From Prauserella alba (lineage in GTDB: Bacteria > Actinomycetota > Actinomycetes > Mycobacteriales > Pseudonocardiaceae): 64,000 nucleotides of DNA. The position numbers and the translations under genes are program-made. The notes under the pieces were generated by a model, which saw nothing but the letters and a program-made list of their open reading frames with translations, was not told the DNA's origin and did not search any database. This document shows positions 1 to 64,000 of the stretch, one piece after another; within the stretch, counting starts at the first letter, position 1; each line of letters opens with the position of its first letter. The stretch covers positions 1,240,001 to 1,304,000 of the forward strand of contig NZ_JAMTCH010000004.1 in NCBI RefSeq assembly GCF_024171735.1. The letters are read 5' to 3'.

Positions 1-69
1 AGTCGGCTCGGCCGCACCGTCACCGGAGAGGTCGGAACCGATCAGACCGGAATCGTTGTCGATGTTCAC
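1..69 (-). CDS. 5' end of a downstream gene in the type VII secretion pair (partial)
   Basis: Only the first 23 codons are inside the window; the gene continues off the left edge. It reads from a GTG at 69 (MNIDNDSGLIGSDLSGDG...). A strong GGGGGAAG ribosome binding site lies just upstream, in the 18-nt gap after the stop of the preceding small gene. Spacing and strand suggest one operon with the WXG100-like protein. In related actinomycetes such a pair is often followed by a PPE- or WXG-domain protein, but too little is visible here to name it. Confidence 0.55.
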   Translation of the reverse strand, partial: MNIDNDSGLIGSDLSGDGAAEPT

Positions 70-87
70 TGCTCACTTCCCCCTGCG

Positions 88-453
88 TCAGAGCTGCCCG
101 GTGAACGGCTGGGCGTTGTCCTCGTCGATGTCGCGGTAGCGGCGCATCGCGGTGGTGATCGCCTGTTCGGCCTCGTCGTACTGGCTGTAGAGGTTCCGGA
201 GCGCGTCGGCGTACGACTCGCGGCCGCCCGCGCGTTCGGAGAACTTCGCCGCCATCGCGTTGCCGACCGGGTTCGCGCCGATCTGCGGCGGGGTGGACAG
301 CTCCTCGGCCTTCTGGAGCAGCGCCTCGACCGCGTCCTTGCCGGTGCGGAGCTTGTTCAGCACGGTCTCGGCGTGGTCGGGGTCGATCCCGACCTGACCG
401 TCGACCGCCGCCTGGCGGAACGCCGCCGCGTCCGCGTGACTGCTGTTCCCCAT
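88..453 (-). CDS. WXG100/ESX-like small helical protein, putative type VII secretion substrate
   Basis: This 121-residue protein has no signal peptide or membrane segment. It is predicted to be nearly all alpha-helical, with a Gly/Pro break near the middle (STPPQIGANPVG, about residues 53-64), the two-helix layout of WXG100-type proteins, although a strict WXG turn is absent. Near the C-terminal helix it carries YSQYD and YDEAE, which fit the YxxxD/E type VII export signal. It lies after hpt on the same strand with a 184-bp gap, so it probably has its own promoter. The function is not known; assignment to the ESX-like class is by size, shape and motif only. Confidence 0.6.
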   Translation of the reverse strand: MGNSSHADAAAFRQAAVDGQVGIDPDHAETVLNKLRTGKDAVEALLQKAEELSTPPQIGANPVGNAMAAKFSERAGGRESYADALRNLYSQYDEAEQAITTAMRRYRDIDEDNAQPFTGQL

Positions 454-637
454 GTTCCAGACTCTCCCTACGTCCCCTCAGAGTCGACGGCAGGCCTCTC
501 GGCAGCCGACCTGCGATCTTCGCTTAGGTTAACGCATCAGCGCATTCGGTATGACGCGATCGAAGGAACCACGGTTCCGCCTTCACGCGCATGGCTCGCA
601 CCAGCCGAGATGCACTCACCACGCGTAGCGGAACGCC

Positions 638-1216
638 CTACGTGGAATACACCTTCGGGTCGAGTGTGCCGATGTAGGGCAGGTCACGATAACGCTCCGC
701 GTAGTCCAGACCATAGCCGACCACGAACTCGTTCGGAATATCGAAGCCGATGTACTTCACCGGCACGTCGACCTGCACCGCTTCCTGTTTACGCAGCAGT
801 GACACGACGTTCAGCGAACGAGGGTGGCGCGCCGTCAGGTTCTTCATCAACCATGACAGCGTCAGGCCCGAATCGACGATGTCCTCCACGATCAGCACGT
901 CCCTGCCCGCGATGTCGCGGTCGAGGTCCTTGAGAATCCGCACCACCCCGGACGAGGTCGTCGACGAGCCGTACGAGGAGACGGCCATGAACTCCAACTG
1001 CGCCGGCACGGGAAGCGCCCGCGCGAAGTCGGTCATGACCATGACGGCGCCCTTGAGCACACCGACCAGTACCAGGTCCGTGCCACTCGACTCGCCCTCG
1101 CCCGCCGCGTCACCGCCACCGGTGTAGTCCGCGGCGACCTTCTCGGCCAGCTCGGCGATCTTGTCCTTGATCTCTTGCTCGGTGATGAGGACGGAGGCGA
1201 TGTCGCCTTCGTACAC
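638..1216 (-). CDS. hpt: Hypoxanthine (guanine) phosphoribosyltransferase
   Basis: A 192-residue cytoplasmic purine salvage enzyme that transfers hypoxanthine or guanine onto PRPP to give IMP or GMP. The PRPP-binding motif [14 protein letters not shown] is at residues 107-120, and the hood loop [11 protein letters not shown] (80-90) and C-terminal [19 protein letters not shown] match the family. A Gly/Glu/Ser-rich insert at about 32-45 is longer than in most homologues. The gene starts 14 nt after tilS; tilS-hpt is a classic conserved pair, usually preceding ftsH. Confidence 0.95.
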
Positions 1217-1230
1217 GGCAGCTGTCCCCT

Positions 1231-2286
1231 CTAGCGGTGGTGTGACGTCGTGATGATCCCGGTCGCCGCCGGTTCGACCCTGAGCTTTCCACGTGCCCGG
1301 CTCGCCTCAAAATCCCCCGGCAGCCATACGCCGCCCTGACCCCGCCAATCGGCGACGAGTGCGTCGACGGATCGCAGGTGCCCGTCCGTGAGCTCGCGCA
1401 CTCCGGCATCGAGCAGCCAGGTCCGCAGCGCGCGTCTCCGCAGCGCGGCGGGGGCGGTTTCGAGCGCAGGCACCGACAGCTCCGGAGGGGCGTCGCCTCC
1501 CTCGTCCGCGCCTGCACGAGCGTCACCGCGCGCGGCGGCGAGCAGCTCCTCGCCCAGGTCATCGAGCACGTCGACGTCCTCTCGGAGTTGTGCGGCCGTC
1601 CGTGCCAGCGCGCCCGCGACGCCGCCGCCGAGCACGTCCTCGAGCATCGGCAGGGCCTCCTCCCGAATCCGTACCCGCCGGTAGCGGCTGTCCGAGTTGT
1701 GCGGGTCCTGCCACGGGGCGATGCCGAGTTCGTCACACGCGGACCTCGTGGTGGTCCGCGGCAGGCCGAGCAGTGGCCTTCCCCACGGCGGGTCGTACGA
1801 GCGCATCCCCGCGATCGATCGCGGGCCCGAGCCGCGGCCGAGTCCCAGCAGCACCGTTTCGGCCTGGTCGTCGCGGGTGTGCCCGAGCAGTACGGGTGCG
1901 CCCGCGGACGCCTCCCGCAGCGCTGCGTACCTGGCTCTGCGCGCCGCCGCCTCCGGGCCGCCGCGCCCCGACACCGACACCGGCAGCACGCGGACCTCGC
2001 CCACGCCGAGTTCCCGTGCGGTGGCGGCGGCCTTGTCCGCGACCTCCGTGGAACCGGCCTGCAACCCGTGGTCGACGACGAGCGCCGTCACCGGCAGGTT
2101 CCGGCACGTGTGCGCGGCCGCCTCGGCGAGCGCGAGCGAATCGGCACCGCCCGAGACCGCGACACACAGTGATGCCGGCGCCGGCTCCGGCATCGCAGCC
2201 AGGAACTCCCGGACGGCCTTGCGGACGGCCCCGACGGCGCGGAATCCGCTCCGGCCGGACGTCGTCAGTGGACCCGCTGCACCCAT
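1231..2286 (-). CDS. tilS: tRNA(Ile)-lysidine synthetase
   Basis: TilS attaches lysine to C34 of the CAU-anticodon tRNA-Ile, changing both its codon reading and its charging; it is normally essential. The PP-loop ATP pyrophosphatase motif SGGADSLAL is at about 45-53, followed by the family blocks [10 protein letters not shown] and [22 protein letters not shown]. The protein has 351 residues, the short actinobacterial form, with a reduced C-terminal domain. Its ATG at 2286 lies inside the end of the upstream DUF2342 gene (22-bp overlap), implying translational coupling. Confidence 0.93.
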
Positions 2287-3395
2287 GCCTGCGGGTCCTT
2301 GATCTCGGCGCGCGTCGGCAGTGTCTCCGGGGACGTCCAGACGGCGTTGAAACCGGACATGCCCACGGCACCGACGACGTACTTGGTGAACGCCGCGCCC
2401 TGTTCGTACTGCCGGACCTTGGCGTCGACCCCGAGCAGCGCGCGTAACAGCCGGTCGAGCAGGCCACCACCCTTGCGCCGCTCGGTGAACCGCCTGCGGA
2501 TCGTCGCCACACTCGGCACCACGTCGGGACCGACCGCGTCCATCACGTAGTCCGCGTGCCCTTCCAGCAGGGTCGACAACGCGATGAGCCGGTCGAACAC
2601 CTCGCGCTGGCCGGGCGACTGCACCAGCTCGGCGAGTCCCAGCACGTCGCGGGAGTCGGATTCACGCAGCGAGCGGAGGTTCTCCGGCAGCCGCTGCAGC
2701 GTCGCCGCGACCGTCTCGTCCGAACCGGCGAACCCACTGACGAGCTTGCCGACCTCACCCGCGAAGTAGTCGCGCAACCAGTCGACGGCGGTGAACTGCA
2801 ACCGGTGGGTGCATTCGTGCAGGCACACCCAGAGCCGGAAGTCCCTGCCCGGCACCTTCATCGCCTGCTGCGCGGTGACGACGTTCGGCGCGACCAGCAC
2901 CAGCTCGCCGTCGGTGTCCGGCCCGCCGAACGGGTCGTACTGGCCGAGCACCCGGGAGCCGAGGAACGCCAGCACGACACCCGTCTGCACCCCCGCACCA
3001 CCCGCGACCAGCGACGACAACTTCGACGCGCGCTCCGGTGGCACCGCGCGGCTCGTCAGCTCGCCGAGTCCCGCTGCCGCCGACCGCACCCAGCCGGGCC
3101 GGTCGACCACGGTCCCCGGCGGCACCGGCAGCCCTTGGCCGAGGCCCGTCAGGTCGCGGACGTAGCGTTCCGCGTCGACGGTCAGGTCGCGCAGGTCGGC
3201 GACCGCGCGGTCTGCCTCCTCGCGTGACACGGACGGCCCGCCGCGTGCCAACAGCGCCCCCGTCGATGCCGCCACGGACCAGTCGACCAGCGGATTCGCG
3301 GGTGCTGCCTTCGTCTCGGCGTTCACATCCACCGACGCTACCCGTTCCGGCAGTACCGTCCCACCGGCCTGCGGCAACCGCTGCGACAGCGCCAC
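2265..3395 (-). CDS. Zincin-like DUF2342 protein (coenzyme F420 biosynthesis-associated family)
   Basis: A 376-residue member of the DUF2342 family (zinc-dependent metalloprotease-like; some members are described as F420 biosynthesis-associated). The zincin signature HECTH is at 193-197, within CLHECTHRLQF, and a later Glu in ALSTLLEGHADYVMDA can supply the third ligand. No substrate is known for the family. It lies between dacB and tilS, as in mycobacteria (Rv3626c position). The start is uncertain: ATG at 3395 has no close ribosome binding site, while GTG at 3326 is preceded by GGTGG and begins nearer the conserved NPLVDWSVA block. Confidence 0.85.
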   Translation of the reverse strand: MALSQRLPQAGGTVLPERVASVDVNAETKAAPANPLVDWSVAASTGALLARGGPSVSREEADRAVADLRDLTVDAERYVRDLTGLGQGLPVPPGTVVDRPGWVRSAAAGLGELTSRAVPPERASKLSSLVAGGAGVQTGVVLAFLGSRVLGQYDPFGGPDTDGELVLVAPNVVTAQQAMKVPGRDFRLWVCLHECTHRLQFTAVDWLRDYFAGEVGKLVSGFAGSDETVAATLQRLPENLRSLRESDSRDVLGLAELVQSPGQREVFDRLIALSTLLEGHADYVMDAVGPDVVPSVATIRRRFTERRKGGGLLDRLLRALLGVDAKVRQYEQGAAFTKYVVGAVGMSGFNAVWTSPETLPTRAEIKDPQAWVQRVH

Positions 3396-3425
3396 CGCAT
3401 CGCCAGGGCGGCGGCCGCAACTCTC

Positions 3426-6005
3426 CTAGCCGCAGCCGCACTCTCGGAGGGTGGCGGTGACGGTGTCGAGTGCGTCGCGGGCGGCCTCGGTGTCGCCCGC
3501 CTTCGAGGTGATGAGCGAGAACGCCAGGACCCGGCCGTCCACGGTGACGACCTGGCCGGTCAGCGCATTGGTGCCGGTGGACGAGATCGTGCCGGTCTTG
3601 GCGCGCACCCAGCCGCGGGCCTGCGCGGGCGTTCCCTCGGTGTAGCGCTCGGCAAGCGTGCCGGTGCCGCCCGCGACGGGCAGGCCGGCCAGCATCGGCC
3701 GCAGCGTCGATGTGCGCTCATCGGCGTGCGCGCTGCCGCCGGGTGCCGCGGCGACGGACATGACCTCCGACAGCAGCTTCGTCGTGACGCGGTTGTCCAC
3801 CGAGAGGCCGCTGCCGTCGTGGAGCGTCACCCCGCTGACGTCGAAGCCGTGTTCGCGCAGCACGTCGAGGGTCGCCTTCGCCCCGCCCTCGAACGAGGGC
3901 TCCCGGCCCTTGGAGATCGCGATCTGGTGCTGGATCGCCTCGGCGAGAGTGTTGTCCGACAGCTGCAGCATCTGCTGGACGAGCCGCTCCATCGGCGCCG
4001 ACCGCACCTCGGCGATCGGTTCGCCGGTGAACCGCCCCGGCAGCTCGCCTCCCCGCCGCTCGTGGAGCTTCCTCGTCAGCTCGCCGTCGACATCCGCCGC
4101 GGCGAACTTGCCCGCCAGTTGTTCGATCATCCGTTTCGCCGGGTCGCCGAACCGTTCGGACGTGTCGTCGAGCGGGTCCGTGCGGCCGCCGTCGAGCATG
4201 ATCGGCGCGAGCGGTGCGGCGTACGTCGACGGGGCGTCCTCCTTCGCCCAGCCCTGCGCCGTCTTGTCGGCGGTGTACCGGCTCTGGTCGAGGGCGAACG
4301 CGTCGATCTGGCCGTCGACGGCTTCGTCGATCTGCTTCGCGAGGTCGTTCAGGTGGGCCGCGCCGCGGTAGAGGGATTCCTCACCTTCCGGCAGCGACGA
4401 CAGCGTCACGTCGCCGCCCGCCTTCACCACGACGGCGTTGTACTCGCTTCCGGTACCGGCGGGTGCCATCCCGTACGCCTTCGTCGAGAACCGCATGTCC
4501 GGACCGAGTTCGAGCAGTGCCGCCGCGGCCGTGAGGATCTTCGTCGCCGAGGCGGGCGTCACGGCCCTGTTCTCACCCTGCGACCACAGCGTCTCGCCGC
4601 TGGTCGCGTCGATGACCGTGCCGCTGAGCGTCCCCAACGCCCCCGAACTCGTGGGTCCCGCGAGCGCCTGCTGCAGGCCGCTCGCCGTCGGTGCGTCGCC
4701 CTGTCCGCCGATGGGCTGCAGCTGCCGCGTGACGGCAATGGGCTCGGGTTCGTCGCCCTTCGGCAGGTTCGGCGCCCAGGGCAGGCCGAGGCGGTTCGAC
4801 ACGGCCGGCAGCGCCAGCGTGATGCCGACGGCGACGACGAGCACGAGCGCCAGCCCGCTGAGCAGCAACCCGCGGCCACGTCGGCGACGTTTCGGAGCGG
4901 GACCGGGGTCGGCCTCCCCGTCCGAAGGACTGTCCGTCGGGCCGTCCGGTGGGCCGTCGGAACCCCCGTCCGAGCCGTGTTCGGCAGCGGGGTCGGCCTC
5001 GGTGGGGGTGCCTGCCTCGGCAGCCGCACCGGGAACGTCCGGCGTGGTCGACTCGGGGACGCCGGAATCGTCACGAGCGTGACCCTCCGGGTGCGCATGG
5101 GGCCCCGGCTGGATGCGCATCGGACGAGCGGACGTACCCGCGGGCGGAACGGGCGTCGTGGAGATCGGCGGGTGCGCAGGGCGTTGCTGCGGTGGCGTTG
5201 GCCGTTGCGGCTGCCCCGACCGCGAGGCGCCCTGCTGCCGTGGGCCCGGCTGCGAGGGGCCCTGCTGCGGTGGGTGCGGGTGCGGGCCATGCGGCCGTGG
5301 AGCGGTGGGCTGCGGATACTGCTGGTCGGGCCGGGGTTCCCGTGGGTCGGAGTACCGTTGCCGCGGGCCGGGCTGAGACTGGTCGGGCTGCGGCGTCCGG
5401 CTCGCGGGCCGGTCCGGCTGTCCCTGCGCCCCCTGTCCCTGTGGTGACTGTCCCTGTGCCGACGGATTCGGCGGTCCGGACGGCTGCCACTGCTGCACCG
5501 GCTGCTGCCGGCCGCCCTGCTGCTGGTGTGACGCCGCCCGGTGTGGCTGCGGCTCGTGTGGCTGCGGCTGGTGTGGCTGGGGCTCCTGCGGGCGCTGGGG
5601 CATGTGCCCGGGCTGCGACTCCTGTGCCCGCCCGATCTCGGGGCGCCGCTGGGGATCCGTGCGCTGCTGCGCCGACGACGACTGCTGCGGCTGCCGCGAC
5701 TCCGGCGGCTCCGGTCGCTGCGGCGCCGACGACTGCTGCGGTGACTCCGGCGACTGCGGCGATTCCGCCGGCTGCGGCGACTGCGGTGATTGGGACGACG
5801 ACCGCGGCGACCGGGGCGCCGTCGGGCCCGCACCCGACGCGTCCTGGTTCGACGAACCCGACGTCACCGATTCCGCGGATTCCGACGTCGAATACCCGGA
5901 AGCCGAGTGCTCGGGTGACGAGTCGATGTCGTCCGACGGCCACGCCGGTCCCCCGCCCGCAGCCCCGCCGGCGTCGTCGTCCGCGCCGGTTTCGCGTTGT
6001 GACAC
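3426..6005 (-). CDS. dacB: D-Ala-D-Ala carboxypeptidase/endopeptidase (PBP4 family) with long Pro/Gln-rich cytoplasmic N-terminus
   Basis: A class C low-molecular-mass penicillin-binding protein that trims or cleaves peptidoglycan stem peptides outside the membrane. The catalytic motifs are complete: SATK at 486-489, SDN at 683-685 and KTG at 803-805. One membrane segment lies at about 380-400 after an Arg/Lys-rich stop (KRRRRGRG). The first 380 or so residues are low-complexity Pro/Gln/Ser/Arg and would be cytoplasmic and disordered, making the protein (859 aa) almost twice the usual length. I chose the GTG at 6005 because GGAGGGG sits 3-5 nt upstream; an in-frame GTG at 6071 lacks this. Confidence 0.9.
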   Translation of the reverse strand: MSQRETGADDDAGGAAGGGPAWPSDDIDSSPEHSASGYSTSESAESVTSGSSNQDASGAGPTAPRSPRSSSQSPQSPQPAESPQSPESPQQSSAPQRPEPPESRQPQQSSSAQQRTDPQRRPEIGRAQESQPGHMPQRPQEPQPHQPQPHEPQPHRAASHQQQGGRQQPVQQWQPSGPPNPSAQGQSPQGQGAQGQPDRPASRTPQPDQSQPGPRQRYSDPREPRPDQQYPQPTAPRPHGPHPHPPQQGPSQPGPRQQGASRSGQPQRPTPPQQRPAHPPISTTPVPPAGTSARPMRIQPGPHAHPEGHARDDSGVPESTTPDVPGAAAEAGTPTEADPAAEHGSDGGSDGPPDGPTDSPSDGEADPGPAPKRRRRGRGLLLSGLALVLVVAVGITLALPAVSNRLGLPWAPNLPKGDEPEPIAVTRQLQPIGGQGDAPTASGLQQALAGPTSSGALGTLSGTVIDATSGETLWSQGENRAVTPASATKILTAAAALLELGPDMRFSTKAYGMAPAGTGSEYNAVVVKAGGDVTLSSLPEGEESLYRGAAHLNDLAKQIDEAVDGQIDAFALDQSRYTADKTAQGWAKEDAPSTYAAPLAPIMLDGGRTDPLDDTSERFGDPAKRMIEQLAGKFAAADVDGELTRKLHERRGGELPGRFTGEPIAEVRSAPMERLVQQMLQLSDNTLAEAIQHQIAISKGREPSFEGGAKATLDVLREHGFDVSGVTLHDGSGLSVDNRVTTKLLSEVMSVAAAPGGSAHADERTSTLRPMLAGLPVAGGTGTLAERYTEGTPAQARGWVRAKTGTISSTGTNALTGQVVTVDGRVLAFSLITSKAGDTEAARDALDTVTATLRECGCG

Positions 6006-6185
6006 GTACCCCTCCAGCAAGTCCCCACCGCGTGCTAATGCGTTCCGCCGCTCGAACGGGGCAGATATCACACTAGTGCCATCCTTAGTGCTACCTGACC
6101 GAGCGGTGGGTCACACTGGTCGGGTAAGGACATGACATTTTCAGCCGCGAGCGACGCGGCGCCGACGAGATCAAGCGAGGACGCC

Positions 6186-6701
6186 GTGGACTTCGACGTC
6201 ACGATCGAGATCCCCCGCGGGGAGCGCAACAAGTACGAGGTGGACCACGAGACGGGTCGGATCAAGCTCGACCGGACGCTCTTCACGGCCACGCAGTACC
6301 CGGCCGACTACGGCTTCATCGACAACACGCTCGGCCAGGACGGCGACCCGCTCGACGTGCTCGTCCTCGTGCAGCAGCCGACCTTCCCCGGCTGCCTGGT
6401 CAAGTGCCGCGCCGTCGGCATGTTCCGCATGCGTGACGAGAAGGGCCCTGACGACAAGGTGCTGGCCGTGCCGACCGGCGACCCGCGTAACGACCATCTG
6501 CGGGACATCCACCATCTGAACGAGTTCCACAAGCTGGAGATCGAGCACTTCTTCCAGGTGTACAAGGACCTCGAGCCCGCCAAGAGTGTCGAAGGCTCCT
6601 CGTGGGTCGGCCGGATGGAGGCCGAGGCCGAGATCGAGCGTTCGCTGGAGCGTGAGCGTGAGCGCCTCGAGAAGGAGGCCGCGGACGCCGGCAAGCACTG
6701 A
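6186..6701 (+). CDS. ppa: Inorganic pyrophosphatase, family I
   Basis: A soluble enzyme hydrolysing PPi to 2 Pi, driving biosynthetic reactions forward. The active-site signature [10 protein letters not shown] and the acidic metal ligands upstream ([17 protein letters not shown]) are intact. GTG at 6186 with GAGG 5 nt upstream gives 171 residues, the usual length, and begins [13 protein letters not shown] as in homologues. An ATG at 6132 would add 18 atypical residues. It is divergent from dacB and ends in a good intrinsic terminator. The window also encodes a membrane-bound pyrophosphatase (30909-33191). Confidence 0.95.
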
Positions 6702-6709
6702 GCCGCAAC

Positions 6710-6760
6710 CGCACGGAAAAGGGGATCCGACCACACGGGCCGGGTCCCCTTTTTTCGTGC
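6710..6760 (+). terminator. Intrinsic terminator after ppa
   Basis: The inverted arms GCACGGAAAAGGGGA (6710-6724) and TCCCCTTTTTTCGTGC (6745-6760) pair with a one-base bulge, and a run of six T follows the core stem. This is the most classical Rho-independent terminator in the window. It can act in both directions, so it may also serve the convergent benE gene. Confidence 0.85.
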
Positions 6761-6769
6761 CTGGTCCCG

Positions 6770-6820
6770 CCCCCAGGGGCACTTTGGTCGCATTCAGTGC
6801 AACCAAAGTGCCCCTGGGGG
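6770..6820. repeat. Long perfect intergenic palindrome (full copy of a dispersed repeat family)
   Basis: Two 19-nt arms (6770-6788 and 6802-6820, CCCCCAGGGGCACTTTGGT and its exact complement) flank a 13-nt centre whose GCA/TGC bases extend the stem past one mismatch. It lies 5 bp from the end of benE. Two related single-arm copies occur at 21711-21789 and 30817-30891, also right after the ends of minus-strand genes. Confidence 0.8.
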
Positions 6821-6825
6821 TGTTA

Positions 6826-8007
6826 TCAGGAGCGACGGCGGGTGATCAGGGCGGTGAGGACGCCGGCGAGCAGGCCCCAGAACGCCGAACCGATGCCGAG
6901 CAGCGTCACGCCGGACGCGGTGGCGAGGAACGTGACGACGGCGGGTTCGCGCCACCGCTCGTCGCCGAGCGCCGAGGTGAGCGAGCCCGTGATCGTCGCG
7001 AGCAGGCCGAGTCCGCTGATGCCGATGATCAGCGCCTCGGGAAGCGCGCCGAGCAGGGAGCCGACCGTGCCGGCGAACACCCCGATGACCAGGTAGAACA
7101 GGCCCGCCCACACGGCGGCGAGGTAACGACGGCTGCGGTCCTCGAGCGCCTGTGGCCCGGTGCAGATCGCCGCGGTGATGGCGGCGAGGTTCAGGCCGAA
7201 GCAGCCGAACGGCGCGAGCAGCAGGTTCGCCACGCCCGTGGTGCCGATGACGGGCGACAGCGGCACGTCGGTGTAGCCGTCGCCTCGCAGCACCGCCACG
7301 CCGGGCAGGTTCTGCGACGCCATCGTCACGATGTACAGCGGCAGTCCGACACTGATGATCACCTGCCAGTCGAACTCCGGCATCGTGAACACGGGCGCCC
7401 CGAACGCGAGGTCGACGCGGTCGAGCTGCAGTGTCCCCGTGACGGCGGTCGCGGCGACGCCCACGGCCAGCGCGACGAGCACCGCGTAGCGGGGCACCCA
7501 CCGCCGCGCCAGCAGGTACGCCAGCAGCATCGGGAACACGACGGCGAAGCTCGTCTCCAGTTCGCCGAACAGGTCGATGCCGAACTGCACGAGGACCCCG
7601 GCGAGCAGGCCGGAGGCGAGTGCGACCGGAATGCGGTTCATGACGCGTTCGAACACGCCGGTCACACCGGTCAACGTGATCAGCGCGGCCGACACGACGA
7701 ACGCTCCGATCGCCTGCGCCATGGGAACGCCGTGCAGACTCGCGGCCAGCAGTGCGGCGCCCGGGGTGGACCAGGCGGTGACGATCGGCGCGCGGTACCG
7801 CAGTGACAGGCCGATGGACGTGACGCCCATGCCGACGCACACCGCGAGCATCCACGACGTGACCTCTGCGGGAGTTGCGCCTGCGGCTCGCGCTGCGGAG
7901 AAGACGATCGCGGCCGTGCTGGTGACGGCGACGAGTACCGAGATGAGACCCGCGGCCACGGCGGTCGGCGGGAACACCCTGGGCACGAGGGTCTTCTGGG
8001 CCGTCAT
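6826..8007 (-). CDS. benE: BenE-family benzoate/aromatic acid:H+ symporter-like permease
   Basis: A 393-residue polytopic membrane protein with about 11-12 hydrophobic segments and the BenE hallmark region around ASQNLPGVAVLRGDGY followed by a Gly/Ala-rich helix (APFGCFGLNLAAITAAICTG). The family imports benzoate with protons, but no benzoate catabolic gene is nearby, so the substrate is open. It stands alone between ppa and the ceramidase remnant, and it ends 5 bp from a long palindrome. Confidence 0.85.
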   Translation of the reverse strand: MTAQKTLVPRVFPPTAVAAGLISVLVAVTSTAAIVFSAARAAGATPAEVTSWMLAVCVGMGVTSIGLSLRYRAPIVTAWSTPGAALLAASLHGVPMAQAIGAFVVSAALITLTGVTGVFERVMNRIPVALASGLLAGVLVQFGIDLFGELETSFAVVFPMLLAYLLARRWVPRYAVLVALAVGVAATAVTGTLQLDRVDLAFGAPVFTMPEFDWQVIISVGLPLYIVTMASQNLPGVAVLRGDGYTDVPLSPVIGTTGVANLLLAPFGCFGLNLAAITAAICTGPQALEDRSRRYLAAVWAGLFYLVIGVFAGTVGSLLGALPEALIIGISGLGLLATITGSLTSALGDERWREPAVVTFLATASGVTLLGIGSAFWGLLAGVLTALITRRRS

Positions 8008-8046
8008 GCGGTGGTGGTCATGCTGTTGTCGCTCACTTCGCTCGTA

Positions 8047-8293
8047 CTACCGGCCTGCGGTCGACGGGTCCGCCCGTTCGGGTGATCCTACCCAGCGGCC
8101 CGCGGCGGTTCGGGTGACGAGGTAGAGCACGGCGGCATTGAGCAGATGCCACAGCCTGCCGCTGGACGGCGATGGCGGCGAGCAGGAACCCGACGTTGCT
8201 GATCGTGTTGAGCGGCTCCCCGAACAGGCCGGGCGCGAGGCGTTCGCAGTAACCGTCGACGTAGGCGGTCCAGTCCGCGGCGTTCGGGTTCAC
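8047..8293 (-). pseudogene. Internally deleted and frameshifted ceramidase-family membrane protein gene
   Basis: From ATG 8293 the first 42 or so residues (VDGYCERLAPGLFGEPLNTI then SNVGFLLAAIAV) match the start of the bacterial ceramidase/alkaline phytoceramidase-like family. Near 8160 the frame shifts, and the other frame then reads RLWHLLNAAVLYLVTRTAAG, which resembles the C-terminal LWHLLN helix of the same family, ending at TAG 8047-8049. The middle of the protein, normally about 150-200 residues with several helices, is missing. This is best read as one gene that lost its core by deletion. Family assignment is by recognition; an 86-residue in-frame ORF also exists across the scar. Confidence 0.7.
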
Positions 8294-8339
8294 GTGGCCG
8301 GTCTACCCGGCGAAGGTGAGCGGCGCGCGACGTCGTGCC

Positions 8340-8885
8340 TCACTCGGGCCGGTCGGGTTCGGCGATCTCCTCCACGCCGTCGGCGTGACGACGGGCCAGC
8401 TCCTGGTAGATCGCGGCGTTGTGGTCGATCCAGCCTCGGGCGCTGTCGGTCAGCGGGACGAACTTCTTCGCGGGGCTGCCCATCGCGATGACCTCGGACG
8501 GCACTTCGGTGCCCGGCGTGACGGTGGAACCGGCGGCGACGAGCGTGCGCGCGCCCACGGTGGCCAGGTCGAGGACCGTGGATGCGTTGCCGATGAGCGC
8601 CTGCTCGCCGACGGTGCAGTCGTGCACGATGCACGAGTGACCGACGGTGGCGTTCGCACCGACCTCGCACACCCCGTCGCCCACGTGCAGCACGGAGTTG
8701 TCCTGCACGTTCGCGCCCTCGCGGATCACGATGCGGCCGAAGTCCGCACGGACGACGACGCCGTACCAGATCGACGCGCCCTTCTCCACGACGACATCGC
8801 CCACCAACGTGGCCGTCGGCGCGATCCACGCCTCGGGGTGGACGGAGGGGCGCTTACCTTCGAACGCGAACATCGGCATGGGCAC
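8340..8885 (-). CDS. Gamma-class carbonic anhydrase-like left-handed beta-helix protein
   Basis: A 181-residue hexapeptide-repeat protein of the gamma-CA/PaaY/YrdA family. Three candidate zinc-ligand histidines are present, in SVLHVGDG, ATVGHSC and IVHDC, and a C-terminal helix (SARGWIDHNAAIYQELARRH) packs on the helix trimer. Members hydrate CO2 or act as poorly defined acyl transferases or thioesterases. GTG 8885 or ATG 8879 could be the start. It lies alone between the ceramidase remnant and the IclR gene. Confidence 0.85.
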   Translation of the reverse strand: MPMPMFAFEGKRPSVHPEAWIAPTATLVGDVVVEKGASIWYGVVVRADFGRIVIREGANVQDNSVLHVGDGVCEVGANATVGHSCIVHDCTVGEQALIGNASTVLDLATVGARTLVAAGSTVTPGTEVPSEVIAMGSPAKKFVPLTDSARGWIDHNAAIYQELARRHADGVEEIAEPDRPE

Positions 8886-8945
8886 AGCGTAGATGTGCCG
8901 TTCGCCCGGGAGGACCGGACGTGTGCCACATCGGAGGTCCGGGAT

Positions 8946-9794
8946 TCAGCCCGCCACGTCCAGCGGCGACCCGAGGCGGGCCGAGATCGTCGCGGCGGCC
9001 TCTCGCACGGCGCTGATGATGCTGACGAGCTGGCTGCCCCTGAAGTCGCCCGCGGGGCCGCCGAGACTGACGGTGGCCTCCAGTTTCCCGGTCCGGTCGA
9101 ACACCGGGGCGGCGACCGCACCGACACCGTTGAGGTAGTCCTCGTCGCTGATCGTGTATCCCTCGTCGCGGATCCGGTCGAGCTGCGATTCGAGACCGGC
9201 GCGATCCTGCACCGTGTGCCGGGTGAACGCTTTCAAGGGCTCGGCCAGCCAGCGCTCCCGCAGTTCCGGGACGAACGCGAGCATGGTCATCGGCCCCGCA
9301 GCCGCGTGGTACGGCAGCACCGTCCCGATGCCGATGTGCTTCACCGACAGCGGACTCGACCCTTCGTAGCGGTCGATGACCACGGCGCCGCCGTCGCCGG
9401 GAATCATCAGGTACGCCGTGTCGCCGAACCGTTCGGCGAGGGACAACAACGAGGGCCGGGCTTCGTCGCGGAGACTGAAATCGGCGAGCGCCACCGATCC
9501 GAGGCTGAACAGCTTCATACCGACCTTGTAGTCGCCGTCGGGCGTCCTCGTCAGCCAGCCCATCCGCACGAGCGTGCTGAGCAGCCGGTGCGTGGTGGTC
9601 TTGTTCAGACCGGTGGCGGCGCACAGTTCCGTGAGCCCGAGGACCGGTTTTCCGCCGTCGAAGGCGTCCAGCAGCTGACCGGCGCGGACCACGGAGTTCA
9701 CCATGTTCTTCGGGTCATCGGTCTTCAGCTCGTCGGCCTTCGAGGTGTCGGTCTTCGGGATGTCGTCGTGGCCGTCGTTGTCTATCGGTGGCAT
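8946..9794 (-). CDS. IclR-family transcriptional regulator
   Basis: A 282-residue regulator with an N-terminal winged helix-turn-helix at about 35-90 (LGLTELCAATGLNKTTTHRLLSTL is the recognition region) and a C-terminal IclR effector domain (about 110-270, including NGVGAVAAPVFDRTGKLEATVSLGGPAG). The ATG at 9794 was chosen because AAGGAAAG lies upstream. It is transcribed with the acyl-CoA ligase gene upstream (92-bp gap) and probably controls that gene and the divergent lyase-hydratase-transporter operon through the palindrome at 11524-11541. Confidence 0.9.
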   Translation of the reverse strand: MPPIDNDGHDDIPKTDTSKADELKTDDPKNMVNSVVRAGQLLDAFDGGKPVLGLTELCAATGLNKTTTHRLLSTLVRMGWLTRTPDGDYKVGMKLFSLGSVALADFSLRDEARPSLLSLAERFGDTAYLMIPGDGGAVVIDRYEGSSPLSVKHIGIGTVLPYHAAAGPMTMLAFVPELRERWLAEPLKAFTRHTVQDRAGLESQLDRIRDEGYTISDEDYLNGVGAVAAPVFDRTGKLEATVSLGGPAGDFRGSQLVSIISAVREAAATISARLGSPLDVAG

Positions 9795-9886
9795 CCGTTC
9801 ACTTTCCTTCTGCCGTAGGCACTGCTCGGCGTGAGGCGAACCGTCGGCGCAGGCGCGGTGTCCGCCGGCACGATACGTCGGCGTGT

Positions 9887-11497
9887 TCAGGCGTACTCGC
9901 CACGGAGTCGCTTCTTGTCCAGTTTGCCCACGCTCGTCTTGGGAACCTCCGCGACGAACTCGAACCGGTCCGGCACCTGCCAACGCGGCACGCGGTCGGC
10001 GAGGAAATCGCGCAACCGCGCCGCATCGACGTCACCGGCCGCCACGACCGCCATCGGCCGTTCGTCCCACTTCGGGTCGGGCACGGCGATCACGGCGGCC
10101 TCGCGTACCGCGGGGTGTGCCAGCAGATGATTCTCCAGCGCCACGGAGGAGATCCATTCGCCGCCGGATTTCACCAGGTCCTTCGTGCGGTCGACGAGGC
10201 GCACGTATCCGCGTTCGTCGACCGTCACGACGTCACCGGTGCGGAGCCAGCGCCTCTCCTCGGAGTCCGCGAACTTGTCGGCCGTGGAACCGGATTCCGC
10301 GCCGTAGTAGTCGGCGACGACGTACGGGCCGCTGATCTGCAGTTCGCCGATCGAGGTGCCGTCCCACGGCGCCTGCGCATCGTCCTCGACGGCGCGCAGC
10401 TCCAGGCCCGGCATCGGCCTGCCCTGGCTGGACTTCGCCGCCGCGGTCGCGGTGGCGTCGCCGCCCGCGGGCGGGTTGGCGATGAGCCCCACGGGCGAGC
10501 ACTCGGTCATTCCCCATGCGTGCACCGGTTCGATACCGAGTCCGGCCAGTTCGGACATCAGGGTTTCCGACGCGGCCGAGCCGCCGATCACCACCCGCTG
10601 CAGGGAATCCAGTGCCTCGCGGTCGACCTCCCCCGCACGGGCCGCGGCGACGAGATTCGCCCACACCGTGGGGACGGCGGCGGAGAACGTCACGCCTCCG
10701 GCCGCGAAACACTCGGCCAGGCCGGCGGGGTCGGTTCGTTGCGCGGGCAGGACGAGGCCGGCCCCGGCGAGCAGGCTCGCGTACGGCAGGTTCCACGAGT
10801 TCGCGTGGAACATGGGCACCACCGGGCAGACGACGTCGTGCTCGGAGATCGCGAACGTGTCGGCACCGCACAGTGTCAGCGCGTGCAGGTAGACCGACCG
10901 GTGGCTGTAGACGACGGCCTTCGGCCAGCCCGTGGTGCCCGAGGTGTAGCAGATTCCACTCGCCTCGTTCTCGTCCGCGGGCCGGTACCACCGGCCGTCG
11001 CGCGCAGGCAGGCCGGAGGATTCGGCGAAGCGGGTGACGACGGCGCCGCCGTGCCGTTCGGGGAGCTCGTCGATGTCGCCGTACACGATCACGTGCTCGA
11101 CACACGCCGGGAGCGTGACGGCCGACCACTCCGGCCACAGCGCGGCGTCCACGAGCACGGCCCGGTCGCCCGCGTGCTCGACCGTGTAGGCGATCTCCTC
11201 GCTGCCGAGCCTGATGTTGACGGTGTGGAGCACCAGTCCGCTGCCGGGGACGGCGATGTAGGCGAGCAGGTGTTCGCGGGTGTTCGGGGCGAACGTCGCG
11301 ACGCGGTCGCCGGGGCGCAACCCGAGTCCGGTCAGCCAGCCTGCGAACAGGCGCGCCTGGGCGAACAGTTCGCCGTAGGTGCTCGCCGTCGGTCCCGCGT
11401 CGCCGCCGACGACCACCGGCCGGTCGGCGAAGAGCGTTTCGCACCTGTCGAGGATCTGGTGCAGTCCCAGCGGCTCCGGCTGCATCACCGCTCGCAT
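9887..11497 (-). CDS. AMP-forming acyl-CoA ligase
   Basis: A 536-residue ANL-superfamily adenylating enzyme that activates a carboxylic acid with ATP and CoA. It shows the P-loop-like motif YTSGTTGWPKAVVYSHRS, the A5-type WGMTECSPVG, the hinge TGDVVTVDERGYVRLVDRTKD and the catalytic lysine region PKTSVGKLDKKRLR. The substrate cannot be read from sequence; in this context a short acid released by the adjacent lyase (such as propionate or acetate) is plausible. ATG 11497 has AAGGGAG about 6 nt upstream. Confidence 0.88.
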   Translation of the reverse strand: MRAVMQPEPLGLHQILDRCETLFADRPVVVGGDAGPTASTYGELFAQARLFAGWLTGLGLRPGDRVATFAPNTREHLLAYIAVPGSGLVLHTVNIRLGSEEIAYTVEHAGDRAVLVDAALWPEWSAVTLPACVEHVIVYGDIDELPERHGGAVVTRFAESSGLPARDGRWYRPADENEASGICYTSGTTGWPKAVVYSHRSVYLHALTLCGADTFAISEHDVVCPVVPMFHANSWNLPYASLLAGAGLVLPAQRTDPAGLAECFAAGGVTFSAAVPTVWANLVAAARAGEVDREALDSLQRVVIGGSAASETLMSELAGLGIEPVHAWGMTECSPVGLIANPPAGGDATATAAAKSSQGRPMPGLELRAVEDDAQAPWDGTSIGELQISGPYVVADYYGAESGSTADKFADSEERRWLRTGDVVTVDERGYVRLVDRTKDLVKSGGEWISSVALENHLLAHPAVREAAVIAVPDPKWDERPMAVVAAGDVDAARLRDFLADRVPRWQVPDRFEFVAEVPKTSVGKLDKKRLRGEYA

Positions 11498-11523
11498 CCG
11501 AGCTCCCTTCTCCCGTTTCACAT

Positions 11524-11541
11524 AACGATACATGTTCCGTT
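11524..11541. promoter_or_regulatory. Candidate IclR operator palindrome
   Basis: The sequence AACGATACATGTTCCGTT is a centred palindrome of the form AACGnnACATGTnnCGTT. It lies 27 bp upstream of the acyl-CoA ligase start and 16 bp upstream of the TTGACA box of the divergent operon. A second imperfect pair (CGTTTCACATAA and TTATGTGCGAAACG) overlaps the same stretch. Position and symmetry fit a shared operator for the cluster's IclR protein. Confidence 0.5.
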
Positions 11542-11556
11542 TTATGTGCGAAACGG

Positions 11557-11586
11557 TTGACACTTGCACATGCGGCTGCCTAGCTT
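11557..11586 (+). promoter_or_regulatory. Promoter of the lyase-hydratase-transporter operon
   Basis: A consensus -35 TTGACA (11557-11562), an 18-bp spacer and a -10 TAGCTT (11581-11586) end 35 bp before the ATG at 11622, leaving a short leader that contains the GAAGG ribosome binding site. The same TAGCTT -10 with a TTGACG -35 occurs before nagZ. Confidence 0.65.
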
Positions 11587-11621
11587 TCTCGAAACTAGTT
11601 CCGGATAACGGAAGGTGGACA

Positions 11622-12497
11622 ATGTCGACCACCACATCGACCGCCACGCTGCGCGAGCTCGTCGACGACGACCTGGTGTTCGCACCCGGCGTGTGGGACG
11701 GGCTGACCGCACGACTCGCCGAGCAGGCAGGCTTCGAGGCGCTCTGCGCGTCCGGGTTCGCGGTGTCCGCGGCGCTCGGCTACCCCGACGCCGAGCTGTA
11801 CACGATGACCGAGAACCTCGACGCGGTCCGCACCATCCGCGAGGCCAGCGGGCTGCCGCTGGTCGCCGACATCGACACCGGCTACGGCAACGCCGTCAAC
11901 GCCGCGCGCACGGCACGGAAGTTCGCCGACGCGGGCGTGCAGGCCGCGTTCATGGAGGACCAGGAATCCCCCAAGCGCTGCCCGGTGTGCGTCGGGGATC
12001 CCGTGCCGCTGCTCGACGTCGAGACCGCGAGCGGGAAGATCCGCGCCGCCGCGGACGCGGCCGACGGCCGGATGCTGCTCATCGCCAGGACCGACGCCAC
12101 CGGCGACGAGGCGCTGCGCCGGGCCGAGGCCTACGTGGCCGCGGGTGCGGACATGATCATGCCGGTCACGAAGACGTTCTCGGACGCAGAGCAGTGGGCG
12201 AAATGCCGCGAGGTCGCGGGCGTGCCGTTGGTCGCGACGCTCACGGCGTCGACGTGGACGGAGCGCGACTTCACGCCCGAGGTGCTGCGGCAGATCGGGG
12301 TGCGACTCGCGCTCCTGCCGACGCAACCGCTGATGGCCGCGGCAGGAGCGTTGCGCACGTGTCTCGAACGCCTGGCCGGCGGCGAGCCTCCCGCACGGGT
12401 GAGCGCGGACTCCCTGCAGCACCACGAGTTCGTCGACCTGATCGGCTTCGCGGACGTCGAGGCCGCTCAGCAGCGCTATCTCCCCGCGGACCGGTGA
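11622..12497 (+). CDS. Isocitrate lyase/PEP mutase superfamily carbon-carbon lyase
   Basis: A 291-residue alpha/beta barrel enzyme of the PEPM/ICL superfamily. Metal-binding acids lie in VADIDTGYGN (D83, D85) and MEDQ (112-114). The flexible catalytic loop is SPKRCPV (116-122) with Cys120, corresponding to KRCGH of 2-methylisocitrate lyase, so a lyase with a cysteine general acid is more likely than a mutase or decarboxylase. It is too short for isocitrate lyase AceA. As the first gene of an operon with aconitase-like subunits, a role in splitting a hydroxy-diacid (methylisocitrate, dimethylmalate or citramalate type) is inferred. Confidence 0.85.
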   Translation: MSTTTSTATLRELVDDDLVFAPGVWDGLTARLAEQAGFEALCASGFAVSAALGYPDAELYTMTENLDAVRTIREASGLPLVADIDTGYGNAVNAARTARKFADAGVQAAFMEDQESPKRCPVCVGDPVPLLDVETASGKIRAAADAADGRMLLIARTDATGDEALRRAEAYVAAGADMIMPVTKTFSDAEQWAKCREVAGVPLVATLTASTWTERDFTPEVLRQIGVRLALLPTQPLMAAAGALRTCLERLAGGEPPARVSADSLQHHEFVDLIGFADVEAAQQRYLPADR

Positions 12498-12502
12498 TCG
12501 GC

Positions 12503-13768
12503 ATGCCGCAGACCATCACCGAGAAGATCCTCGCCCGCGCGGGCGGAGTCGACAGCGTCCGCCCCGGGCAGAACCTGCCGTTCCGCCCCGACCACATGAT
12601 CGCCTACGACTTCCCCGGCTACACCGACGTCATGTTCCGGCAGATGCACGAGGACTTCGGCATCACCGAACTCGCCGAGCCCGAGCGATACCTGGTCTTC
12701 ATCGACCACATGCTCACCAAGGGCGACGAGAAGGAACGCGACATCCACAAGGTGACCCGGGACTGGTGCGACTTCTACGGCGTCACCCTGCACGAGGCCG
12801 AAGGCATCGGCCACCAGGTCGCCGCGGAGCTCGGCTACGCACCGCCCGGCCGGTTCCTGATCCACTTCGACGGGCACGTCAGCGGCCTCGGCGCGTTCGG
12901 CAGCCTCGGCTGGGGCGTACGGCGCGACCTCCTCGAAGCGTGGGTGAGCGGCCAGATCTACCTGGACGTACCCGCGACCGTGCGATTCGACCTGACCGGC
13001 GAGTTCCGGCCGGGCGTCGACAACCGGGACCTCATCCACGCGATCATCGGACGACTGGGCGCCGACGGCTGTGCCCACCAAGTGATGGAGTTCGGCGGGC
13101 CCGGGGCCGAGGCGATGAGCATCGACCGACGCCAGGGCCTGTGCGGCATGGCCATGTTCACGGGTGCGGTGTCGGCGATCTTCAACCCGGACCGCAGAGC
13201 GCTCGACTACGCGGATGCCGTGGCACGCGGCCCGTACGAGCCGGTCTCCAGCGACCCCGACGCCGAGTACAGCTCCCGCCACACCTTCGACCTCTCGACC
13301 ATCGAACCCCAGGTCGTGCTTCCCGGATCCGCCAGGTCCGCCAACACCCGCGGGGTGTCCGAACTGGACACAACCGAGGTGACGAAGGCGTTCATCGGCT
13401 CCTGCGCGAGTGGCCGCATCGAGGACATCCGCGACGCCGCGGCACTGCTGGAAGGACGGAAGGTGTCGGCAGGCGTGGAACTCAACGTCGTGCCGACGTC
13501 CGCCGAGATCCACCGGCAGGCGGAACGGGAGGGCCTGCTCGACGTCCTGCGCGCCGCCGGAGCCAACATCCACACCTCGAGCTGCGACTTCTGCTTCGGC
13601 TACCAGAAGCCGCTGCAGCCGGGGGAGAAGTGCATCTCCACGGGTGTCCTGAACATCTCGGGCCGGATGGGCAGCACGGCATCGGAGATCTACATGGGAT
13701 CGGCCTCGACCGTGGCCGCGAGCGCGATCACCGGGACGATCACGGATCCGCGCGAGGTGATGGCGTGA
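12503..13768 (+). CDS. Aconitase/3-isopropylmalate dehydratase-type large subunit
   Basis: A 421-residue LeuC-like hydro-lyase large subunit. Three cysteines expected to hold the [4Fe-4S] cluster are Cys301 (FIGSCASGRIEDI) and Cys361/Cys364 (SSCDFCFGY). The usual GSCTNSR is GSCASGR here, showing this is not orthodox LeuC. ATG 12503 has GGTGA 5 nt upstream; GTG 12494 overlapping the previous stop is an alternative. It is paired with the small subunit by a stop/start overlap. It probably hydrates an unsaturated diacid or isomerises a hydroxy-acid. Confidence 0.85.
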   Translation: MPQTITEKILARAGGVDSVRPGQNLPFRPDHMIAYDFPGYTDVMFRQMHEDFGITELAEPERYLVFIDHMLTKGDEKERDIHKVTRDWCDFYGVTLHEAEGIGHQVAAELGYAPPGRFLIHFDGHVSGLGAFGSLGWGVRRDLLEAWVSGQIYLDVPATVRFDLTGEFRPGVDNRDLIHAIIGRLGADGCAHQVMEFGGPGAEAMSIDRRQGLCGMAMFTGAVSAIFNPDRRALDYADAVARGPYEPVSSDPDAEYSSRHTFDLSTIEPQVVLPGSARSANTRGVSELDTTEVTKAFIGSCASGRIEDIRDAAALLEGRKVSAGVELNVVPTSAEIHRQAEREGLLDVLRAAGANIHTSSCDFCFGYQKPLQPGEKCISTGVLNISGRMGSTASEIYMGSASTVAASAITGTITDPREVMA

Positions 13769-14289
13769 TGAGTGGCTACCCGCCGCCGCCCGAGACGATC
13801 CGCGGCCGTGTGGCATGGATCTTCGGGGACGACTTCGACGTCGACCTGATCATCGGCGTGGAGAACATCAAACACTACGACGCAGACGTGCTCCGCGGCG
13901 TCACCATGCAGGCGTACGACCCAGATTTCGTCGACGAGGTCGAACCGGGAGACGTCATCGTCGGCGGCCGGAACTTCGGTTACGGCCACCCCCACTACCC
14001 ACCGCTCGTCGCACTGCGCAACCTCGGTGTCGCCGCCGTCGTCGCGGAGTCGTTCTCCCCGGGGTTCTGGCGCGGCGAGACCTACAACGGCATGCCGTTG
14101 ATCACCGCACCCGGCATCACTGACCACGTTCGGCGCTGGGACCCGGTGGAGGTGGACTGGCGGAAGGCCAGGGTCACCCTGCCCACGGCAGGCACGACGC
14201 TGGAAGGCACACCGCCGAGCGAACGCGTCACCAAGATCATCGAGGCAGGCGGGAGCCTTCGGCTGCTGCTCGCCGAACACCGCCGTTGA
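13768..14289 (+). CDS. Aconitase/3-isopropylmalate dehydratase-type small subunit
   Basis: A 173-residue LeuD-like swivelling domain. The signature loop reads GGRNFGYGHPHYPP (about 67-80), where true LeuD has GxNFGCGSSREHA, so the substrate-recognition residues differ from leucine biosynthesis. ATG 13768 overlaps the TGA of the large subunit (ATGA), indicating coupled 1:1 synthesis. Together with the upstream gene it resembles split hydratases such as dimethylmaleate hydratase DmdAB, an inference from architecture and neighbours. Confidence 0.83.
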   Translation: MSGYPPPPETIRGRVAWIFGDDFDVDLIIGVENIKHYDADVLRGVTMQAYDPDFVDEVEPGDVIVGGRNFGYGHPHYPPLVALRNLGVAAVVAESFSPGFWRGETYNGMPLITAPGITDHVRRWDPVEVDWRKARVTLPTAGTTLEGTPPSERVTKIIEAGGSLRLLLAEHRR

Positions 14290-14312
14290 CCCGCATCCCC
14301 GGAGGAACCGTC

Positions 14313-15629
14313 ATGACCTCGACACACGGCGCCAGCGATGTCGCCGTCCCCACCTTCTCGCCCCGGCTCACGCGGCGCGCCGCTCTCGCGGGCGGGGTCG
14401 GAACACTCATCGAGTACTACGACTTCAGCGTGTACGGCTTCCTCGCCGTCACCATCGCGCCGCTGTTCTTCCCCAACTCCGACAGCACGGCATCGATGCT
14501 GGCGGCGCTGGCCGTGTTCGCGTCTGGCTACGTCGTCCGGCCGCTCGGCGGGGTGTTCTTCGGCTGGCTCGGCGACCGGTACGGCCGCAGAGCACCGCTC
14601 GTCGCGACGATCGTCGGCATGGGGTTGTGTTCCGGGCTGATCGGCATACTGCCCACCTACGAGTCCATCGGCGTGCTCGCTCCCGTCCTGCTCGTGCTGC
14701 TGCGATTGGTCAGCGGGTTCTGCGCGGGCGGTGAGATCGGCGGCGCCGCCACGTACATCGCCGAGTCGACGCCACCCGAGCGGCGCGGCTTCTTCGGCTC
14801 GTTCACGCCGTTCGGTTCCACCTTCGGATTCGCGACGGCGGCAACGGTCGTCGCCGTGGTCACCAGCGCCGTGGGCACCGGCACCATGTCCGGCTGGGGC
14901 TGGCGCCTGCCGTTCCTGCTGTGCTTCCCGTTGGCGCTGCTCTGCCTGTGGGCGCGGGCTCGCCTCGAGGACACCCCCGAGTTCACGAAGACGAAGCAGG
15001 AGGGGCGGCAGGCGAAGTGGCCGTTGCTGCAGGTGCTGCGGACCAACCCGGTCGCCGTGCTCCGCGTGATCGGCGTCGCCGTCGCCACCAACGGCACCGG
15101 CTACATCGGCCTGGTGTACATGAACGTCTACCTGATCGACGACCTCGGCTACCCGGCGGGCGACGTGTCGTGGTTGTCGGCAGGAGTCATCGCGCTGGCC
15201 TGCTTCACGATGCCGTTCGTCGGGCTGCTGTCGGACCGTTGGGGACGCCGTAAGGTGATCGCCACGGGCGTCGTCGGCTACCTGATCATCAGCTATCCGG
15301 TGCTGGCGCTCATGGAGTCGGCCGACAGCCTGCTGGTCGTCGGCGTGCTGTACCTGGCGTTCATGGTCCTCAACGCGCTGCTGCAGGTTCCGGCGTTCCC
15401 GATGTTCACGGAGTTGTTCGGCGGCAGCACGCGGTACACGGGCGTCGCGCTCGGCTTCAATCTGGGCACGATCCTCGCCGGCGGCACCGCGCCGTACATC
15501 GCCACCCTGCTCGTCCAGCAGACCGGGGACCGGCAGTCGCCTGCCTTCTGGGTCATGGGCGCCGCACTGGTCGGACTGCTCAGTCTCATCCGGCTCCGCG
15601 AGACGGCGAACACCGCGCTGCCGCGCTGA
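14313..15629 (+). CDS. MFS transporter, metabolite:H+ symporter (MHS) type
   Basis: A 438-residue carrier with 12 predicted helices. MHS hallmarks are GTLIEYYDFSVYGFLAV near the N-terminus and the loop motif GWLGDRYGRR, with the second-half repeat GLLSDRWGRRKV. MHS members import di- and tricarboxylates, shikimate, proline or betaine with protons. Start ATG 14313 has GGAGGA 6 nt upstream, 23 bp after the small subunit. It most likely imports the substrate of this cluster. Confidence 0.88.
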   Translation: MTSTHGASDVAVPTFSPRLTRRAALAGGVGTLIEYYDFSVYGFLAVTIAPLFFPNSDSTASMLAALAVFASGYVVRPLGGVFFGWLGDRYGRRAPLVATIVGMGLCSGLIGILPTYESIGVLAPVLLVLLRLVSGFCAGGEIGGAATYIAESTPPERRGFFGSFTPFGSTFGFATAATVVAVVTSAVGTGTMSGWGWRLPFLLCFPLALLCLWARARLEDTPEFTKTKQEGRQAKWPLLQVLRTNPVAVLRVIGVAVATNGTGYIGLVYMNVYLIDDLGYPAGDVSWLSAGVIALACFTMPFVGLLSDRWGRRKVIATGVVGYLIISYPVLALMESADSLLVVGVLYLAFMVLNALLQVPAFPMFTELFGGSTRYTGVALGFNLGTILAGGTAPYIATLLVQQTGDRQSPAFWVMGAALVGLLSLIRLRETANTALPR

Positions 15630-15651
15630 CGGCCCAGCGGCCGGCCACGTC

Positions 15652-15703
15652 CGGCGGTGTCCGGGCCTTCACCCGTTCCCCGCCGAAGGCCCGGACACCG
15701 CCG
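15652..15703. terminator. Bidirectional hairpin between the MHS transporter and the LuxR regulator
   Basis: Perfect 19-nt arms at 15652-15670 and 15685-15703 flank a 14-nt loop. The right arm lies inside the last codons of the convergent LuxR-type gene, so the stem also encodes the C-terminal residues of that protein. There is no T-run, as usual in this GC class. Confidence 0.75.
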
Positions 15704-18275
15704 CGACGAGTTCGACCCGCGAGCGCACACCGAGCCTGACGAAGATGTTGCGCAGATGGTGCTCGACGGTACGCCGGGAGATCGCCAGCCGTTCCGCGAT
15801 CTCCCGGTTCGTCCGTCCATCCGCGACCAACCGGACGATGCGTTCCTGTTGCGGTGTCAGCTCTTCGGCCGACGACGGCGTGGTCTCGTCGGCGCGATCG
15901 CCCGCGGCGCGCAGTTCGTCGCGGATCTGGGCGGCCCAGTAGCCGGCGCCCGCGTCGTCGGCGAGGCGGAAGGCGTCGCGCAGTACCGAGCGCGCCTCGC
16001 GGTTACGGCGCTGCCGCCGCAGCGCCCTGGCGTACGCCAGTTCGGTGCGGGCGAGTTCGAGCGTCATGCCGCCGGACCGCTGGAGTTCGACGGCGCGGCG
16101 GAAGTGCTCCTCCGCGGTCGCCGGGTCGGCCGCGAGCAACGCCCGGCAGCGGTGCGCCAGCGCGAGCCACACGCCGGTCCCCGTCGACTCCGCCCATGTC
16201 TCGTACCGTTCGAGTGCCCGCCGTGCGCTGTCGGACTCGCCGCACCGGATCGCGGACTCGACGAGCTGCGGGATGGCCGCGACCTGCACCGTCGACCGGC
16301 CGGTCCCCGGGACGAACAGCGCGTCCAACCGCCGGAACGCGTCGGCGGGCCGATCGTCGAGCAGGTCGGCACATCCGCGCACCCACTCGGCGAGCGCTGC
16401 CGCCCGCCGGAGCCCGACGCGGTCGATCCTGGCCTGCGCCGCCGCCACCCGTGCCAGTGCCGCGTCGCGATCGCCGAGCGAGACGTAGGCCAGGCCCGCG
16501 AGAACCTCGTGCTCGGCGGCCGTGTTGCGCTGGCCGCTCGCCACGGCCAGCGCAACACCTTCCCCGCTCGCCTCCACCGCCGCGTGCGGCCGGTCGAGCA
16601 ACGCCGACGTGAGCGAGAACTGGAACAGCGCCGTGGGCAGCAGCGTCGGGTTGTCACCGCCGCGGGCACCGGCGACCGCGGCCGCGGCCCGGTCGTGCGC
16701 CAGTCCGGGACGGCCGAGGGTCATCGCCGCCTCGGCCGCGCACAGGGCGCCGCGGACGTCGTCGCCCGCCTCGGCCAGTACCTTCCGCAACGCCGCGGCG
16801 CCGGCCGCGTGGTCACGGGTGAACATCGCGGCCATGCCCGCAAGGTGCGTCGCCACCAGGGTTTCCGTTGCCGCCGCCAGCCTCGCCGTCTCGGCGTGGC
16901 CGCATCCGTCGGCGGCGGTGCGGCGTGCTTCGGCCGCGAGCAGGAACGCGTCGGCCGCCTCCTCGACGGGCAGCTTCCGGGCGGCGAGAAGCAGCTGGTG
17001 TGCGGCGACCTCCGGGGCGCCGTCCCTGAGTTCGATCTCCCCGACGGCGACCAGAACCCGGCCCACCACCGGGCCGGGCGGTGCGTGCTCGCGGGCGTGC
17101 CCCAGCAGTCTGCGTGCCGGCCCGACCCGACCCTCGGCCCAGTACCGGCACGCGGCGCGCCGCAGCCGTTCGGCCTTCTCCGCTCCTGGAGGGGTGAGTC
17201 GCGCGGCCCGATGCCAGGCGAGCGCGGACGCCTCCGGGTTGTCGTCGGCCACCGCCGCGAGCCGGTCCGCGACGTCGTCGCGGCCCTCGGCGCAGGCACG
17301 GTGCCACTCCCACGCGGCGCGATGACGCCGCGGATCGAGGGATGCGGCGATCGCGGCGTGCGCGTCGTTTCGCTCGCCTGCCGACGCCGCGGCGTACACG
17401 GTGGCACCGACGGCCGGGCTGGCGGCGCGAATCCCGTCGGCCGTGCTCCGCACCAGTCCGCTGCGCTGCACCTCGGCGGGCTCGGGGTCGTCGGCGGACG
17501 CCTCGGTGGCGCCGAGCGCCTCGGACGGCTCGGCACACGAGGCCCGCAGCACCAGCGCACGAGCCGCGTCGGGCAGCCCCCGGAAGGTGCGCAGCACCGC
17601 GTCCCTGCCACGTCCTTCCGCGGGCAGTTCGCACGGCGGCGGCTGGCTGCCCGTTGCCTGCGCGGCGGTGAGCGCGTCGGCGAGTTCCAGCAGGTCGGAC
17701 GGGTTTCCGCCGGCGGCCTCGATCAGTTCGGCTGCGACGGGTGCGGCGACCCGCGCCGGTACGAGGCGCAGCGCTTCGTCGTCGGTCAGCGGCGGGAGCG
17801 TTTCGACGTGGAGGCCGGCCAACCGGTCCGCTTCCGGCGCCGCGAGCGGCACCGTGAACACCACCGCGACGGGCCCTCGCGCGCATCTGCGCGCCAGGAA
17901 CGCCAGGACGTCGAGCGATTCGACGTCGAGCAGGTGGGCGTCGTCGACGAGGCACAGCACGGGGCCGCCGACGGCCAGCCGTTCGTGCAGCGCCGCGGCG
18001 CGCGGTTGGACGTCTCCCGCGGTGCAGGCGGTGATGCCCGCGGCCGCGCACAGCCGCTGGAGGCCCGCCCACGGGAGTTCGGACTCGGCCGCGATGCCCG
18101 CGACCGCGGCGACCCGTACCGGCCCGCCGGTCGGCACGGTGTCCAGCACTGCGGTTCTGCCCATGCCGCGGGCCCCGACGAGCACGAGCGCGCCGCCCCG
18201 TCCCGCGCCCACGTCGTCGTGCAGCGCCGCGAGGCGGGCTCGGACGTCGTCCCTGCCCACGATCGCTGCGGCCAT
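15669..18275 (-). CDS. Large LuxR-type ATPase regulator (LAL/MalT-like)
   Basis: An 868-residue regulator with an N-terminal AAA/NTPase region, a long helical TPR-like middle and a C-terminal LuxR helix-turn-helix (LTPQQERIVRLVADG then SRRTVEHHLRNIFVRLGV). The Walker A is VGARGMGRTAVLD (about 28-40), with Arg where Lys is expected; Walker B (VLCLVDDAHLLD) is intact. ATG 18275 has GGAGGG 2-3 nt upstream. It is divergent from the cutinase gene, which it may control. Its ligand is unknown. Confidence 0.85.
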   Translation of the reverse strand: MAAAIVGRDDVRARLAALHDDVGAGRGGALVLVGARGMGRTAVLDTVPTGGPVRVAAVAGIAAESELPWAGLQRLCAAAGITACTAGDVQPRAAALHERLAVGGPVLCLVDDAHLLDVESLDVLAFLARRCARGPVAVVFTVPLAAPEADRLAGLHVETLPPLTDDEALRLVPARVAAPVAAELIEAAGGNPSDLLELADALTAAQATGSQPPPCELPAEGRGRDAVLRTFRGLPDAARALVLRASCAEPSEALGATEASADDPEPAEVQRSGLVRSTADGIRAASPAVGATVYAAASAGERNDAHAAIAASLDPRRHRAAWEWHRACAEGRDDVADRLAAVADDNPEASALAWHRAARLTPPGAEKAERLRRAACRYWAEGRVGPARRLLGHAREHAPPGPVVGRVLVAVGEIELRDGAPEVAAHQLLLAARKLPVEEAADAFLLAAEARRTAADGCGHAETARLAAATETLVATHLAGMAAMFTRDHAAGAAALRKVLAEAGDDVRGALCAAEAAMTLGRPGLAHDRAAAAVAGARGGDNPTLLPTALFQFSLTSALLDRPHAAVEASGEGVALAVASGQRNTAAEHEVLAGLAYVSLGDRDAALARVAAAQARIDRVGLRRAAALAEWVRGCADLLDDRPADAFRRLDALFVPGTGRSTVQVAAIPQLVESAIRCGESDSARRALERYETWAESTGTGVWLALAHRCRALLAADPATAEEHFRRAVELQRSGGMTLELARTELAYARALRRQRRNREARSVLRDAFRLADDAGAGYWAAQIRDELRAAGDRADETTPSSAEELTPQQERIVRLVADGRTNREIAERLAISRRTVEHHLRNIFVRLGVRSRVELVAAVSGPSAGNG

Positions 18276-18441
18276 AGCCCTCCGCCCTTGGAAAGCCCGT
18301 CGATCCGGCGTCCGGAAGATCCGAGAATCCGTCGGTGACTTTCTCACACACCCCCGGTGATTACACCGATGCGCAGCGCGGCGGTGCGGGGCGAGAGTGA
18401 TCCGGCCAGCAGCCGGACTCACCGGAATTCGAGGAGGAACA

Positions 18442-19308
18442 GTGCGACGAACGAGACTGACGACGCTCCTGTCGGCGGCCGCGCTTGCGCTCACGGCCGC
18501 CTTCGTCGGCCCTGCCGGGCAGGCGGCCCACGCGGCGGGCACGTATCAGCACGGCCCGGATCCGACGGAGGACAGCATCGAGGCCCCGCGGGGTCCGTTC
18601 GACGTCGCGGAGGACCGGGTGTCGAGCCTGGTGCCGGGGTTCGGCGGCGGGACGATCTACTATCCGACCGCGACCGGCGAGGGCACGTTCGCGGCGATCG
18701 CGATCTCTCCGGGCTACACGGCGAGCCAATCGAGCATCGCCTGGTTGGGGCCGCGGCTGGCTTCGCAGGGGTTCGTGGTGTTCACGATCGACACCGACAG
18801 CCGTTACGACCAGCCAGGCAGCCGCGCCGACCAGTTGAACGCCGCGTTGGAATACCTCACGCAGGACAGCGATGTGACCGATCGGGTCGACCCGGAGCGG
18901 CTCGGCGTGGCCGGGCATTCGATGGGCGGCGGCGGTTCGCTCGAGGCGGCGGTCGAGAACTCGGACATCGACGCGGCCGTGCCGTTCGCGCCGTGGCATT
19001 TGCGCAAGGATTTCTCGGGGCTGTCGACGCCGACGTTCATCGTCGGTGGTGAGTCGGACTCGGTCGCGCCGGTGCGGCGTCACTCGGAGCCGTTCTACGA
19101 GTCGATCCCCGACAGCACGGACAAGGCGTACATGGAGTTGGAGCGGGCCAACCACTTCTTCCCGAACACGCCGGACACGACGACGGCGAAGTACACGCTG
19201 TCGTGGTTCAAGTTGTTCCTCGACGACGACGAGCGCTACGCGCAGTTCCTGTGCCCCGCGCCGGACGACGGGGACATCGCCGAGTACCGCGACACCTGCC
19301 CGTACTGA
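18442..19308 (+). CDS. Secreted cutinase-like polyesterase (PET hydrolase family)
   Basis: A 288-residue alpha/beta hydrolase exported by a Sec signal peptide (cleavage near AQAAHA-AG, about 31). The catalytic triad is Ser160 (GHSMGGGGS), Asp206 (GGESDSVAP) and His238 (ANHFFPN). Tyr92 (PGYTASQ), Met161 and Trp185 (APWHLRK) correspond to the substrate clamp of TfCut2/Cut190-type enzymes. Cys271 and Cys286 form the typical C-terminal disulfide. GTG 18442 has GGAGGAAC upstream. Family members hydrolyse cutin, triglycerides and polyesters including PET; the natural substrate here is unknown. Confidence 0.92.
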   Translation: MRRTRLTTLLSAAALALTAAFVGPAGQAAHAAGTYQHGPDPTEDSIEAPRGPFDVAEDRVSSLVPGFGGGTIYYPTATGEGTFAAIAISPGYTASQSSIAWLGPRLASQGFVVFTIDTDSRYDQPGSRADQLNAALEYLTQDSDVTDRVDPERLGVAGHSMGGGGSLEAAVENSDIDAAVPFAPWHLRKDFSGLSTPTFIVGGESDSVAPVRRHSEPFYESIPDSTDKAYMELERANHFFPNTPDTTTAKYTLSWFKLFLDDDERYAQFLCPAPDDGDIAEYRDTCPY

Positions 19309-19319
19309 CCGTGGGCGAC

Positions 19320-19352
19320 GGCGGGGCCTTCCGTTCGGCGGAGGGCCCCGCC
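19320..19352 (+). terminator. Terminator after the cutinase gene
   Basis: A GC-rich stem (19320-19332 with 19340-19352, one mismatch) and 7-nt loop begins 11 bp after the stop codon, followed by CCCCGTG rather than a T-run. Confidence 0.65.
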
Positions 19353-19666
19353 CCCGTGTTCAGACCTCGCCACCCCAGCGATGCGAGCCCACCCCAGCGC
19401 AACCCACACCCCCGCGCCTGCACCCGATACCGGCGACCGGCAACCCACCGCACCAGCGATGCGAAGCGAGCCAACGCAACGCACCCACGCCCCGAAACCC
19501 GCACAGCCCCCGACAACCGCTCCCCGAAGCACCCCGCCCGACCCCGAACACACCGCAAGCCCCGACCCCGACCAAGGCAACCACAACCGATGGGGGTCCG
19601 GGGGACTCCCCGGGCGGGGGTCTGGGGGCCACGCCCCCAGAAGACACTGCGATGCCCGAACACAGC

Positions 19667-19701
19667 GAAGGCGCCCCACGCGACGAGCATGGGGCGCCTT
19701 C
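19667..19701 (-). terminator. Terminator of tRNA-Thr
   Basis: Arms GAAGGCGCCCCA (19667-19678) and TGGGGCGCCTTC (19690-19701) form a perfect 12-bp stem with an 11-nt loop, 5 bp beyond the tRNA 3' end on its strand. Confidence 0.75.
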
Positions 19702-19706
19702 GGGCG

Positions 19707-19780
19707 AGCCGCCTAGGGGAATCGAACCCCTGACCTACGCATTACGAGTGCGTCGCTCTGGCCGTCTGAGCTAAGGCGGC
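19707..19780 (-). tRNA. tRNA-Thr (anticodon CGT)
   Basis: A 74-nt cloverleaf on the minus strand: acceptor GCCGCCT pairing with AGGCGGC, D arm GCTC/GAGC, anticodon stem ACGCA/TGCGT around loop CTCGTAA, and T arm AGGGG-TTCGATT-CCCCT. The anticodon CGT reads ACG threonine codons. CCA is not encoded; the discriminator is T. Confidence 0.95.
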
Positions 19781-19806
19781 GTGGACGTGATGTCCTTGCG
19801 CGTAAC

Positions 19807-19834
19807 ACTATACCGGAGCTTCGTGCGTCACCAA
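19807..19834 (-). promoter_or_regulatory. Promoter of tRNA-Thr
   Basis: On the minus strand a -35 TTGGTG (19829-19834), a 16-bp spacer and a -10 TATAGT (19807-19812) lie 27 bp before the mature tRNA 5' end. Confidence 0.6.
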
Positions 19835-19912
19835 CGCCCCCCTCGCTCGTTAGAGGATCAAACAGGCACAGCCACCCCGACCGGCTTCACCTGCACTGGA
19901 GGACCCACCACT

Positions 19913-21583
19913 ATGCGCCGACGACTGGCCCGCTCGGCAGCGCTGCCGCTGGCGGCTGCCATGGTCGTCCTGGCCGCCGGACCCGCGGCCGGACAGACGA
20001 TCCCGACCACTCCCGTTCCGCCACCTGCCGATCCGGACGCGCCGCCCGCGTCGGGGCCGACGAAGACGAAGGCCAAGGCCATCGGGGAGGCGGGCACGGC
20101 GCTCGGCATGGTGCGGTTGTTGCCGCAGGCGGTGCCGACGGACGCGATCCTGCCGGGTGCCGAGGACGATCTGCCGAAGCAGTCCGCGTTGGAGGGCGGT
20201 TTCGGGTTGTCGAATGCGAAGGTCGATTCGGAGTCGTATCTGACGTACGAGCGGTCGATCGCGTCGGCCTCGCCTGCCGGGCTGGCTATCGGTGGTCATG
20301 CGCCGATGCCTCCGGGGTCGGTGACGCAGACGGCGCTGCCGGACAACGAGAAGCCGGTGTCGACGGGTATCAATGCGCCGGACAATCCGCTGGTCAATCT
20401 GAGTGCGCTGAACGGTTCGGCGCATGCGCGGTGGAGCGAGGAGCTGGGTCCGTGTGTGGGCACGATCGCGGACGCGTCGACGTCGACGGCCAGCGCGTCG
20501 CTGGTGAACACGATCCCGACGATGCCGGACATCGGGCAGCTCAACGGTGCCGGCTCGGGCGCGGAGGAGGCGCTGAGCAAGCTGGGTTCGCTCGCCGATC
20601 TCGGCGGGATGCTGTCGGGTCAGCGCACGAACGAGGCCAAGCCCGCCGACGACGGGAAGGGGTCGCTGGTCAGCGCGCCGAACACGTTGTCGACGCGGTC
20701 CACGGTGCGGCTGGTCGACATGCCCGGCACCGAACGTAAGGCCGTGGAGTCGACGTCGACGATGCAGGTCGCCGACATCAACATCCTCAAGGGAACGCCG
20801 CTGGGCCTGACGGTCAAGGTGGCGAGCCAGCCGACGCTGCGCGTGCTGTCGACCGGCAAGGCGGAGACGTCGAAGGTCGAGTACGAGGCGCCGGTGCTGA
20901 CGATCGAGCGGAACGGCAAGGAGTTGTTCACGCTCGATGCTGCGAACCCCACTGCTGACATCCCGGTCGGCCTGCCGACGAAGGACCTGAAGGACCTGCC
21001 CGGCTACGAGCAGGTCAAGGACGCACCCGTTGTCGGCGACCTCGCGCAGACGATGAACAACGGGGTGAAGGCGCTGAACGGCTCCGCGGCCAAGAAGGTG
21101 CTGGACCTGGGTGTGCTGCGGTTGAGCATCGCCGAGTTGACCAAGCGCGGCAGTGAGCAGGCCAAGCCGTTCAAGGGCTACCAGCAGGGCGCATCGGCGC
21201 GGTTGCTGGACCTGCAGATCCTGCCGACGCAGAAGTTGAAGGAGCTGTTGCCGGGGGATGCGGCGGAGAAGCTGCCGTCGTCGCTGGCGCAGGTGTCGCT
21301 GGGTGAGCAGATCGCCCGTGCGTTCGCGCCGACGGGCGGCGTCGATTGCAGCAAGCCCGAGCCGCCGGCGGCCCCGCCGGAGGGTGGCGGCGCGGCCCCG
21401 CCCGCGGGTCCGGACAAGCTGGCGCAGACCAGCGGTGCGTACGCGTCGGTGCCGATCTTCTGGACGGGCACGGCGATGCTGCTGATCGGTGCGGTCCTGG
21501 TGGCCGTGTCGCCGGGTCGTCGCGGTGGATCGGCAGCGGCGGCCACGGCTCCGCCGAAGCCGTCGCCTCGCCCGCGGGAGTAA
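19913..21583 (+). CDS. Large secreted, C-terminally membrane-anchored protein of unknown function
   Basis: A 556-residue exported protein with a signal peptide (MRRRLARSAALPLAAAMVVL..., cleavage near AAG-QT), an Ala/Gly/Ser-rich extracellular body of about 470 residues, a Pro-rich linker, and a C-terminal sorting-like tail: LAQTSG, a hydrophobic helix (SVPIFWTGTAMLLIGAVLVA) and a basic end. The tail resembles LAXTG signals for class E sortases but carries an extra Ser before Gly. No enzymatic motif is seen. ATG 19913 follows GGAGG by about 10 nt. Confidence 0.8.
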   Translation: MRRRLARSAALPLAAAMVVLAAGPAAGQTIPTTPVPPPADPDAPPASGPTKTKAKAIGEAGTALGMVRLLPQAVPTDAILPGAEDDLPKQSALEGGFGLSNAKVDSESYLTYERSIASASPAGLAIGGHAPMPPGSVTQTALPDNEKPVSTGINAPDNPLVNLSALNGSAHARWSEELGPCVGTIADASTSTASASLVNTIPTMPDIGQLNGAGSGAEEALSKLGSLADLGGMLSGQRTNEAKPADDGKGSLVSAPNTLSTRSTVRLVDMPGTERKAVESTSTMQVADINILKGTPLGLTVKVASQPTLRVLSTGKAETSKVEYEAPVLTIERNGKELFTLDAANPTADIPVGLPTKDLKDLPGYEQVKDAPVVGDLAQTMNNGVKALNGSAAKKVLDLGVLRLSIAELTKRGSEQAKPFKGYQQGASARLLDLQILPTQKLKELLPGDAAEKLPSSLAQVSLGEQIARAFAPTGGVDCSKPEPPAAPPEGGGAAPPAGPDKLAQTSGAYASVPIFWTGTAMLLIGAVLVAVSPGRRGGSAAAATAPPKPSPRPRE

Positions 21584-21594
21584 CAGCGAAGTTT

Positions 21595-21635
21595 GCGATG
21601 CCCCACGGTGCCGCCCTGGCACCGTGGGGCATCGC
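21595..21635 (+). terminator. Terminator after the secreted protein gene
   Basis: Perfect 18-nt arms (21595-21612 and 21618-21635, GCGATGCCCCACGGTGCC and its complement) with a 5-nt loop, 11 bp after the stop codon. Confidence 0.75.
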
Positions 21636-21710
21636 CGTTTCGGCACCTACCGCGCATATCGCATCCGGTTCGGTGGCGGCCCGGCGCGAGGGGAAGATGT
21701 CTGGCCCCCG

Positions 21711-21789
21711 CCCGCCGGCCCGACCACCACCCCTCAACGGCACGCCGGCGCGTAGCTGTGTTCAACGCCCCCAAGGTGCCCTGGGGCAC
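21711..21789. repeat. Dispersed intergenic repeat, copy 2 (single-arm)
   Basis: It begins CCCGCCGGCC and ends in GCTGTGTTCAACGCCCCCAA then GGTGCCCTGGGGCA. It matches the copy at 30817-30891 in order and spacing of blocks (CCCGCCGGCC, CACCCCTCA-like, GCGCG, GCTGyGTTCAACG, GTGCCC...GGGG). Its last part resembles one arm of the palindrome at 6770-6820. It lies 25 bp from the end of holB. Confidence 0.65.
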
Positions 21790-21813
21790 GGCACTTCGGC
21801 CCCGCCCGTGCGG

Positions 21814-23004
21814 TCAGCCCTCGCGGAGGGTGGTGATCATGGCCTCGACGGCGATGCGCGGTTTGACGTTCCAGGTGATCGCCTCGCGGCATTCGAGGAC
21901 CGCTTCGAGGCGCCGCAACGTGGACGCCGGCGTCCACTCGCGCGCGGCCTCGCGGCTGTGTTCGGCGAAGTCGGGGTGGTTGAGAGCGGCACCGGATCCG
22001 CTGGAGGTGACGAGGACGTCGCGGTAGAACCCGGCGAGGTCGATCAGTGCCAGGTCGAGCGTGTCCCGCTGGGTTCTGGTGGCACGCGATTTCTGCCGCT
22101 TCTCCAGCTGTTTCACGGCGGCGTCGGCGGAGCGTTTCGCCGCCGCCACACCCTTGCCCGTGCCGCCAGAGCCCATCGCGGTGCGCAGTTCCTCGGCTTC
22201 GGCCTCGTCGCGCGACTTGCTCTCGTCGGCGGCGTCGGACTCGGCGGTCTTGATCAGCTCGTCGGCGCACGTGAAGACGTCGCCGGGCCTGCGCAGTCCG
22301 AGCGGGATGCGCAGCACCGCGTCGCGCCTGCCACGTGCCGCTTCGTCGGTGGCGAGCCTGCGCGCCCTGCCGACGTGCCCGCCGCACACCGATGCCGCCC
22401 ACCGGGCTGTCGACTCGTCGACACCGTCGCGCTCGGCCAGCACCCGCGCGATGGCGTCCGGCGGCGGTGTGCGCAACGTGACGAGCCTGCACCGCGACCG
22501 GATCGTCACCGACACGTCCTCGGGGTGGTCCGACGGCGCACACAGCAGGAACACGGTGCGGTCCGGCGGTTCCTCCACGGCCTTGAGCAGTGCGTTCGAG
22601 GCACCCTCGGTCAGCCGGTCGGCATCCTCGATGATCACGACCTGCCATTCACCGGTCGTGGGCCTGCGCGCGGCGGCCTGCACGAGCGAGCGCATCTCCG
22701 CGACCGAGATCGACAGCCCTTCGGGGACGACGAGCCGCACGTCGGCGTGGGTACCTGCGACGGCGGTGCGGCAACCGGAGCAGCCACCGCAGCCCGTGCC
22801 CGTGGAGCACTGCAACGCGGCGGCGAACGTCCGCGCCGCCACCGACCGGCCCGATCCCGGTGGACCGGTGAACAGCCACGCGTGGGTCATCCCGCCGGTC
22901 GGGTCGGCCTCACCTGCGACCAGCGCGGCGGCCGCCGACGCCGCGGTCTGCAACGTCTCCACGGCCGGTTCCTGACCGACCACCTGCGACCACACCGACG
23001 TCAC
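21814..23004 (-). CDS. holB: DNA polymerase III subunit delta' (clamp loader)
   Basis: A 396-residue AAA+ clamp-loader subunit. The zinc-binding four-Cys module reads CSTGTGCGGCSGC, the P-loop is GPPGSGRS (Arg instead of Lys, tolerable because delta' need not hydrolyse ATP) and the sensor region has SNALLKAVEEPPDRTVFLL. A Lys/Ala/Glu-rich insert lies at about 270-310. GTG 23004 overlaps the stop of the MFS-kinase gene (GTGA), so translation is coupled, as in the conserved topA-tmk-holB order. Confidence 0.92.
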   Translation of the reverse strand: MTSVWSQVVGQEPAVETLQTAASAAAALVAGEADPTGGMTHAWLFTGPPGSGRSVAARTFAAALQCSTGTGCGGCSGCRTAVAGTHADVRLVVPEGLSISVAEMRSLVQAAARRPTTGEWQVVIIEDADRLTEGASNALLKAVEEPPDRTVFLLCAPSDHPEDVSVTIRSRCRLVTLRTPPPDAIARVLAERDGVDESTARWAASVCGGHVGRARRLATDEAARGRRDAVLRIPLGLRRPGDVFTCADELIKTAESDAADESKSRDEAEAEELRTAMGSGGTGKGVAAAKRSADAAVKQLEKRQKSRATRTQRDTLDLALIDLAGFYRDVLVTSSGSGAALNHPDFAEHSREAAREWTPASTLRRLEAVLECREAITWNVKPRIAVEAMITTLREG

Positions 23005-25442
23005 GACGCGGTCCCCTGCCTCGCGCGCTCGCTCGGGTCGGTATCGCTCGGGTCGGTCTCGCCCGCCGCGGAAACTTCGGCGGCTCCATCGGTCCGGCCC
23101 TCGACTCCGGCCGCGTCCTGGGCTCCAGCCGGGTCCTGGGCTTCCGAGCCGTTCTCGCGGCCGGACTTCCTGCGCCGCGAGCTCAGTCCCGGAATCTTCC
23201 CGGCGAGGGCGCACTGGACCGCGGTGTGGATCCGGTCGGCGACGTCGTCGGGGCTGCCGTCCGCGTCCACGACGACGTAGTGCTGCGGGTCTGCCGACGC
23301 CATTTCGGTGAGCAGTTGCTGCACCCGCCAGTGCTGCGGACCGGCCGACGAGCCGTCCGCACCGCCGTCCGCGGTGGTCGCGGCCGGGTCGGTGTCGAGC
23401 AGCACCGCCAGGTCGGGCCGCAGCCGCGCCGTCGCCCAGTCGGCGAGCCCTTCCAGCTCGGAGGCGTCGAGCCCGGCCACCGCCGACAGGTGCGCGAGCG
23501 GCGAGTCGACGAACCGTTCCATGACGACGACGGCGCCGGAGTCGAGCGCAGGCCGGATGTCGCGTTCCACGATGTCGGCGCGCACGGCCGCCGCCGCAAG
23601 CGCTTGCGCCCGTGCGCTCGACAGGGACGCCCCGGAGACGATGTCCTGCAGGCGTTCGTCGTCGAGCGCCGGATCGGTGGCGAGCACGACGTCCCGTTCC
23701 CCGGTACGCAGCGCGTCGGCGAGGCGGGCCGCCTGGGTGCCGGTGTCGGTATCCGTCGTGCCTTCCAATGCGATGAGCAGGCCGTTCACCCGCCGCGGCC
23801 GCCTGCGCATGACGTTGCGCAGATCGGCGAGGATCGGTTCGGTGCGGCGCGAGTCCATCTGCCGGTACGCGATGACACCGACGAGCGCGGCCAGCAACCC
23901 ACCGCCGAGCAGCACCGGCCGGGTGCCGTCGATGATCAGCTCGTTGCCCCACACCGTGACCTTGTGCGGCTGCACCAGGCCGATGAGCACCGGAACCATC
24001 GCGGTCGAGCCGAAGATGATGATCTTCAGCAGCGACTGGTAGATCGCATTGATACGCCCGCGCATCGAATCGTCGATCTGCGAGCCGATGATCGTGACGC
24101 CGGTGAGGAAGCCCGCGCCCGCGCACGCACCCACGGCGGCCGCGGCGACGAGCGACACGGCCAGGTGGGGCGACAACGCCACGACGATCAGCGCCAGGCC
24201 CGCCAGCACGATGCCGACGCCGAACAGCCGGTCGTGCGGCAGCCTGCGCGCCAGCTTGGGCACCATCGCCAGGCCCGCCGCGGCGCCGACGAAGACCGCC
24301 ACGAACAGCAATCCGAACGACGAGTCGCCGCCGCCCAGACTGGACGAATACGGCTTGGCCGCACCGATCACGGCACCGCCCGCGGCGAACGCGCCCATCA
24401 TCCCGATCAGCAGGCCGCGGACCAGCTTCGTGCGCCGGATGTAGCTGAAGCTCTGCCGCACCATCGCGATGAAGCCGACGTTGTCCTCGTCGGACCCGTC
24501 GCCGCTCGACGCGGTGTCCTGCGCGGCCGTGCTCGCAGGCACCGGGTGGACGTTACGGAGCGACAGTTCCGGGATGCGGGTCGCGATGAGGATCGCGCTG
24601 GCCAGGTACAGCAGCGCGTTGATGAACACGACGGCGTTGGCGACACCGAACTCGCCGAACGCGTCGGGCGAGATGCCGAGCGTCGTCTGCACACCGGTGA
24701 GCACCGAGTACAGGCCCGCACCGCTGACGACCGCGAGCCCGTAGGTCATGAACAGGCCGAGCTGGTTGGCCGTTTCCACCTGATCCGGCCTGCGCAGCAG
24801 GTTCGGCACGGCTGCGTCCTTCGAGGGGATCCACATCATCGCGGCGGACCCGGCCATGAAGTTGGCGACGAACAGCCAGATCGGCGACCCGACGATCGGG
24901 ATCGAGAACAGCAGCGCGAACCGCGCGAGGTCGGCGCAGATCATCACCTTGCGCCGGTCGAACCGGTCGGCGAGCAGGCCTCCCAGTGGCGCGAACAGCA
25001 GCCCCGGCAGCAGCTGGGTGAGCACGACACCGACGAACGCGAAGTTCTGCAGCAGGTAGTCGTCGGTGTACTTCGTGACGAGACCGGTGAGGCCGAGCAT
25101 CGCGAGCCAGTCGGCCACGCTGCACAGGTACGTCACCGCCCACAGCCGCCGGAACGGCCGGATCCCCAGCACGCTGCGCGCCCGCCGGGTCGTGGACATC
25201 TCGTGATGCGCCGAAGGACCTCCCGGCACGCGGGGCGACCCCTCGGTGTCGCCGGGAACCGCGTCCTGCACCGTGGCGGACTCCGCCGACGCGCGGTCAC
25301 CGCGTCTGTCGGCGTTCTGCGTCCCCCGAGCTGCCTCGCTGATGTGCCCACCCCACATGACCGGCGCTGCCTGTGCGGCCAGGGTATCGCTGACCTGCCC
25401 GCCCTCGCGGGGTGGACCAGCGAAGACACCGCGCGTAGGCAT
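23001..25442 (-). CDS. MFS transporter-thymidylate kinase fusion with a degenerate kinase P-loop
   Basis: An 813-residue fusion. Residues about 85-535 form a 12-helix MFS carrier (LLADRFDRRKVMICADLARF loop motif). Residues about 550-745 are a thymidylate kinase-like domain, followed by an Ala/Asp/Glu-rich tail. The kinase Walker A should read EGxDGxGKSTQ; here it is EGTTDTDTGTQ (560-570), with Thr at the lysine position, and the DR(Y/F) motif is ERFVDS. Such fusions at topA-holB are known in actinomycetes, usually with an intact P-loop as I recall. I expect no dTMP kinase activity, so the cell should carry another tmk. Confidence 0.85.
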   Translation of the reverse strand: MPTRGVFAGPPREGGQVSDTLAAQAAPVMWGGHISEAARGTQNADRRGDRASAESATVQDAVPGDTEGSPRVPGGPSAHHEMSTTRRARSVLGIRPFRRLWAVTYLCSVADWLAMLGLTGLVTKYTDDYLLQNFAFVGVVLTQLLPGLLFAPLGGLLADRFDRRKVMICADLARFALLFSIPIVGSPIWLFVANFMAGSAAMMWIPSKDAAVPNLLRRPDQVETANQLGLFMTYGLAVVSGAGLYSVLTGVQTTLGISPDAFGEFGVANAVVFINALLYLASAILIATRIPELSLRNVHPVPASTAAQDTASSGDGSDEDNVGFIAMVRQSFSYIRRTKLVRGLLIGMMGAFAAGGAVIGAAKPYSSSLGGGDSSFGLLFVAVFVGAAAGLAMVPKLARRLPHDRLFGVGIVLAGLALIVVALSPHLAVSLVAAAAVGACAGAGFLTGVTIIGSQIDDSMRGRINAIYQSLLKIIIFGSTAMVPVLIGLVQPHKVTVWGNELIIDGTRPVLLGGGLLAALVGVIAYRQMDSRRTEPILADLRNVMRRRPRRVNGLLIALEGTTDTDTGTQAARLADALRTGERDVVLATDPALDDERLQDIVSGASLSSARAQALAAAAVRADIVERDIRPALDSGAVVVMERFVDSPLAHLSAVAGLDASELEGLADWATARLRPDLAVLLDTDPAATTADGGADGSSAGPQHWRVQQLLTEMASADPQHYVVVDADGSPDDVADRIHTAVQCALAGKIPGLSSRRRKSGRENGSEAQDPAGAQDAAGVEGRTDGAAEVSAAGETDPSDTDPSERARQGTAS

Positions 25443-25552
25443 TACCCCACCGACGGTGATGTCACACCGGGCGATTCACCGAATTGCGACAGCGGCCGGC
25501 CGGCGACGGCCGGTCGGGGTCACGCAGCGCGTCCGGTTCAGGAGATGGTGGT

Positions 25553-26131
25553 TCAGGAGAAGATGCTGCCCACGCTCTCGACGAAGCTGGCGACGAACTG
25601 AATCGCCACGATCACGAACACGATCAACAGCACACCGGCCACGATCATGCCGGTCGAGGCGTTCGACGGCCTGCGCACCGTGACGCGCTGGTTCAGCGGC
25701 TGCTTCACGGGCTTGGCTTCCGAGGGCCGCTGCGCCTGCTGGGACTGCTGCCCCCGGCGCAACATCGCAGGCAGCAGCTGGCCCCGCATGCGCGGCCGCG
25801 GGAGCTTGCCGAGTCTGCCCCTGCCACCGCTCGCCCCGGCGCCGTTCGTCTCGGCGGCGTCGGCACCGTCCGCGCCTGCACCGTCGGAGGCGCCGTCGTC
25901 GGGCGCCTCGGCCTCCGGGGCGCCGCCTGCGCCTCCCGAGCCCGCCTGCTTCGCGTCCTCCTCGGCGAGCGCCGCGGCGGCCTTGGTCCGGATGACCTCC
26001 AGGTCCGGCACGGTCGACTGTGCGGGAGGAGTCATCGAACCGGCCCCGTCCGCGGCGGTGTCCGCGTCGGCGAGTGAATCGCTGTAGCCGTGCGCCGACT
26101 CCGGAGCCTGGGTACCGTCTCCGCTGCCCAC
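25553..26131 (-). CDS. Tail-anchored membrane protein of unknown function
   Basis: A 192-residue protein with an acidic Ala/Gly-rich low-complexity N-terminal half (about 1-100), a basic segment (GRGRLGKLPRPRMRG), and a single C-terminal membrane helix at about 163-188 (GMIVAGVLLIVFVIVAIQFV). GTG 26131 has GGAGG 5 nt upstream. It lies between topA and the MFS-kinase gene on the same strand. I do not recognise the family. Confidence 0.7.
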   Translation of the reverse strand: MGSGDGTQAPESAHGYSDSLADADTAADGAGSMTPPAQSTVPDLEVIRTKAAAALAEEDAKQAGSGGAGGAPEAEAPDDGASDGAGADGADAAETNGAGASGGRGRLGKLPRPRMRGQLLPAMLRRGQQSQQAQRPSEAKPVKQPLNQRVTVRRPSNASTGMIVAGVLLIVFVIVAIQFVASFVESVGSIFS

Positions 26132-26499
26132 GCGTCCTCCTCGTACCTGCTTCCGATGCGGGGAACCCGCAGTGACATGCCGTCGGCTGCCAGGGTAGCG
26201 GTCCCATCACACCGCGCATCCGCCAACAGGACGATGACCCGGCTCACCCAGCGGCCGCCGCGACCGCAGCGGGTAGTCCGCCCATAGGCGGCCCCCGACC
26301 ACCATCCTGAGCCGGAAGAGTGACTGTACGCTGCACAAACGCTCGACGGGACCGGCTGCGGGACGCCGCAGGACCCCTCACACCGGGCCCGCGACGACCG
26401 GTCGGCGACATCCGCCGGACCGGTGACCGCCCGCCCGCACCGACGACGCGGCTCCCGGCGGGAGAGCCCACCGGGAGCCGCGTCGCGGTCGCCGAACCG
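26132..26499. other. Intergenic region between topA and the tail-anchored gene
   Basis: No gene is supported. It contains the topA terminator at 26444-26485 and the leader of the tail-anchored protein gene; nothing else stands out. Confidence 0.5.
26444..26485 (-). terminator. Terminator after topA
   Basis: Perfect 15-nt arms CGACGCGGCTCCCGG (26444-26458) and CCGGGAGCCGCGTCG (26471-26485) with a 12-nt loop, 14 bp after the topA stop. Confidence 0.75.
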
Positions 26500-29400
26500 C
26501 TACTTCTTCGCGGTCGTCGTACTCTTCTTCGCCGTCGACTTCGCCGTCGACTTCGCCGTCGACTTCGACCCCGTTGACTTCGATGCGGTGGAGCCCGACG
26601 ACTTGCTCGACGTGGACTTCTTCGCCGTGCTCTTCGTGGCCGTGCTCTTGGTCCCCGTGCTCTTCGTGGCCGTGGACTTGGTGCCCGTGCCCGTCGACTT
26701 CGTTCCCGCGCTCTTGGTGCTCGCGGCCGACTTCTTGGTCGTGGTCTTCTTCGCGGGCCCCTTGGCACGCTTCTCGGCGAGCAGCTCCTCGGCGCGTTCC
26801 TGCGTCAGGTCCTCGACGCTGTCGGACTTGCGCAGCGACGCGTTGTACTCGCCGTCGGTGACGTACGGCCCGAACCGGCCGTCCTTGACCACGATCGGCT
26901 TGCCGGAGACGGAATCCTCCTTGAGCTCCAGCAGCGGCGGCTTCGCGGCCTGCCTGCCCCTGCGCTTCGGCTCGGCGTAGAGCTTCAACGCCTCGTCGAG
27001 CGTGATGTCGAAGATCTGCTCCTCGGTGGCCAGCGAACGCGAATCGGTGCCCTTCTTCAGGTACGGCCCGTACCGGCCGTTCTGCGCGGTGATCTCCTCA
27101 CCGGACTCGGGATCCGTGCCCACCACGCGCGGCAGCGACAGCAGCTTCAGCGCGTCGTCGAGGGTCACCTCGGCGATGTCCATCGACTTCAGCAGCGACG
27201 CCGTACGCGGCTTCGGCTTGGTCGCCTTCTTCGTCGTCGCCTTCTTCGCCGTGGTCTTCTTGGCAGCCGTCTTCGTGCCGGCCTTCTGCTCGCCCGACGA
27301 GTCCTCGCCCACCTCGGCAGACTCCGCAGCAGCCTCCTCCGCCGAGTCCTGCTCGGCCGGTTCCTCCTCCGGCTCAGGCAGGATCTCCGTGACGTACGGG
27401 CCGAACCGGCCTTCCTTCACGACGATCTCGTGCCCACTCACCGGGTCGGTGCCCAGCACGCGCCCTTCCTGCGGCGTCGCGAACAGTTTCTCCGCGATCT
27501 CCAGCGTGAGCTCGTCCGGCGGCAGGTCGTCGGACAGGTTCGCCCGCTGCGACTTGCCGTCGACCTCGCGTTCCAGATACGGCCCGTAGCGGCCGACGCG
27601 CACGACGACGTCGCGTCCCTCGGAGTCGGTGAACATCGGGATGGAGTTGATCTCCCGCGCGTCGATGTCCTCGACACCCGACCCGACCAGCTTCTTCAGT
27701 CCGCCGATGCGGCCGACCGAACCGTCGACGCCCAGATCGCCGCCGAAGTAGAACCGCGACAGCCAGCTGGTGCGCTTGTCGTCCCCACTGGCGATGCGGT
27801 CGAGTTCGTCCTCCATCGCCGCGGTGAAGTCGTAGTCGACGAGCCGCTCGAAGTGCCGCTCCATCAGCCCGACCACCGAGAACGCCACCCACGACGGCAC
27901 CAGCGCGGAACCTTTCTTCCACACGTAACCGCGGTCCTGGATGGTCTTGATGATCGACGCGTACGTCGAGGGACGGCCGATGCCCAGCTCCTCGAGCTTG
28001 CTCACCAGCGCGGGCTCGCTGTAGCGCGCGGGCGGCGACGTCGCGTGACCATCCGGCTCGAGCTCGGCAGCCGTGAGGTTCTGTCCCTCGGCGAGCTGCG
28101 GCAGGCGCTTCTGCTTGTCGTCGGCCTCGCCGCCCTCCTCGGTGTCGACGGATTCGACGTAGGCCTTCAGGAAGCCGGGGAACGTGATCGTCCGGCCGGA
28201 GGCCGAGAACACGCACTCCTCCCCGCTCGTGGCCGTGCCGGTGATCTTCACCGACATCGTCGTGCCCTTGGCATCGGCCATCTGCGATGCGATGGTGCGC
28301 TGCCAGATCAGCTCGTACAGGCGGAACTCGTCGGTCTCCAGCTCACCGGCGACCTGGCCGGGCGTACGGAACACCTCACCGGCGGGACGGATCGCCTCGT
28401 GCGCCTCCTGCGCGTTCTTGACCTTGCGGTTGTACTGCCGCGGGCTGTTCGACACGTACTCGGAGCCGTACAGGTCCGTCGCCTGGCTTCGCGCCGCCGA
28501 CAGTGCCGCCTCCGACAGCGTCGTCGAGTCGGTACGCATATAGGTGATGTAACCGTTCTCGTACAGCCGCTGCGCGATCCGCATCGAGCGCTCCGACGAG
28601 AACCGCAGCTTGCGGCCCGCCTCCTGCTGCAACGTCGACGTCATGAACGGCGCGTACGGCTTCCGGGTGTACGGCTTCTCCTCGACACTGCTGACCGCGA
28701 AGTCACGACCGTCGAGTGCCTCGGAGAGCCGGTTCGCCTCCGCCTCGTCCAGCACGCGGACCTCGGCCGAGGAGTCCTTGAGCCTGCCGTCCCAGCCGAA
28801 GTCACGGCCCGTCGCGACCCGGGCACCGTCCACCACGGTCAGCCGTGCGGGGAAGTTCCGCGGCGCCGCGTCGGCACCCGCGTCCATCGTCGCCGAGATG
28901 TCCCAGTACGACGCCGAGGTGAACCGCATGCGCTCGCGTTCCCGCTCGACGATCACGCGCGTCGCCACCGACTGCACCCGGCCGGCCGACAGCCTCGGCA
29001 TGACCTTCTTCCACAGCACAGGCGAGACCTCGTAGCCGTACAGCCGGTCGAGGATGCGGCGCGTCTCCTGTGCGTCCACCAGGTCCGGGTCGAGCTCGCG
29101 CGTGCTCTCCGCCGCGGCCCGGATCGCCTCCGGCGTGACCTCGTGGAACACCATGCGGCGCACCGGCACCTTCGGCTTCAGCGCTTCCAGCAGGTGCCAG
29201 GCGATGGCTTCGCCCTCGCGGTCGGGGTCCGTCGCGAGAAAGAGCTCGTCGACGTCCTTGAGCAGGCCCTTGAGCTCGGTGACCGTGGACTTCTTGTCGG
29301 CGGGGACGATGTAGAGCGGCTCGAAGTCGTTGTCGACGTCCACACCGAGTCGCGCCCACGACTGGCCCTTGTACTTGGCCGGCACGTCCGCGGCACCCCG

Positions 29401-29559
29401 CGGCAGGTCACGGATGTGGCCGCGGGAGGACTCGACGACGTAGTCGCCTCCGAGATAAGGCGCGATCTTGCGCGCCTTCGTGGGCGACTCGACGATCACC
29501 AACCGTCGGTTACCGTCGCCCGAGCTCTCGTTTTTCTTCTTCCGCGTCGTTGCCGCCAC
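26500..29559 (-). CDS. topA: DNA topoisomerase I (type IA) with Lys/Ser/Thr-rich tail
   Basis: A 1019-residue enzyme that relaxes negative supercoils. The Toprim start LVIVESPTKARKIAPYLG and DPDREGEAIAWHL are intact, and the nucleophile is Tyr340 in YITYMRTDST. Zinc fingers are absent; instead at least four glycine-rich C-terminal repeats of the type GRFGPYV/GRYGPYL occur (within about 650-910), as in other actinomycetes. The last 80 or so residues are a basic Lys/Ser/Thr tail with KST-like repeats that should bind DNA and add processivity. GTG 29559 follows GAGGAAG and starts just before the Toprim domain. Confidence 0.95.
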   Translation of the reverse strand: MAATTRKKKNESSGDGNRRLVIVESPTKARKIAPYLGGDYVVESSRGHIRDLPRGAADVPAKYKGQSWARLGVDVDNDFEPLYIVPADKKSTVTELKGLLKDVDELFLATDPDREGEAIAWHLLEALKPKVPVRRMVFHEVTPEAIRAAAESTRELDPDLVDAQETRRILDRLYGYEVSPVLWKKVMPRLSAGRVQSVATRVIVERERERMRFTSASYWDISATMDAGADAAPRNFPARLTVVDGARVATGRDFGWDGRLKDSSAEVRVLDEAEANRLSEALDGRDFAVSSVEEKPYTRKPYAPFMTSTLQQEAGRKLRFSSERSMRIAQRLYENGYITYMRTDSTTLSEAALSAARSQATDLYGSEYVSNSPRQYNRKVKNAQEAHEAIRPAGEVFRTPGQVAGELETDEFRLYELIWQRTIASQMADAKGTTMSVKITGTATSGEECVFSASGRTITFPGFLKAYVESVDTEEGGEADDKQKRLPQLAEGQNLTAAELEPDGHATSPPARYSEPALVSKLEELGIGRPSTYASIIKTIQDRGYVWKKGSALVPSWVAFSVVGLMERHFERLVDYDFTAAMEDELDRIASGDDKRTSWLSRFYFGGDLGVDGSVGRIGGLKKLVGSGVEDIDAREINSIPMFTDSEGRDVVVRVGRYGPYLEREVDGKSQRANLSDDLPPDELTLEIAEKLFATPQEGRVLGTDPVSGHEIVVKEGRFGPYVTEILPEPEEEPAEQDSAEEAAAESAEVGEDSSGEQKAGTKTAAKKTTAKKATTKKATKPKPRTASLLKSMDIAEVTLDDALKLLSLPRVVGTDPESGEEITAQNGRYGPYLKKGTDSRSLATEEQIFDITLDEALKLYAEPKRRGRQAAKPPLLELKEDSVSGKPIVVKDGRFGPYVTDGEYNASLRKSDSVEDLTQERAEELLAEKRAKGPAKKTTTKKSAASTKSAGTKSTGTGTKSTATKSTGTKSTATKSTAKKSTSSKSSGSTASKSTGSKSTAKSTAKSTAKKSTTTAKK

Positions 29560-30043
29560 GCTGTCCCGCTTCCTCACATCACCTGTCGGACCCGCCAGTG
29601 TGCACGCTGAACGTCCGTCGTGTCTGCCCAGGTTCCTCGACACGCCACATGCGACGTGTCAAGTGGTTCGGCCGATTCGTCCTCGATGTTTCCATGCTGC
29701 CGCGCCGACTCTCCTCCGCCACCCCCACGGTGACTGCCCGCAGGCGGGCCGCACAGGTGACGTGGAACTCACCCGGCCGAGTCGGCCTCCGCGTGTCATT
29801 GAGACACCGCCGGCCGCCCAGACATTCCCGGGCACCCGGATCACGAATCACGAACGGGTCACCGATCTTCCCGCCCGATCGCTCACGTCGAGAGGGCGTG
29901 CGGCCTCACGTCGCGCACCCTCCGGCACCACGACGACCGCATCGAACGCGGCTCGGCGGCGTGTCCCGCCGAGGAGACACACCGCAGCCGGCGCTTTCCG
30001 GAACGCCGCGCCGCTCGCGTCGACGGCACCGCCGCGTTGCGGG
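29560..30043. other. Intergenic region upstream of topA
   Basis: No gene is supported. A minus-strand TTGACA (29657-29662) lies inside a small inverted repeat (GACAC 29639-29643, GTGTC 29656-29660) about 100 bp before topA and could be part of its promoter, but no convincing -10 follows. Confidence 0.4.
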
Positions 30044-30667
30044 TCAGCGGCCCGCGATACGGGCATCGCCCCGTGCCGTGAGCTGACCGCAGGTGTCCGA
30101 ACGATCACCCGCAGCGCGGAGTTCGGGCACCCGGTCGAGGTCGCCGAGAAGATCGAGCGCACCGACGCGGTCGAGCGTCGCGCGAACGGCACCTACCGCG
30201 TCCGCCCCGCGCCGGTCCAGCGCACGTTTCGCGGCGACCGCCTGCTCACGCACCCGGCCGTAGGCCTCGACCGTCGACCCGCGCACCCGCTCGGCACCGT
30301 CCACGCCGGTCTCCCCGAGCCCACGGAGACGTTCCAGTGCGGTGTCGAAACCGCCGATCATCACGGTCAGGAGCCTTGCGGACGTGGCGGAGGTGCCGCC
30401 GGGAGTGCTGGCGTCGATCTCCGGGTAACGGCTCGCCGCGTCGACGACGTCCGCCGCCGCGCCACAGTATTCGTCCACCCAGGCGAGGAGCACGTCGGCA
30501 CGCTCGGGAGCGGCCGGACCCCCTGACGCCGCATCCTCCGGCGCCGCGGTGCCGGACGCGCGATCCGCCTGCCGCGCCGACGAGTCCGGGTGACCGCACC
30601 CGGCCAGCAGTGCACAGCCGAGAACCCCGCCGGCCACGCCGATCCTCACGAACCTCCGCGCCCCCAA
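30044..30667 (-). CDS. Lipoprotein of unknown function
   Basis: A 207-residue exported lipoprotein: basic start (MGARRFVR), hydrophobic core and lipobox LLAGC (Cys24). The mature part is Ala/Asp/Arg-rich with predicted long helices from about 60, and two further cysteines (in EYCGAAADV and DTCGQLTARG). The start is TTG 30667 with a GGAAGGGG ribosome binding site. It stands alone between hppA and topA. I do not recognise the family. Confidence 0.75.
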   Translation of the reverse strand: MGARRFVRIGVAGGVLGCALLAGCGHPDSSARQADRASGTAAPEDAASGGPAAPERADVLLAWVDEYCGAAADVVDAASRYPEIDASTPGGTSATSARLLTVMIGGFDTALERLRGLGETGVDGAERVRGSTVEAYGRVREQAVAAKRALDRRGADAVGAVRATLDRVGALDLLGDLDRVPELRAAGDRSDTCGQLTARGDARIAGR

Positions 30668-30816
30668 CGCCGCCCCTTCCGGTCACGGTTCGTACTGCGT
30701 CCGACGCGGAGAGTACCGCCTGCGCCCAGGGTGTACGCGGACACTGTGCCGGTGCCCACGCCGATCCGAACGGGTGCGGGACGGCGAAAGCCCCCAGAGG
30801 AACCTCGGCTGTCGCT

Positions 30817-30891
30817 CCCGCCGGCCCCGCCGCCCCTCACGGGGCCTCCTGCGCGCGGCTGCGTTCAACGGCCGAAGTGCCCCTGGGGGCA
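30817..30891. repeat. Dispersed intergenic repeat, copy 3 (single-arm)
   Basis: It shares block order with 21711-21789 (CCCGCCGGCC ... GCTGCGTTCAACG) and ends with AAGTGCCCCTGGGGG, identical over 15 bases to the right arm of the palindrome at 6770-6820. It lies 17 bp from the end of hppA. Confidence 0.7.
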
Positions 30892-30908
30892 TCAGCACTG
30901 CTTCCCGG

Positions 30909-33191
30909 TCAGGCGTTCGTCGGGGTTTCCGCCGGTGTTTCGGTCATCGCCGAACCACGCCGCTTCGACACGACGATCGCCGCGACGATGATCGCCACCG
31001 ACACGACCGAGAACGTGATCCGCAGCGCCGGAGAGGCACCTTCACCCACCGTGAGCTGGACGACCGCGGGTGCGATCAGCAGCGACACCAGGTTCATCAC
31101 CTTCAGCAGCGGGTTGATCGCCGGGCCCGCGGTGTCCTTGAACGGGTCGCCGACCGTGTCGCCGATGACGGTCGCCGCGTGTGCCTCGGAGTTCTTCCCA
31201 CCGTGATGGCCGTCCTCGACCAGCTTCTTCGCGTTGTCCCACGCGCCGCCGGAGTTGGCGAGGAACACCGCCATCAACATGCCGCACGCGATCGCACCGC
31301 CGAGATACCCGGCGAGCGCACCCGTGCCGAGTCCGAATCCGACGGCGATCGGTGCGAACACCGCCAGCAGACCGGGCGTCGCGAGCTCGCGGAGCGAGTC
31401 ACGGGTGACGATGTCGACGACCTTGCCGTACTCCGGCCGTGTCGTCCCCTCCATGATCCCGGGGATGTCGCGGAACTGCCGCCGCACCTCGTAGACGACG
31501 GCACCCGCGGCGCGTTCGACCGCGCTCACCGCCAGCCCCGAGAACAGGAACACCACAGCCGCACCGATGATCACGCCGACCAGAGTGTTCGGCGAGATGA
31601 TGCTGTCGAGGAACGAATCCGGCAGCGCGTCGCCCGCCATCCGGCCGACACTGTCCAGCGCCTCACCGATCGCCGAGGAGTACGACCCGAACAACGCGGT
31701 CGCCGCCAGCACGGCCGTCGAGATCGCGATGCCCTTCGTGATCGCCTTCGTGGTGTTGCCGACCGCGTCGAGCTCGGTGAGGACCTGCACGCCCTCACCC
31801 TCCTCGAGGTCACCGGACATCTCCGCGATGCCCTGGGCGTTGTCCGCCACCGGGCCGAACGTGTCCATCGCGACGATCACGCCGACGGTGGTCAGCAGGC
31901 CCGTGCCCGCGAGGGCCACGGCGAACAACGCCACCGCGCCGCCCAGCAGGTACGCGCCGAACACGGCCGAGCCCACCACGAGTGCCGTGTACACGGCGGA
32001 TTCGAAGCCCACCGAGATACCGGAGAGGATCACGGTCGCCGCCCCGGTCTCCGACGTCTTGCCGACGTCCTTCACCGGCTTGTTCTCGGTGCCGGTGTAG
32101 TAGCCGGTCAGCCACAAGATCACGCCGGCGAGCGCGATACCGATGAGCACCGAGAACGTGGCGATCACGGCGGGGTTGCCGGACACGCCGGGGAACGAGC
32201 TCGGCAGGAACACGAACGCCGCGATCGCCGACAGCACCGCCGAGATCGCCGCCGAGATGTAGAAGGAGCGGTTGATCGTCGTCAGCGCGCTCTCGCCCGA
32301 GCGCGCCTTGGTGATGTAGATGCCGATCACGGCCGTGATCACCCCGATCGCCGGGATGATCAGCGGGAAGACGAGCCCTTCGCCGCTCGCGCCGAACGCC
32401 GCACTGCCGAGGATCAACGCGGCCACGAGCGTCACGGCGTACGACTCGAACAGGTCCGCGGCCATGCCCGCGCAGTCACCGACGTTGTCGCCCACGTTGT
32501 CGGCGATCGTCGCCGCGTTGCGCGGGTCGTCCTCGGGGATGTTCTGCTCGACCTTGCCGACCAGGTCTGCGCCGACGTCGGCGGCCTTGGTGAAGATACC
32601 GCCGCCGACACGCATGAACATCGCGATCAGCGCGGCACCGAAACCGAACCCTTCGAGCACCTTCGGCGCCTGGCCCGCGTAGACCAGCACCACGACGGCG
32701 GCGCCGAACAGGCCGAGACCGACCGTGATCATGCCGACGACACCACCGGTGCGGAACGCGACACGCATCGCCTTCTCCCGGCCACCGGACTGCCTGGCGG
32801 CCGCCGCCACCCGGACGTTCGCTCTCGTCGCCAACCACATACCGAGGTAGCCGATCGAGAACGAGAACACCGCGCCGATCAGGAAGAACAGCGAACGTCC
32901 GATGCGTTCGTTCCAGTCCTCGGCCGGTAGGAACAGCAACAGCAGAAACACGACCACGCCGAAGACGGCGAGTGTTTTGCGTTGCCGGTTGAGATAGGCA
33001 GCGGCGCCCTCCTGCACGGCGGTGGCGATCTCGCGCATCCGCTCCGTGCCCTGGTCAGCCGCCAGGACCTCTTTGAGCAGGACATATCCGAGTGCCAGTG
33101 CAGCCAGGGCGATCACGGCGACCACGGCGACTATGCCGTAGTCACCTCCGGCCAGCTCCGGAGAGCCGGCCGCGAGGAAGTGCCGGGACAT
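30909..33191 (-). CDS. hppA: K+-independent proton-pumping membrane pyrophosphatase
   Basis: A 760-residue, about 16-helix pump that couples PPi hydrolysis to proton export. Conserved PPi-binding blocks include DVGADLVGKVEQNIPEDDPR and NVGDNVGDCAGMAADLFESY, and near the C-terminus DTVGDPFKDTAGPAINPLLK. GNTTKAITKG carries the Lys that marks the K+-independent class (K+-dependent forms have Ala). ATG 33191 follows GGAGG by 4 nt. It is divergent from the helicase gene. Confidence 0.95.
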   Translation of the reverse strand: MSRHFLAAGSPELAGGDYGIVAVVAVIALAALALGYVLLKEVLAADQGTERMREIATAVQEGAAAYLNRQRKTLAVFGVVVFLLLLFLPAEDWNERIGRSLFFLIGAVFSFSIGYLGMWLATRANVRVAAAARQSGGREKAMRVAFRTGGVVGMITVGLGLFGAAVVVLVYAGQAPKVLEGFGFGAALIAMFMRVGGGIFTKAADVGADLVGKVEQNIPEDDPRNAATIADNVGDNVGDCAGMAADLFESYAVTLVAALILGSAAFGASGEGLVFPLIIPAIGVITAVIGIYITKARSGESALTTINRSFYISAAISAVLSAIAAFVFLPSSFPGVSGNPAVIATFSVLIGIALAGVILWLTGYYTGTENKPVKDVGKTSETGAATVILSGISVGFESAVYTALVVGSAVFGAYLLGGAVALFAVALAGTGLLTTVGVIVAMDTFGPVADNAQGIAEMSGDLEEGEGVQVLTELDAVGNTTKAITKGIAISTAVLAATALFGSYSSAIGEALDSVGRMAGDALPDSFLDSIISPNTLVGVIIGAAVVFLFSGLAVSAVERAAGAVVYEVRRQFRDIPGIMEGTTRPEYGKVVDIVTRDSLRELATPGLLAVFAPIAVGFGLGTGALAGYLGGAIACGMLMAVFLANSGGAWDNAKKLVEDGHHGGKNSEAHAATVIGDTVGDPFKDTAGPAINPLLKVMNLVSLLIAPAVVQLTVGEGASPALRITFSVVSVAIIVAAIVVSKRRGSAMTETPAETPTNA

Positions 33192-33433
33192 GCGTCCTCC
33201 TGAAACGTCGCCTACGCCAGCAGCGACCGGTCGGCCGCGACACTCCGCGGACCCCACTGTGTCGACGCTGACATGGGATGTGCACCACTTTTTGCGGTTT
33301 GTCGGCGCAGTGTATTGGTATCGGAGTCGATCTCGGGAGACCTGTTTCGGGGCGGATACCCGGCGTAGCAGTGTGGCACCGGTCACTCTCGGGTGTCGGT
33401 CGTCACAGTGAAGGCTGTGCGATTCTCGAACAG

Positions 33434-35890
33434 ATGAACGAAGCCTCGACCACGCGTGCACGCCGGCTGCTCGCGCGCGCGACGGCCGGCATCCCCGAGC
33501 GGCGCGACCCGGTCACCCACGTCGCCGACCTCCCGGGCCGCGACGCCGAGGTCACCGAGTGGCCGTCGTGGTCTCCGGCCGAGGTCGTGACGGCCCTGCG
33601 CAGCGGTGGCGTCGACCGCCCGTGGACCCACCAGACGACGGGCGCCACGGCCGCGTGGGAGGGCTCCGACGTCATCGTCGCCACCGGCACCGCGTCCGGG
33701 AAGTCGCTCGTGTACCAGCTGCCCGTGCTGTCCACGCTGGTCACCGACAGTTCCGCGACCGCGCTGTACCTCGCGCCGACGAAAGCCCTGGGCGCCGACC
33801 AGCTCGGAGCCGTGACGGACCTGGACCTCGACGGCGTGCGCGCGGCGTCGTACGACGGCGACACCCCGCGCGAGGAGCGCGACTGGGTCCGCAAACACGC
33901 ACGTTGGGTGTTCAGCAACCCCGACATGCTGCACCGCGGCATCCTCAGCGGGCATGCGCGCTGGGCAGCGTTCTTCCGCAACCTGCGCTATGTCGTCGTC
34001 GACGAGTGCCACAGCTACCGCGGCGTGTTCGGCTCGCACGTGGCGTTGCTCCTGCGGCGCCTGCAGCGCGTGGCCCGTCACTACGGCGCCGCACCGGTGT
34101 TCGTCCTCGCGTCCGCGACGACCGCCGAACCCGCCGAGTTCGCCGCTCGTCTCACCGGCAGGCCCGCCACGGCGGTCACCGACGACACGTCACCTCGCGG
34201 CCCGCGGACCGTGGCGTTGTGGGAACCGCCGCTGCTCGACGAGCTGACCGGGGAGAACGGTGCGCCCGTGCGACGTTCCGCCGGGGCCGAGGCAGCACGC
34301 ATCCTCGCCGAGCTGGTGATCGAGGGGGCTCGCACGCTGGCGTTCGTGCGATCGCGCCACGGTGCGGAACTGACGTCGCTGGGCGCGAAACGCATCCTCG
34401 CCGAGGTCGACCCGGCGCTGGAGGAGACGGTCGCCGCCTACCGCGCCGGTTACCTGCCGGAAGAACGGCGGCGGCTCGAAGCCGACCTGATGGCGCGGCG
34501 ACTCCTCGGCGTGGCGACCACCAACGCGCTCGAACTCGGCGTCGACATCTCCGGTCTCGACGCGGCGGTGCTCGCCGGTTACCCGGGCACGTTGGCCTCG
34601 TTCTGGCAGCAGTCGGGCCGCGCGGGGCGTGCGGGCGACGACGCGCTGGTGGTTTTCGTGGCGCGGGACGACCCGTTGGACACCTACCTCGTGCACCATC
34701 CGGAGGCACTGCTGGATCGGCCGGTCGAGACCACCGTGCTCGACCCGGTCAATCCGTACGTGCTGGCACCGCAGCTGGCGTGCGCGGCCGCGGAGGTGCC
34801 GCTGAAGGCCGGTGAGTTGGACGCGTTCGGCGGCGACGAGGCACGTGCGGTGCTGGAGTCGCTGGTGGCCGACGGCGTGCTGCGCCGCAGGCCGAGCGGG
34901 TGGTACTGGACGTCACGGGACCGGCCGCAGTTCGATGTGGACATTCGTGGTTCGGGCGGCGAGCAGGTCGCGGTCGTCGAGGCGGAGACGTCGAGGCTGC
35001 TGGGAACGGTCGATCCGAGCTCGGCGTGCACGACGGTCCATCCGGGCGCGGTGTATCTGCACCAGGGTTCGTCGTACGTGGTCGACGAGCTGGACCTGCA
35101 AACCGGGCTGGCGCTGGTGCACGCCGAGGACCCCGAGTGGAACACGTCGCCGCGCGAGGTGATCGACATCGAGGTGCTGGCTACACACCAGAAGCAGCAT
35201 TTCGGGGGCGTGACCGTGTGCCTCGGCGATGTGGCCGTGACGTCGCGCGTCGTCGGCTATCTACGGCGACTGCCTTCGGGCGAGGTGCTCGATCAGGTGG
35301 CGCTCGATCTGCCGGAGGAGGAGCTGCGCACCAGAGCCGTCTGGTACACGATCAACGACGAGCTGCTCCAGAGCGCGGCATGCGTGGACACGGAAGCCGA
35401 CGGTGCTGGTGCTGGTGCTGGTGCTGGTGGAGTGGAAGATGCTGCAGGGCGCCGGGAGGCGCCGGGGCTGGGATCGGCGCGCCTTCCCGGCGCCCTGCAT
35501 GCTGCCGAGCACGCAGCGATCGGCCTGCTACCGCTGTTCGCTACGTGCGACCGCTGGGACATCGGCGGAGTGTCGACCGCGTTGCACGCTGACACCGGGG
35601 AGGCGACGGTGTTCGTGCACGATGGTCATCCCGGGGGTGCCGGTTTCGCCGATCGCGGGTTTGCCGCGCTGGTCCCATGGCTGGCCGCTACGCGGGAGGC
35701 GATCGTCTCCTGCGAGTGCCCGGCCGGGTGCCCGTCCTGCGTTCAGTCGCCCAAGTGCGGGAATGGCAACGAACCGCTGGACAAGGCGGGGGCTGTGACC
35801 GTGCTCGACATCGTGCTCGGGGCGATGAGACGCGATGGCGCACACGGTCACGGGGTGGTTCAGGCCGCAGACGAAGCCACGGCGGGCTGA
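33434..35890 (+). CDS. MrfA-like DEAD/DEAH-box DNA helicase with C-terminal four-Cys domain
   Basis: An 818-residue superfamily 2 helicase. Motif I is ATGTASGKSLVYQLP, motif II DECH (VVVDECHSYRGVFGSH), motif III ASATTAEP, and motifs V/VI TNALELGVDISGLDA and QQSGRAGRAG. The C-terminal DUF1998 region ends in CECPAGCPSCVQSPKCGN, the metal-binding Cys cluster of MrfA/YprA, a mitomycin-type repair helicase. A (GGTGCT)n stretch at about 35402-35431 encodes a short GAGAGAG linker. It matches the Rv3649 position. The 3' end overlaps the convergent gene by 31 bp. Confidence 0.92.
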   Translation: MNEASTTRARRLLARATAGIPERRDPVTHVADLPGRDAEVTEWPSWSPAEVVTALRSGGVDRPWTHQTTGATAAWEGSDVIVATGTASGKSLVYQLPVLSTLVTDSSATALYLAPTKALGADQLGAVTDLDLDGVRAASYDGDTPREERDWVRKHARWVFSNPDMLHRGILSGHARWAAFFRNLRYVVVDECHSYRGVFGSHVALLLRRLQRVARHYGAAPVFVLASATTAEPAEFAARLTGRPATAVTDDTSPRGPRTVALWEPPLLDELTGENGAPVRRSAGAEAARILAELVIEGARTLAFVRSRHGAELTSLGAKRILAEVDPALEETVAAYRAGYLPEERRRLEADLMARRLLGVATTNALELGVDISGLDAAVLAGYPGTLASFWQQSGRAGRAGDDALVVFVARDDPLDTYLVHHPEALLDRPVETTVLDPVNPYVLAPQLACAAAEVPLKAGELDAFGGDEARAVLESLVADGVLRRRPSGWYWTSRDRPQFDVDIRGSGGEQVAVVEAETSRLLGTVDPSSACTTVHPGAVYLHQGSSYVVDELDLQTGLALVHAEDPEWNTSPREVIDIEVLATHQKQHFGGVTVCLGDVAVTSRVVGYLRRLPSGEVLDQVALDLPEEELRTRAVWYTINDELLQSAACVDTEADGAGAGAGAGGVEDAAGRREAPGLGSARLPGALHAAEHAAIGLLPLFATCDRWDIGGVSTALHADTGEATVFVHDGHPGGAGFADRGFAALVPWLAATREAIVSCECPAGCPSCVQSPKCGNGNEPLDKAGAVTVLDIVLGAMRRDGAHGHGVVQAADEATAG

Positions 35891-36513
35891 TCTTCGGTCG
35901 GGAGCACCGTTGTGGCCGGGTCCGTCACGGTCGCGTCGTCGTGTTCGCCGAGTAGAGCGCGCACCAGCACCTCGTGCACGGTCGAGGGCTCGGGCAGCCG
36001 CCAGCCCCAGATCTCCGGCTTGACGCGCCAGTGCACCACGCCCTGCCGATACGGAGTCGGCGGAAGCGGGACGTACCCGTCACGGCCGTGCCAGGTCACG
36101 TCCTCGTTCTCGGCGAGCACGGGGTGCACGGCATCGGTCGAGGTGGTGAGGAACAGCCACCGGCCGTTCGGCATCGCCACGATCGGCGCGGGGCGGCCCG
36201 TCACCCGCAGCAAGGACGCCGCCCGCCTGCCGAGTTCGTCGCCGACCTCGAGAGCATCGACCATCGTGCCGGTTGCGACCAGCAAGCTGCAGGGTTTGCC
36301 GGTGAACCACGCGGCGACCTGACGCGGGTGTGCGCCGAGCCGGTCCTGCCAGTCCTCGTGTGCGGGTGCCGGGTACTCCCAGTCGGCGCCCTCGCCCGGG
36401 GAGATCGTGCCCGGCAAGATGGGCCAGCCGCGCTCGGCGAGGCTGATCGCCTCCGCACGCAGCTCGATCCGGAACGAGCCGCGCCAGCTGTCGGGCCACT
36501 CCATGTCCAACAT
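35860..36513 (-). CDS. Stand-alone primase-polymerase (Prim-Pol)-like protein, probably degenerate
   Basis: A 217-residue actinobacterial protein of the bifunctional primase/polymerase N-terminal family. Family blocks are RAEAISLAERGWPILPGT, PCSLLVATGTMVDALEVGDE and the Pro-rich LPPTPYRQGVVHW. In active enzymes the TG...sGLxVLDvD loop carries paired acids; here it reads TGTMVDALEV, so catalytic metal binding is doubtful. ATG 36513 follows AGGAGG by about 11 nt. It converges on the helicase with a 31-bp 3' overlap. Confidence 0.75.
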   Translation of the reverse strand: MLDMEWPDSWRGSFRIELRAEAISLAERGWPILPGTISPGEGADWEYPAPAHEDWQDRLGAHPRQVAAWFTGKPCSLLVATGTMVDALEVGDELGRRAASLLRVTGRPAPIVAMPNGRWLFLTTSTDAVHPVLAENEDVTWHGRDGYVPLPPTPYRQGVVHWRVKPEIWGWRLPEPSTVHEVLVRALLGEHDDATVTDPATTVLPTEDQPAVASSAA

Positions 36514-36676
36514 GTCTTGCTCAAGCCTCCTGAAACCGTTCGCACCGCTTCGTCGCGGCGTCTGATCTCACTTAACGGCAAGTTGCAGGGTCGACGACAG
36601 AGGCGCTCGACAACCGGACGTTCGGAGACGATGAGTGAGCATCGACACAACGGTCGCGCCGAACACCGGTCGCCGG

Positions 36677-37423
36677 TCATCGGGCCCTGCCGCCGATCGA
36701 CGTACCGTTCGTCGTGGCGATGACCTGGGCACCGGCCGGCCGAACACCGGCAGGCGGGTCCCGGCCACTCCGTGGTTTCTGCACGACGTCCGCACCCAGC
36801 GCACGCGGCGGATACCGTTCACCGCGTGCAGCCGACCGCTGCTCGTCGTCCGAATGCCCCTCGGCTTCCGTCGCGGGACCGGCGCGCGCACGTGCGGTCA
36901 CCGGGCCGAAGACGGCGAGCCACGGCCCACCGCCGGCTTCGACGGTCACGAGCGCATCCGGGTGCGCGACGCGGCAGTCGGCCAAGTCGACGTGCATGCG
37001 GTCGGTGACCGTCCGCGCCAGCCGGCACGCGTCGCCCATGCCGCCGTCCACCCGGCCGGCAGCCGCCAGCGCCGCCAGATCCGCGGCGTTGGCTGCCTGG
37101 TGCCGGACCGCAGCCACATGACCGACCAGCCACACCACGCCCGCGACCGCCAGCAGACCTGCGATCGCGAACGCGCCCCACACCGTGGCCATACCCGCTT
37201 CGGCATCCCGTTTCCCTGCCGCATCCCGCGGACTTGCCACGTCCCGGCGCCTTGCCACGTCCCGCGGCCTTGCCTCCTCCTGCTGTCTTGCCGCCGCCCC
37301 CTGCCTTCCGGAATCCGGCGACGGTGCGGCGCCGGTGCCCGGCGGCGCCGCATCGGTGCCCGGCGGCGCGGTGCGTTCGCGGAGGTCCCGCTCAGGGCGC
37401 GGGCTCCGCTTCCCGAACCTCAT
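36677..37423 (-). CDS. TadE/TadG-like pilus assembly protein (Rv3654c type)
   Basis: A 248-residue protein with a Pro/Arg-rich cytoplasmic N-terminus of about 75 residues, then a TadG-like N-terminal helix (GMATVWGAFAIAGLLAVAGV) and the characteristic QAANAADLAALAAAGR segment. It lacks the long C-terminal domain of true TadG and ends in a low-complexity tail. Its ATG overlaps the stop of the TadE gene (ATGA). It is the last gene of the Tad operon. Confidence 0.82.
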   Translation of the reverse strand: MRFGKRSPRPERDLRERTAPPGTDAAPPGTGAAPSPDSGRQGAAARQQEEARPRDVARRRDVASPRDAAGKRDAEAGMATVWGAFAIAGLLAVAGVVWLVGHVAAVRHQAANAADLAALAAAGRVDGGMGDACRLARTVTDRMHVDLADCRVAHPDALVTVEAGGGPWLAVFGPVTARARAGPATEAEGHSDDEQRSAARGERYPPRALGADVVQKPRSGRDPPAGVRPAGAQVIATTNGTSIGGRAR

Positions 37424-37929
37424 TGTTCCGCCTCACTGGCTGCAGCTCCTTCGGTTCCGGGTTCGCGGATCGCATAGGCCTCCGCCGCGAGTTCCGTTCC
37501 CGGCAACAGTCCGCCGAGGATCGGGCTGCGCACGGTGACGACGATGCCGGTGCCGTCGCCGGTCGCCGTCAACGTCGCGCCGTCCGGGGCCAGCCGCTCG
37601 ACGGCTTCCCGAGCGCGGGCATCGTCGCCTCTGCCGAGCAGGCGTGCCGCCTCACCGGCGGCGTCGGCACAGCGCGCCTGGTCCAGCATCGCCGTGACGA
37701 CCCCCAGGACGAGTCCCAGCACCACGATCAGCGAGCACACCGTGATCGCGCCTTCGACCGTCACCGCGCCACGGTCACGCTCGTCACCTCCACCGGCCGG
37801 TTCGCCACGCCCGGAGCCCCCGGTGCCGTCCCGGCAGGCCACTCCGGGCCCACCTCGCCCACCGGTGCCGGAACCGCCGCCGTCGCGACCGCGGGTGCCG
37901 TCACGAGCACGCGGTTCGACGGTGGACAT
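37420..37929 (-). CDS. TadE-like minor pilin (Rv3655c type)
   Basis: A 169-residue protein. After a Gly/Arg-rich 60-residue N-terminus comes the TadE-type pilin helix DRGAVTVEGAITVCSLIVVL, with the Glu at +5 expected for processing, then QARCADAAGEAARLLGRGDD and a short beta-rich C-terminal part. ATG 37929 overlaps the stop of the upstream pilin gene. Such pseudopilins help assemble the Flp pilus. Confidence 0.82.
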   Translation of the reverse strand: MSTVEPRARDGTRGRDGGGSGTGGRGGPGVACRDGTGGSGRGEPAGGGDERDRGAVTVEGAITVCSLIVVLGLVLGVVTAMLDQARCADAAGEAARLLGRGDDARAREAVERLAPDGATLTATGDGTGIVVTVRSPILGGLLPGTELAAEAYAIREPGTEGAAASEAEQ

Positions 37930-38546
37930 CAGAAGTCCACCGACAACGCCTGCTCGATGAGCGAGGTCAGGGCGGAGGTCACGGAGTCGCCGGTGACAAT
38001 CACGTACAGAACCGCCGCCAGCGCTGCGGCGGCCAGCGTTCCTATTGCGTATTCTGCCGTCGACATTCCCCCATCGACGTCGCATTCGTCGCGCGCCTCG
38101 TCGTCGGGCTCGGCACGACCGGCGACGGCAACGGACCGGCCTTCGCGACCGCCGCCGCCATTGCGGCTGCCGCCATCGCGACGGCCGCCTTCATTGCGAT
38201 CGGCATCGTGGTCACCGGGGTCGCGTTCACCGAGCTGTTTCTCCCGGCACTCGTCTGCGATCCAGCCGGCACGCGGCATCCCCTCGCATTCCGGTCCGGC
38301 CTGTCTGGGAATCAACGCAGCCAGATCAACCGTCGCCCCATCCGCTCTCGCCCCATCATCCGCTGTTGTCCCATCCGCTGTCGTCCCGTCGGCTGCCTTC
38401 AGGGTCGGCCGGCCGTCGCACAGGCTGGTTCGCGGAACCTCCTCGAGATTCCCCGGTGTGCCCGTTTCCCGCGGTGGGGTCCCGCTCGTCCCCGACGGCC
38501 GGGCGAAGGGCAGAACCGTGCGCACAATCGTCATAACCGTGTTCAT
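37929..38546 (-). CDS. Flp-type pilin (DUF4244, Rv3656c type) with long N-terminal extension
   Basis: The C-terminal 50 or so residues are the pilin: GMSTAEYAIGTLAAAALAAV followed by the DUF4244 end TSALTSLIEQALSVDF. The Glu after the Gly-Met processing site is in place. Before it lie about 155 residues of charged, Gly/Asp/Arg-rich sequence with TTADGTTADDGARADGATVD repeats, where family members usually have only 20-60. The start at 38546 is well supported by AAGGAAAG, so the extension appears real; it would be removed by prepilin peptidase. Confidence 0.82.
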   Translation of the reverse strand: MNTVMTIVRTVLPFARPSGTSGTPPRETGTPGNLEEVPRTSLCDGRPTLKAADGTTADGTTADDGARADGATVDLAALIPRQAGPECEGMPRAGWIADECREKQLGERDPGDHDADRNEGGRRDGGSRNGGGGREGRSVAVAGRAEPDDEARDECDVDGGMSTAEYAIGTLAAAALAAVLYVIVTGDSVTSALTSLIEQALSVDF

Positions 38547-38651
38547 GACTTTCCTTTCTCCATCGATTTTCGCCGCCCGCTCATGCCGAGCGGCCTCCTT
38601 CGGGTCGACATAGTCAGCCGACGCAGTGGGCCTTCGGCCGAGACGAGCGGT

Positions 38652-39371
38652 TCAGACCAATAACTCGCCCGCGAGTCCGATCACGACAGGCGCGATGCCG
38701 AGACACAGGAACGCGGGCAGGAAGCACAACCCGAGCGGCCCCGTCACCAGAACTGCCGCTCGTTGGGCGCGGGCCTCTGCGGTGTCCGCGACGGCCTCAC
38801 GTTCCCGGTGAGCCATGTCTTCAGCGACCCCTGCGAGCGCACTGCCGGAGCGGGCAGTACGGCAGGCGGCGCGAGCGAGTTCGGCCGTGGCCGGGCACTC
38901 CCGAGCCGGCTGCCAGGCCTGCCGGGGTTCTGCACCGAGCGTCAGCAACCCCGCGGTGGCACGAAGCGCGGCGGCCGCATCTGGTTGGGCCGTCGACGCC
39001 ACCGCGTGCACTCCGGTGGACACCGGCATGCCCGAACGCAGGCATGCGGCAAGCAGGTCACCGGTCGCAGCCATGCGCAACGGATCCGGCTGTGGGCGGC
39101 CACGGCGCGCTCGCGCCCGCCGGATGCCCCACCACACGCAGGCGCCGGTGAAGGGCGCTGCCACGACCGCCCCCGCGGCGGCGACGAGCAGCGCGACCGA
39201 CACCGCCGCGCACGCCGGCAACCCGCGTTCCGGAGACGTCAGGGTTCGCAGCAGCCGCGAGCGTGGCATCGAAGCCGGCCGCGACGGGAGCAGCGCACGC
39301 AACCGTGTGGCCGACGGAACCGGCGGCAGCCAGAGCGCAGCGGCGAGCAACGCAGGCACGAGCGGGCTCAT
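38652..39371 (-). CDS. tadC: TadC-like pilus assembly membrane protein
   Basis: A 239-residue type II secretion F-domain protein. Hydrophobic segments lie at the N-terminus, around 55-80 and at the C-terminus (LCFLPAFLCLGIAPVVIGLA). The cytoplasmic domain contains GDLLAACLRSGMPVSTGVHA and AREC...ARAACRTARSGSALAGVAEDMA, typical of the second F-protein of Tad systems (Rv3657c). ATG 39371 overlaps the stop of tadB (ATGA). Confidence 0.83.
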   Translation of the reverse strand: MSPLVPALLAAALWLPPVPSATRLRALLPSRPASMPRSRLLRTLTSPERGLPACAAVSVALLVAAAGAVVAAPFTGACVWWGIRRARARRGRPQPDPLRMAATGDLLAACLRSGMPVSTGVHAVASTAQPDAAAALRATAGLLTLGAEPRQAWQPARECPATAELARAACRTARSGSALAGVAEDMAHREREAVADTAEARAQRAAVLVTGPLGLCFLPAFLCLGIAPVVIGLAGELLV

Positions 39372-40216
39372 CCGGGCAACACCTTGCCCGTGATCGCCGA
39401 AGTCCACGCCACACCGCCGAGTAACAACGCGGAGCCCACCGCAAGGAGCACCTGCCCAGCTGTCGTCGTGAGGAGCACGCCGAGCGGTGCCGCTCCCATC
39501 GCCTCGCCGAGCAGCACTCCGAGGACGGGCAGTCCCGCAAGAATCAGTGCGCTCGCCCGTGGTCCCGCCATCCGCGCGTCGAGCGCGCTCGCAAGCCGGG
39601 CACGCGTCGCCACGTCGCGGTGGACCGCGTCGACGATGTCGGCCAGAGCCAGTCCGTGCCGCCGCGCAAGCGACCACGCGGCGGTCACGCGCTCCAGCAC
39701 GCCGACCGGCAGCGATGCCGAGTTCGGAGGCAGCCCGGCGAGGCCGGTGTCCGGTTCGCCGCCGAGCCGCACCGACACCGCGATGGCCCGGAACACCGGA
39801 GCGACGTGAGGCGCCGCATCCTGCGCCGCAGCTTCGGCCGCGGTCGCGGGATGCGCGCCGGCACGGAGGTCGCCCGCCATCGCGCGCAACGCCTCGGCGA
39901 GGCCGTTCAACGCGGCAACGCCCCGCCGAACGCGGCGGCGAGCCCGGGTCTGCACGCACACCGCGGCCACACCGAACCCGGCCGCCAGCACGAGACCGGC
40001 GCCCACCCACAGGGAGACCAGCAGTACCGGTGGCAGCGCCGCGACGGCACCGGCGCGCCACGACCACGGCGCTCGCCACCGGCTCCCGGAACGTTCCGGG
40101 GCGGGCGCCCGCTGGACCACACCCCGCAACCGCTGTCTGCCCCGCTGTTGCGGCCAGAGCAGCAGTGCCGCGCCCCCGGAAGCCAGGGCGGGGGCCAGCT
40201 GGACTGCCGTCACCAT
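39368..40216 (-). CDS. tadB: TadB-like pilus assembly membrane protein
   Basis: A 282-residue inner-membrane F-domain protein with helices near 55-90 and 220-275. The T2SSF core reads LNGLAEALRAMAGDLRAG and LARRHGLALADIVDAV. ATG 40216 follows GGAG and overlaps the end of the ATPase gene by 7 bp. With TadC it should form the platform on which TadA acts (Rv3658c position). Confidence 0.85.
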   Translation of the reverse strand: MVTAVQLAPALASGGAALLLWPQQRGRQRLRGVVQRAPAPERSGSRWRAPWSWRAGAVAALPPVLLVSLWVGAGLVLAAGFGVAAVCVQTRARRRVRRGVAALNGLAEALRAMAGDLRAGAHPATAAEAAAQDAAPHVAPVFRAIAVSVRLGGEPDTGLAGLPPNSASLPVGVLERVTAAWSLARRHGLALADIVDAVHRDVATRARLASALDARMAGPRASALILAGLPVLGVLLGEAMGAAPLGVLLTTTAGQVLLAVGSALLLGGVAWTSAITGKVLPG

Positions 40217-41424
40217 GGCGGCTCCACTCCCCGGCCGCGCAGCATGGACGTCAGCAGCTCGTGGTCCGCAGTGGGACCAGACGACGTCCAGACGGGCCGC
40301 ACCTCGACTCCGTCGCCGCTACGCCGTAGGACGCCGATCTCGGTGAGGCGCCGCGTGCCGCCTGCCCGCTCCATGTGCAGCACGATCTGCACCGCCGCCG
40401 CGAGCTGGCTGTGCAGCGCCGACCGGGTCAGTCCACCGAGCGCGGCCAGCGCCTCGAGTCGGGCGGGCACTTCACTCGGTGAGTTGGCGTGCAGGGTGCC
40501 CGCACCGCCGTCGTGACCGGTGTTGAGCGCGTTCAGCAACTCACAGACCTCAGAGCCGCGCGCCTCGCCGACGACCAGCCGATCCGGCCGCATCCGCAGG
40601 GCCTCCCGCACGAGGTCGCGCAGCGTCACCTCACCCGCACCCTCGACGTTGGCAGGCCGCGCGACGAGCTGCACCACCTGTGGATGCGACGGCCGAATCT
40701 CCGCGGCGTCCTCCACACTGACGATGCGCTCCTTCGGGGAGACCGCGCCGAGCAGCGCCGCGAGCAGGGTCGTCTTGCCGGAACCGGTCGCACCGCTGAT
40801 CAGGAAAGCCAGCCGCGCCGCGACGACGGCCTCCAACAACGCGAAACCGGATTCGTCGACTGTGCCCAGCCTGCGGAGAGCCCGAAGATCGTGCGCGGCG
40901 GGCCGGAGGACACGCAGCGACAGACAGGTCCCGGCCGCCGCCACGGGCGGCAACACCGCGTGCATACGTACCCGTCCGTGCGGTCCCGCCCCGGACAACC
41001 AGCCGTCGACGAACGGCTGGGCGTCGTCGAGGCGCCTGCCCGCCGCGAGCGCGAGCCGCTGCGCCAGCCTGCGCACGGCCTCCTCGTCGGCGAAGGTCAC
41101 GTCCGTGCGGCGCAGACCGCCGGAGCCGTCGACCCACACTTCGTCGGGAGCGGTCACCAGCACGTCGGTCACCGCCGAGTCGTCGAGCAGCGGTTCCAAC
41201 GGTCCGGCACCGACGAACTCGTGCCGCAGCAAACGGAGCGCGTCGAGGACGTCGAGATGCCCTGCGACTCCGGTCGTTTCAGCACGCACCGCTTCGGCCA
41301 CCGACTGCGGATCGGCGGCAGAGCCGGTGTTCGCAAGCCGCTGCCGAACCCGTTCGACCAGTCGCGGACCGTCATGCGGTTCCGCATCTTCTTCGGGTAG
41401 TGAATGGACAGTACTGCTTCCCAT
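40210..41424 (-). CDS. tadA: TadA/CpaF-type pilus assembly ATPase
   Basis: A 404-residue VirB11/CpaF-type secretion ATPase powering pilus assembly. Walker A is GATGSGKTTLLAALL (211-225). The Asp box reads IVSVEDAAEIRPSHP, Walker B MRPDRLVVGEARGSEV, and the His box TGHDGGAGTLHANSP. ATG 41424 follows GGGGAG by 4 nt. It matches Rv3659c and heads the coupled tad genes downstream of ssd. Confidence 0.92.
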   Translation of the reverse strand: MGSSTVHSLPEEDAEPHDGPRLVERVRQRLANTGSAADPQSVAEAVRAETTGVAGHLDVLDALRLLRHEFVGAGPLEPLLDDSAVTDVLVTAPDEVWVDGSGGLRRTDVTFADEEAVRRLAQRLALAAGRRLDDAQPFVDGWLSGAGPHGRVRMHAVLPPVAAAGTCLSLRVLRPAAHDLRALRRLGTVDESGFALLEAVVAARLAFLISGATGSGKTTLLAALLGAVSPKERIVSVEDAAEIRPSHPQVVQLVARPANVEGAGEVTLRDLVREALRMRPDRLVVGEARGSEVCELLNALNTGHDGGAGTLHANSPSEVPARLEALAALGGLTRSALHSQLAAAVQIVLHMERAGGTRRLTEIGVLRRSGDGVEVRPVWTSSGPTADHELLTSMLRGRGVEPPW

Positions 41425-41495
41425 GTTCTCCCCTTGAGAAACGATATCGGAGCATTGCTCCGGAACGGTCAATGTGGACAGTCGGCCGGCGGGTA

Positions 41496-42626
41496 TCAGC
41501 CGATGGCGAGTTCTCGGAGTACGGTGCGGGCCGCGGTGCCGAGCGCGCCCCGGCGTCGTGGGTTGAACGAACCCCGCTCGACGGCCTTGGCGACACGGCG
41601 GTCGGCGGGCACCCACCCGAGCAGCGGCACGCCCACGCTGCCCGCGACGTCACGCGCCCCGAGTCCGTCCGGCGACGGACCGCGCACCAGCACCCTGACG
41701 CGGCCACGGGGTTCCCCGAGCCGCTCCAGCACTCGCGAGGCCGCGACGCACGCGCGCAGTTCGGCGGGCACCACCACGACGACGAGGTCCGCGACGGTGA
41801 GCACCCGCCGGCCACACGGACCCGGATCCCGTGGCAGGTCGCACACGACGGTCCGCCCTGCACGCACCCCCGCTCGAAGCACCGCCTCGACCGTCTCCGG
41901 GGCAGGACCTCCACCGTCGCGGTCACAGGAGAGCAGCGCGACCGGCCCGTCGGCAGGCCCGGCAACCGGCAAGGCCTCGTCGAGCGCCGACATGGCCACC
42001 CGCCCGCCCTGGACCCGTACGTCCGGCCAGCGCACTCCGTCCTGCAGTTCGGCGCCGAGCACGAGATCGATACCGCCGCCGAGGGGATCGCAGTCGACGA
42101 GGACGGATCTGCCGCCCTGCCTGGCGGCGCTGACGGACACGGCCGCCGCCAGCACCGACGCACCGGCCCCTCCGCGTCCACCGACGACGGCGACCACCCG
42201 CCCCCGGTCCGTGCTCGGCCGCTCCACGACATCGGCCAACGAGGTGAGCAGCACCCCGTCGGCGTCGGGCAGTGTCACGACCTCACGCACACCCAGCACC
42301 ACGGCGCGGCGCCACATGCTCTGCGGCGGTTTCCCGCCGCACACCAGTACGACGTCGCCTCGCCGAGGTCGCACCCGGGTGCTCGGCGCGACGTCCTCGT
42401 CGACGAGCACGAGCGGTGCTTCGTGCCAGTACGGTTCCGCGTCGTCGAGATCTGCCACGTGGACGAGATCGCAGTCGACCGCCGCGGCGTGCCTGCGGAT
42501 CTCGTCGAGCACCCGCCCTTCACGTGCGACGACGAGCGGCCGTCCGTGACCACCGGACATCGTGCCGGTGGTCACGGCGTTCGCGACGACGCCCGGTTCC
42601 GCCGTCCGGTCCACAGCCCGTTCCAT
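41496..42626 (-). CDS. ssd: Septum site-determining/CpaE-like MinD-family ATPase (Rv3660c type)
   Basis: A 376-residue protein with an N-terminal receiver-like region (about 20-125) and a C-terminal ParA/MinD fold. The deviant Walker A is VVGGRGGAGASVLAAA, lacking the usual Lys before Ser, as is common in Ssd, and the later switch region reads SVLVDCDPLGGGID. Mycobacterial Ssd affects septum placement; CpaE relatives localise pili. ATG 42626 follows GGGGGG. It is the first gene of the Tad operon, just beside the DnaA-box pair. Confidence 0.87.
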   Translation of the reverse strand: MERAVDRTAEPGVVANAVTTGTMSGGHGRPLVVAREGRVLDEIRRHAAAVDCDLVHVADLDDAEPYWHEAPLVLVDEDVAPSTRVRPRRGDVVLVCGGKPPQSMWRRAVVLGVREVVTLPDADGVLLTSLADVVERPSTDRGRVVAVVGGRGGAGASVLAAAVSVSAARQGGRSVLVDCDPLGGGIDLVLGAELQDGVRWPDVRVQGGRVAMSALDEALPVAGPADGPVALLSCDRDGGGPAPETVEAVLRAGVRAGRTVVCDLPRDPGPCGRRVLTVADLVVVVVPAELRACVAASRVLERLGEPRGRVRVLVRGPSPDGLGARDVAGSVGVPLLGWVPADRRVAKAVERGSFNPRRRGALGTAARTVLRELAIG

Positions 42627-42701
42627 TGCGCCCCCCAGAGAATTTCGGCTGCCATCCACATTCACCTGCGGCCACCGCGACGGAAAGAGGGGAATCGCAA
42701 A

Positions 42702-42731
42702 GTTGTGGATAACCGGGTCGTTGTGGATAAC
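42702..42731. promoter_or_regulatory. Pair of perfect DnaA boxes
   Basis: TGTGGATAA, the exact complement of the consensus TTATCCACA, occurs at 42704-42712 and 42722-42730 in the same orientation, 18 bp apart, inside two 12-bp direct repeats GTTGTGGATAAC. Only two boxes and no DUE or dnaA/dnaN genes are present, so this is not oriC. Confidence 0.7.
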
Positions 42732-42746
42732 TCAGCGGTAACCGGG

Positions 42747-42776
42747 GCCGTGCACAGGAAAGCCGTGCACCGGAAA
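42747..42776. repeat. Tandem 15-bp direct repeat beside the DnaA boxes
   Basis: GCCGTGCACAGGAAA (42747-42761) is followed directly by GCCGTGCACCGGAAA (42762-42776), differing at one base. Each contains the palindrome GTGCAC. Confidence 0.7.
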
Positions 42777-43062
42777 CAGCGCAGCGAGGAAGAGCGCAGG
42801 CGAGAATCGAGGAGGCGGCCCCCGCCAGGGGGAGGGAAACGGGGACCGCCCGGGCTCGGCCGGGGGTGAGCCGAGCCGTATCCGGGAGCGATACCGGACT
42901 ACTTCCAGGGTAGCTCCGCCAACCGGTCCGAAACCGGTTCCGAACAGGCAATTCGGTAACAGAAGGGTAGCGCCGATCCCGGCCACGGACGGGGCGTGCG
43001 GCGGGACGATCTGCGTCGGTCCGGCGGCACAACCGGCTTTGCCGATCACCTATCGTGAGAAC

Positions 43063-43884
43063 GTGGCCGACTCCGGGAACTCCCCAAGCTGCGACGCCGC
43101 GGCGTTCTTCGACCTCGACAAGACGATCATTGCGTCCTCGAGCGCACTGGCGTTCGGCAGACCGCTCATGCGCGAAGGAATGATCAGCCGCCGCACGGCC
43201 CTCAAGAGCGCATACGCACAGCTCGTGTTCTCGCTGTCCGGCGCCGACGAAGAACGTACCGAACGCCTCAGGGCCGAGATCTCCGCGCTGTGCCGCGGCT
43301 GGGACGTCGCACAGCTGCGCGCGGTCGTGGCCGAAACGCTGCACGACGTCGTGACGCCGCTCGTCTACGCCGAGGCCGAGGCGCTCATCGCCGCCCACAA
43401 GGCGCAGGGCCACGACGTGATCGTGCTGTCGGCGGCAGGCGACGAGGTGGTCACTCCGATCGCCGCGATGCTCGGCGCCGACCACAGCGTCGGCACCCGT
43501 ATGGGCATCGTGGACGGGCACTACTCCGGCGAGATCGACTTCTACTGCTACGGCGAGCAGAAGGCAGCCGCGGCGCGCCACCTCGCGGCCGAACGCGGCT
43601 ACGACCTCACCCACTGCCACGCGTACAGCGATTCGAGCACCGACGTCCCACTGCTGGAAACCGTCGGGCATCCGCACGCGGTGAATCCGGACCGCACGCT
43701 GCGCCGGATCGCCACGGAACGGACCTGGGAGATTCACACCTTCGAGAAGCCGGTGTCCATCCGGTCGAAGGTGACGGCGCGGTCGAACATGCTCGCCGGG
43801 GTCGGACTCGGGCTCGGGATCGCCGCCGTCGCCGGAACGGCCGCCTACGGACTGACCCGGCGAACCGGCGAGCGACCTGCCTGA
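43063..43884 (+). CDS. HAD-IB family phosphatase (SerB-like, Rv3661 type)
   Basis: A 273-residue HAD hydrolase. Motif I is FFDLDKT (nucleophile Asp17, acid Asp19), motif II VIVLSAAGDE, motif III Lys in GEQKAAAAR, and motif IV YSDSSTDVPLL. A hydrophobic C-terminal segment (MLAGVGLGLGIAAVAGTAAYG) suggests membrane anchoring. Related proteins dephosphorylate phosphoserine or lysophospholipids; here the substrate is open. GTG 43063 was chosen, with GTGAGAAC before it. It keeps the Rv3660c-Rv3661 divergent arrangement. Confidence 0.88.
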   Translation: MADSGNSPSCDAAAFFDLDKTIIASSSALAFGRPLMREGMISRRTALKSAYAQLVFSLSGADEERTERLRAEISALCRGWDVAQLRAVVAETLHDVVTPLVYAEAEALIAAHKAQGHDVIVLSAAGDEVVTPIAAMLGADHSVGTRMGIVDGHYSGEIDFYCYGEQKAAAARHLAAERGYDLTHCHAYSDSSTDVPLLETVGHPHAVNPDRTLRRIATERTWEIHTFEKPVSIRSKVTARSNMLAGVGLGLGIAAVAGTAAYGLTRRTGERPA

Positions 43885-44371
43885 CGTCCGAAGCTGGCAC
43901 GGCAGCTCGGGCCGGCGGACGTGGGCCGTATCGGCGTCAACACCCGTCCGGCGGCTGACTTTCCCGCCACAGCAAGGAAACCCACGTCATGCGCATATCC
44001 GGCCACAATCTGTACCGGTGCACCCGAACTGCCCCTTGAAGTGAACTGCATCACTGAGTACAACTGGAGGTGCGGACGTCGAACCGGCCAGGGATCCGGC
44101 GAAGATAAGCCCGATCCACCCCGATCGATCTCCGTGCGCGAGTACCGGGTACCCACGCTGGGCACGCCGCGTAAGGCTTCGTCGCCGTGGGACTGCGTTA
44201 CCGGGACGCCGGACGCCTAGTACCCCAAAAGATGCGACACACGTTGCAGCTTGGTCGCCCAGGCCCTCGCGCGAGGTGGGGCCCGTCGACATCGTCGGCG
44301 GGCCACGCCTCTGTGCGCACCCCTCCAGCGCCGCGTGCCGCCTCCGTGGGCGCCGCACTCAATGGGCGCCG

Positions 44372-44413
44372 TGCCTCCGGCGCCGTACCTCCGGCGCCAT
44401 ATCTCCGGCGCAG
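44372..44413. repeat. Short tandem repeat, about 14 bp x 3
   Basis: Three consecutive units of the form CrTryCTCCGGCGC (CGTGCCTCCGGCGC, CGTACCTCCGGCGC, CATATCTCCGGCGC), with related GGCGCC-containing segments on both sides. Confidence 0.55.
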
Positions 44414-44560
44414 TGCATCGCGTGCCACTCCGTGAGCGCGGCACCCTCCCCACGCAGGTTCCGTGCCCCGCGTCGCTCTGCCCCACGTCGCTCCGTGCGC
44501 CCCGCTTCCGTGGTCGTGAATAGCGCCGCGAATGGCGGATTCCGTTCCCCCATCGGCATG

Positions 44561-44611
44561 TCACGAGTGGACCGTTCCTGCCGTTTTCCGGAGGGAACGG
44601 TCCACTCGTGA
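44561..44611. repeat. Long palindrome upstream of nagZ
   Basis: Perfect 18-nt arms TCACGAGTGGACCGTTCC (44561-44578) and its complement (44594-44611) flank a 15-nt loop containing TTTT. It ends 21 bp before the nagZ -35 box. It could be a transcription roadblock or terminator, or a regulator site. Confidence 0.65.
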
Positions 44612-44631
44612 CGGTCCGCGACGTTCGTCCA

Positions 44632-44660
44632 TTGACGGGCCTATCGTGCTCGCTTAGCTT
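44632..44660 (+). promoter_or_regulatory. Promoter of nagZ
   Basis: A -35 TTGACG (44632-44637), a 17-bp spacer and a -10 TAGCTT (44655-44660) lie 58 bp before the GTG start. Confidence 0.65.
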
Positions 44661-44717
44661 TCCGGTGCTGACGCATTCGTGGATTTCCCACATCCACACG
44701 CTCACTGGAGGGATTTC

Positions 44718-46562
44718 GTGACAAAACCTGCTTCCCCGCGCAGGAGGAACAGCTATGCCGCTGCCACACTCACGGGACTTCTCGTCGCCACCGGCGGTGT
44801 GGGTGCATCCACCGCAGGCGCCGAGGTCCGCACGACCCCTCCGGCGCAGGCCGGTCCGGACAGCAACGTGAGCTGGGCCGAACGGACGCTGCGCGACATG
44901 ACGCTCGAGCAGAAGGTGGGGCAGCTGTTCGTCGCCGACGTCTGGGGACAGGCGCCGAACGAGAAACACGCCGGCAACCAGGAGAAGTACGGCGTGGACA
45001 CGCCGTCCGACGTCGTCCGTAAGTACCAGCCGGGCGGGGTCATCTACTTCAACCACGGCGGCACCGACAACATCGAGCGCCCGAAACAGGTCGCGAAGCT
45101 GTCCAACGGTCTCCAGCGGGCGGCACTCGCCACGGATGCCGGCGTGCCACTGATCGTCTCGGTGGATCAGGAAGGCGGACGCGTTACGCGCGTGGGTGAA
45201 CCCGCAACCGAGCAGCCGAGCGCGATGGCCATCGGCGCAGGCCGTGACACCGAGGCCGCGAAGGCCACCGCCGCCGTCACGGGCTCCGAGCTGCGCGCCA
45301 TGGGAATCACCCAGGACTTCGCCCCGGTCGCCGACGTCAATTCCAACCCCGCGAACCCGATCATCGGATCACGGTCCTTCTCCGCGGATCCGCAGGTGGC
45401 GAGTGACTTCGTGCGCGCGCAGGTTCACGGCTACCAGGATTCGGGCAGCGACACCGCGACCGTGTCGAGCTCGGCCAAACACTTCCCGGGGCACGGCGAC
45501 GCGGCGACCGACAGCCACACCAGCCTGCCGACGATCGACCGCACCGAGCAGGAATGGCGCGAGATCGACCTGCCGCCCTTCAAGGCGGCGGTCGACGCGG
45601 GCATCGACTCGATCATGACCGCGCACATCCGCGTGCCCAGCCTAGATCCGTCGGGTGAGCCGGCCACGTTGTCGAAGCCGATCATGACCGGACTACTGCG
45701 CGAAGAACTCGGCTACGACGGTGTCGTCGTCACCGACTCACTGCAGATGCAGGGCGTGCGGGAGATGCACCCCGACAGTGAGATCCCGGTGCTCGCCCTC
45801 GAAGCGGGTGTCGACCAGATGCTGATGCCGCCGGACCTCGACGTCGCCGTCAACGGCGTACTCGACGCGGTGGAAAGCGGACGCATCACCGAACAGCGCA
45901 TCGACAAGAGCGTGTTGCGCATTCTCGAACTGAAGGCCGAGCGCGGCATTCCCGAGGCGCCGATGGTCAACGTCGGGGCCGTTGGCGAGAAGGTCGGCAC
46001 GCCGGAGAACCGCGAGACGGTGCAGGCCGCCACGGACAGGGCTCCGACGCTGCTGCGCAACGACGACGGGGTTCTGCCCCTTCCCGGCGAGGGCAACACG
46101 CTGGTGACCGGCTGGAACAACCTCGACTACCCGGGTTACCCGGCACGGCCGGTCGAGTCGCTCGCGTCGAAGCTCGGCGATTCGGCGACGGCACTGCCGA
46201 CCGGAGCACAGCCGGACGAGGCAACGATCCGGCGTGCCGTGAACGCAGCGGGTGACGCCGACACGGTCGTCGTCCTCACGAACGGTCTCTCGGGCGACGC
46301 CGCACAACGTGACCTGCTGCACGAGTTGTTGGCCACGGACGCGAACGTCGTGGCAGTCTCGGTCCAGGAGCCCTACGACCCCGGCTACGTCGACGTCCCG
46401 ACATGGCTCGCCACGTACGACTGGCGGGACGTTTCCATGACCTCGCTCGCGAAGGTGCTGCTCGGCCAGCAGGCCCCGCACGGCAAGTTGCCGGTCACGA
46501 TTCCGGCCGGGGACGACCCCGACACGACCCTCTACCCCTTCGGCCACGGTCTGACCTGGTGA
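44718..46562 (+). CDS. nagZ: Exported beta-N-acetylglucosaminidase, GH3 (NagZ/YbbD type)
   Basis: A 614-residue secreted glycosidase removing GlcNAc from muropeptides or glycan ends. After a signal peptide (about 1-35) the GH3 barrel carries the NagZ His-Asp dyad loop KHFPGHGDAATDSH (254-267) and nucleophile Asp340 (VVTDSLQMQG). A C-terminal alpha/beta sandwich domain follows, as in Bacillus YbbD. GTG 44718 follows GGAGGG. It opens a cluster nagZ-namZ-serine hydrolase and is followed by namZ after 4 bp. Confidence 0.9.
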   Translation: MTKPASPRRRNSYAAATLTGLLVATGGVGASTAGAEVRTTPPAQAGPDSNVSWAERTLRDMTLEQKVGQLFVADVWGQAPNEKHAGNQEKYGVDTPSDVVRKYQPGGVIYFNHGGTDNIERPKQVAKLSNGLQRAALATDAGVPLIVSVDQEGGRVTRVGEPATEQPSAMAIGAGRDTEAAKATAAVTGSELRAMGITQDFAPVADVNSNPANPIIGSRSFSADPQVASDFVRAQVHGYQDSGSDTATVSSSAKHFPGHGDAATDSHTSLPTIDRTEQEWREIDLPPFKAAVDAGIDSIMTAHIRVPSLDPSGEPATLSKPIMTGLLREELGYDGVVVTDSLQMQGVREMHPDSEIPVLALEAGVDQMLMPPDLDVAVNGVLDAVESGRITEQRIDKSVLRILELKAERGIPEAPMVNVGAVGEKVGTPENRETVQAATDRAPTLLRNDDGVLPLPGEGNTLVTGWNNLDYPGYPARPVESLASKLGDSATALPTGAQPDEATIRRAVNAAGDADTVVVLTNGLSGDAAQRDLLHELLATDANVVAVSVQEPYDPGYVDVPTWLATYDWRDVSMTSLAKVLLGQQAPHGKLPVTIPAGDDPDTTLYPFGHGLTW

Positions 46563-46566
46563 TGAC

Positions 46567-47868
46567 ATGCCTTTGAACCGACGCTCGTTCCTGACCGCGA
46601 GCGCCCTCGCGACGCCCCTGCTGACCTCGGGGTCCCAGCTCGCGTCCGCGGCTCCGCGCCCGGGCACGTCGTCCGACAGCGCCGCCGCACGGCCCGGCCC
46701 CGTACCTGGGCGGGCCGTCCGGCCCGGCGCCGACCTTCTCGCCGACGAAGGCTGGAAGCGCCTCGCCGGGCGCAAGGTGGGCGTGCTGTCCAACCCCACC
46801 GGAGTGCTGGTCAGCGGCGATCACATCGTCGATTCGCTGATCGCGGCGGGCGTCCGACCGGTTGCCGCGTTCGGCCCCGAGCACGGATTCAGGGGCAGTG
46901 CGCAGGCCGGCGGTTCCGAGGGCGACTACGAGGACCCGCGCACCGGCGTTCCCGTCTACGACGCGTACGGCGCCACGATCGACGAACTCGCACGGATGTA
47001 CCGGAAATCGGGTGTGGACACGGTCGTCTTCGACATCGCCGATGTGGGATCACGCTTCTACACCTACATCTGGGCGATGTACGAGGGCATGGCCGCGGCC
47101 GCACGAGTCGGGGTGGAGTTCGTCGTGCTCGACCGCCCCAACCCCATCGGCGGTTCCGCGTTCGGCCCGATGCTCGACCCGAAATTCAGCTCCGGCGTCG
47201 GGCTCAAACCGATCGTCCTGCAGCACGGCATGACGGCGGGCGAACTCGCGCGATTGTTCAACAACGAATTCCTGCCGGAGGAAGGCGGGAAACTCGATAA
47301 TCTGGACGTCATCGAGATTCGTGGCTGGAAACGTGATCGTTTGTTCTCGCAAACCGATCTTCTGTGGACGCCACCGAGCCCCAACATGCCGACCCCGGAC
47401 ACCGCGCTCGCATACCCCGGCACCTGCCTTTTCGAGGGAACGGTGTTCTCCGAAGGACGGGGCACCACACGGCCGTTCGAGATCTTGGGCGCCCCGGGGG
47501 TCGACTGGAAGTGGCGTGAAGCACTCCAGGAACAGAACCTTCCCGGTGTATCGTTCCGGGAAACGTACTTCGTGCCGACGTTCGGCAAATTCACCGACGA
47601 ACAATGCGGTGGCGTTCAGCTGAACATCACCGACCCGCACGCGTTCGAGCCCATCCGCACGGGCATCGCCATGATCGTTACGGCGAAACGGGTGCACCCC
47701 AAGCTGTTCGGGTGGCGCGAGGACAACTTCATCGACAAGCTCTTCGGTTCCGATCGCCTCCGCAGCATGGTGAACGCCGGCGCAGGCACCGACGAGATCA
47801 TCGGTTCGTGGTCCGATGAGATCGACGGATTCCGCCGGAACCGGGAGCAGTATCTGATCTACCGGTAG
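46567..47868 (+). CDS. namZ: Exo-beta-N-acetylmuramidase (DUF1343/GH171, NamZ type)
   Basis: A 433-residue exported protein with a twin-Arg-like leader (NRRSFLTASALATPL). The DUF1343 domain contains KVGVLSNPTG, FGPEHGFRG, DIADVGSRFYTYIWAMYE and VEFVVLDRPNPIGG. Bacillus NamZ (YbbC) releases MurNAc from non-reducing glycan ends and works with NagZ, and the two genes are adjacent here as well. It starts 4 bp after nagZ stops, with weak spacing for an independent ribosome binding site, so coupling is likely. Confidence 0.9.
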   Translation: MPLNRRSFLTASALATPLLTSGSQLASAAPRPGTSSDSAAARPGPVPGRAVRPGADLLADEGWKRLAGRKVGVLSNPTGVLVSGDHIVDSLIAAGVRPVAAFGPEHGFRGSAQAGGSEGDYEDPRTGVPVYDAYGATIDELARMYRKSGVDTVVFDIADVGSRFYTYIWAMYEGMAAAARVGVEFVVLDRPNPIGGSAFGPMLDPKFSSGVGLKPIVLQHGMTAGELARLFNNEFLPEEGGKLDNLDVIEIRGWKRDRLFSQTDLLWTPPSPNMPTPDTALAYPGTCLFEGTVFSEGRGTTRPFEILGAPGVDWKWREALQEQNLPGVSFRETYFVPTFGKFTDEQCGGVQLNITDPHAFEPIRTGIAMIVTAKRVHPKLFGWREDNFIDKLFGSDRLRSMVNAGAGTDEIIGSWSDEIDGFRRNREQYLIYR

Positions 47869-47881
47869 GGGGATTACTCGC

Positions 47882-49357
47882 GTGCGAGGCAGAATCGTGG
47901 CGATGACGGCTGTCTTCGTCCTGACAAGCACGACCACCGCGGCGGCGGCGACACCCGACGAAGGGCGATCGGACGGTCCACGCACCGCGCTGTCGCCGAC
48001 GGCGGGCGCGCTCGCTCACGCCAAGCCCAAGGACGCGGGCCTGGACCCGCGGCCGATCAGGCAGGCGGAGCGGCGGCTGGCCGAGCTGACCGCGTCGGAT
48101 GCCGTCGACGGCCATCCGATGTACTCCGGCGCCGCCGGACTTCTCGCCCACGACGGCAAGGTCGCGGGCAAGTTCTCGGCGGGCGGCGCAGTGCGCTTCG
48201 ACCGCGACGGCAACGAGCTGCCGCCGAACCAGCAGGTTCGAGTACGCGAGAACACCATCTTCGACATGGCATCGGTGACCAAGCTGTTCACCTCGATCGC
48301 CGTGATGCAGCTGATCGAGCGCGGCGACGTCGAGCTGTCGGCGCCCGTCGCGCGTTATTTGCCCGCCTTCGGCGCGAACGGCAAGGACTCGATCACCGTC
48401 GAGCAGCTCCTGACCCACACCTCGGGGCTGCAGGCCACGATGCCGCTGTGGGAGGACTACCCGGACCGCACCTCGCGTATCGGAGCAGTGCTGGCCGCCG
48501 AGCCCGTGAACGAGCCGGGAACCGAGTACGAGTACTCCGATCTGAATCTGATCACGCTCGGCGAGCTCGTCGGCAAGCTCACCGGCAAGCGGCTCGACCA
48601 CTATGTCCACGACAACATCACGGCGCCGCTCGGGATGACCGACACGGGCTTCAACCCGCCCGCTTCGAAGCGGGACCGCATCGCGGCCACGGAGTACCAG
48701 TCCGAGCCGGATCGCGGCATGATCCGCGGTGTCGTGCACGACGAGAACGCCTGGTCACTCGACGGCATCGCCGGTCACGCGGGCATCTTCTCGACCGTCC
48801 GCGACATGGGAGTGCTCGGGCAGACGCTACTGAACGGCGGCGTCTACGGCGGTGAGCGGATCCTGAAGGAACGCAGCGTTCGCGACATGCTCACGAACCG
48901 CAACCAGGAGTTCCCCGGCCACGCCCACGGGCTCGGATTCGAACTCGACCAGGACTGGTACATGGGCGAACTGTCCTCCCCCGTCACCGCGGGGCACACG
49001 GGCTACACAGGCACGTCGTTCGTGATCGACCCGAACTCGCAGTCGATGGCCATCCTGCTGACCAACCGCGTGCACCCGACCCGCGAATGGGGTTCGGTCA
49101 ACGACGCTCGCGAGGCGTGGGCGACGGCCATGTCGCAGGCACTGAAGGCCAAGCCGAACGCGGGCGGCGGCTCTTGGTTCCGCACCCCGGGCCAGGACGA
49201 CAAGCCGGCGAACGGCAAGTCCCGCAACGGCGGGCACGGTAATGGCAGGAGCGGTAACGCCGGTGGCGCCGGCCCGGCCGGCGCCACCGGCGACGGCCGG
49301 AAGTCCGACAACGCCGGGCTGCGGCCCAAGCCGGTCTCCCACCGGCCCGGTTCGTAA
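47882..49357 (+). CDS. Secreted serine hydrolase of the class C beta-lactamase/PBP family (YbbE/AmiE position)
   Basis: A 491-residue exported protein with a signal peptide (about 1-23). Catalytic motifs are SVTK (131-134), YSDLN (218-222, the YxN-type element) and GHTGYTG as the KTG equivalent. The C-terminal 60 residues are Gly/Asn/Lys-rich and probably bind the wall. In Bacillus the equivalent gene next to nagZ-namZ encodes a muropeptide amidase; the same role here is inferred from position. GTG 47882 follows AGGGGGA, 13 bp after namZ. Confidence 0.82.
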   Translation: MRGRIVAMTAVFVLTSTTTAAAATPDEGRSDGPRTALSPTAGALAHAKPKDAGLDPRPIRQAERRLAELTASDAVDGHPMYSGAAGLLAHDGKVAGKFSAGGAVRFDRDGNELPPNQQVRVRENTIFDMASVTKLFTSIAVMQLIERGDVELSAPVARYLPAFGANGKDSITVEQLLTHTSGLQATMPLWEDYPDRTSRIGAVLAAEPVNEPGTEYEYSDLNLITLGELVGKLTGKRLDHYVHDNITAPLGMTDTGFNPPASKRDRIAATEYQSEPDRGMIRGVVHDENAWSLDGIAGHAGIFSTVRDMGVLGQTLLNGGVYGGERILKERSVRDMLTNRNQEFPGHAHGLGFELDQDWYMGELSSPVTAGHTGYTGTSFVIDPNSQSMAILLTNRVHPTREWGSVNDAREAWATAMSQALKAKPNAGGGSWFRTPGQDDKPANGKSRNGGHGNGRSGNAGGAGPAGATGDGRKSDNAGLRPKPVSHRPGS

Positions 49358-49385
49358 TCCGCGTCCCCACGCGAGCCGGATCACC

Positions 49386-49430
49386 GAGGCGGCCCCGAGG
49401 GCAGTGCTGCACTGCCCTCGGGGCCGCCTC
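49386..49430 (+). terminator. Terminator of the nagZ-namZ-hydrolase operon
   Basis: Perfect 21-nt arms (49386-49406 and 49410-49430) around a 3-nt loop, 29 bp after the stop codon. Confidence 0.8.
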
Positions 49431-49598
49431 GTGTGCGTGCGCGAGGCGAGCGGTCTCACACGCGTTACACATATCGACGCGTATGCCCCTCCGGATATGG
49501 GCATCCACGGTGTTGAAGCGACCGCCGGACCGGCGCGGCCGCGGCGGCGATTCGGCACCGGCGCCAGTGGCACCCGGTGCACCTTCGAGGAGACAGTG

Positions 49599-49769
49599 AT
49601 GACGGGCGATTGTTGGCCATTCACCAGCAGATTCACGACGTTCGGCGTGGGCCACCCGGCCGTTCCGGTTGCATCCGCGTCATGGTCGTGCAGCCGCGCG
49701 ACGATCGTCACCGTCGCACCACCGAAACGTGCAAACCATGCGAAATCGCTCTCTGCTACCGACACATAG
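49599..49769 (+). CDS. Possible small ORF (56 aa), unconfirmed
   Basis: ATG 49599 follows GAGGAG by 6 nt. The product (MTGDCWPFTSRFTTFGVGHP...) has two cysteines and no recognisable family. Codon third-position GC is mixed. It lies between the serine hydrolase terminator and murR. It may be spurious. Confidence 0.25.
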   Translation: MTGDCWPFTSRFTTFGVGHPAVPVASASWSCSRATIVTVAPPKRANHAKSLSATDT

Positions 49770-49971
49770 CCGCAGGTGACGTTGCCAAGTCGTTAAGGCG
49801 CTGTGCCTAACGCTCCCTAGGCGGTTGGCGACTTTCTGAGCAACGATGGTTCTAGCGGCCGGGTCGGCGGGGGACACACCAGGGGCTGCAATCGACTGGA
49901 GGGTGTGGGTAACCTTGTCGCAGACGCCAGCAGTAAGGAATTTTCCAACGGGACTTACAGGTGATGAACCT

Positions 49972-50916
49972 TTGCCGGACACGACGGACGACCCCGTGGC
50001 CGCGGCGGCTTCGGAATCGGCCGACCCGGACGGCAGTCCGCTGGTCCGCATCCGGTCCCTGCTGCCGGGCCTCGCGAAGGCCGAACAGCGCGTCGCCAAA
50101 GTCGTACTGGACGACCCGACGACCGTGTCCCGCCGCAGCATCACGGAGGTCGCCCTTGCGGCCAATACCAGCGAGACGACCGTCACCCGCTTCTGCAAGG
50201 CGATCGGCGTCGGTGGCTATCCGCAGCTGCGCATCGCGCTCGCCGCGGACACCGCCCGATCGGCGGCACGCACCCCGCAGATGCACGGTGGTGACATCTC
50301 CTACGACGACGACCTCGCCTCGATCGTCGGCAAGATCGGGTTCACCGACGCCAGAGCCGTCGAGGAAACCGCCGAACAGCTCGACGTCGACCGGTTGCAG
50401 CAGGTCGTCGACGTGATGGCCGGCGCAGGCCGCGTCGACGTCTACGGCGTCGGGGCGAGCGCGTTCGTCGCCGCCGACCTGCAACAGAAGCTGCACCGCA
50501 TCGGGCGGGTGAGCTTCTCGTGGTCCGACACGCACATCATGCTGACGTCGGCCGCGGTGCTCGGCGAGGGTGACGTCGCCGTGGGTATCTCGCATTCGGG
50601 CGCGACGACGGACACCGTGGAGGCACTCCGGGCCGCGAAGGAACACGGCGCGACGACGGTCGCGTTGACGAACTTCCCGCGGTCACCGATCGCGGAGGTC
50701 GCCGACCACATACTCACCACGGCCGCGCGGGAGACGACCTTCCGTTCGGGCGCCACCGCCAGCCGCATCGCCCAGCTGACGGTGATCGACTGCCTGTTCA
50801 TCGGCATCGCGCAACAGCACATGGACGACGCTGTGAAGGCCCTCGACGCCACTCGCGACGCGGTCGGCACGCACAGGCTCGGTACCCGCCCCGACGGGCG
50901 GCGGCGCACCCGATGA
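49972..50916 (+). CDS. murR: MurR/RpiR-family transcriptional regulator
   Basis: A 314-residue regulator with an N-terminal RpiR helix-turn-helix (RRSITEVALAANTSETTVTR) and a C-terminal SIS sugar-phosphate isomerase-like domain (GRVDVYGVGASAFVAADLQQ, then VGISHSGATTDTVEAL). Adjacent to murQ, it is expected to sense MurNAc-6-phosphate. The start is uncertain: TTG 49972 has AGGTGA 7 nt upstream, and GTG 49996 is also possible. Its stop is followed within 40 bp by murQ. Confidence 0.85.
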   Translation: MPDTTDDPVAAAASESADPDGSPLVRIRSLLPGLAKAEQRVAKVVLDDPTTVSRRSITEVALAANTSETTVTRFCKAIGVGGYPQLRIALAADTARSAARTPQMHGGDISYDDDLASIVGKIGFTDARAVEETAEQLDVDRLQQVVDVMAGAGRVDVYGVGASAFVAADLQQKLHRIGRVSFSWSDTHIMLTSAAVLGEGDVAVGISHSGATTDTVEALRAAKEHGATTVALTNFPRSPIAEVADHILTTAARETTFRSGATASRIAQLTVIDCLFIGIAQQHMDDAVKALDATRDAVGTHRLGTRPDGRRRTR

Positions 50917-50954
50917 GAACCCGGCCGGCGAGTGGCCGGGTGAGGACTGAAACG

Positions 50955-51917
50955 GTGAGCAACATGGCATCCCGCTCGACGAACGCGGGTCCGCAGCAGG
51001 TGGCGACGATCGCACACGTCGAGTCGCCGACCGAAGGGCGCAATCCGCGCACGACCGACATCGACCGGTTGTCGACCCACGGCATCCTGTCGGCGATCAA
51101 CGCCGAGGACGCGCAGGTGGCCGGTGCTGTGCGGAGCGTGCTGGACGTCCTCGCCACGGCGGTCGACCACGCGGTGGCGGCGCTGCGCGGCGGCGGCCGG
51201 GTGCACTACGTGGGTGCGGGCACCTCGGGCAGGCTCGCGGTGCTCGACGCGGCCGAGCTGGTGCCGACCTACAACGTTCCCGCCGACTGGTTCGTCGCGC
51301 ACCACGCCGGGGGAGAACGTGCGCTGCGGCTGCCCGTGGAGAACGCCGAGGACGACGAATCGGCCGGTGCCGCCGAGATCGCGGAATCCGTCACGCCGGG
51401 CGACTTCGTGCTGGGACTGACCGCCTCGGGCCGGACGCCGTACGTGCTCGGTGCGCTCAAGGAAGCCAAGCGGCTCGGTGCGCACACCGGGCTGGTGTCG
51501 GACAATCCGTCGGCGCCGGTACCCGCGGAGGTCGACGTGTCGATCGTCGTGGACACGGGCGCCGAGGCCGTGGCCGGCTCGACCCGGATGAAGGCGGGCA
51601 CGGCACAGAAGATGGTGCTGACCGCGTTCTCCACGGCCACGATGGTCAAACTCGGCCGGACCTATTCGAACCTCATGGTCGGCATGCTCGCCACGAACGC
51701 GAAGCTGCGCGGCCGTACGCTCCGCATCCTCGGCGAGGCGACCGGCGCGGACGAGCAGGCGTGTGACGCGGCGCTGACCAGGGCCGACGGTGACCTGAAG
51801 GTGGCGCTCGTCCACCTGCTCGGCGACGTCGACGTCACGACGGCGGCCGATGCACTCGACCATGCGGGCGGGCACGTCCGGGACGCACTCGACGAGGTCC
51901 GCCCCCGCGCATCCTGA
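50955..51917 (+). CDS. murQ: N-acetylmuramic acid 6-phosphate etherase
   Basis: A 320-residue SIS-domain lyase cleaving the lactyl ether of MurNAc-6-P to GlcNAc-6-P and D-lactate. Diagnostic blocks are VGAGTSGRLAVLDAAELVPT, GLTASGRTPYVLGAL and AGSTRMKAGTAQKMVL. GTG 50955 follows GAGGACT; an ATG at 50913 overlapping the murR stop would add 14 residues. Pairing with murR and the nearby nagZ-namZ genes indicates a MurNAc recycling set. No MurP-type PTS or AnmK kinase is in the window. Confidence 0.93.
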   Translation: MSNMASRSTNAGPQQVATIAHVESPTEGRNPRTTDIDRLSTHGILSAINAEDAQVAGAVRSVLDVLATAVDHAVAALRGGGRVHYVGAGTSGRLAVLDAAELVPTYNVPADWFVAHHAGGERALRLPVENAEDDESAGAAEIAESVTPGDFVLGLTASGRTPYVLGALKEAKRLGAHTGLVSDNPSAPVPAEVDVSIVVDTGAEAVAGSTRMKAGTAQKMVLTAFSTATMVKLGRTYSNLMVGMLATNAKLRGRTLRILGEATGADEQACDAALTRADGDLKVALVHLLGDVDVTTAADALDHAGGHVRDALDEVRPRAS

Positions 51918-51942
51918 GTCGCACCCGCACGGCTCGGCCGCG

Positions 51943-52028
51943 CGGGCCCGGCCGGGCCACGGTTCCCACTCGGGCGCCGTTCCCGTTCGGGCGTCCCGGG
52001 GCCCGGCCGGCCCGTAACGCCGGCCGGG
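51943..52028. terminator. Hairpin region between convergent murQ and the Fic-like gene
   Basis: CGGGCCCGGCCGGGCC (51943-51958) pairs with GGCCCGGCCGGCCCG (52000-52014) with one indel, and a second 10-bp stem spans 52002-52011 with 52019-52028. It contains no coding sequence. Confidence 0.5.
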
Positions 52029-52035
52029 CGCGTGA

Positions 52036-52779
52036 TCAGGCGGCTGCGTCCGCGATGCTCTGCGCTTCGCGGGCGCCCGCTTCGAACCCGGCGCAGCAGA
52101 ACAGCAGCCAGTCCCGCACCCCGTCGGGCTCTCCGGAGGCGAACGCCGCCGCGGTCTCGGCATACCGTTCCTGCCTGCGGAAACAGGCGACCTCGGGCAC
52201 GGTCAGCGACTTCGGGTCCAGTCCGCTCGCCACCATCGTCAACCGTGCCGCCGCGCGGGCGACCACCCCGTCGGCGGTGCCGAACGCCTGCAACGCCAGC
52301 AGTTCGCCGTGGACGACGGCCGTCAGCACTGCCGCAGGCACCTTCGTCCCGCCGGTGACGAGTCGGCCGAGCAGTTCCAGTCGAGGTGACGCGGCAGGGT
52401 CGGGCCTGCCCAGCGCGTCGGAGTCGGACGTCAGGTCCGCCGCGGCGAGGACGTGGATCCGGGCGAGCGCCTGCATCGGGGCGCGGCGCCACGTCGGCAG
52501 GAGCGTCTCGCTCGCCTTCGCCACCCGCAGCGCACCGGCCAGCACCGGGTCACGCACGTCACCTTCGTCGGGGATCTCGGGGTCGACGCCCTCGACACCC
52601 GCCGAGGAGCGCGCGGCTCGCACCGACGCCTCGGCGGCCGTGGCCGAGCCCTCGCGCAGGTTCACGCCGTACCGGTGGACGGCGAACACCGCGTCCTGGG
52701 CCGACTTCGCCGCCTCGGCGACGCCGTCGAGCTCGACGAGCGGCGCGAGCGGGTCCCCGGCAGCAGCCGTCTGATTCAT
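52036..52779 (-). CDS. Degenerate Fic-fold protein (Rv3662c-like, often labelled oxidoreductase)
   Basis: A 247-residue protein lacking any nucleotide-dehydrogenase motif. Its layout follows class II Fic proteins: an inhibitory-helix-like SSAGVEG at 58-64 ([S/T]xxxE[G/N]), an ALRVAKAS...ARIHVLAA stretch, the core HGELLALQAFGTADGVVAR at 157-175 where Fic has H..FE.IHPFxDGNGRxxR, and a C-terminal RRQERYAETAAAF segment. The catalytic His is Gln164 and the GNGR residues are lost, so AMPylation is unlikely. ATG 52779 overlaps the stop of the phosphoribosyltransferase gene. The Fic link is my inference. Confidence 0.65.
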   Translation of the reverse strand: MNQTAAAGDPLAPLVELDGVAEAAKSAQDAVFAVHRYGVNLREGSATAAEASVRAARSSAGVEGVDPEIPDEGDVRDPVLAGALRVAKASETLLPTWRRAPMQALARIHVLAAADLTSDSDALGRPDPAASPRLELLGRLVTGGTKVPAAVLTAVVHGELLALQAFGTADGVVARAAARLTMVASGLDPKSLTVPEVACFRRQERYAETAAAFASGEPDGVRDWLLFCCAGFEAGAREAQSIADAAA

Positions 52780-53282
52780 GCGTCCAGCACCTGACCTTCT
52801 CTCGTCATGACGGGCGGTTCGGTCGACCAGGGAAAGTTGATCCACCGGTCGGTCCGCCGCCACACGTAATCGCACGCCACCGTCGACGCGGGCTTCTCGT
52901 ACACGACGGCGCAGCGCACCTCCGCAACCTCGTCGGCGCAGAAGTCACGCACCAGTTTCAGCGTCGCACCGGTGTCGGCGACGTCGTCGGCCACCAGCAC
53001 CTTGGCGCCCGCCAGGTCCACGGCGTTCGGGACCGGCGGCAGCATCACCGGCAGGTCCAGTCGCTCGTCGACGCCCGTGTAGAACTCGACGTTCATCACG
53101 TGCAGGTTCTTCACGTCGAGCGCGTATCCGAGCGCGCCAGCCACGAACAGGCCGCCGCGGGCGATCGACAGGATCAGATCGGGCCGGAACCCGCTGTCGG
53201 CCACGGCCGTGGCGAGCTGCCGGCTCGCCGTCCCGAACAGATCCCATGTGAGCACCTCGCGCTCCGGCTCACTCTCGGCCAC
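52776..53282 (-). CDS. Phosphoribosyltransferase (xanthine/guanine PRT-like)
   Basis: A 168-residue type I phosphoribosyltransferase. The PRPP motif is VLVADDVADTGATL (about 95-108), preceded by the flexible PDLILSIARGGLFVAG, and it ends with a base-contact segment RTDRWINFPW as in Gpt-like enzymes. Its exact base is not determinable. It overlaps the Fic-like gene by 4 bp (ATGA) and is divergent from acs. Confidence 0.85.
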   Translation of the reverse strand: MAESEPEREVLTWDLFGTASRQLATAVADSGFRPDLILSIARGGLFVAGALGYALDVKNLHVMNVEFYTGVDERLDLPVMLPPVPNAVDLAGAKVLVADDVADTGATLKLVRDFCADEVAEVRCAVVYEKPASTVACDYVWRRTDRWINFPWSTEPPVMTREGQVLDA

Positions 53283-53490
53283 TGCCCATCCTCCCGCGTC
53301 GCTTGCACACCCCGGCGAGCATATGCGCCGACCGTTCGTCAGCCGCTCATCGCCCAGGGCGCCCGCAACGAGCGCGGGGCCTTGTGGGTGGGCGAACGTG
53401 GCTGCAACCTGTCTCGTGCGGTACTAACTTCACAGGCAGGCGCAGGAACGACGACGCGTGCGCCTGAGCAACGACCAGGAGGCCTTGCAG

Positions 53491-55473
53491 ATGACGACAG
53501 AGCAGTCGCCGGCACTCGACAACCTGTTGACCGAGAGCCGGAGTTTTCCTCCGAGCCCGGAGTTCGCGGCGGCGGCCAACGCGACGGCGGAGTGGTATTC
53601 GGAGGCCGACGCCGACCGCGAGGCGTTCTGGGCGAAGCAGGCCGAGCGCCTGCACTGGGACACCAAGTGGACACAGGTCGTGGACTGGTCGGACGCCCCG
53701 TTCGCGAAGTGGTTCGTCGGCGGCAAGCTGAACGTCGCCTACAACTGCGTCGACCGGCACGTCGAGGCGGGCCACGGCGACCAGACGGCCATCCACTGGA
53801 TCGGCGAGCCGGGCGACACCCGCGACATCACGTATGCCCAGCTCAAGGATGACGTGTCGAAGGCCGCGAACGCGCTGACCTCGCTCGGTGTCACCGCCGG
53901 TGACCGCGTGGCGATCCAGCTGCAGATGATCCCCGAGGCGATCGTCGCGATGCTGGCGTGCGCCCGGATCGGCGCGTTGCACAGCGTGGTCTTCGGCGGA
54001 TTCTCGCCGAGCGCTCTTCGCCAGCGGGTGGACGACGCCGAGGCCAAGGTGGTCATCACCTCGGACGGGCAGTACCGCCGCGGCAAGGCCGCACCGATGA
54101 AGGTGAACGTCGACGAAGCACTCGAGGGTGCGGCGAGCGTGGAGAAGGTCATCGTGGTCCGCCGCACCGGCAGCGACCTCTCGGACGACGTCCCGTGGAC
54201 CGAGGGCCGCGACCTCTGGTGGGACGAGCTGGTCGACTCCCAGTCCGGCGAGCACACCCCGGAAGCGTTCGACTCGGAGCACCCGCTGTACATCCTGTAC
54301 ACCTCGGGCACGACGGGTAAGCCGAAGGGCATTCTGCACACGTCGGGCGGCTATCTGACGCAGGCGGCCTACACGCACAACGCGGTGTTCGACCACAAGC
54401 CCGGCGAGGACGTCTACTGGTGCACCGCGGACATCGGCTGGGTGACCGGGCACTCGTACATCGTGTACGGCCCGCTGGCCAACCGTGCGACACAGGTCGT
54501 CTACGAGGGCACGCCGAACACCCCGCACGAGGGCAGGCACTGGGAGATCGTCCAGAACTACAAGGTCTCGATCTACTACACGGCGCCGACGCTCATCCGC
54601 ACGTTCATGAAGTGGGGCGCCGACATCCCGGCCGGCTACGACCTGTCGTCGCTGCGGCTCCTCGGCTCGGTCGGTGAGCCGATCAACCCCGAGGCGTGGA
54701 TGTGGTTCCGCGAGACCATCGGCGGTGGCAACTGCCCGATCGTCGACACATGGTGGCAGACCGAGACCGGCGCGATCATGATCTCGCCGCTGCCCGGTGT
54801 CACGCATGCCAAGCCGGGTTCGGCGCAGCGGCCGCTGCCGGGCATCGCGGCGAAGGTGGTCGACGACGCGGGTAAGCCGGTCGGCAACGGTGGCGGCGGC
54901 TACCTGGTGCTGGACAAGCCGTGGCCCGCGATGTTGCGCGGCATCTGGGGTGACGACCAGCGGTTCAAGGACACGTACTGGTCGCGGTTCGCCGAACAGG
55001 GCTACTACTTCGCAGGTGACGGCGCCAAGTACGACAACGACGGCGACATCTGGCTGCTCGGCCGGGTCGACGACGTCATGAACGTCTCCGGTCACCGCAT
55101 TTCCACCACGGAGGTCGAGTCGGCGCTGGTGTCGCACCCGACGGTGGCGGAGGCCGCGGTCGTCGGTGCGAGCGACGAGACGACGGGCCAGGGCATCGTG
55201 GCGTTCGTGATCCTGCGCGGTGACGCTGCGCAGGCGGGCGACGAGGCGATCCAGGAGCTGCGCAATCACGTGGCGAAGGAGATCGGCCCGATCGCGAAGC
55301 CGCGGCAGATCATGGTCGTACCGGAACTTCCGAAGACCCGCTCGGGCAAGATCATGCGGAGGTTGCTGCGCGACGTGGCCGAGGACCGCGAGGTCGGCGA
55401 CGTCACCACGCTCGCCGACAGCACGGTCATGGACCAGATCTCGAAGGGGCTCGCGTCCGGTTCGGACGACTGA
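53491..55473 (+). CDS. acs: Acetyl-CoA synthetase
   Basis: A 660-residue AMP-forming enzyme making acetyl-CoA from acetate. Motifs: [18 protein letters not shown], the acetate-pocket Trp region [16 protein letters not shown], the hinge [13 protein letters not shown] and the acetylatable catalytic lysine in [14 protein letters not shown] 53491 follows AGGAGG by 9 nt. Position and length match Rv3667. It is followed by a strong terminator and could also serve acids released by the 11-kb cluster. Confidence 0.96.
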
Positions 55474-55494
55474 GCAGGCTCGGGCACGCACGAG

Positions 55495-55534
55495 AAGCGG
55501 CCTCCACAGTGGATGTCCACTGTGGAGGCCGCTT
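55495..55534 (+). terminator. Terminator after acs
   Basis: Perfect 19-nt arms AAGCGGCCTCCACAGTGGA (55495-55513) and its complement (55516-55534) with a 2-nt loop, followed by TCGTAT. Confidence 0.8.
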
Positions 55535-55565
55535 TCGTATGTGCGGAGCTCCCCTGGGGGATGCG

Positions 55566-56366
55566 TCAGCCGGTCACGTCCAGGTGGCCGGGCTGCGGGG
55601 TCGGAGCCGGGGCGGCACCGTCGGGGCCGGCCTCGTCGCCGCCACCGTCACCGTTGTCGTCGCCGCCGTTGTCACCGCCGTTGTCGCCGCCGTTGTCGCC
55701 GCCGTTGTCGCCGTCGCCGCCGCCGTTGTCACCGTCGTCGCCGCCGTCGTCGTCACCCGCGGTGCAGGTGGCCGACGCGATGTCGATCGTCTGCCCGGCG
55801 ATGTCGGACAGGCCCGGCACGCCCTGCAGCAGCTCGATGTGAACGGCCGTAACCGTGTTGTCGGTCTGCTGGTTCAACGTGACCTGGGCAACGCCGCCGA
55901 GCTGCTCGGGCAGCACCGTCGTGTTCGGCTCGAGGTTGTTGATCGGAACCTCGTGCCCGGCGATGGTCAGCGTGGTGATGTCCGAGCTCATCTCACCGTT
56001 GTCGCACTCGGCGCTGATGGTTCCGGTCGCCGCGATCAGGGGCGAACCACCCGGGAGCTCCGGGACGCCGGGAGCCTGGCCGGGCAGGACGCTGAGGTTG
56101 GCGACGTCGGCGTAGGCGTAGTTCGGGGACGCCTCGGCGTTGAGCACCGTCGCCTCCGCGAGGCCCGCCACGTTGCTGCCGAGCACCGTCTCGGACCCCT
56201 CGCCCACGACGTGCGGCGTCTTGGCGATGTTGATCAGGCCGCTGGCGGAGATGCCGAAAGCGGAGTCCTCGGTCTGCGCGAGCGCGGACGGGGCGAACAT
56301 GACACCGCCGACGAGGGCGGCCGACAGTGCGCCTGCGCCGAGCGCGGCAGTCTTCTTCTTCGACAA
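55566..56366 (-). CDS. Secreted choice-of-anchor P-like protein with Gly/Asp/Asn tail
   Basis: A 266-residue exported protein: basic start (MSKKKTAALGAG), a signal peptide cleaved near ALAQ, and a beta-rich domain of about 180 residues containing VTLNQQTDNTVTAVHIELL and DIASATC. That pattern fits the actinobacterial choice-of-anchor P family. A C-terminal low-complexity tail of repeated Asp-Gly/Asn-Gly-Gly follows (encoded by a GTTGTCGCCGCC-type repeat at about 55640-55745), then a Pro-rich end. TTG 56366 was chosen because AAAGGTAC precedes it; ATG 56396 lacks a ribosome binding site. Confidence 0.75.
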   Translation of the reverse strand: MSKKKTAALGAGALSAALVGGVMFAPSALAQTEDSAFGISASGLINIAKTPHVVGEGSETVLGSNVAGLAEATVLNAEASPNYAYADVANLSVLPGQAPGVPELPGGSPLIAATGTISAECDNGEMSSDITTLTIAGHEVPINNLEPNTTVLPEQLGGVAQVTLNQQTDNTVTAVHIELLQGVPGLSDIAGQTIDIASATCTAGDDDGGDDGDNGGGDGDNGGDNGGDNGGDNGGDDNGDGGGDEAGPDGAAPAPTPQPGHLDVTG

Positions 56367-56455
56367 GGAAGTACCTTTCGATTTCCGGTCGTGCATTCGG
56401 GTCGGGTTTCCGGGCGGGGGCCCGTCACCGGTGGGGCACTGCCGTGGGAGGGGCG

Positions 56456-57343
56456 TCAAACGACCTCGACGATCGTTCCCAGCGGCAGCTTGACGAGCTC
56501 GTCCAGGGCTTCTTTCGTCACCCTGATGCAGCCGTCGCTGTTGGCCTTGCCAACGAAGCTGTTGTCCGGCCACGTGTGGATGCCGACGGTGCCGGGGCCA
56601 CCGCCGAACGTCTCGTGCGACTCCGAGTGATAACTCAGCGGAAGCACGATGGGGCTGTAGTCGTTCACCTGCTCCTCGATGGAAGCGATGATGTACTGCC
56701 GCCCCGTCGGCGTCGGGTGCTCGTCCTTCCCGACCCCGATGGTCCATTCCCCGATCTGCTCACCCTTCTTGGTGATCTCGAGGGTGAAGTCGTCGCGGTG
56801 CACCGTGACGGCGAAGTCGTTGTGCGCCTCTTCGACCGACTTGTCGGTGGTGTGGACCCAGCCACTGGCGCCGTTGGGACGTGTGGGCAGCAGGATCTGC
56901 GCCCAATCGCCCTTCTCTGCGACGACCGGGACCCACGTCGGCGACGAGATCTGCTTGACGGGCAGCTTCGCGAACGGCTTGCCGCTCGGCTCGTCGTACA
57001 CCGCCAGGGTCTGCTTCGGGTGCAGCACCGTTCCGGTGCCGTTCTTACCCGCCGACGTGTCCCCCTTCGCGGGGTCGGCGGGCGCCTGTTCGAGCGCGTC
57101 GTAGGTCGTGGCCTTGGGCAGCTTCGCGAGCTGTTCCTCGGTCACGGCGACCGGCTTGGTGTCCTGCCCGCCGCCGGCCGACGGATCCCCGCCGCACGCG
57201 GTCATGACGAGCGCGAGCACCATCGCGCCCACAGCGGCTGCCAGCGAACGCGACCGCCTCCGGTACGCGTCCCCGAACCCGGCGGTTACACCGGCATCTC
57301 GCCCGGTGTAACCCGAGCAGTCGGCGTTGCTACGCCTTTCCAT
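56456..57343 (-). CDS. Lipoprotein L,D-transpeptidase (YkuD)
   Basis: A 295-residue surface enzyme with a lipobox LVMTAC (Cys50), an SH3-like region (about 95-165) and a C-terminal YkuD domain. The catalytic stretch has GIHTW (His256) and NSDGCIRV (Cys272); the family usually has SHGC or SNGC, so Asp at this place is unusual. It should form 3-3 cross-links or attach proteins to peptidoglycan. It lies after the promoter region shared with the 185-aa protein and 89 bp before the secreted anchor-P gene on the same strand. Confidence 0.88.
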   Translation of the reverse strand: MERRSNADCSGYTGRDAGVTAGFGDAYRRRSRSLAAAVGAMVLALVMTACGGDPSAGGGQDTKPVAVTEEQLAKLPKATTYDALEQAPADPAKGDTSAGKNGTGTVLHPKQTLAVYDEPSGKPFAKLPVKQISSPTWVPVVAEKGDWAQILLPTRPNGASGWVHTTDKSVEEAHNDFAVTVHRDDFTLEITKKGEQIGEWTIGVGKDEHPTPTGRQYIIASIEEQVNDYSPIVLPLSYHSESHETFGGGPGTVGIHTWPDNSFVGKANSDGCIRVTKEALDELVKLPLGTIVEVV

Positions 57344-57956
57344 CGATCACGTCCTGCAACTAGGCACACGAAGGTGCGAGGTGTGGAGCGTTCAGTAGTG
57401 CGTCGCTCACGCGATGTGCGACCGTTTGCGCAGGCCCGCACCCGGACGCTCCTCGTGCTCGAACGTCCGAAGTCCGGACTCACCGGCGCAGCCCCCAGTA
57501 CGACCCGCTGTGTGCACAACGTTCCGCGCCACACGGGTTTTACGTGCACAGGGGTTACTGTTCGCGTACGCGACGGTTCGCATTGTTATCCCCACTGCAA
57601 GTTTCGATCAAATGCGTTGCTGATTTTCAGTACCGCCCCGAGCTGCAGCGATGACCCGTTTCCGCAGGACACAGCCCGAACGAGGGATCACTCCATCGGG
57701 CTACGTATACGAGGTCTGTACCGGTTTGTCCCTGGCAGAAGCGCAGATGGGCCACACACGCTCGAAAAGGCTTCACATCGACATCCGGACACAACGGACA
57801 CCTTCGAAGCTCGACCGGATGAGACCTGCCCCACATTTTCCGACTTTTTGTTAACACTATTCCGATCATCGGCGAGCACCCGGGTGGACAACACGTCGAA
57901 CGAGTGTTCTACAATGCGGGCGCCACTGCCGGACGTTTCGAGGGGACCCGCCCGCG
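57344..57956. other. AT-richer divergent promoter region
   Basis: No gene is supported in these 613 bp. It is distinctly less GC-rich than its surroundings (57580-57870), with several T-runs. It holds the promoter at 57885-57915 for the 185-aa protein and presumably that of the L,D-transpeptidase. Confidence 0.5.
57885..57915 (+). promoter_or_regulatory. Promoter of the basic coiled-coil protein gene
   Basis: A -10 TACAAT (57910-57915) and a -35-like TGGACA (57885-57890), 19 bp apart, lie about 41 bp before the ATG, with GAGGGG between them and the start. Confidence 0.55.
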
Positions 57957-58514
57957 ATGAATGCCGAAGCCACTACCGAAGCCAGCACCGAAGTCGCCGC
58001 CGACACCGGCACCACCGCGACCACCGACATGAGCGATCAAGCTGCTGAAACGCCGCTGACCAGCGCGGACTCGACTGCCGACGCCTCCGCGGCCTCCGAC
58101 GGCACGTCCGATCCGTCGGCCGGCGATGCGGCCGGCACGACGTCGGCCCAGACCCCGCAGACCGATTCCCGGTCCGGTGACGAACAGTCCGCCGACGACG
58201 CCAAGCCCAAGCGCGGCCGTGCCAAGGGGACCAGCGCACGCAAGACCCGCACCGTCGAACTGACCCTCACCGTCACCGGAACGGCCGACGGTGAATGGCA
58301 GGCCGAGCTCAAGCACGGCAGCAAGTGGGTGACCCGCGGACTGGCCGTGACCGCCTCGGCCGTGTCGCGTGCGGCGAAGGAGCTCCACGAGCAGTTGTCG
58401 ACGCCGATCGACGAGGTCATCAACGCCGCGAAGGAGCAGCAGCAGGCCCGCGTGGCCGAGCTCGAGGCTCAACTCGAAGAGGCGAAGAAGCAGCTGGCCG
58501 AACTGGAGCAGTGA
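57957..58514 (+). CDS. Small basic/coiled-coil protein (DUF6319-like)
   Basis: A 185-residue cytoplasmic protein in three parts: an acidic Ala/Thr/Ser/Asp-rich disordered half (1-80), a basic AT-hook-like segment KPKRGRAKGTSARK (about 82-95), and a compact domain (VELTLTVTGTADGEWQAEL...) ending in a coiled coil (QQQARVAELEAQLEEAKKQL). It resembles a family of actinobacterial proteins I associate with DUF6319; function unknown. The basic patch suggests DNA binding. Confidence 0.7.
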   Translation: MNAEATTEASTEVAADTGTTATTDMSDQAAETPLTSADSTADASAASDGTSDPSAGDAAGTTSAQTPQTDSRSGDEQSADDAKPKRGRAKGTSARKTRTVELTLTVTGTADGEWQAELKHGSKWVTRGLAVTASAVSRAAKELHEQLSTPIDEVINAAKEQQQARVAELEAQLEEAKKQLAELEQ

Positions 58515-58575
58515 ACCGGGTCGCCTGCGGGTGTGGTCCGGACTCCCGGCATCGGCATCGCCTGCGCCGAAGGCG

Positions 58576-59064
58576 TCAGGACCGGTCCGTGTCGGCGGCG
58601 ATGTCGATGCGGGCCTCGTGGCGTACCGGGAAGTTCACCGACCGCGCGATGAAGCACGCCTGGTGCGCGGGTTCGTGGAGCTCGCGGGCCCGATCCAGCA
58701 TGGTGGCGTCGGCGACGGTGACGACGGGACGCAACTGCACCGACGTGAACTCGCCGACCCCGAGCGTCTCGGTCATCGTGCCGACCGGTTCGTCGGAGTA
58801 ACCGGTGACGACCACACCGCCCCGCGCACACTCGGCCAGATACGACAGCATGTGACACTGGGCGAGGGCCGCGAGCAGCAGCTCCTCGGGGTTCCACCGG
58901 TCGGCGTCGCCACGGAAGAACGGGTCCGCCGACCCGGCGAGCGACGGTTTCCCGTCGGCGATCACGTCGTGGTCACGGCCGAAGCGGCGGTAACCCGACG
59001 TGCCCGTGCCACGGTCGCCCGTCCACCGCAGAGTCAGCGTGTAGGTGTGTTCGCGCTGTCGCAT
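58576..59064 (-). CDS. OsmC/Ohr-family peroxidase-like protein
   Basis: A 162-residue thiol protein. The two conserved cysteines are in NPEELLLAALAQCHMLSYL and HQACFIARSVNFPV, the peroxidatic and resolving positions of OsmC/Ohr enzymes that reduce organic hydroperoxides. ATG 59064 begins MRQREHTYTLTLRW. It converges on the preceding gene and diverges from the VIT transporter. Confidence 0.88.
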   Translation of the reverse strand: MRQREHTYTLTLRWTGDRGTGTSGYRRFGRDHDVIADGKPSLAGSADPFFRGDADRWNPEELLLAALAQCHMLSYLAECARGGVVVTGYSDEPVGTMTETLGVGEFTSVQLRPVVTVADATMLDRARELHEPAHQACFIARSVNFPVRHEARIDIAADTDRS

Positions 59065-59105
59065 GGGTCCTTGATACCCGCCGCGGGCACGGTTAGGGAG
59101 AGCAT

Positions 59106-59942
59106 GTGGACGGCACCGACGACACCCCACAACCGGACGGGACCGCGCAACCGAACGACGCGGCACAACCCGACAGGACTGCACGGCCGGGCGGCCCAAT
59201 CGGTCGGGGAGATCCGACAGCTCCCAGTCGAGCATCACCTCGGGATCGGACCAACCATCGCGAGGACGGCGTCGGCAGGCGGACCAACTGGCTGCGCGCG
59301 GCCGTGCTCGGTGCCAACGACGGAATCGTCTCCGTAGCCGGTCTCGTCGTGGGTGTCGCCGGCGCGACCACGGACCGTTCCGCGATCGTCATCGCGGGTG
59401 TCGCGTCCCTCGTGGCGGGCGCGCTGTCGATGGCAGGCGGCGAGTACGTGTCCGTCAGCACCCAGCGTGACACCGAGAAGGCACTGCTCCGCACCGAGAA
59501 GTGGGAGCTACGCACGATGCCCGATTCCGAGGAACGGCAGCTCGCCGGGATCTATGAGGAGAAGGGCCTCTCGCCCGCCCTCGCCGCGCGCGTCGCCCGC
59601 GAACTCACCGAGAAGGACCCGCTCGGCGCGCACGCCGACGTCGAGCTGCGCATCGATCCGGACGAGCTGACCAATCCCTGGCACGCGGCGTTCGCGTCGA
59701 TGGGGGCGTTCGTGGCCGGAGCCCTGCTTCCACTGTTGGCGATCGTGCTGCCGCCGCCGGAGATCCGGGTCGTGACCTGCGCGGTCGGCGTGCTGGCCGG
59801 GCTGGTGCTCACCGGGTGGACCAGCGCGACGCTCGGCGGGGCGCGCAGGTTGCCTGCGGTGCTGCGCAACGCGGGTGTCGGCGCGCTCACGATGGCGGTC
59901 ACCTACGGTGTCGGCTCCCTGTTCGGCGTGTCGACCGCGTAG
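59106..59942 (+). CDS. VIT1/CCC1-family iron/manganese transporter
   Basis: A 278-residue membrane protein. After a 55-residue disordered Pro/Asp-rich N-terminus come five predicted helices with the family motifs LGANDGIVSVAGLVVGVAGA and AGALSMAGGEYVSVSTQRD, a cytoplasmic helical metal-binding stalk (EERQLAGIYEEKGLSP), then three more helices. Members move Fe2+ or Mn2+ out of the cytosol. GTG 59106 follows GGGAGAG. Confidence 0.9.
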   Translation: MDGTDDTPQPDGTAQPNDAAQPDRTARPGGPIGRGDPTAPSRASPRDRTNHREDGVGRRTNWLRAAVLGANDGIVSVAGLVVGVAGATTDRSAIVIAGVASLVAGALSMAGGEYVSVSTQRDTEKALLRTEKWELRTMPDSEERQLAGIYEEKGLSPALAARVARELTEKDPLGAHADVELRIDPDELTNPWHAAFASMGAFVAGALLPLLAIVLPPPEIRVVTCAVGVLAGLVLTGWTSATLGGARRLPAVLRNAGVGALTMAVTYGVGSLFGVSTA

Positions 59943-59967
59943 CCGGCCGTGTTGGCCGGCTACGCGG
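59935..59967. terminator. Bidirectional terminator between VIT and POT genes
   Basis: Perfect 14-nt arms CCGCGTAGCCGGCC (59935-59948) and its complement (59954-59967) with a 5-nt loop; the left arm includes the VIT stop codon. Confidence 0.8.
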
Positions 59968-59974
59968 AGCGGAC

Positions 59975-61459
59975 CTACCGGATCCCGGACATCAGCTTGC
60001 GGATGAACGGCGAGAGCAGGGCGATCAGCACGCCGATGCCGAGTGCGACCGCGCCGACCGTGCCGAAGTACGACGCCTCGTGCTCGGCCGAGTAGTACTC
60101 GGCCAGGGACCCGGACAGCGCCGTGCCCAGCGACACTGACAGGTAGTTCAGCGCGACCATCTGGGCACGGAACGCCTGCGGTGCGAGCTTCGTCGACAGT
60201 GAGAGACCGACCGGCGACAGGAACATCTCGGCCACCGTGAATGTCGCCAGGATGCCGACGACCGCCAGCAGCGGGCTCGTGTTGCCCTCGCCGCCCGCCA
60301 TCGGCAGGAACAGCAGGAACGCCACGCCCATCACGCCGGTGCCGAGTGCGAACTTCATCGGCGTCGACGGCTGCCGGTCGCCGAGCTTGGCCCACACCGT
60401 GGCGAAGATCGGTGCCAGGATCAGGATGAACACCGGGTTGATCAGGTTCACCCACGAGATCGGCATCTCCCAGCCGAACAGGTCCCGGTTGAGGCGTTCG
60501 TCCGAGTACACCTCGAGCACGGTGAACTGCTGCTGGAACAGCGCGAAGAACGCGGCGCTGGCCACGAACATCGGGATGAACGACATCACGCGCCTGCGCT
60601 CGACGCTGCCAACCCTGGTACTGGTCAGCAGGATCACGAACAGCGCGGCGGCCGCGAGGCCCGCGACCCACACCGCCACGTCCCCGAGATTCTGCGCGGT
60701 GATCGCGCCGGTCAGCACGAGCAGCACGCATGCGACGGCGACCGCCGCGAACACCAGCGCGACCAGCGGGCGGCGCGAGGCCGGCAGTGGATTCGGCACG
60801 ACCCGTGAGGTCTCACCGAGGTTGGAGCGGCCGATCGAGTACTGGATCAGCCCGAGCGCCATGCCGACGGCAGCGAGCCCGAAGCCGACGTGGAAACCGA
60901 CCGTGTGCTGGAAGAATCCGGTGAGCGCGGTGCCGACGAAGGCGCCGAGGTTGACGCCCATGTAGAAGATCGTGAAACCGGCGTCGCGGCGCTCGTCACC
61001 TTCGCCGTAGAGCGTGCCCAGCACGGCGGTGGCGTTGGCCTTGACGCCGCCGCTGCCGAGCGCGACGCAGCCGAGCCCGACCCCGACGCCTGCGTACCCG
61101 GGGAGCACGGCGAGCGCGAGGTGGCCGATCATGATGACGACGGCGCTGTAGAACAGCGTTCGCTCGGGAGCGAGCAGGCGGTCGGCGACCCACGCGGCGA
61201 GGATCGTCGACAGGTAGACGAGGCCGCCGTACGCACCGACGATGCCGAGCGCGGTGCCCTTGTCCATCGCCAGGCCGCCCTCGGCGGCGGAGAAGTAGAG
61301 GTACAGCGGCAGGATGCCGAGCATCCCGTAGAACGAGAAGCGCTCCCACATCTCGACGCCGAAGAGGTTGGCGAGCCCTCGGGGGTGCCCGAAGAAGGTC
61401 TTCTCGTTCCCGCCACCTGCGGATCCCGCGGCGGCGGATTCAGCCTCGATACCCGACAT
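59975..61459 (-). CDS. Proton-dependent oligopeptide transporter (POT/PTR2 family)
   Basis: A 494-residue carrier with 12-14 helices. The signature ExxER proton-coupling motif appears as EMWERFSFYGM, with family blocks GSGGVKANATAVLG (PTR2-type) and FTIFYMGVNLGAFVG. It imports di- and tripeptides. ATG 61459 was chosen; the upstream region reads out of frame with family starts. It stands alone, convergent with VIT. Confidence 0.9.
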   Translation of the reverse strand: MSGIEAESAAAGSAGGGNEKTFFGHPRGLANLFGVEMWERFSFYGMLGILPLYLYFSAAEGGLAMDKGTALGIVGAYGGLVYLSTILAAWVADRLLAPERTLFYSAVVIMIGHLALAVLPGYAGVGVGLGCVALGSGGVKANATAVLGTLYGEGDERRDAGFTIFYMGVNLGAFVGTALTGFFQHTVGFHVGFGLAAVGMALGLIQYSIGRSNLGETSRVVPNPLPASRRPLVALVFAAVAVACVLLVLTGAITAQNLGDVAVWVAGLAAAALFVILLTSTRVGSVERRRVMSFIPMFVASAAFFALFQQQFTVLEVYSDERLNRDLFGWEMPISWVNLINPVFILILAPIFATVWAKLGDRQPSTPMKFALGTGVMGVAFLLFLPMAGGEGNTSPLLAVVGILATFTVAEMFLSPVGLSLSTKLAPQAFRAQMVALNYLSVSLGTALSGSLAEYYSAEHEASYFGTVGAVALGIGVLIALLSPFIRKLMSGIR

Positions 61460-61699
61460 GTTGATTACTGTCCGATCCTGCGTACTTTGACGGATTTTGT
61501 CCGTTATTACTGGCCAGTACTCAACAATACTCCCCATTCGCTACCGATCGTGATGGGATTCAACTCCGTGTCCTCACCCGTTCGGTGCATCCCGCTCCGA
61601 CCGCCGGACGACACGCCGAGACGACGACTTCACACCACATCGACACCGCCCGTGCGCCCTTCGCGACCGTGACGCCATCCCCATGGCACGATGAGGCGC

Positions 61700-62233
61700 G
61701 TGAGCAGCCCGAAGCATGAACTCAACGACGGCGACAACCGGGATGCCGGGGGCTGGGTGCCCTACCTCCCGTTGTCGGAGGACTCCGCGGCCGACTCCGC
61801 CGAAGGCGCGTCGATCGGTTCGCTGGTCAAAGACGCGACGCAGCACATGTCGACGCTGTTCCGCGCCGAGCTGGAGCTGGCGAAGGCCGAAACGGTCGGC
61901 GAGGTCAAGAAGGCCGCCAAGGGCAGCGTCTTCTTCATCATCGCCGCGGTGGTCGCGCTCTACAGCTCGTTCTTCTTCTTTTTCTTCCTCGGCGAACTGC
62001 TGTCGGAGTGGCTCCAGCGCTGGGCCGCGTTCGGCATCGTGTTCCTGCTGATGCTGGTGTTCGCAGGGATCTGCGGCTTCCTGGGGTACCGGAAGTTCAA
62101 GAAGGTCCGCGCGCCACAGCGGTCTATCGACAGCATCAAGGAATCGGCCGCGGCACTGAAGCCGCAGCACAAGTCGGCCGAGGCCGCCGAAGGCGCGCCC
62201 GCGGCCCCGGGCGAACCGCTGCCGCGGTCCTGA
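61700..62233 (+). CDS. Actinobacterial holin-X (phage holin superfamily III) protein, Rv3669 type
   Basis: A 177-residue protein with an amphipathic helical segment (SIGSLVKDATQHMSTLFRAE then LELAKAETVGEVKK), two membrane helices (about 75-97, with seven consecutive Phe residues, and 107-132) and a charged C-terminal tail. Despite the name, this family is a chromosomal housekeeping membrane protein in actinobacteria. GTG 61700 follows GAGG; ATG 61691 is the alternative. It precedes the hydrolase by 30 bp, as Rv3669-Rv3670. Confidence 0.85.
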   Translation: MSSPKHELNDGDNRDAGGWVPYLPLSEDSAADSAEGASIGSLVKDATQHMSTLFRAELELAKAETVGEVKKAAKGSVFFIIAAVVALYSSFFFFFFLGELLSEWLQRWAAFGIVFLLMLVFAGICGFLGYRKFKKVRAPQRSIDSIKESAAALKPQHKSAEAAEGAPAAPGEPLPRS

Positions 62234-62263
62234 CCCTTCCTGCCTCGCCACCGCAGCCCGGAA

Positions 62264-63199
62264 GTGCTCCCGCCCGACCCGTCGACCGTCCGGTACCCCG
62301 GCCCGTGGACGCATCGCGACGTGTCCGCCAACGGCATCCTGCTGCACGTGGCGGAGGCGGGCGAAGGCGAACCCGTGTTGCTGCTGCACGGGTTCGCAGG
62401 CCTGTGGTGGACGTGGCATCACCAGCTGTGTGACCTCGCCGAGGCCGGATTCCGCGTGGTGGCCGTCGACCTGCGCGGATACGGGGACTCGGACAAACCG
62501 CCACGCGGTTACGACGCGTGGACCGCCGCCGGCGACGTCGCCGGGCTGATCCGCGCGCTCGGCCTCCGCTCGGCACACGTGGTCGGCCATTCCTGGGGCG
62601 GGCTGCTCGCCTGGTCGGCCGCTGCGATGCGGCCGCGGGTGGTGCGATCCGTCGGCGTGCTGGGCGGCGCGCACCCGCTGGCACTGCGGCACGCGGCCTT
62701 CCGGCTGCCGCTCGGGCTCCGGGGTGCGCAGGCCCGCGCGTCGAGCCACGTGCTGCGGTTCCAGATTCCGATGGCGCCGGAGAAACGCCTGGTCGCCGAC
62801 GACGCCGCCTACACCGGCGAGCTGCTCGCATCGTGGGCGGGCGAGGCGTGGCGCGGCACCGGCGACTTCACGGAGACCACCGCGACCCTGCGCCACGCCA
62901 TGCGCATCCCCGGCGTCGCGCACAGCGCCCTCGAGTACTACCGCTGGGCGCTGCGCTCACAGTTCCGCGGCGACGGCAGACGGTTCCGGCGCGACATCGA
63001 CGCCCGCGTGACGATGCCCGTCCTGCAGCTGCACGGCGAGGACGACCCGTGTGTGCTGCCCTCGACCGCGCGAGACTCGACTCCGTGGCGCGGCCCGCAC
63101 TCCGAGTTCATCACCCTGCCGGGAGTCGGCCACTTCCCGCACCTCGAAGCGCCCGCGGAGACCTCGGCCATCCTCGCCTCGTTCCTCCGCAGCCGCTGA
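62264..63199 (+). CDS. Alpha/beta hydrolase in the EphE position, with Ser nucleophile
   Basis: A 311-residue alpha/beta hydrolase. The oxyanion segment is LLLHGFAGLWWTWHHQL. The nucleophile elbow is GHSWGGLLAW, so a serine, not the Asp of true epoxide hydrolases; the acid is in GEDDPCV and His in GVGHFPHLE. It occupies the place of Rv3670 (annotated epoxide hydrolase EphE), but an esterase- or lipase-like reaction fits better here. GTG 62264 has only a weak ribosome binding site. Confidence 0.85.
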   Translation: MLPPDPSTVRYPGPWTHRDVSANGILLHVAEAGEGEPVLLLHGFAGLWWTWHHQLCDLAEAGFRVVAVDLRGYGDSDKPPRGYDAWTAAGDVAGLIRALGLRSAHVVGHSWGGLLAWSAAAMRPRVVRSVGVLGGAHPLALRHAAFRLPLGLRGAQARASSHVLRFQIPMAPEKRLVADDAAYTGELLASWAGEAWRGTGDFTETTATLRHAMRIPGVAHSALEYYRWALRSQFRGDGRRFRRDIDARVTMPVLQLHGEDDPCVLPSTARDSTPWRGPHSEFITLPGVGHFPHLEAPAETSAILASFLRSR

Positions 63200-63304
63200 C
63201 AGGGCCGACCTCCCGCGAACCCGAACCCGCCGGGGGGACTCCTTCGCTCAGCACCCTCGTGACCTGGGCGAACCCGTTCACATCGCACCCCACTTGCGCA
63301 CCCG

Positions 63305-63340
63305 GTTTACACGCGTTTACCGTGGTTTACATGCGTTCAC
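63305..63340 (+). promoter_or_regulatory. 10-bp-phased GTTTAC repeat array at the TetR start
   Basis: GTTTAC occurs at 63305-63310, 63315-63320 and 63325-63330, and GTTCAC at 63335-63340, exactly one helical turn apart. The ATG at 63331 lies between the third and fourth units. It is probably an autoregulatory operator. Confidence 0.6.
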
Positions 63341-64000
63341 CCGCAGAGGTTCCGGACACCCGGACCCGCATCCTCGAGGCTGCCGTCAACCGCTTCGGGC
63401 AGGACGGATTCGACGCCTCACTGCGCGCGATCGCGGCCGACGTCGGGGTGAGCGCACCGGCGATCCTCAAGCACTTCGACTCCAAGGAGGAACTGCGCCG
63501 CGCCTGCGACGAACACGTCGTGGACGTGATCCAGAAGTACAAGACCGAGGCCATGCGCTCGGCCGATCTGCGCGCCACGTTCCTGACACAGATGGCGATG
63601 GTCGACGAGTTCCAGCCACTCATTCGCTACGTGGTGCGCAGTCTCATGACCGGCGGCGATGCGGCGCGGAACCTCCTCACCGACATGTACGGCGAGGCCG
63701 AACGCTGGATGCGGCAAGGGGTCCGCACCGGCGTCATGCGCCCCAGCCGGGACGAACGGGCCCGCGTCAAGCTCACCTTCTCGATCTCGCTCGGCTGGAT
63801 GCTGCAGTCCGTTCTGATGGCAGACAAGGAACTCGGCGAGCTCGACGCGGACTTCTGGCGGCGGACCACCCACGAGCTCATGCTGCCTGCCCTCGAGCTC
63901 TACACCCACGGCCTGCTGACCGACAGCACCCTGCTCGACGCCTACGCGCCCGACCGCACCGAACCGTTCAGCGACAGCGACCCTCCGGCCGATCCCCCGG
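63331..64000 (+). CDS. TetR-family transcriptional regulator (3' end outside window)
   Basis: At least 223 codons, open at the right edge. The N-terminal helix-turn-helix reads TRILEAAVNRFGQDGFDASL then RAIAADVGVSAPAILKHFDS with KEEL after it, classic TetR. The ligand domain contains TGGDAARNLLTDMYGEAERW and ISLGWMLQSVL. No ribosome binding site precedes ATG 63331, so a leaderless transcript or repression overlapping initiation is possible. Such regulators often control a downstream transporter, which would lie beyond the window. Confidence 0.9.
   Translation, partial: MRSPAEVPDTRTRILEAAVNRFGQDGFDASLRAIAADVGVSAPAILKHFDSKEELRRACDEHVVDVIQKYKTEAMRSADLRATFLTQMAMVDEFQPLIRYVVRSLMTGGDAARNLLTDMYGEAERWMRQGVRTGVMRPSRDERARVKLTFSISLGWMLQSVLMADKELGELDADFWRRTTHELMLPALELYTHGLLTDSTLLDAYAPDRTEPFSDSDPPADPP

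Follow-up and report, generated by a model that had tools for sequence, protein, structure and literature searches.

A hydratase–lyase cassette with altered active-site residues beside an IclR regulator in Prauserella: candidate catabolism of an unsaturated carboxylic acid

What compound is handled by a gene cluster that joins a split aconitase-type hydratase to a lyase of the PEPM/ICL superfamily? The question arises from a 64,000-nucleotide stretch of DNA (the window) from a Prauserella, in which a preliminary description had placed a lyase, a split hydratase, an MHS symporter, an acyl-CoA ligase and an IclR regulator at 8946–15629 and had proposed that they degrade an alkyl-maleate or citramalate-type diacid. 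All six genes are present there and correctly placed. Those for the IclR-family regulator (8946..9794, minus strand; HTH_IclR and IclR_C above cut-offs) and an AMP-forming acyl-CoA ligase (9887..11497, minus strand; AMP-binding above cut-off) are divergent from those for the lyase (11622..12497), the hydratase large subunit (12503..13768), the small or swivel subunit (13768..14289) and the MHS/MFS symporter (14313..15629), all on the plus strand. The NCBIfam model closest to the regulator is BhcR (129.3 bits, cut-off 350), and the closest solved chains of the ligase are 1ult (408 bits) and 6ihk (382 bits). The transporter exceeds the Sugar_tr and MFS_1 cut-offs and scores 384.1 bits with TIGR00883, below the cut-off of 443.45.

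The gene set is dispersed among soil bacteria with a patchy spread. In a comparison set of 85 loci from three phyla, both hydratase subunits occur at every locus and the lyase at 83, the remaining two ending at contig edges, and this co-occurrence exceeds chance. Other genes intervene between the subunits and the lyase at three loci (L029, L111 and L122), and at two (L114 and L118) the lyase-like protein is of a different type, without the Cys. The module is absent from three of six congeners, one of which retains a 202-bp scar. IclR is labelled near 74/85 loci and an MHS/MFS symporter at 59/85; a close relative of the ligase is labelled at 8/85 and a distant type at 32/85. In all 15 Rhodococcus/Rhodococcoides loci the labelled set consists of IclR, lyase, subunits and MHS, with the ligase in 0/15, so two enzymes may suffice. 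The earlier combination of hydratase, lyase and acid activation is thus borne out by conserved content in its first two members, whereas activation by the ligase is optional. A search of the open-access literature found no description of the gene set.

Upstream of the lyase lies a 24-bp operator-like site of conserved pattern, CGAAACTAGTTCCGGATAACGGAA (11590..11613, plus strand). A match is found 26–41 bp ahead of the lyase start in 41/67 actinobacterial loci and none in 26/67, counts that describe conservation, the pattern having been drawn by eye from part of the same upstream sequences. In the host genome the pattern occurs once, up to one mismatch allowed, and a regulon extending beyond the cassette was rejected on this ground. 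A possible –35 element, TTGAC, stands upstream of the site (11557..11561, plus strand); TTGAC occurs no more than 60 bp before the site in 41/41 loci, against a shuffled mean of 2.34, and a sigma-70 consensus scan of 11450–11650 returned no promoter. On the ligase side, CGATACATGTTCCG (11526..11539, strand unassigned) may be a second palindromic half-operator, a weak candidate proposed from a reading of the sequence and its likeness to operator variants; it overlaps inverted repeat I1. Because the gene content is conserved and an operator-like site is present, the logic of a hydratase and a lyase beside IclR is supported.

The hydratase belongs to the Aconitase superfamily, its large subunit scoring 246.9 bits with Pfam Aconitase (cut-off 28.7) and carrying the three cluster cysteines, whose counterparts (C358, C421 and C424) are kept in 85/85 large-subunit rows. 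Both its cluster and its swivel motif had been described as atypical. For the cluster we rejected this claim, since the Fe-S ligands are intact and GSCASGR is a local variant only, whereas the swivel does depart from the norm: the small-subunit motif is GRNFGYGHPHYPP, GSSRE is replaced by GHPHY, and a His stands at the place of the general base Ser642. This His is present in 11/11 strong relatives, in 4/4 aligned plasmid relatives and, partly by construction of the search, at 85/85 loci; a serine counterpart of Ser642 was found neither in the small subunit nor in its aligned relatives. In the large subunit Arg447 has become Leu and Glu262 Phe, and Arg452 is retained. The small subunit gave no match in the Pfam profile search and reaches 109 bits with TIGR02087, the LeuD/DmdB subfamily model, whose cut-off is 108.95. 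Equivalog scores fall short for leuC (177.5 against 560.25 bits) and leud (77.4 against 245.85), and Pfam AcnX is missed too, at 26.7 bits (cut-off 31.5). The large-subunit tree, which excludes L002 (a wrongly framed row), L021 (truncated) and L109 (a long row), places the subunit outside LeuC/isopropylmalate isomerase, its clade containing none of these enzymes (100/99.9); L032 falls in the family branch with a long-branch warning.

The lyase (PEP_mutase 154.5 bits; loop EDQESPKRCP) forms a subfamily of its own. It keeps the counterparts of Mg-site Asp85, Asp87 and Glu115, of the loop Cys and of Arg158 in every row counted. Residue counts cover 81 rows, the Cys-less L114 and L118 being excluded: the loop Cys is retained in 81/81, the counterparts of PrpB His125, Glu188 and Asn210 are absent in 81/81, with Lys or Arg occupying the column of Glu188. 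Arg241 is also absent in 81/81 rows; petal death protein, which we take to be a 2-alkylmalate lyase, is likewise without it, and we therefore do not use this loss against an alkylmalate substrate. The Glu and Asn are present in 7/7 aligned lyase chains, petal death protein (1zlp) included, and the cassette lyase lacks this pair by which a 2-alkylmalate or dimethylmalate lyase would be recognised. It does not belong to PrpB, scoring 183.6 against 354.4 bits, with the Cys present and the His, Glu and Asn gone in the 81 rows, and it lies outside PrpB in the tree. Two placements that had been named as grounds for refuting the earlier reading, the lyase within PrpB and the large subunit within LeuC/isopropylmalate isomerase, were looked for and not observed. 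The models for PEP mutase and phosphonopyruvate hydrolase are missed as well (114.8 against 319.55 and 123.6 against 374.4 bits), and the Cys in 81/81 rows and a separate tree branch set the family apart from those enzymes. In the lyase tree the family does not include L114 and L118. The lyase and large-subunit trees show the same split, between actinobacterial and other members, and distal-side residues are altered jointly in the lyase and the hydratase.

That these genes serve to hydrate a compound and then to cleave it is a well-founded reading, and on balance they probably form a compact cassette for the catabolism of an unsaturated carboxylic acid. Uptake of the acid would fall to the MHS symporter, and the Fe-S hydratase, made of both subunits, would hydrate its C=C bond to a 2-hydroxy acid, with small-subunit His74 probably located where a serine base normally stands. 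The Mg-dependent lyase would then split the C2–C3 bond, the loop Cys serving as proton donor, releasing glyoxylate or pyruvate as the 2-oxo acid together with a smaller co-product; where an acyl-CoA ligase is present, it could activate this co-product. IclR would act on the operon through the site just behind the promoter. We infer all the chemical steps, the transport role and repression, and take hydration, as opposed to dehydration, as the assumed direction. In view of the residue changes, the substrate, perhaps also the working mode of the hydratase, may be new. The distal end of the substrate, opposite its 2-hydroxy-carboxylate, is probably bound differently from that of alkylmalates, citrate or isopropylmalate. 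More tentatively, and with less than even confidence, we propose an undescribed two-enzyme route in which a His-base hydratase of the aconitase superfamily would act on a substrate other than a classical di- or tricarboxylate together with a co-evolved lyase devoid of the usual aci-carboxylate site. The substrates weighed were citraconate, dimethylmaleate, 4-oxo-2-enoates such as acetylacrylate, and lactone-derived acids. With its serine base gone, the subunit pair could also do something else, a point that tells against the proposed pathway.

A DmdAB-like pairing of an alkylmaleate or citraconate hydratase with an alkylmalate or citramalate lyase, with a simple acid and either pyruvate or glyoxylate as products, is possible but somewhat unlikely. 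The gene kinds match, both subunits have isopropylmalate/citramalate isomerase as their closest solved relatives, the small subunit clears the LeuD/DmdB cut-off by 0.05 bits, the loop Cys is kept, and the Lys or Arg at the Glu188 column could bind a second carboxylate anew. However, the counterparts of Ser642 and Arg447 are changed in the hydratase and those of His125, Glu188 and Asn210 in the lyase, and the Glu and Asn kept by the seven aligned chains are gone; given pockets that, judged from the sequences, are rebuilt to this extent, a plain DmdAB-type pathway appears doubtful. We consider it unlikely that a neutral carbonyl, for example that of a 4-oxo-2-enoate, perhaps lactone-derived, replaces the second carboxylate and that the lyase works as a retro-aldolase. 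This would fit the alteration of distal-side residues in both enzymes and the presence at some loci of a KstD-like flavoprotein (12/85), a lactonase-like MBL protein (7) or a tandem alpha/beta hydrolase (10), but most loci are without these neighbours, whose functions are putative, the new Lys/Arg and two His could bind an anion just as well, and hydratase Arg452 is retained. An Fe-S isomerase that, like aconitase, dehydrates and rehydrates a hydroxy acid before the lyase cleaves the isomer seems distinctly improbable: the base serving both half-reactions is altered and the minimal loci show no hydroxy-acid source, although isomerisation is the activity of characterised heterodimeric relatives according to PMC8184944, and 2-hydroxyacid dehydrogenase-type genes lie close to some loci. 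Plain LeuCD and PrpB paralogues for leucine or propionate metabolism are scarcely credible and were rejected on scores, trees and gene context, for although relatives carry the annotations '3-isopropylmalate dehydratase' and 'isocitrate lyase/PEP mutase family' and the only strong host PEP_mutase matches are the cassette lyase and one probable isocitrate lyase, the host encodes its own LeuC and LeuD (GSSREHA) elsewhere, beside a different IclR, and its MmgE/PrpD genes on another contig, the LeuC, AcnD and PrpB model cut-offs are missed by a wide margin, and both enzymes stand in separate clades.

The preferred reading, hydration and then cleavage, concerns a coherent family spanning three phyla, with a His for the serine base and a lyase whose distal-group site is changed. 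Such a family is a clear spot to look for chemistry that is new and for a natural carbon source not yet known, and genes of this kind that are labelled '3-isopropylmalate dehydratase' and 'isocitrate lyase/PEP mutase' may be neither.

Among known systems, the isopropylmalate/citramalate isomerase (archaeal-type LeuCD) is likewise a two-subunit Fe-S hydro-lyase and provides the closest solved relatives of the subunits (4nqy, 234 bits; 3vba, 98.7 bits). The cassette hydratase differs from LeuCD in having GHPHY for GSSRE, Leu for Arg447 and Phe for Glu262, and in its separate clade. DmdAB (dimethylmaleate hydratase) and 2,3-dimethylmalate lyase belong to the nicotinate fermentation pathway and, as in the cassette, combine a hydratase of the aconitase type and a lyase of the PEPM/ICL superfamily. 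The sequence collections searched yielded no DmdAB sequence. This likeness comes from the gene kinds, and the small subunit, barely reaching the LeuD/DmdB model, also resembles DmdAB; in contrast, the cassette hosts are aerobic-type, with IclR and MHS. The solved dimethylmalate lyase 3fa3 matches the cassette lyase at 99.9 bits in the search of solved chains. With PrpB and petal death protein the lyase has in common the fold family, the Mg-site Asp residues, the loop Cys and Arg158, but unlike them it is without His125, Glu188 and Asn210 (81/81 rows). According to PMC8184944, the serine base is common to characterised aconitase-type enzymes and type-I aconitase X, which retains it as Ser70, whereas the cassette small subunit has His there. 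By the same source, aconitase X is an earlier example of an aconitase relative whose active site has been rebuilt and whose substrate is of a different type.

The grouping claimed in the preliminary description is present in full between 8946 and 15629 of the window (1240001-1304000 on its contig): genes for an IclR regulator (8946-9794) and an acyl-CoA ligase (9887-11497) on the minus strand, and for a lyase (11622-12497; PEP_mutase, 154.5 bits), the large (12503-13768) and small (13768-14289) subunits of a split hydratase and an MHS symporter (14313-15629) on the plus strand. Five bases separate the lyase stop from the large-subunit start, and the overlap of the two subunit genes reads TGATG. 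The top NCBIfam model of the lyase is PrpB, at 183.6 bits far short of its cut-off of 354.4; the large subunit scores 350.4 and 326 bits where the hacA/LeuC-like subfamily models require 385 and 385.7, and it also stays under the equivalog cut-offs listed; the small subunit passes the LeuD/DmdB subfamily cut-off by 0.05 bits. The closest solved relative of both hydratase subunits is isopropylmalate/citramalate isomerase, and the closest solved chains of the lyase are a protein named CPEP mutase, phosphonopyruvate hydrolase and PEP mutase, with close scores (121.9, 120.5 and 117.4 bits).

We compared 85 loci, comprising the window, the best 80 of 278 relatives from a scan of one genome per species, and four close plasmid relatives (L028-L031); at E <= 1e-5, matches extend to 54 plasmid records, mostly distant ones. 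Both hydratase subunits occur in all 85 loci and the lyase in 83, the two others ending at that place (L066 opens with the large subunit, and the whole L072 contig measures 3.7 kb); other genes separate the lyase from the subunits in L029, L111 and L122. IclR (74/85) and MHS (59/85) genes are frequent, followed by an Azospirillum-like acyl-CoA ligase (32, many at ~30% identity), a LIV-type permease (17), a KstD-like flavoprotein (12), a tandem alpha/beta hydrolase (10), an acyl-CoA ligase of the window type (8), a lactonase-like MBL protein (7) and a GlcD-like flavoprotein (5). Among the best 80 of 278 relatives, a ligase is listed in none of the 15 Rhodococcus/Rhodococcoides loci. The subunits of Azospirillum and Variovorax are preceded by MBL and flavoprotein genes, and downstream of the lyase comes a branched-chain-type ABC transporter. 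The tandem hydrolase has a likely nucleophile elbow, G-[ST]-H-T-G, with His in the usual Ser place, in 3/3 aligned copies (L028:2300-3913, L105:3366-4937, L117:11436-13073).

Trees set these enzymes apart. Twenty-five of 27 picked lyase rows form one clade (99/98), to which neither PrpB nor PEP mutase/phosphonopyruvate hydrolase belongs, and a branch of 100/99.9 splits 26 family large subunits, picked from the 85, from nine others that include host LeuC and the M. jannaschii isomerase; the placements proposed in the preliminary description thus put the lyase outside PrpB and the large subunit apart from LeuC. Actinobacterial members stand apart from the remaining members in both trees. The Roseomonas large subunit (L032) adjoins the family, with a long-branch warning. 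L114 and L118 have, from about 10500 of each locus, a PEPM-type protein of another kind in the lyase position (DAEGGFF, IEDHAGGKHT); it lacks the catalytic Cys and branches outside the lyase clade.

In 41 of 67 actinobacterial loci a 24-bp pattern, a palindrome with an extra half-site, precedes the lyase start by 26-41 bp; since it was built from some of these same upstream sequences, the counts report conservation. It appeared in none of 50 shuffle rounds and none of 67 coding stretches, and the host genome has a single copy of a similar pattern when up to one mismatch is allowed. All 41 of these loci have TTGAC 29-45 bp upstream of the pattern (shuffled mean 2.34); a consensus scan of the window stretch found no sigma-70 promoter. 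Operators made of three parts occur with regulators of the IclR family, PcaU among them, and the position of the operator-like site suggests repression.

The small subunit matches in 21 of 150 host-family genomes (E <= 1e-15, host counted), 11 at 73-100% identity and 10 at 34-41% with a gap between, and a phylum scan with the family profile matched 3 of 396 genomes (E <= 1e-35, host counted). Three of six Prauserella congeners carry the module (G095, G116, G133), and G033, G067 and G149 have no small-subunit match. Judged by eye, the genes of the flanks (6826-8885 and 15669-18542, both minus strand) resemble those for a BenE-type permease, a gamma-carbonic-anhydrase-like protein and a large regulator of LuxR type; all six congeners, with the module or without, have matching flank DNA at the same site. 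In G033 (L134) only a few bases separate the left flank, which runs to window 8930, from a 202-bp piece of the MHS gene (window 15292-15493, 91.6%), and the right flank comes next; this remnant is a deletion scar relative to window 8930-15669. G067 has 79 bp between the flanks, and G149 (L136, about 324-3994) has about 3.7 kb that does not match window 8000-16500. Downstream of the MHS gene, G133 and G095 have additional DNA (about 6.1 and 3.6 kb) ahead of the right flank. From these alignments the module is accessory, with a loss in G033.

Hydratase residues are numbered after pig aconitase and lyase residues after E. coli PrpB. Published work gives Ser642, Cys358/421/424, Asp165, His167, His147 and His101 (PMC8184944) and Asp58, Asp87, Glu115 and Cys123 (PMC7609661). 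The small subunit has GHPHY in the GSSRE place in 85/85 loci, a count that is not independent because NFGYGHPH was one of two patterns in the one-genome-per-species scan; fairer counts are 11/11 strong host-family relatives and 4/4 aligned plasmid relatives. Nine of the 11 remaining rows of that alignment, from which L022 was left out, carry GSSR; the two exceptions read GFGIPSHPP (L021:1501-1971) and NFGHHNHVE (L032:8983-9513, Roseomonas). As read, the L021 large subunit has an internal stop. Across the 85 large subunits, the cluster cysteines, His147, Asp165, His167 and Arg452 are invariant, and Asp100 and His101 are retained in 84, with one gap. Ser166 is replaced by Gly in 83 rows and by Pro in two, two rows retain Asn258, Glu262 is replaced by Phe and Arg447 by Leu in all 85, and Asn446 gives way to Val in 69 and to Thr in 16. 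Large subunits whose partner has GSSR retain Arg447 (6/6 rows). In the lyase (81 rows, the 83 minus L114 and L118), Asp85, Asp87, Glu115, Cys123 and Arg158 are always retained, and His125, Glu188, Asn210 and Arg241 never; the Glu188 column, gapped in another alignment, holds Lys (76) or Arg (5).

Judged from these residues, the two enzymes together keep what serves the cluster, the metal, the loop Cys and the side of the 2-hydroxy-carboxylate, and both are altered toward the substrate's other end. This fits two sequential enzymes that shifted substrate together. The substrate could conceivably still carry a second carboxylate, in which case the Lys/Arg and His that are new here would bind it. 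The pairing of hydratase and lyase fits hydration followed by cleavage, with an alkyl-maleate or citramalate-type diacid as a putative substrate; the paired changes, in alignments that leave out DmdAB and the solved dimethylmalate lyase 3fa3, argue against a simple copy of the known alkylmaleate/alkylmalate enzymes. A role in leucine synthesis or the TCA cycle is unlikely, since the 5.6 Mb host genome has its own LeuC-LeuD pair (next to a different IclR gene, LeuD with GSSREHA), two further aconitase-family genes, one probable isocitrate lyase and, on another contig, three MmgE/PrpD matches.

All seven other chains compared with the module lyase, namely 4iqd (named CPEP mutase), the petal death protein 1zlp and five PrpB, one with an altered Cys, retain the counterparts of Glu188 and Asn210, whereas the module lyase has neither; the missing Arg241 is a feature that it shares with the petal death protein.
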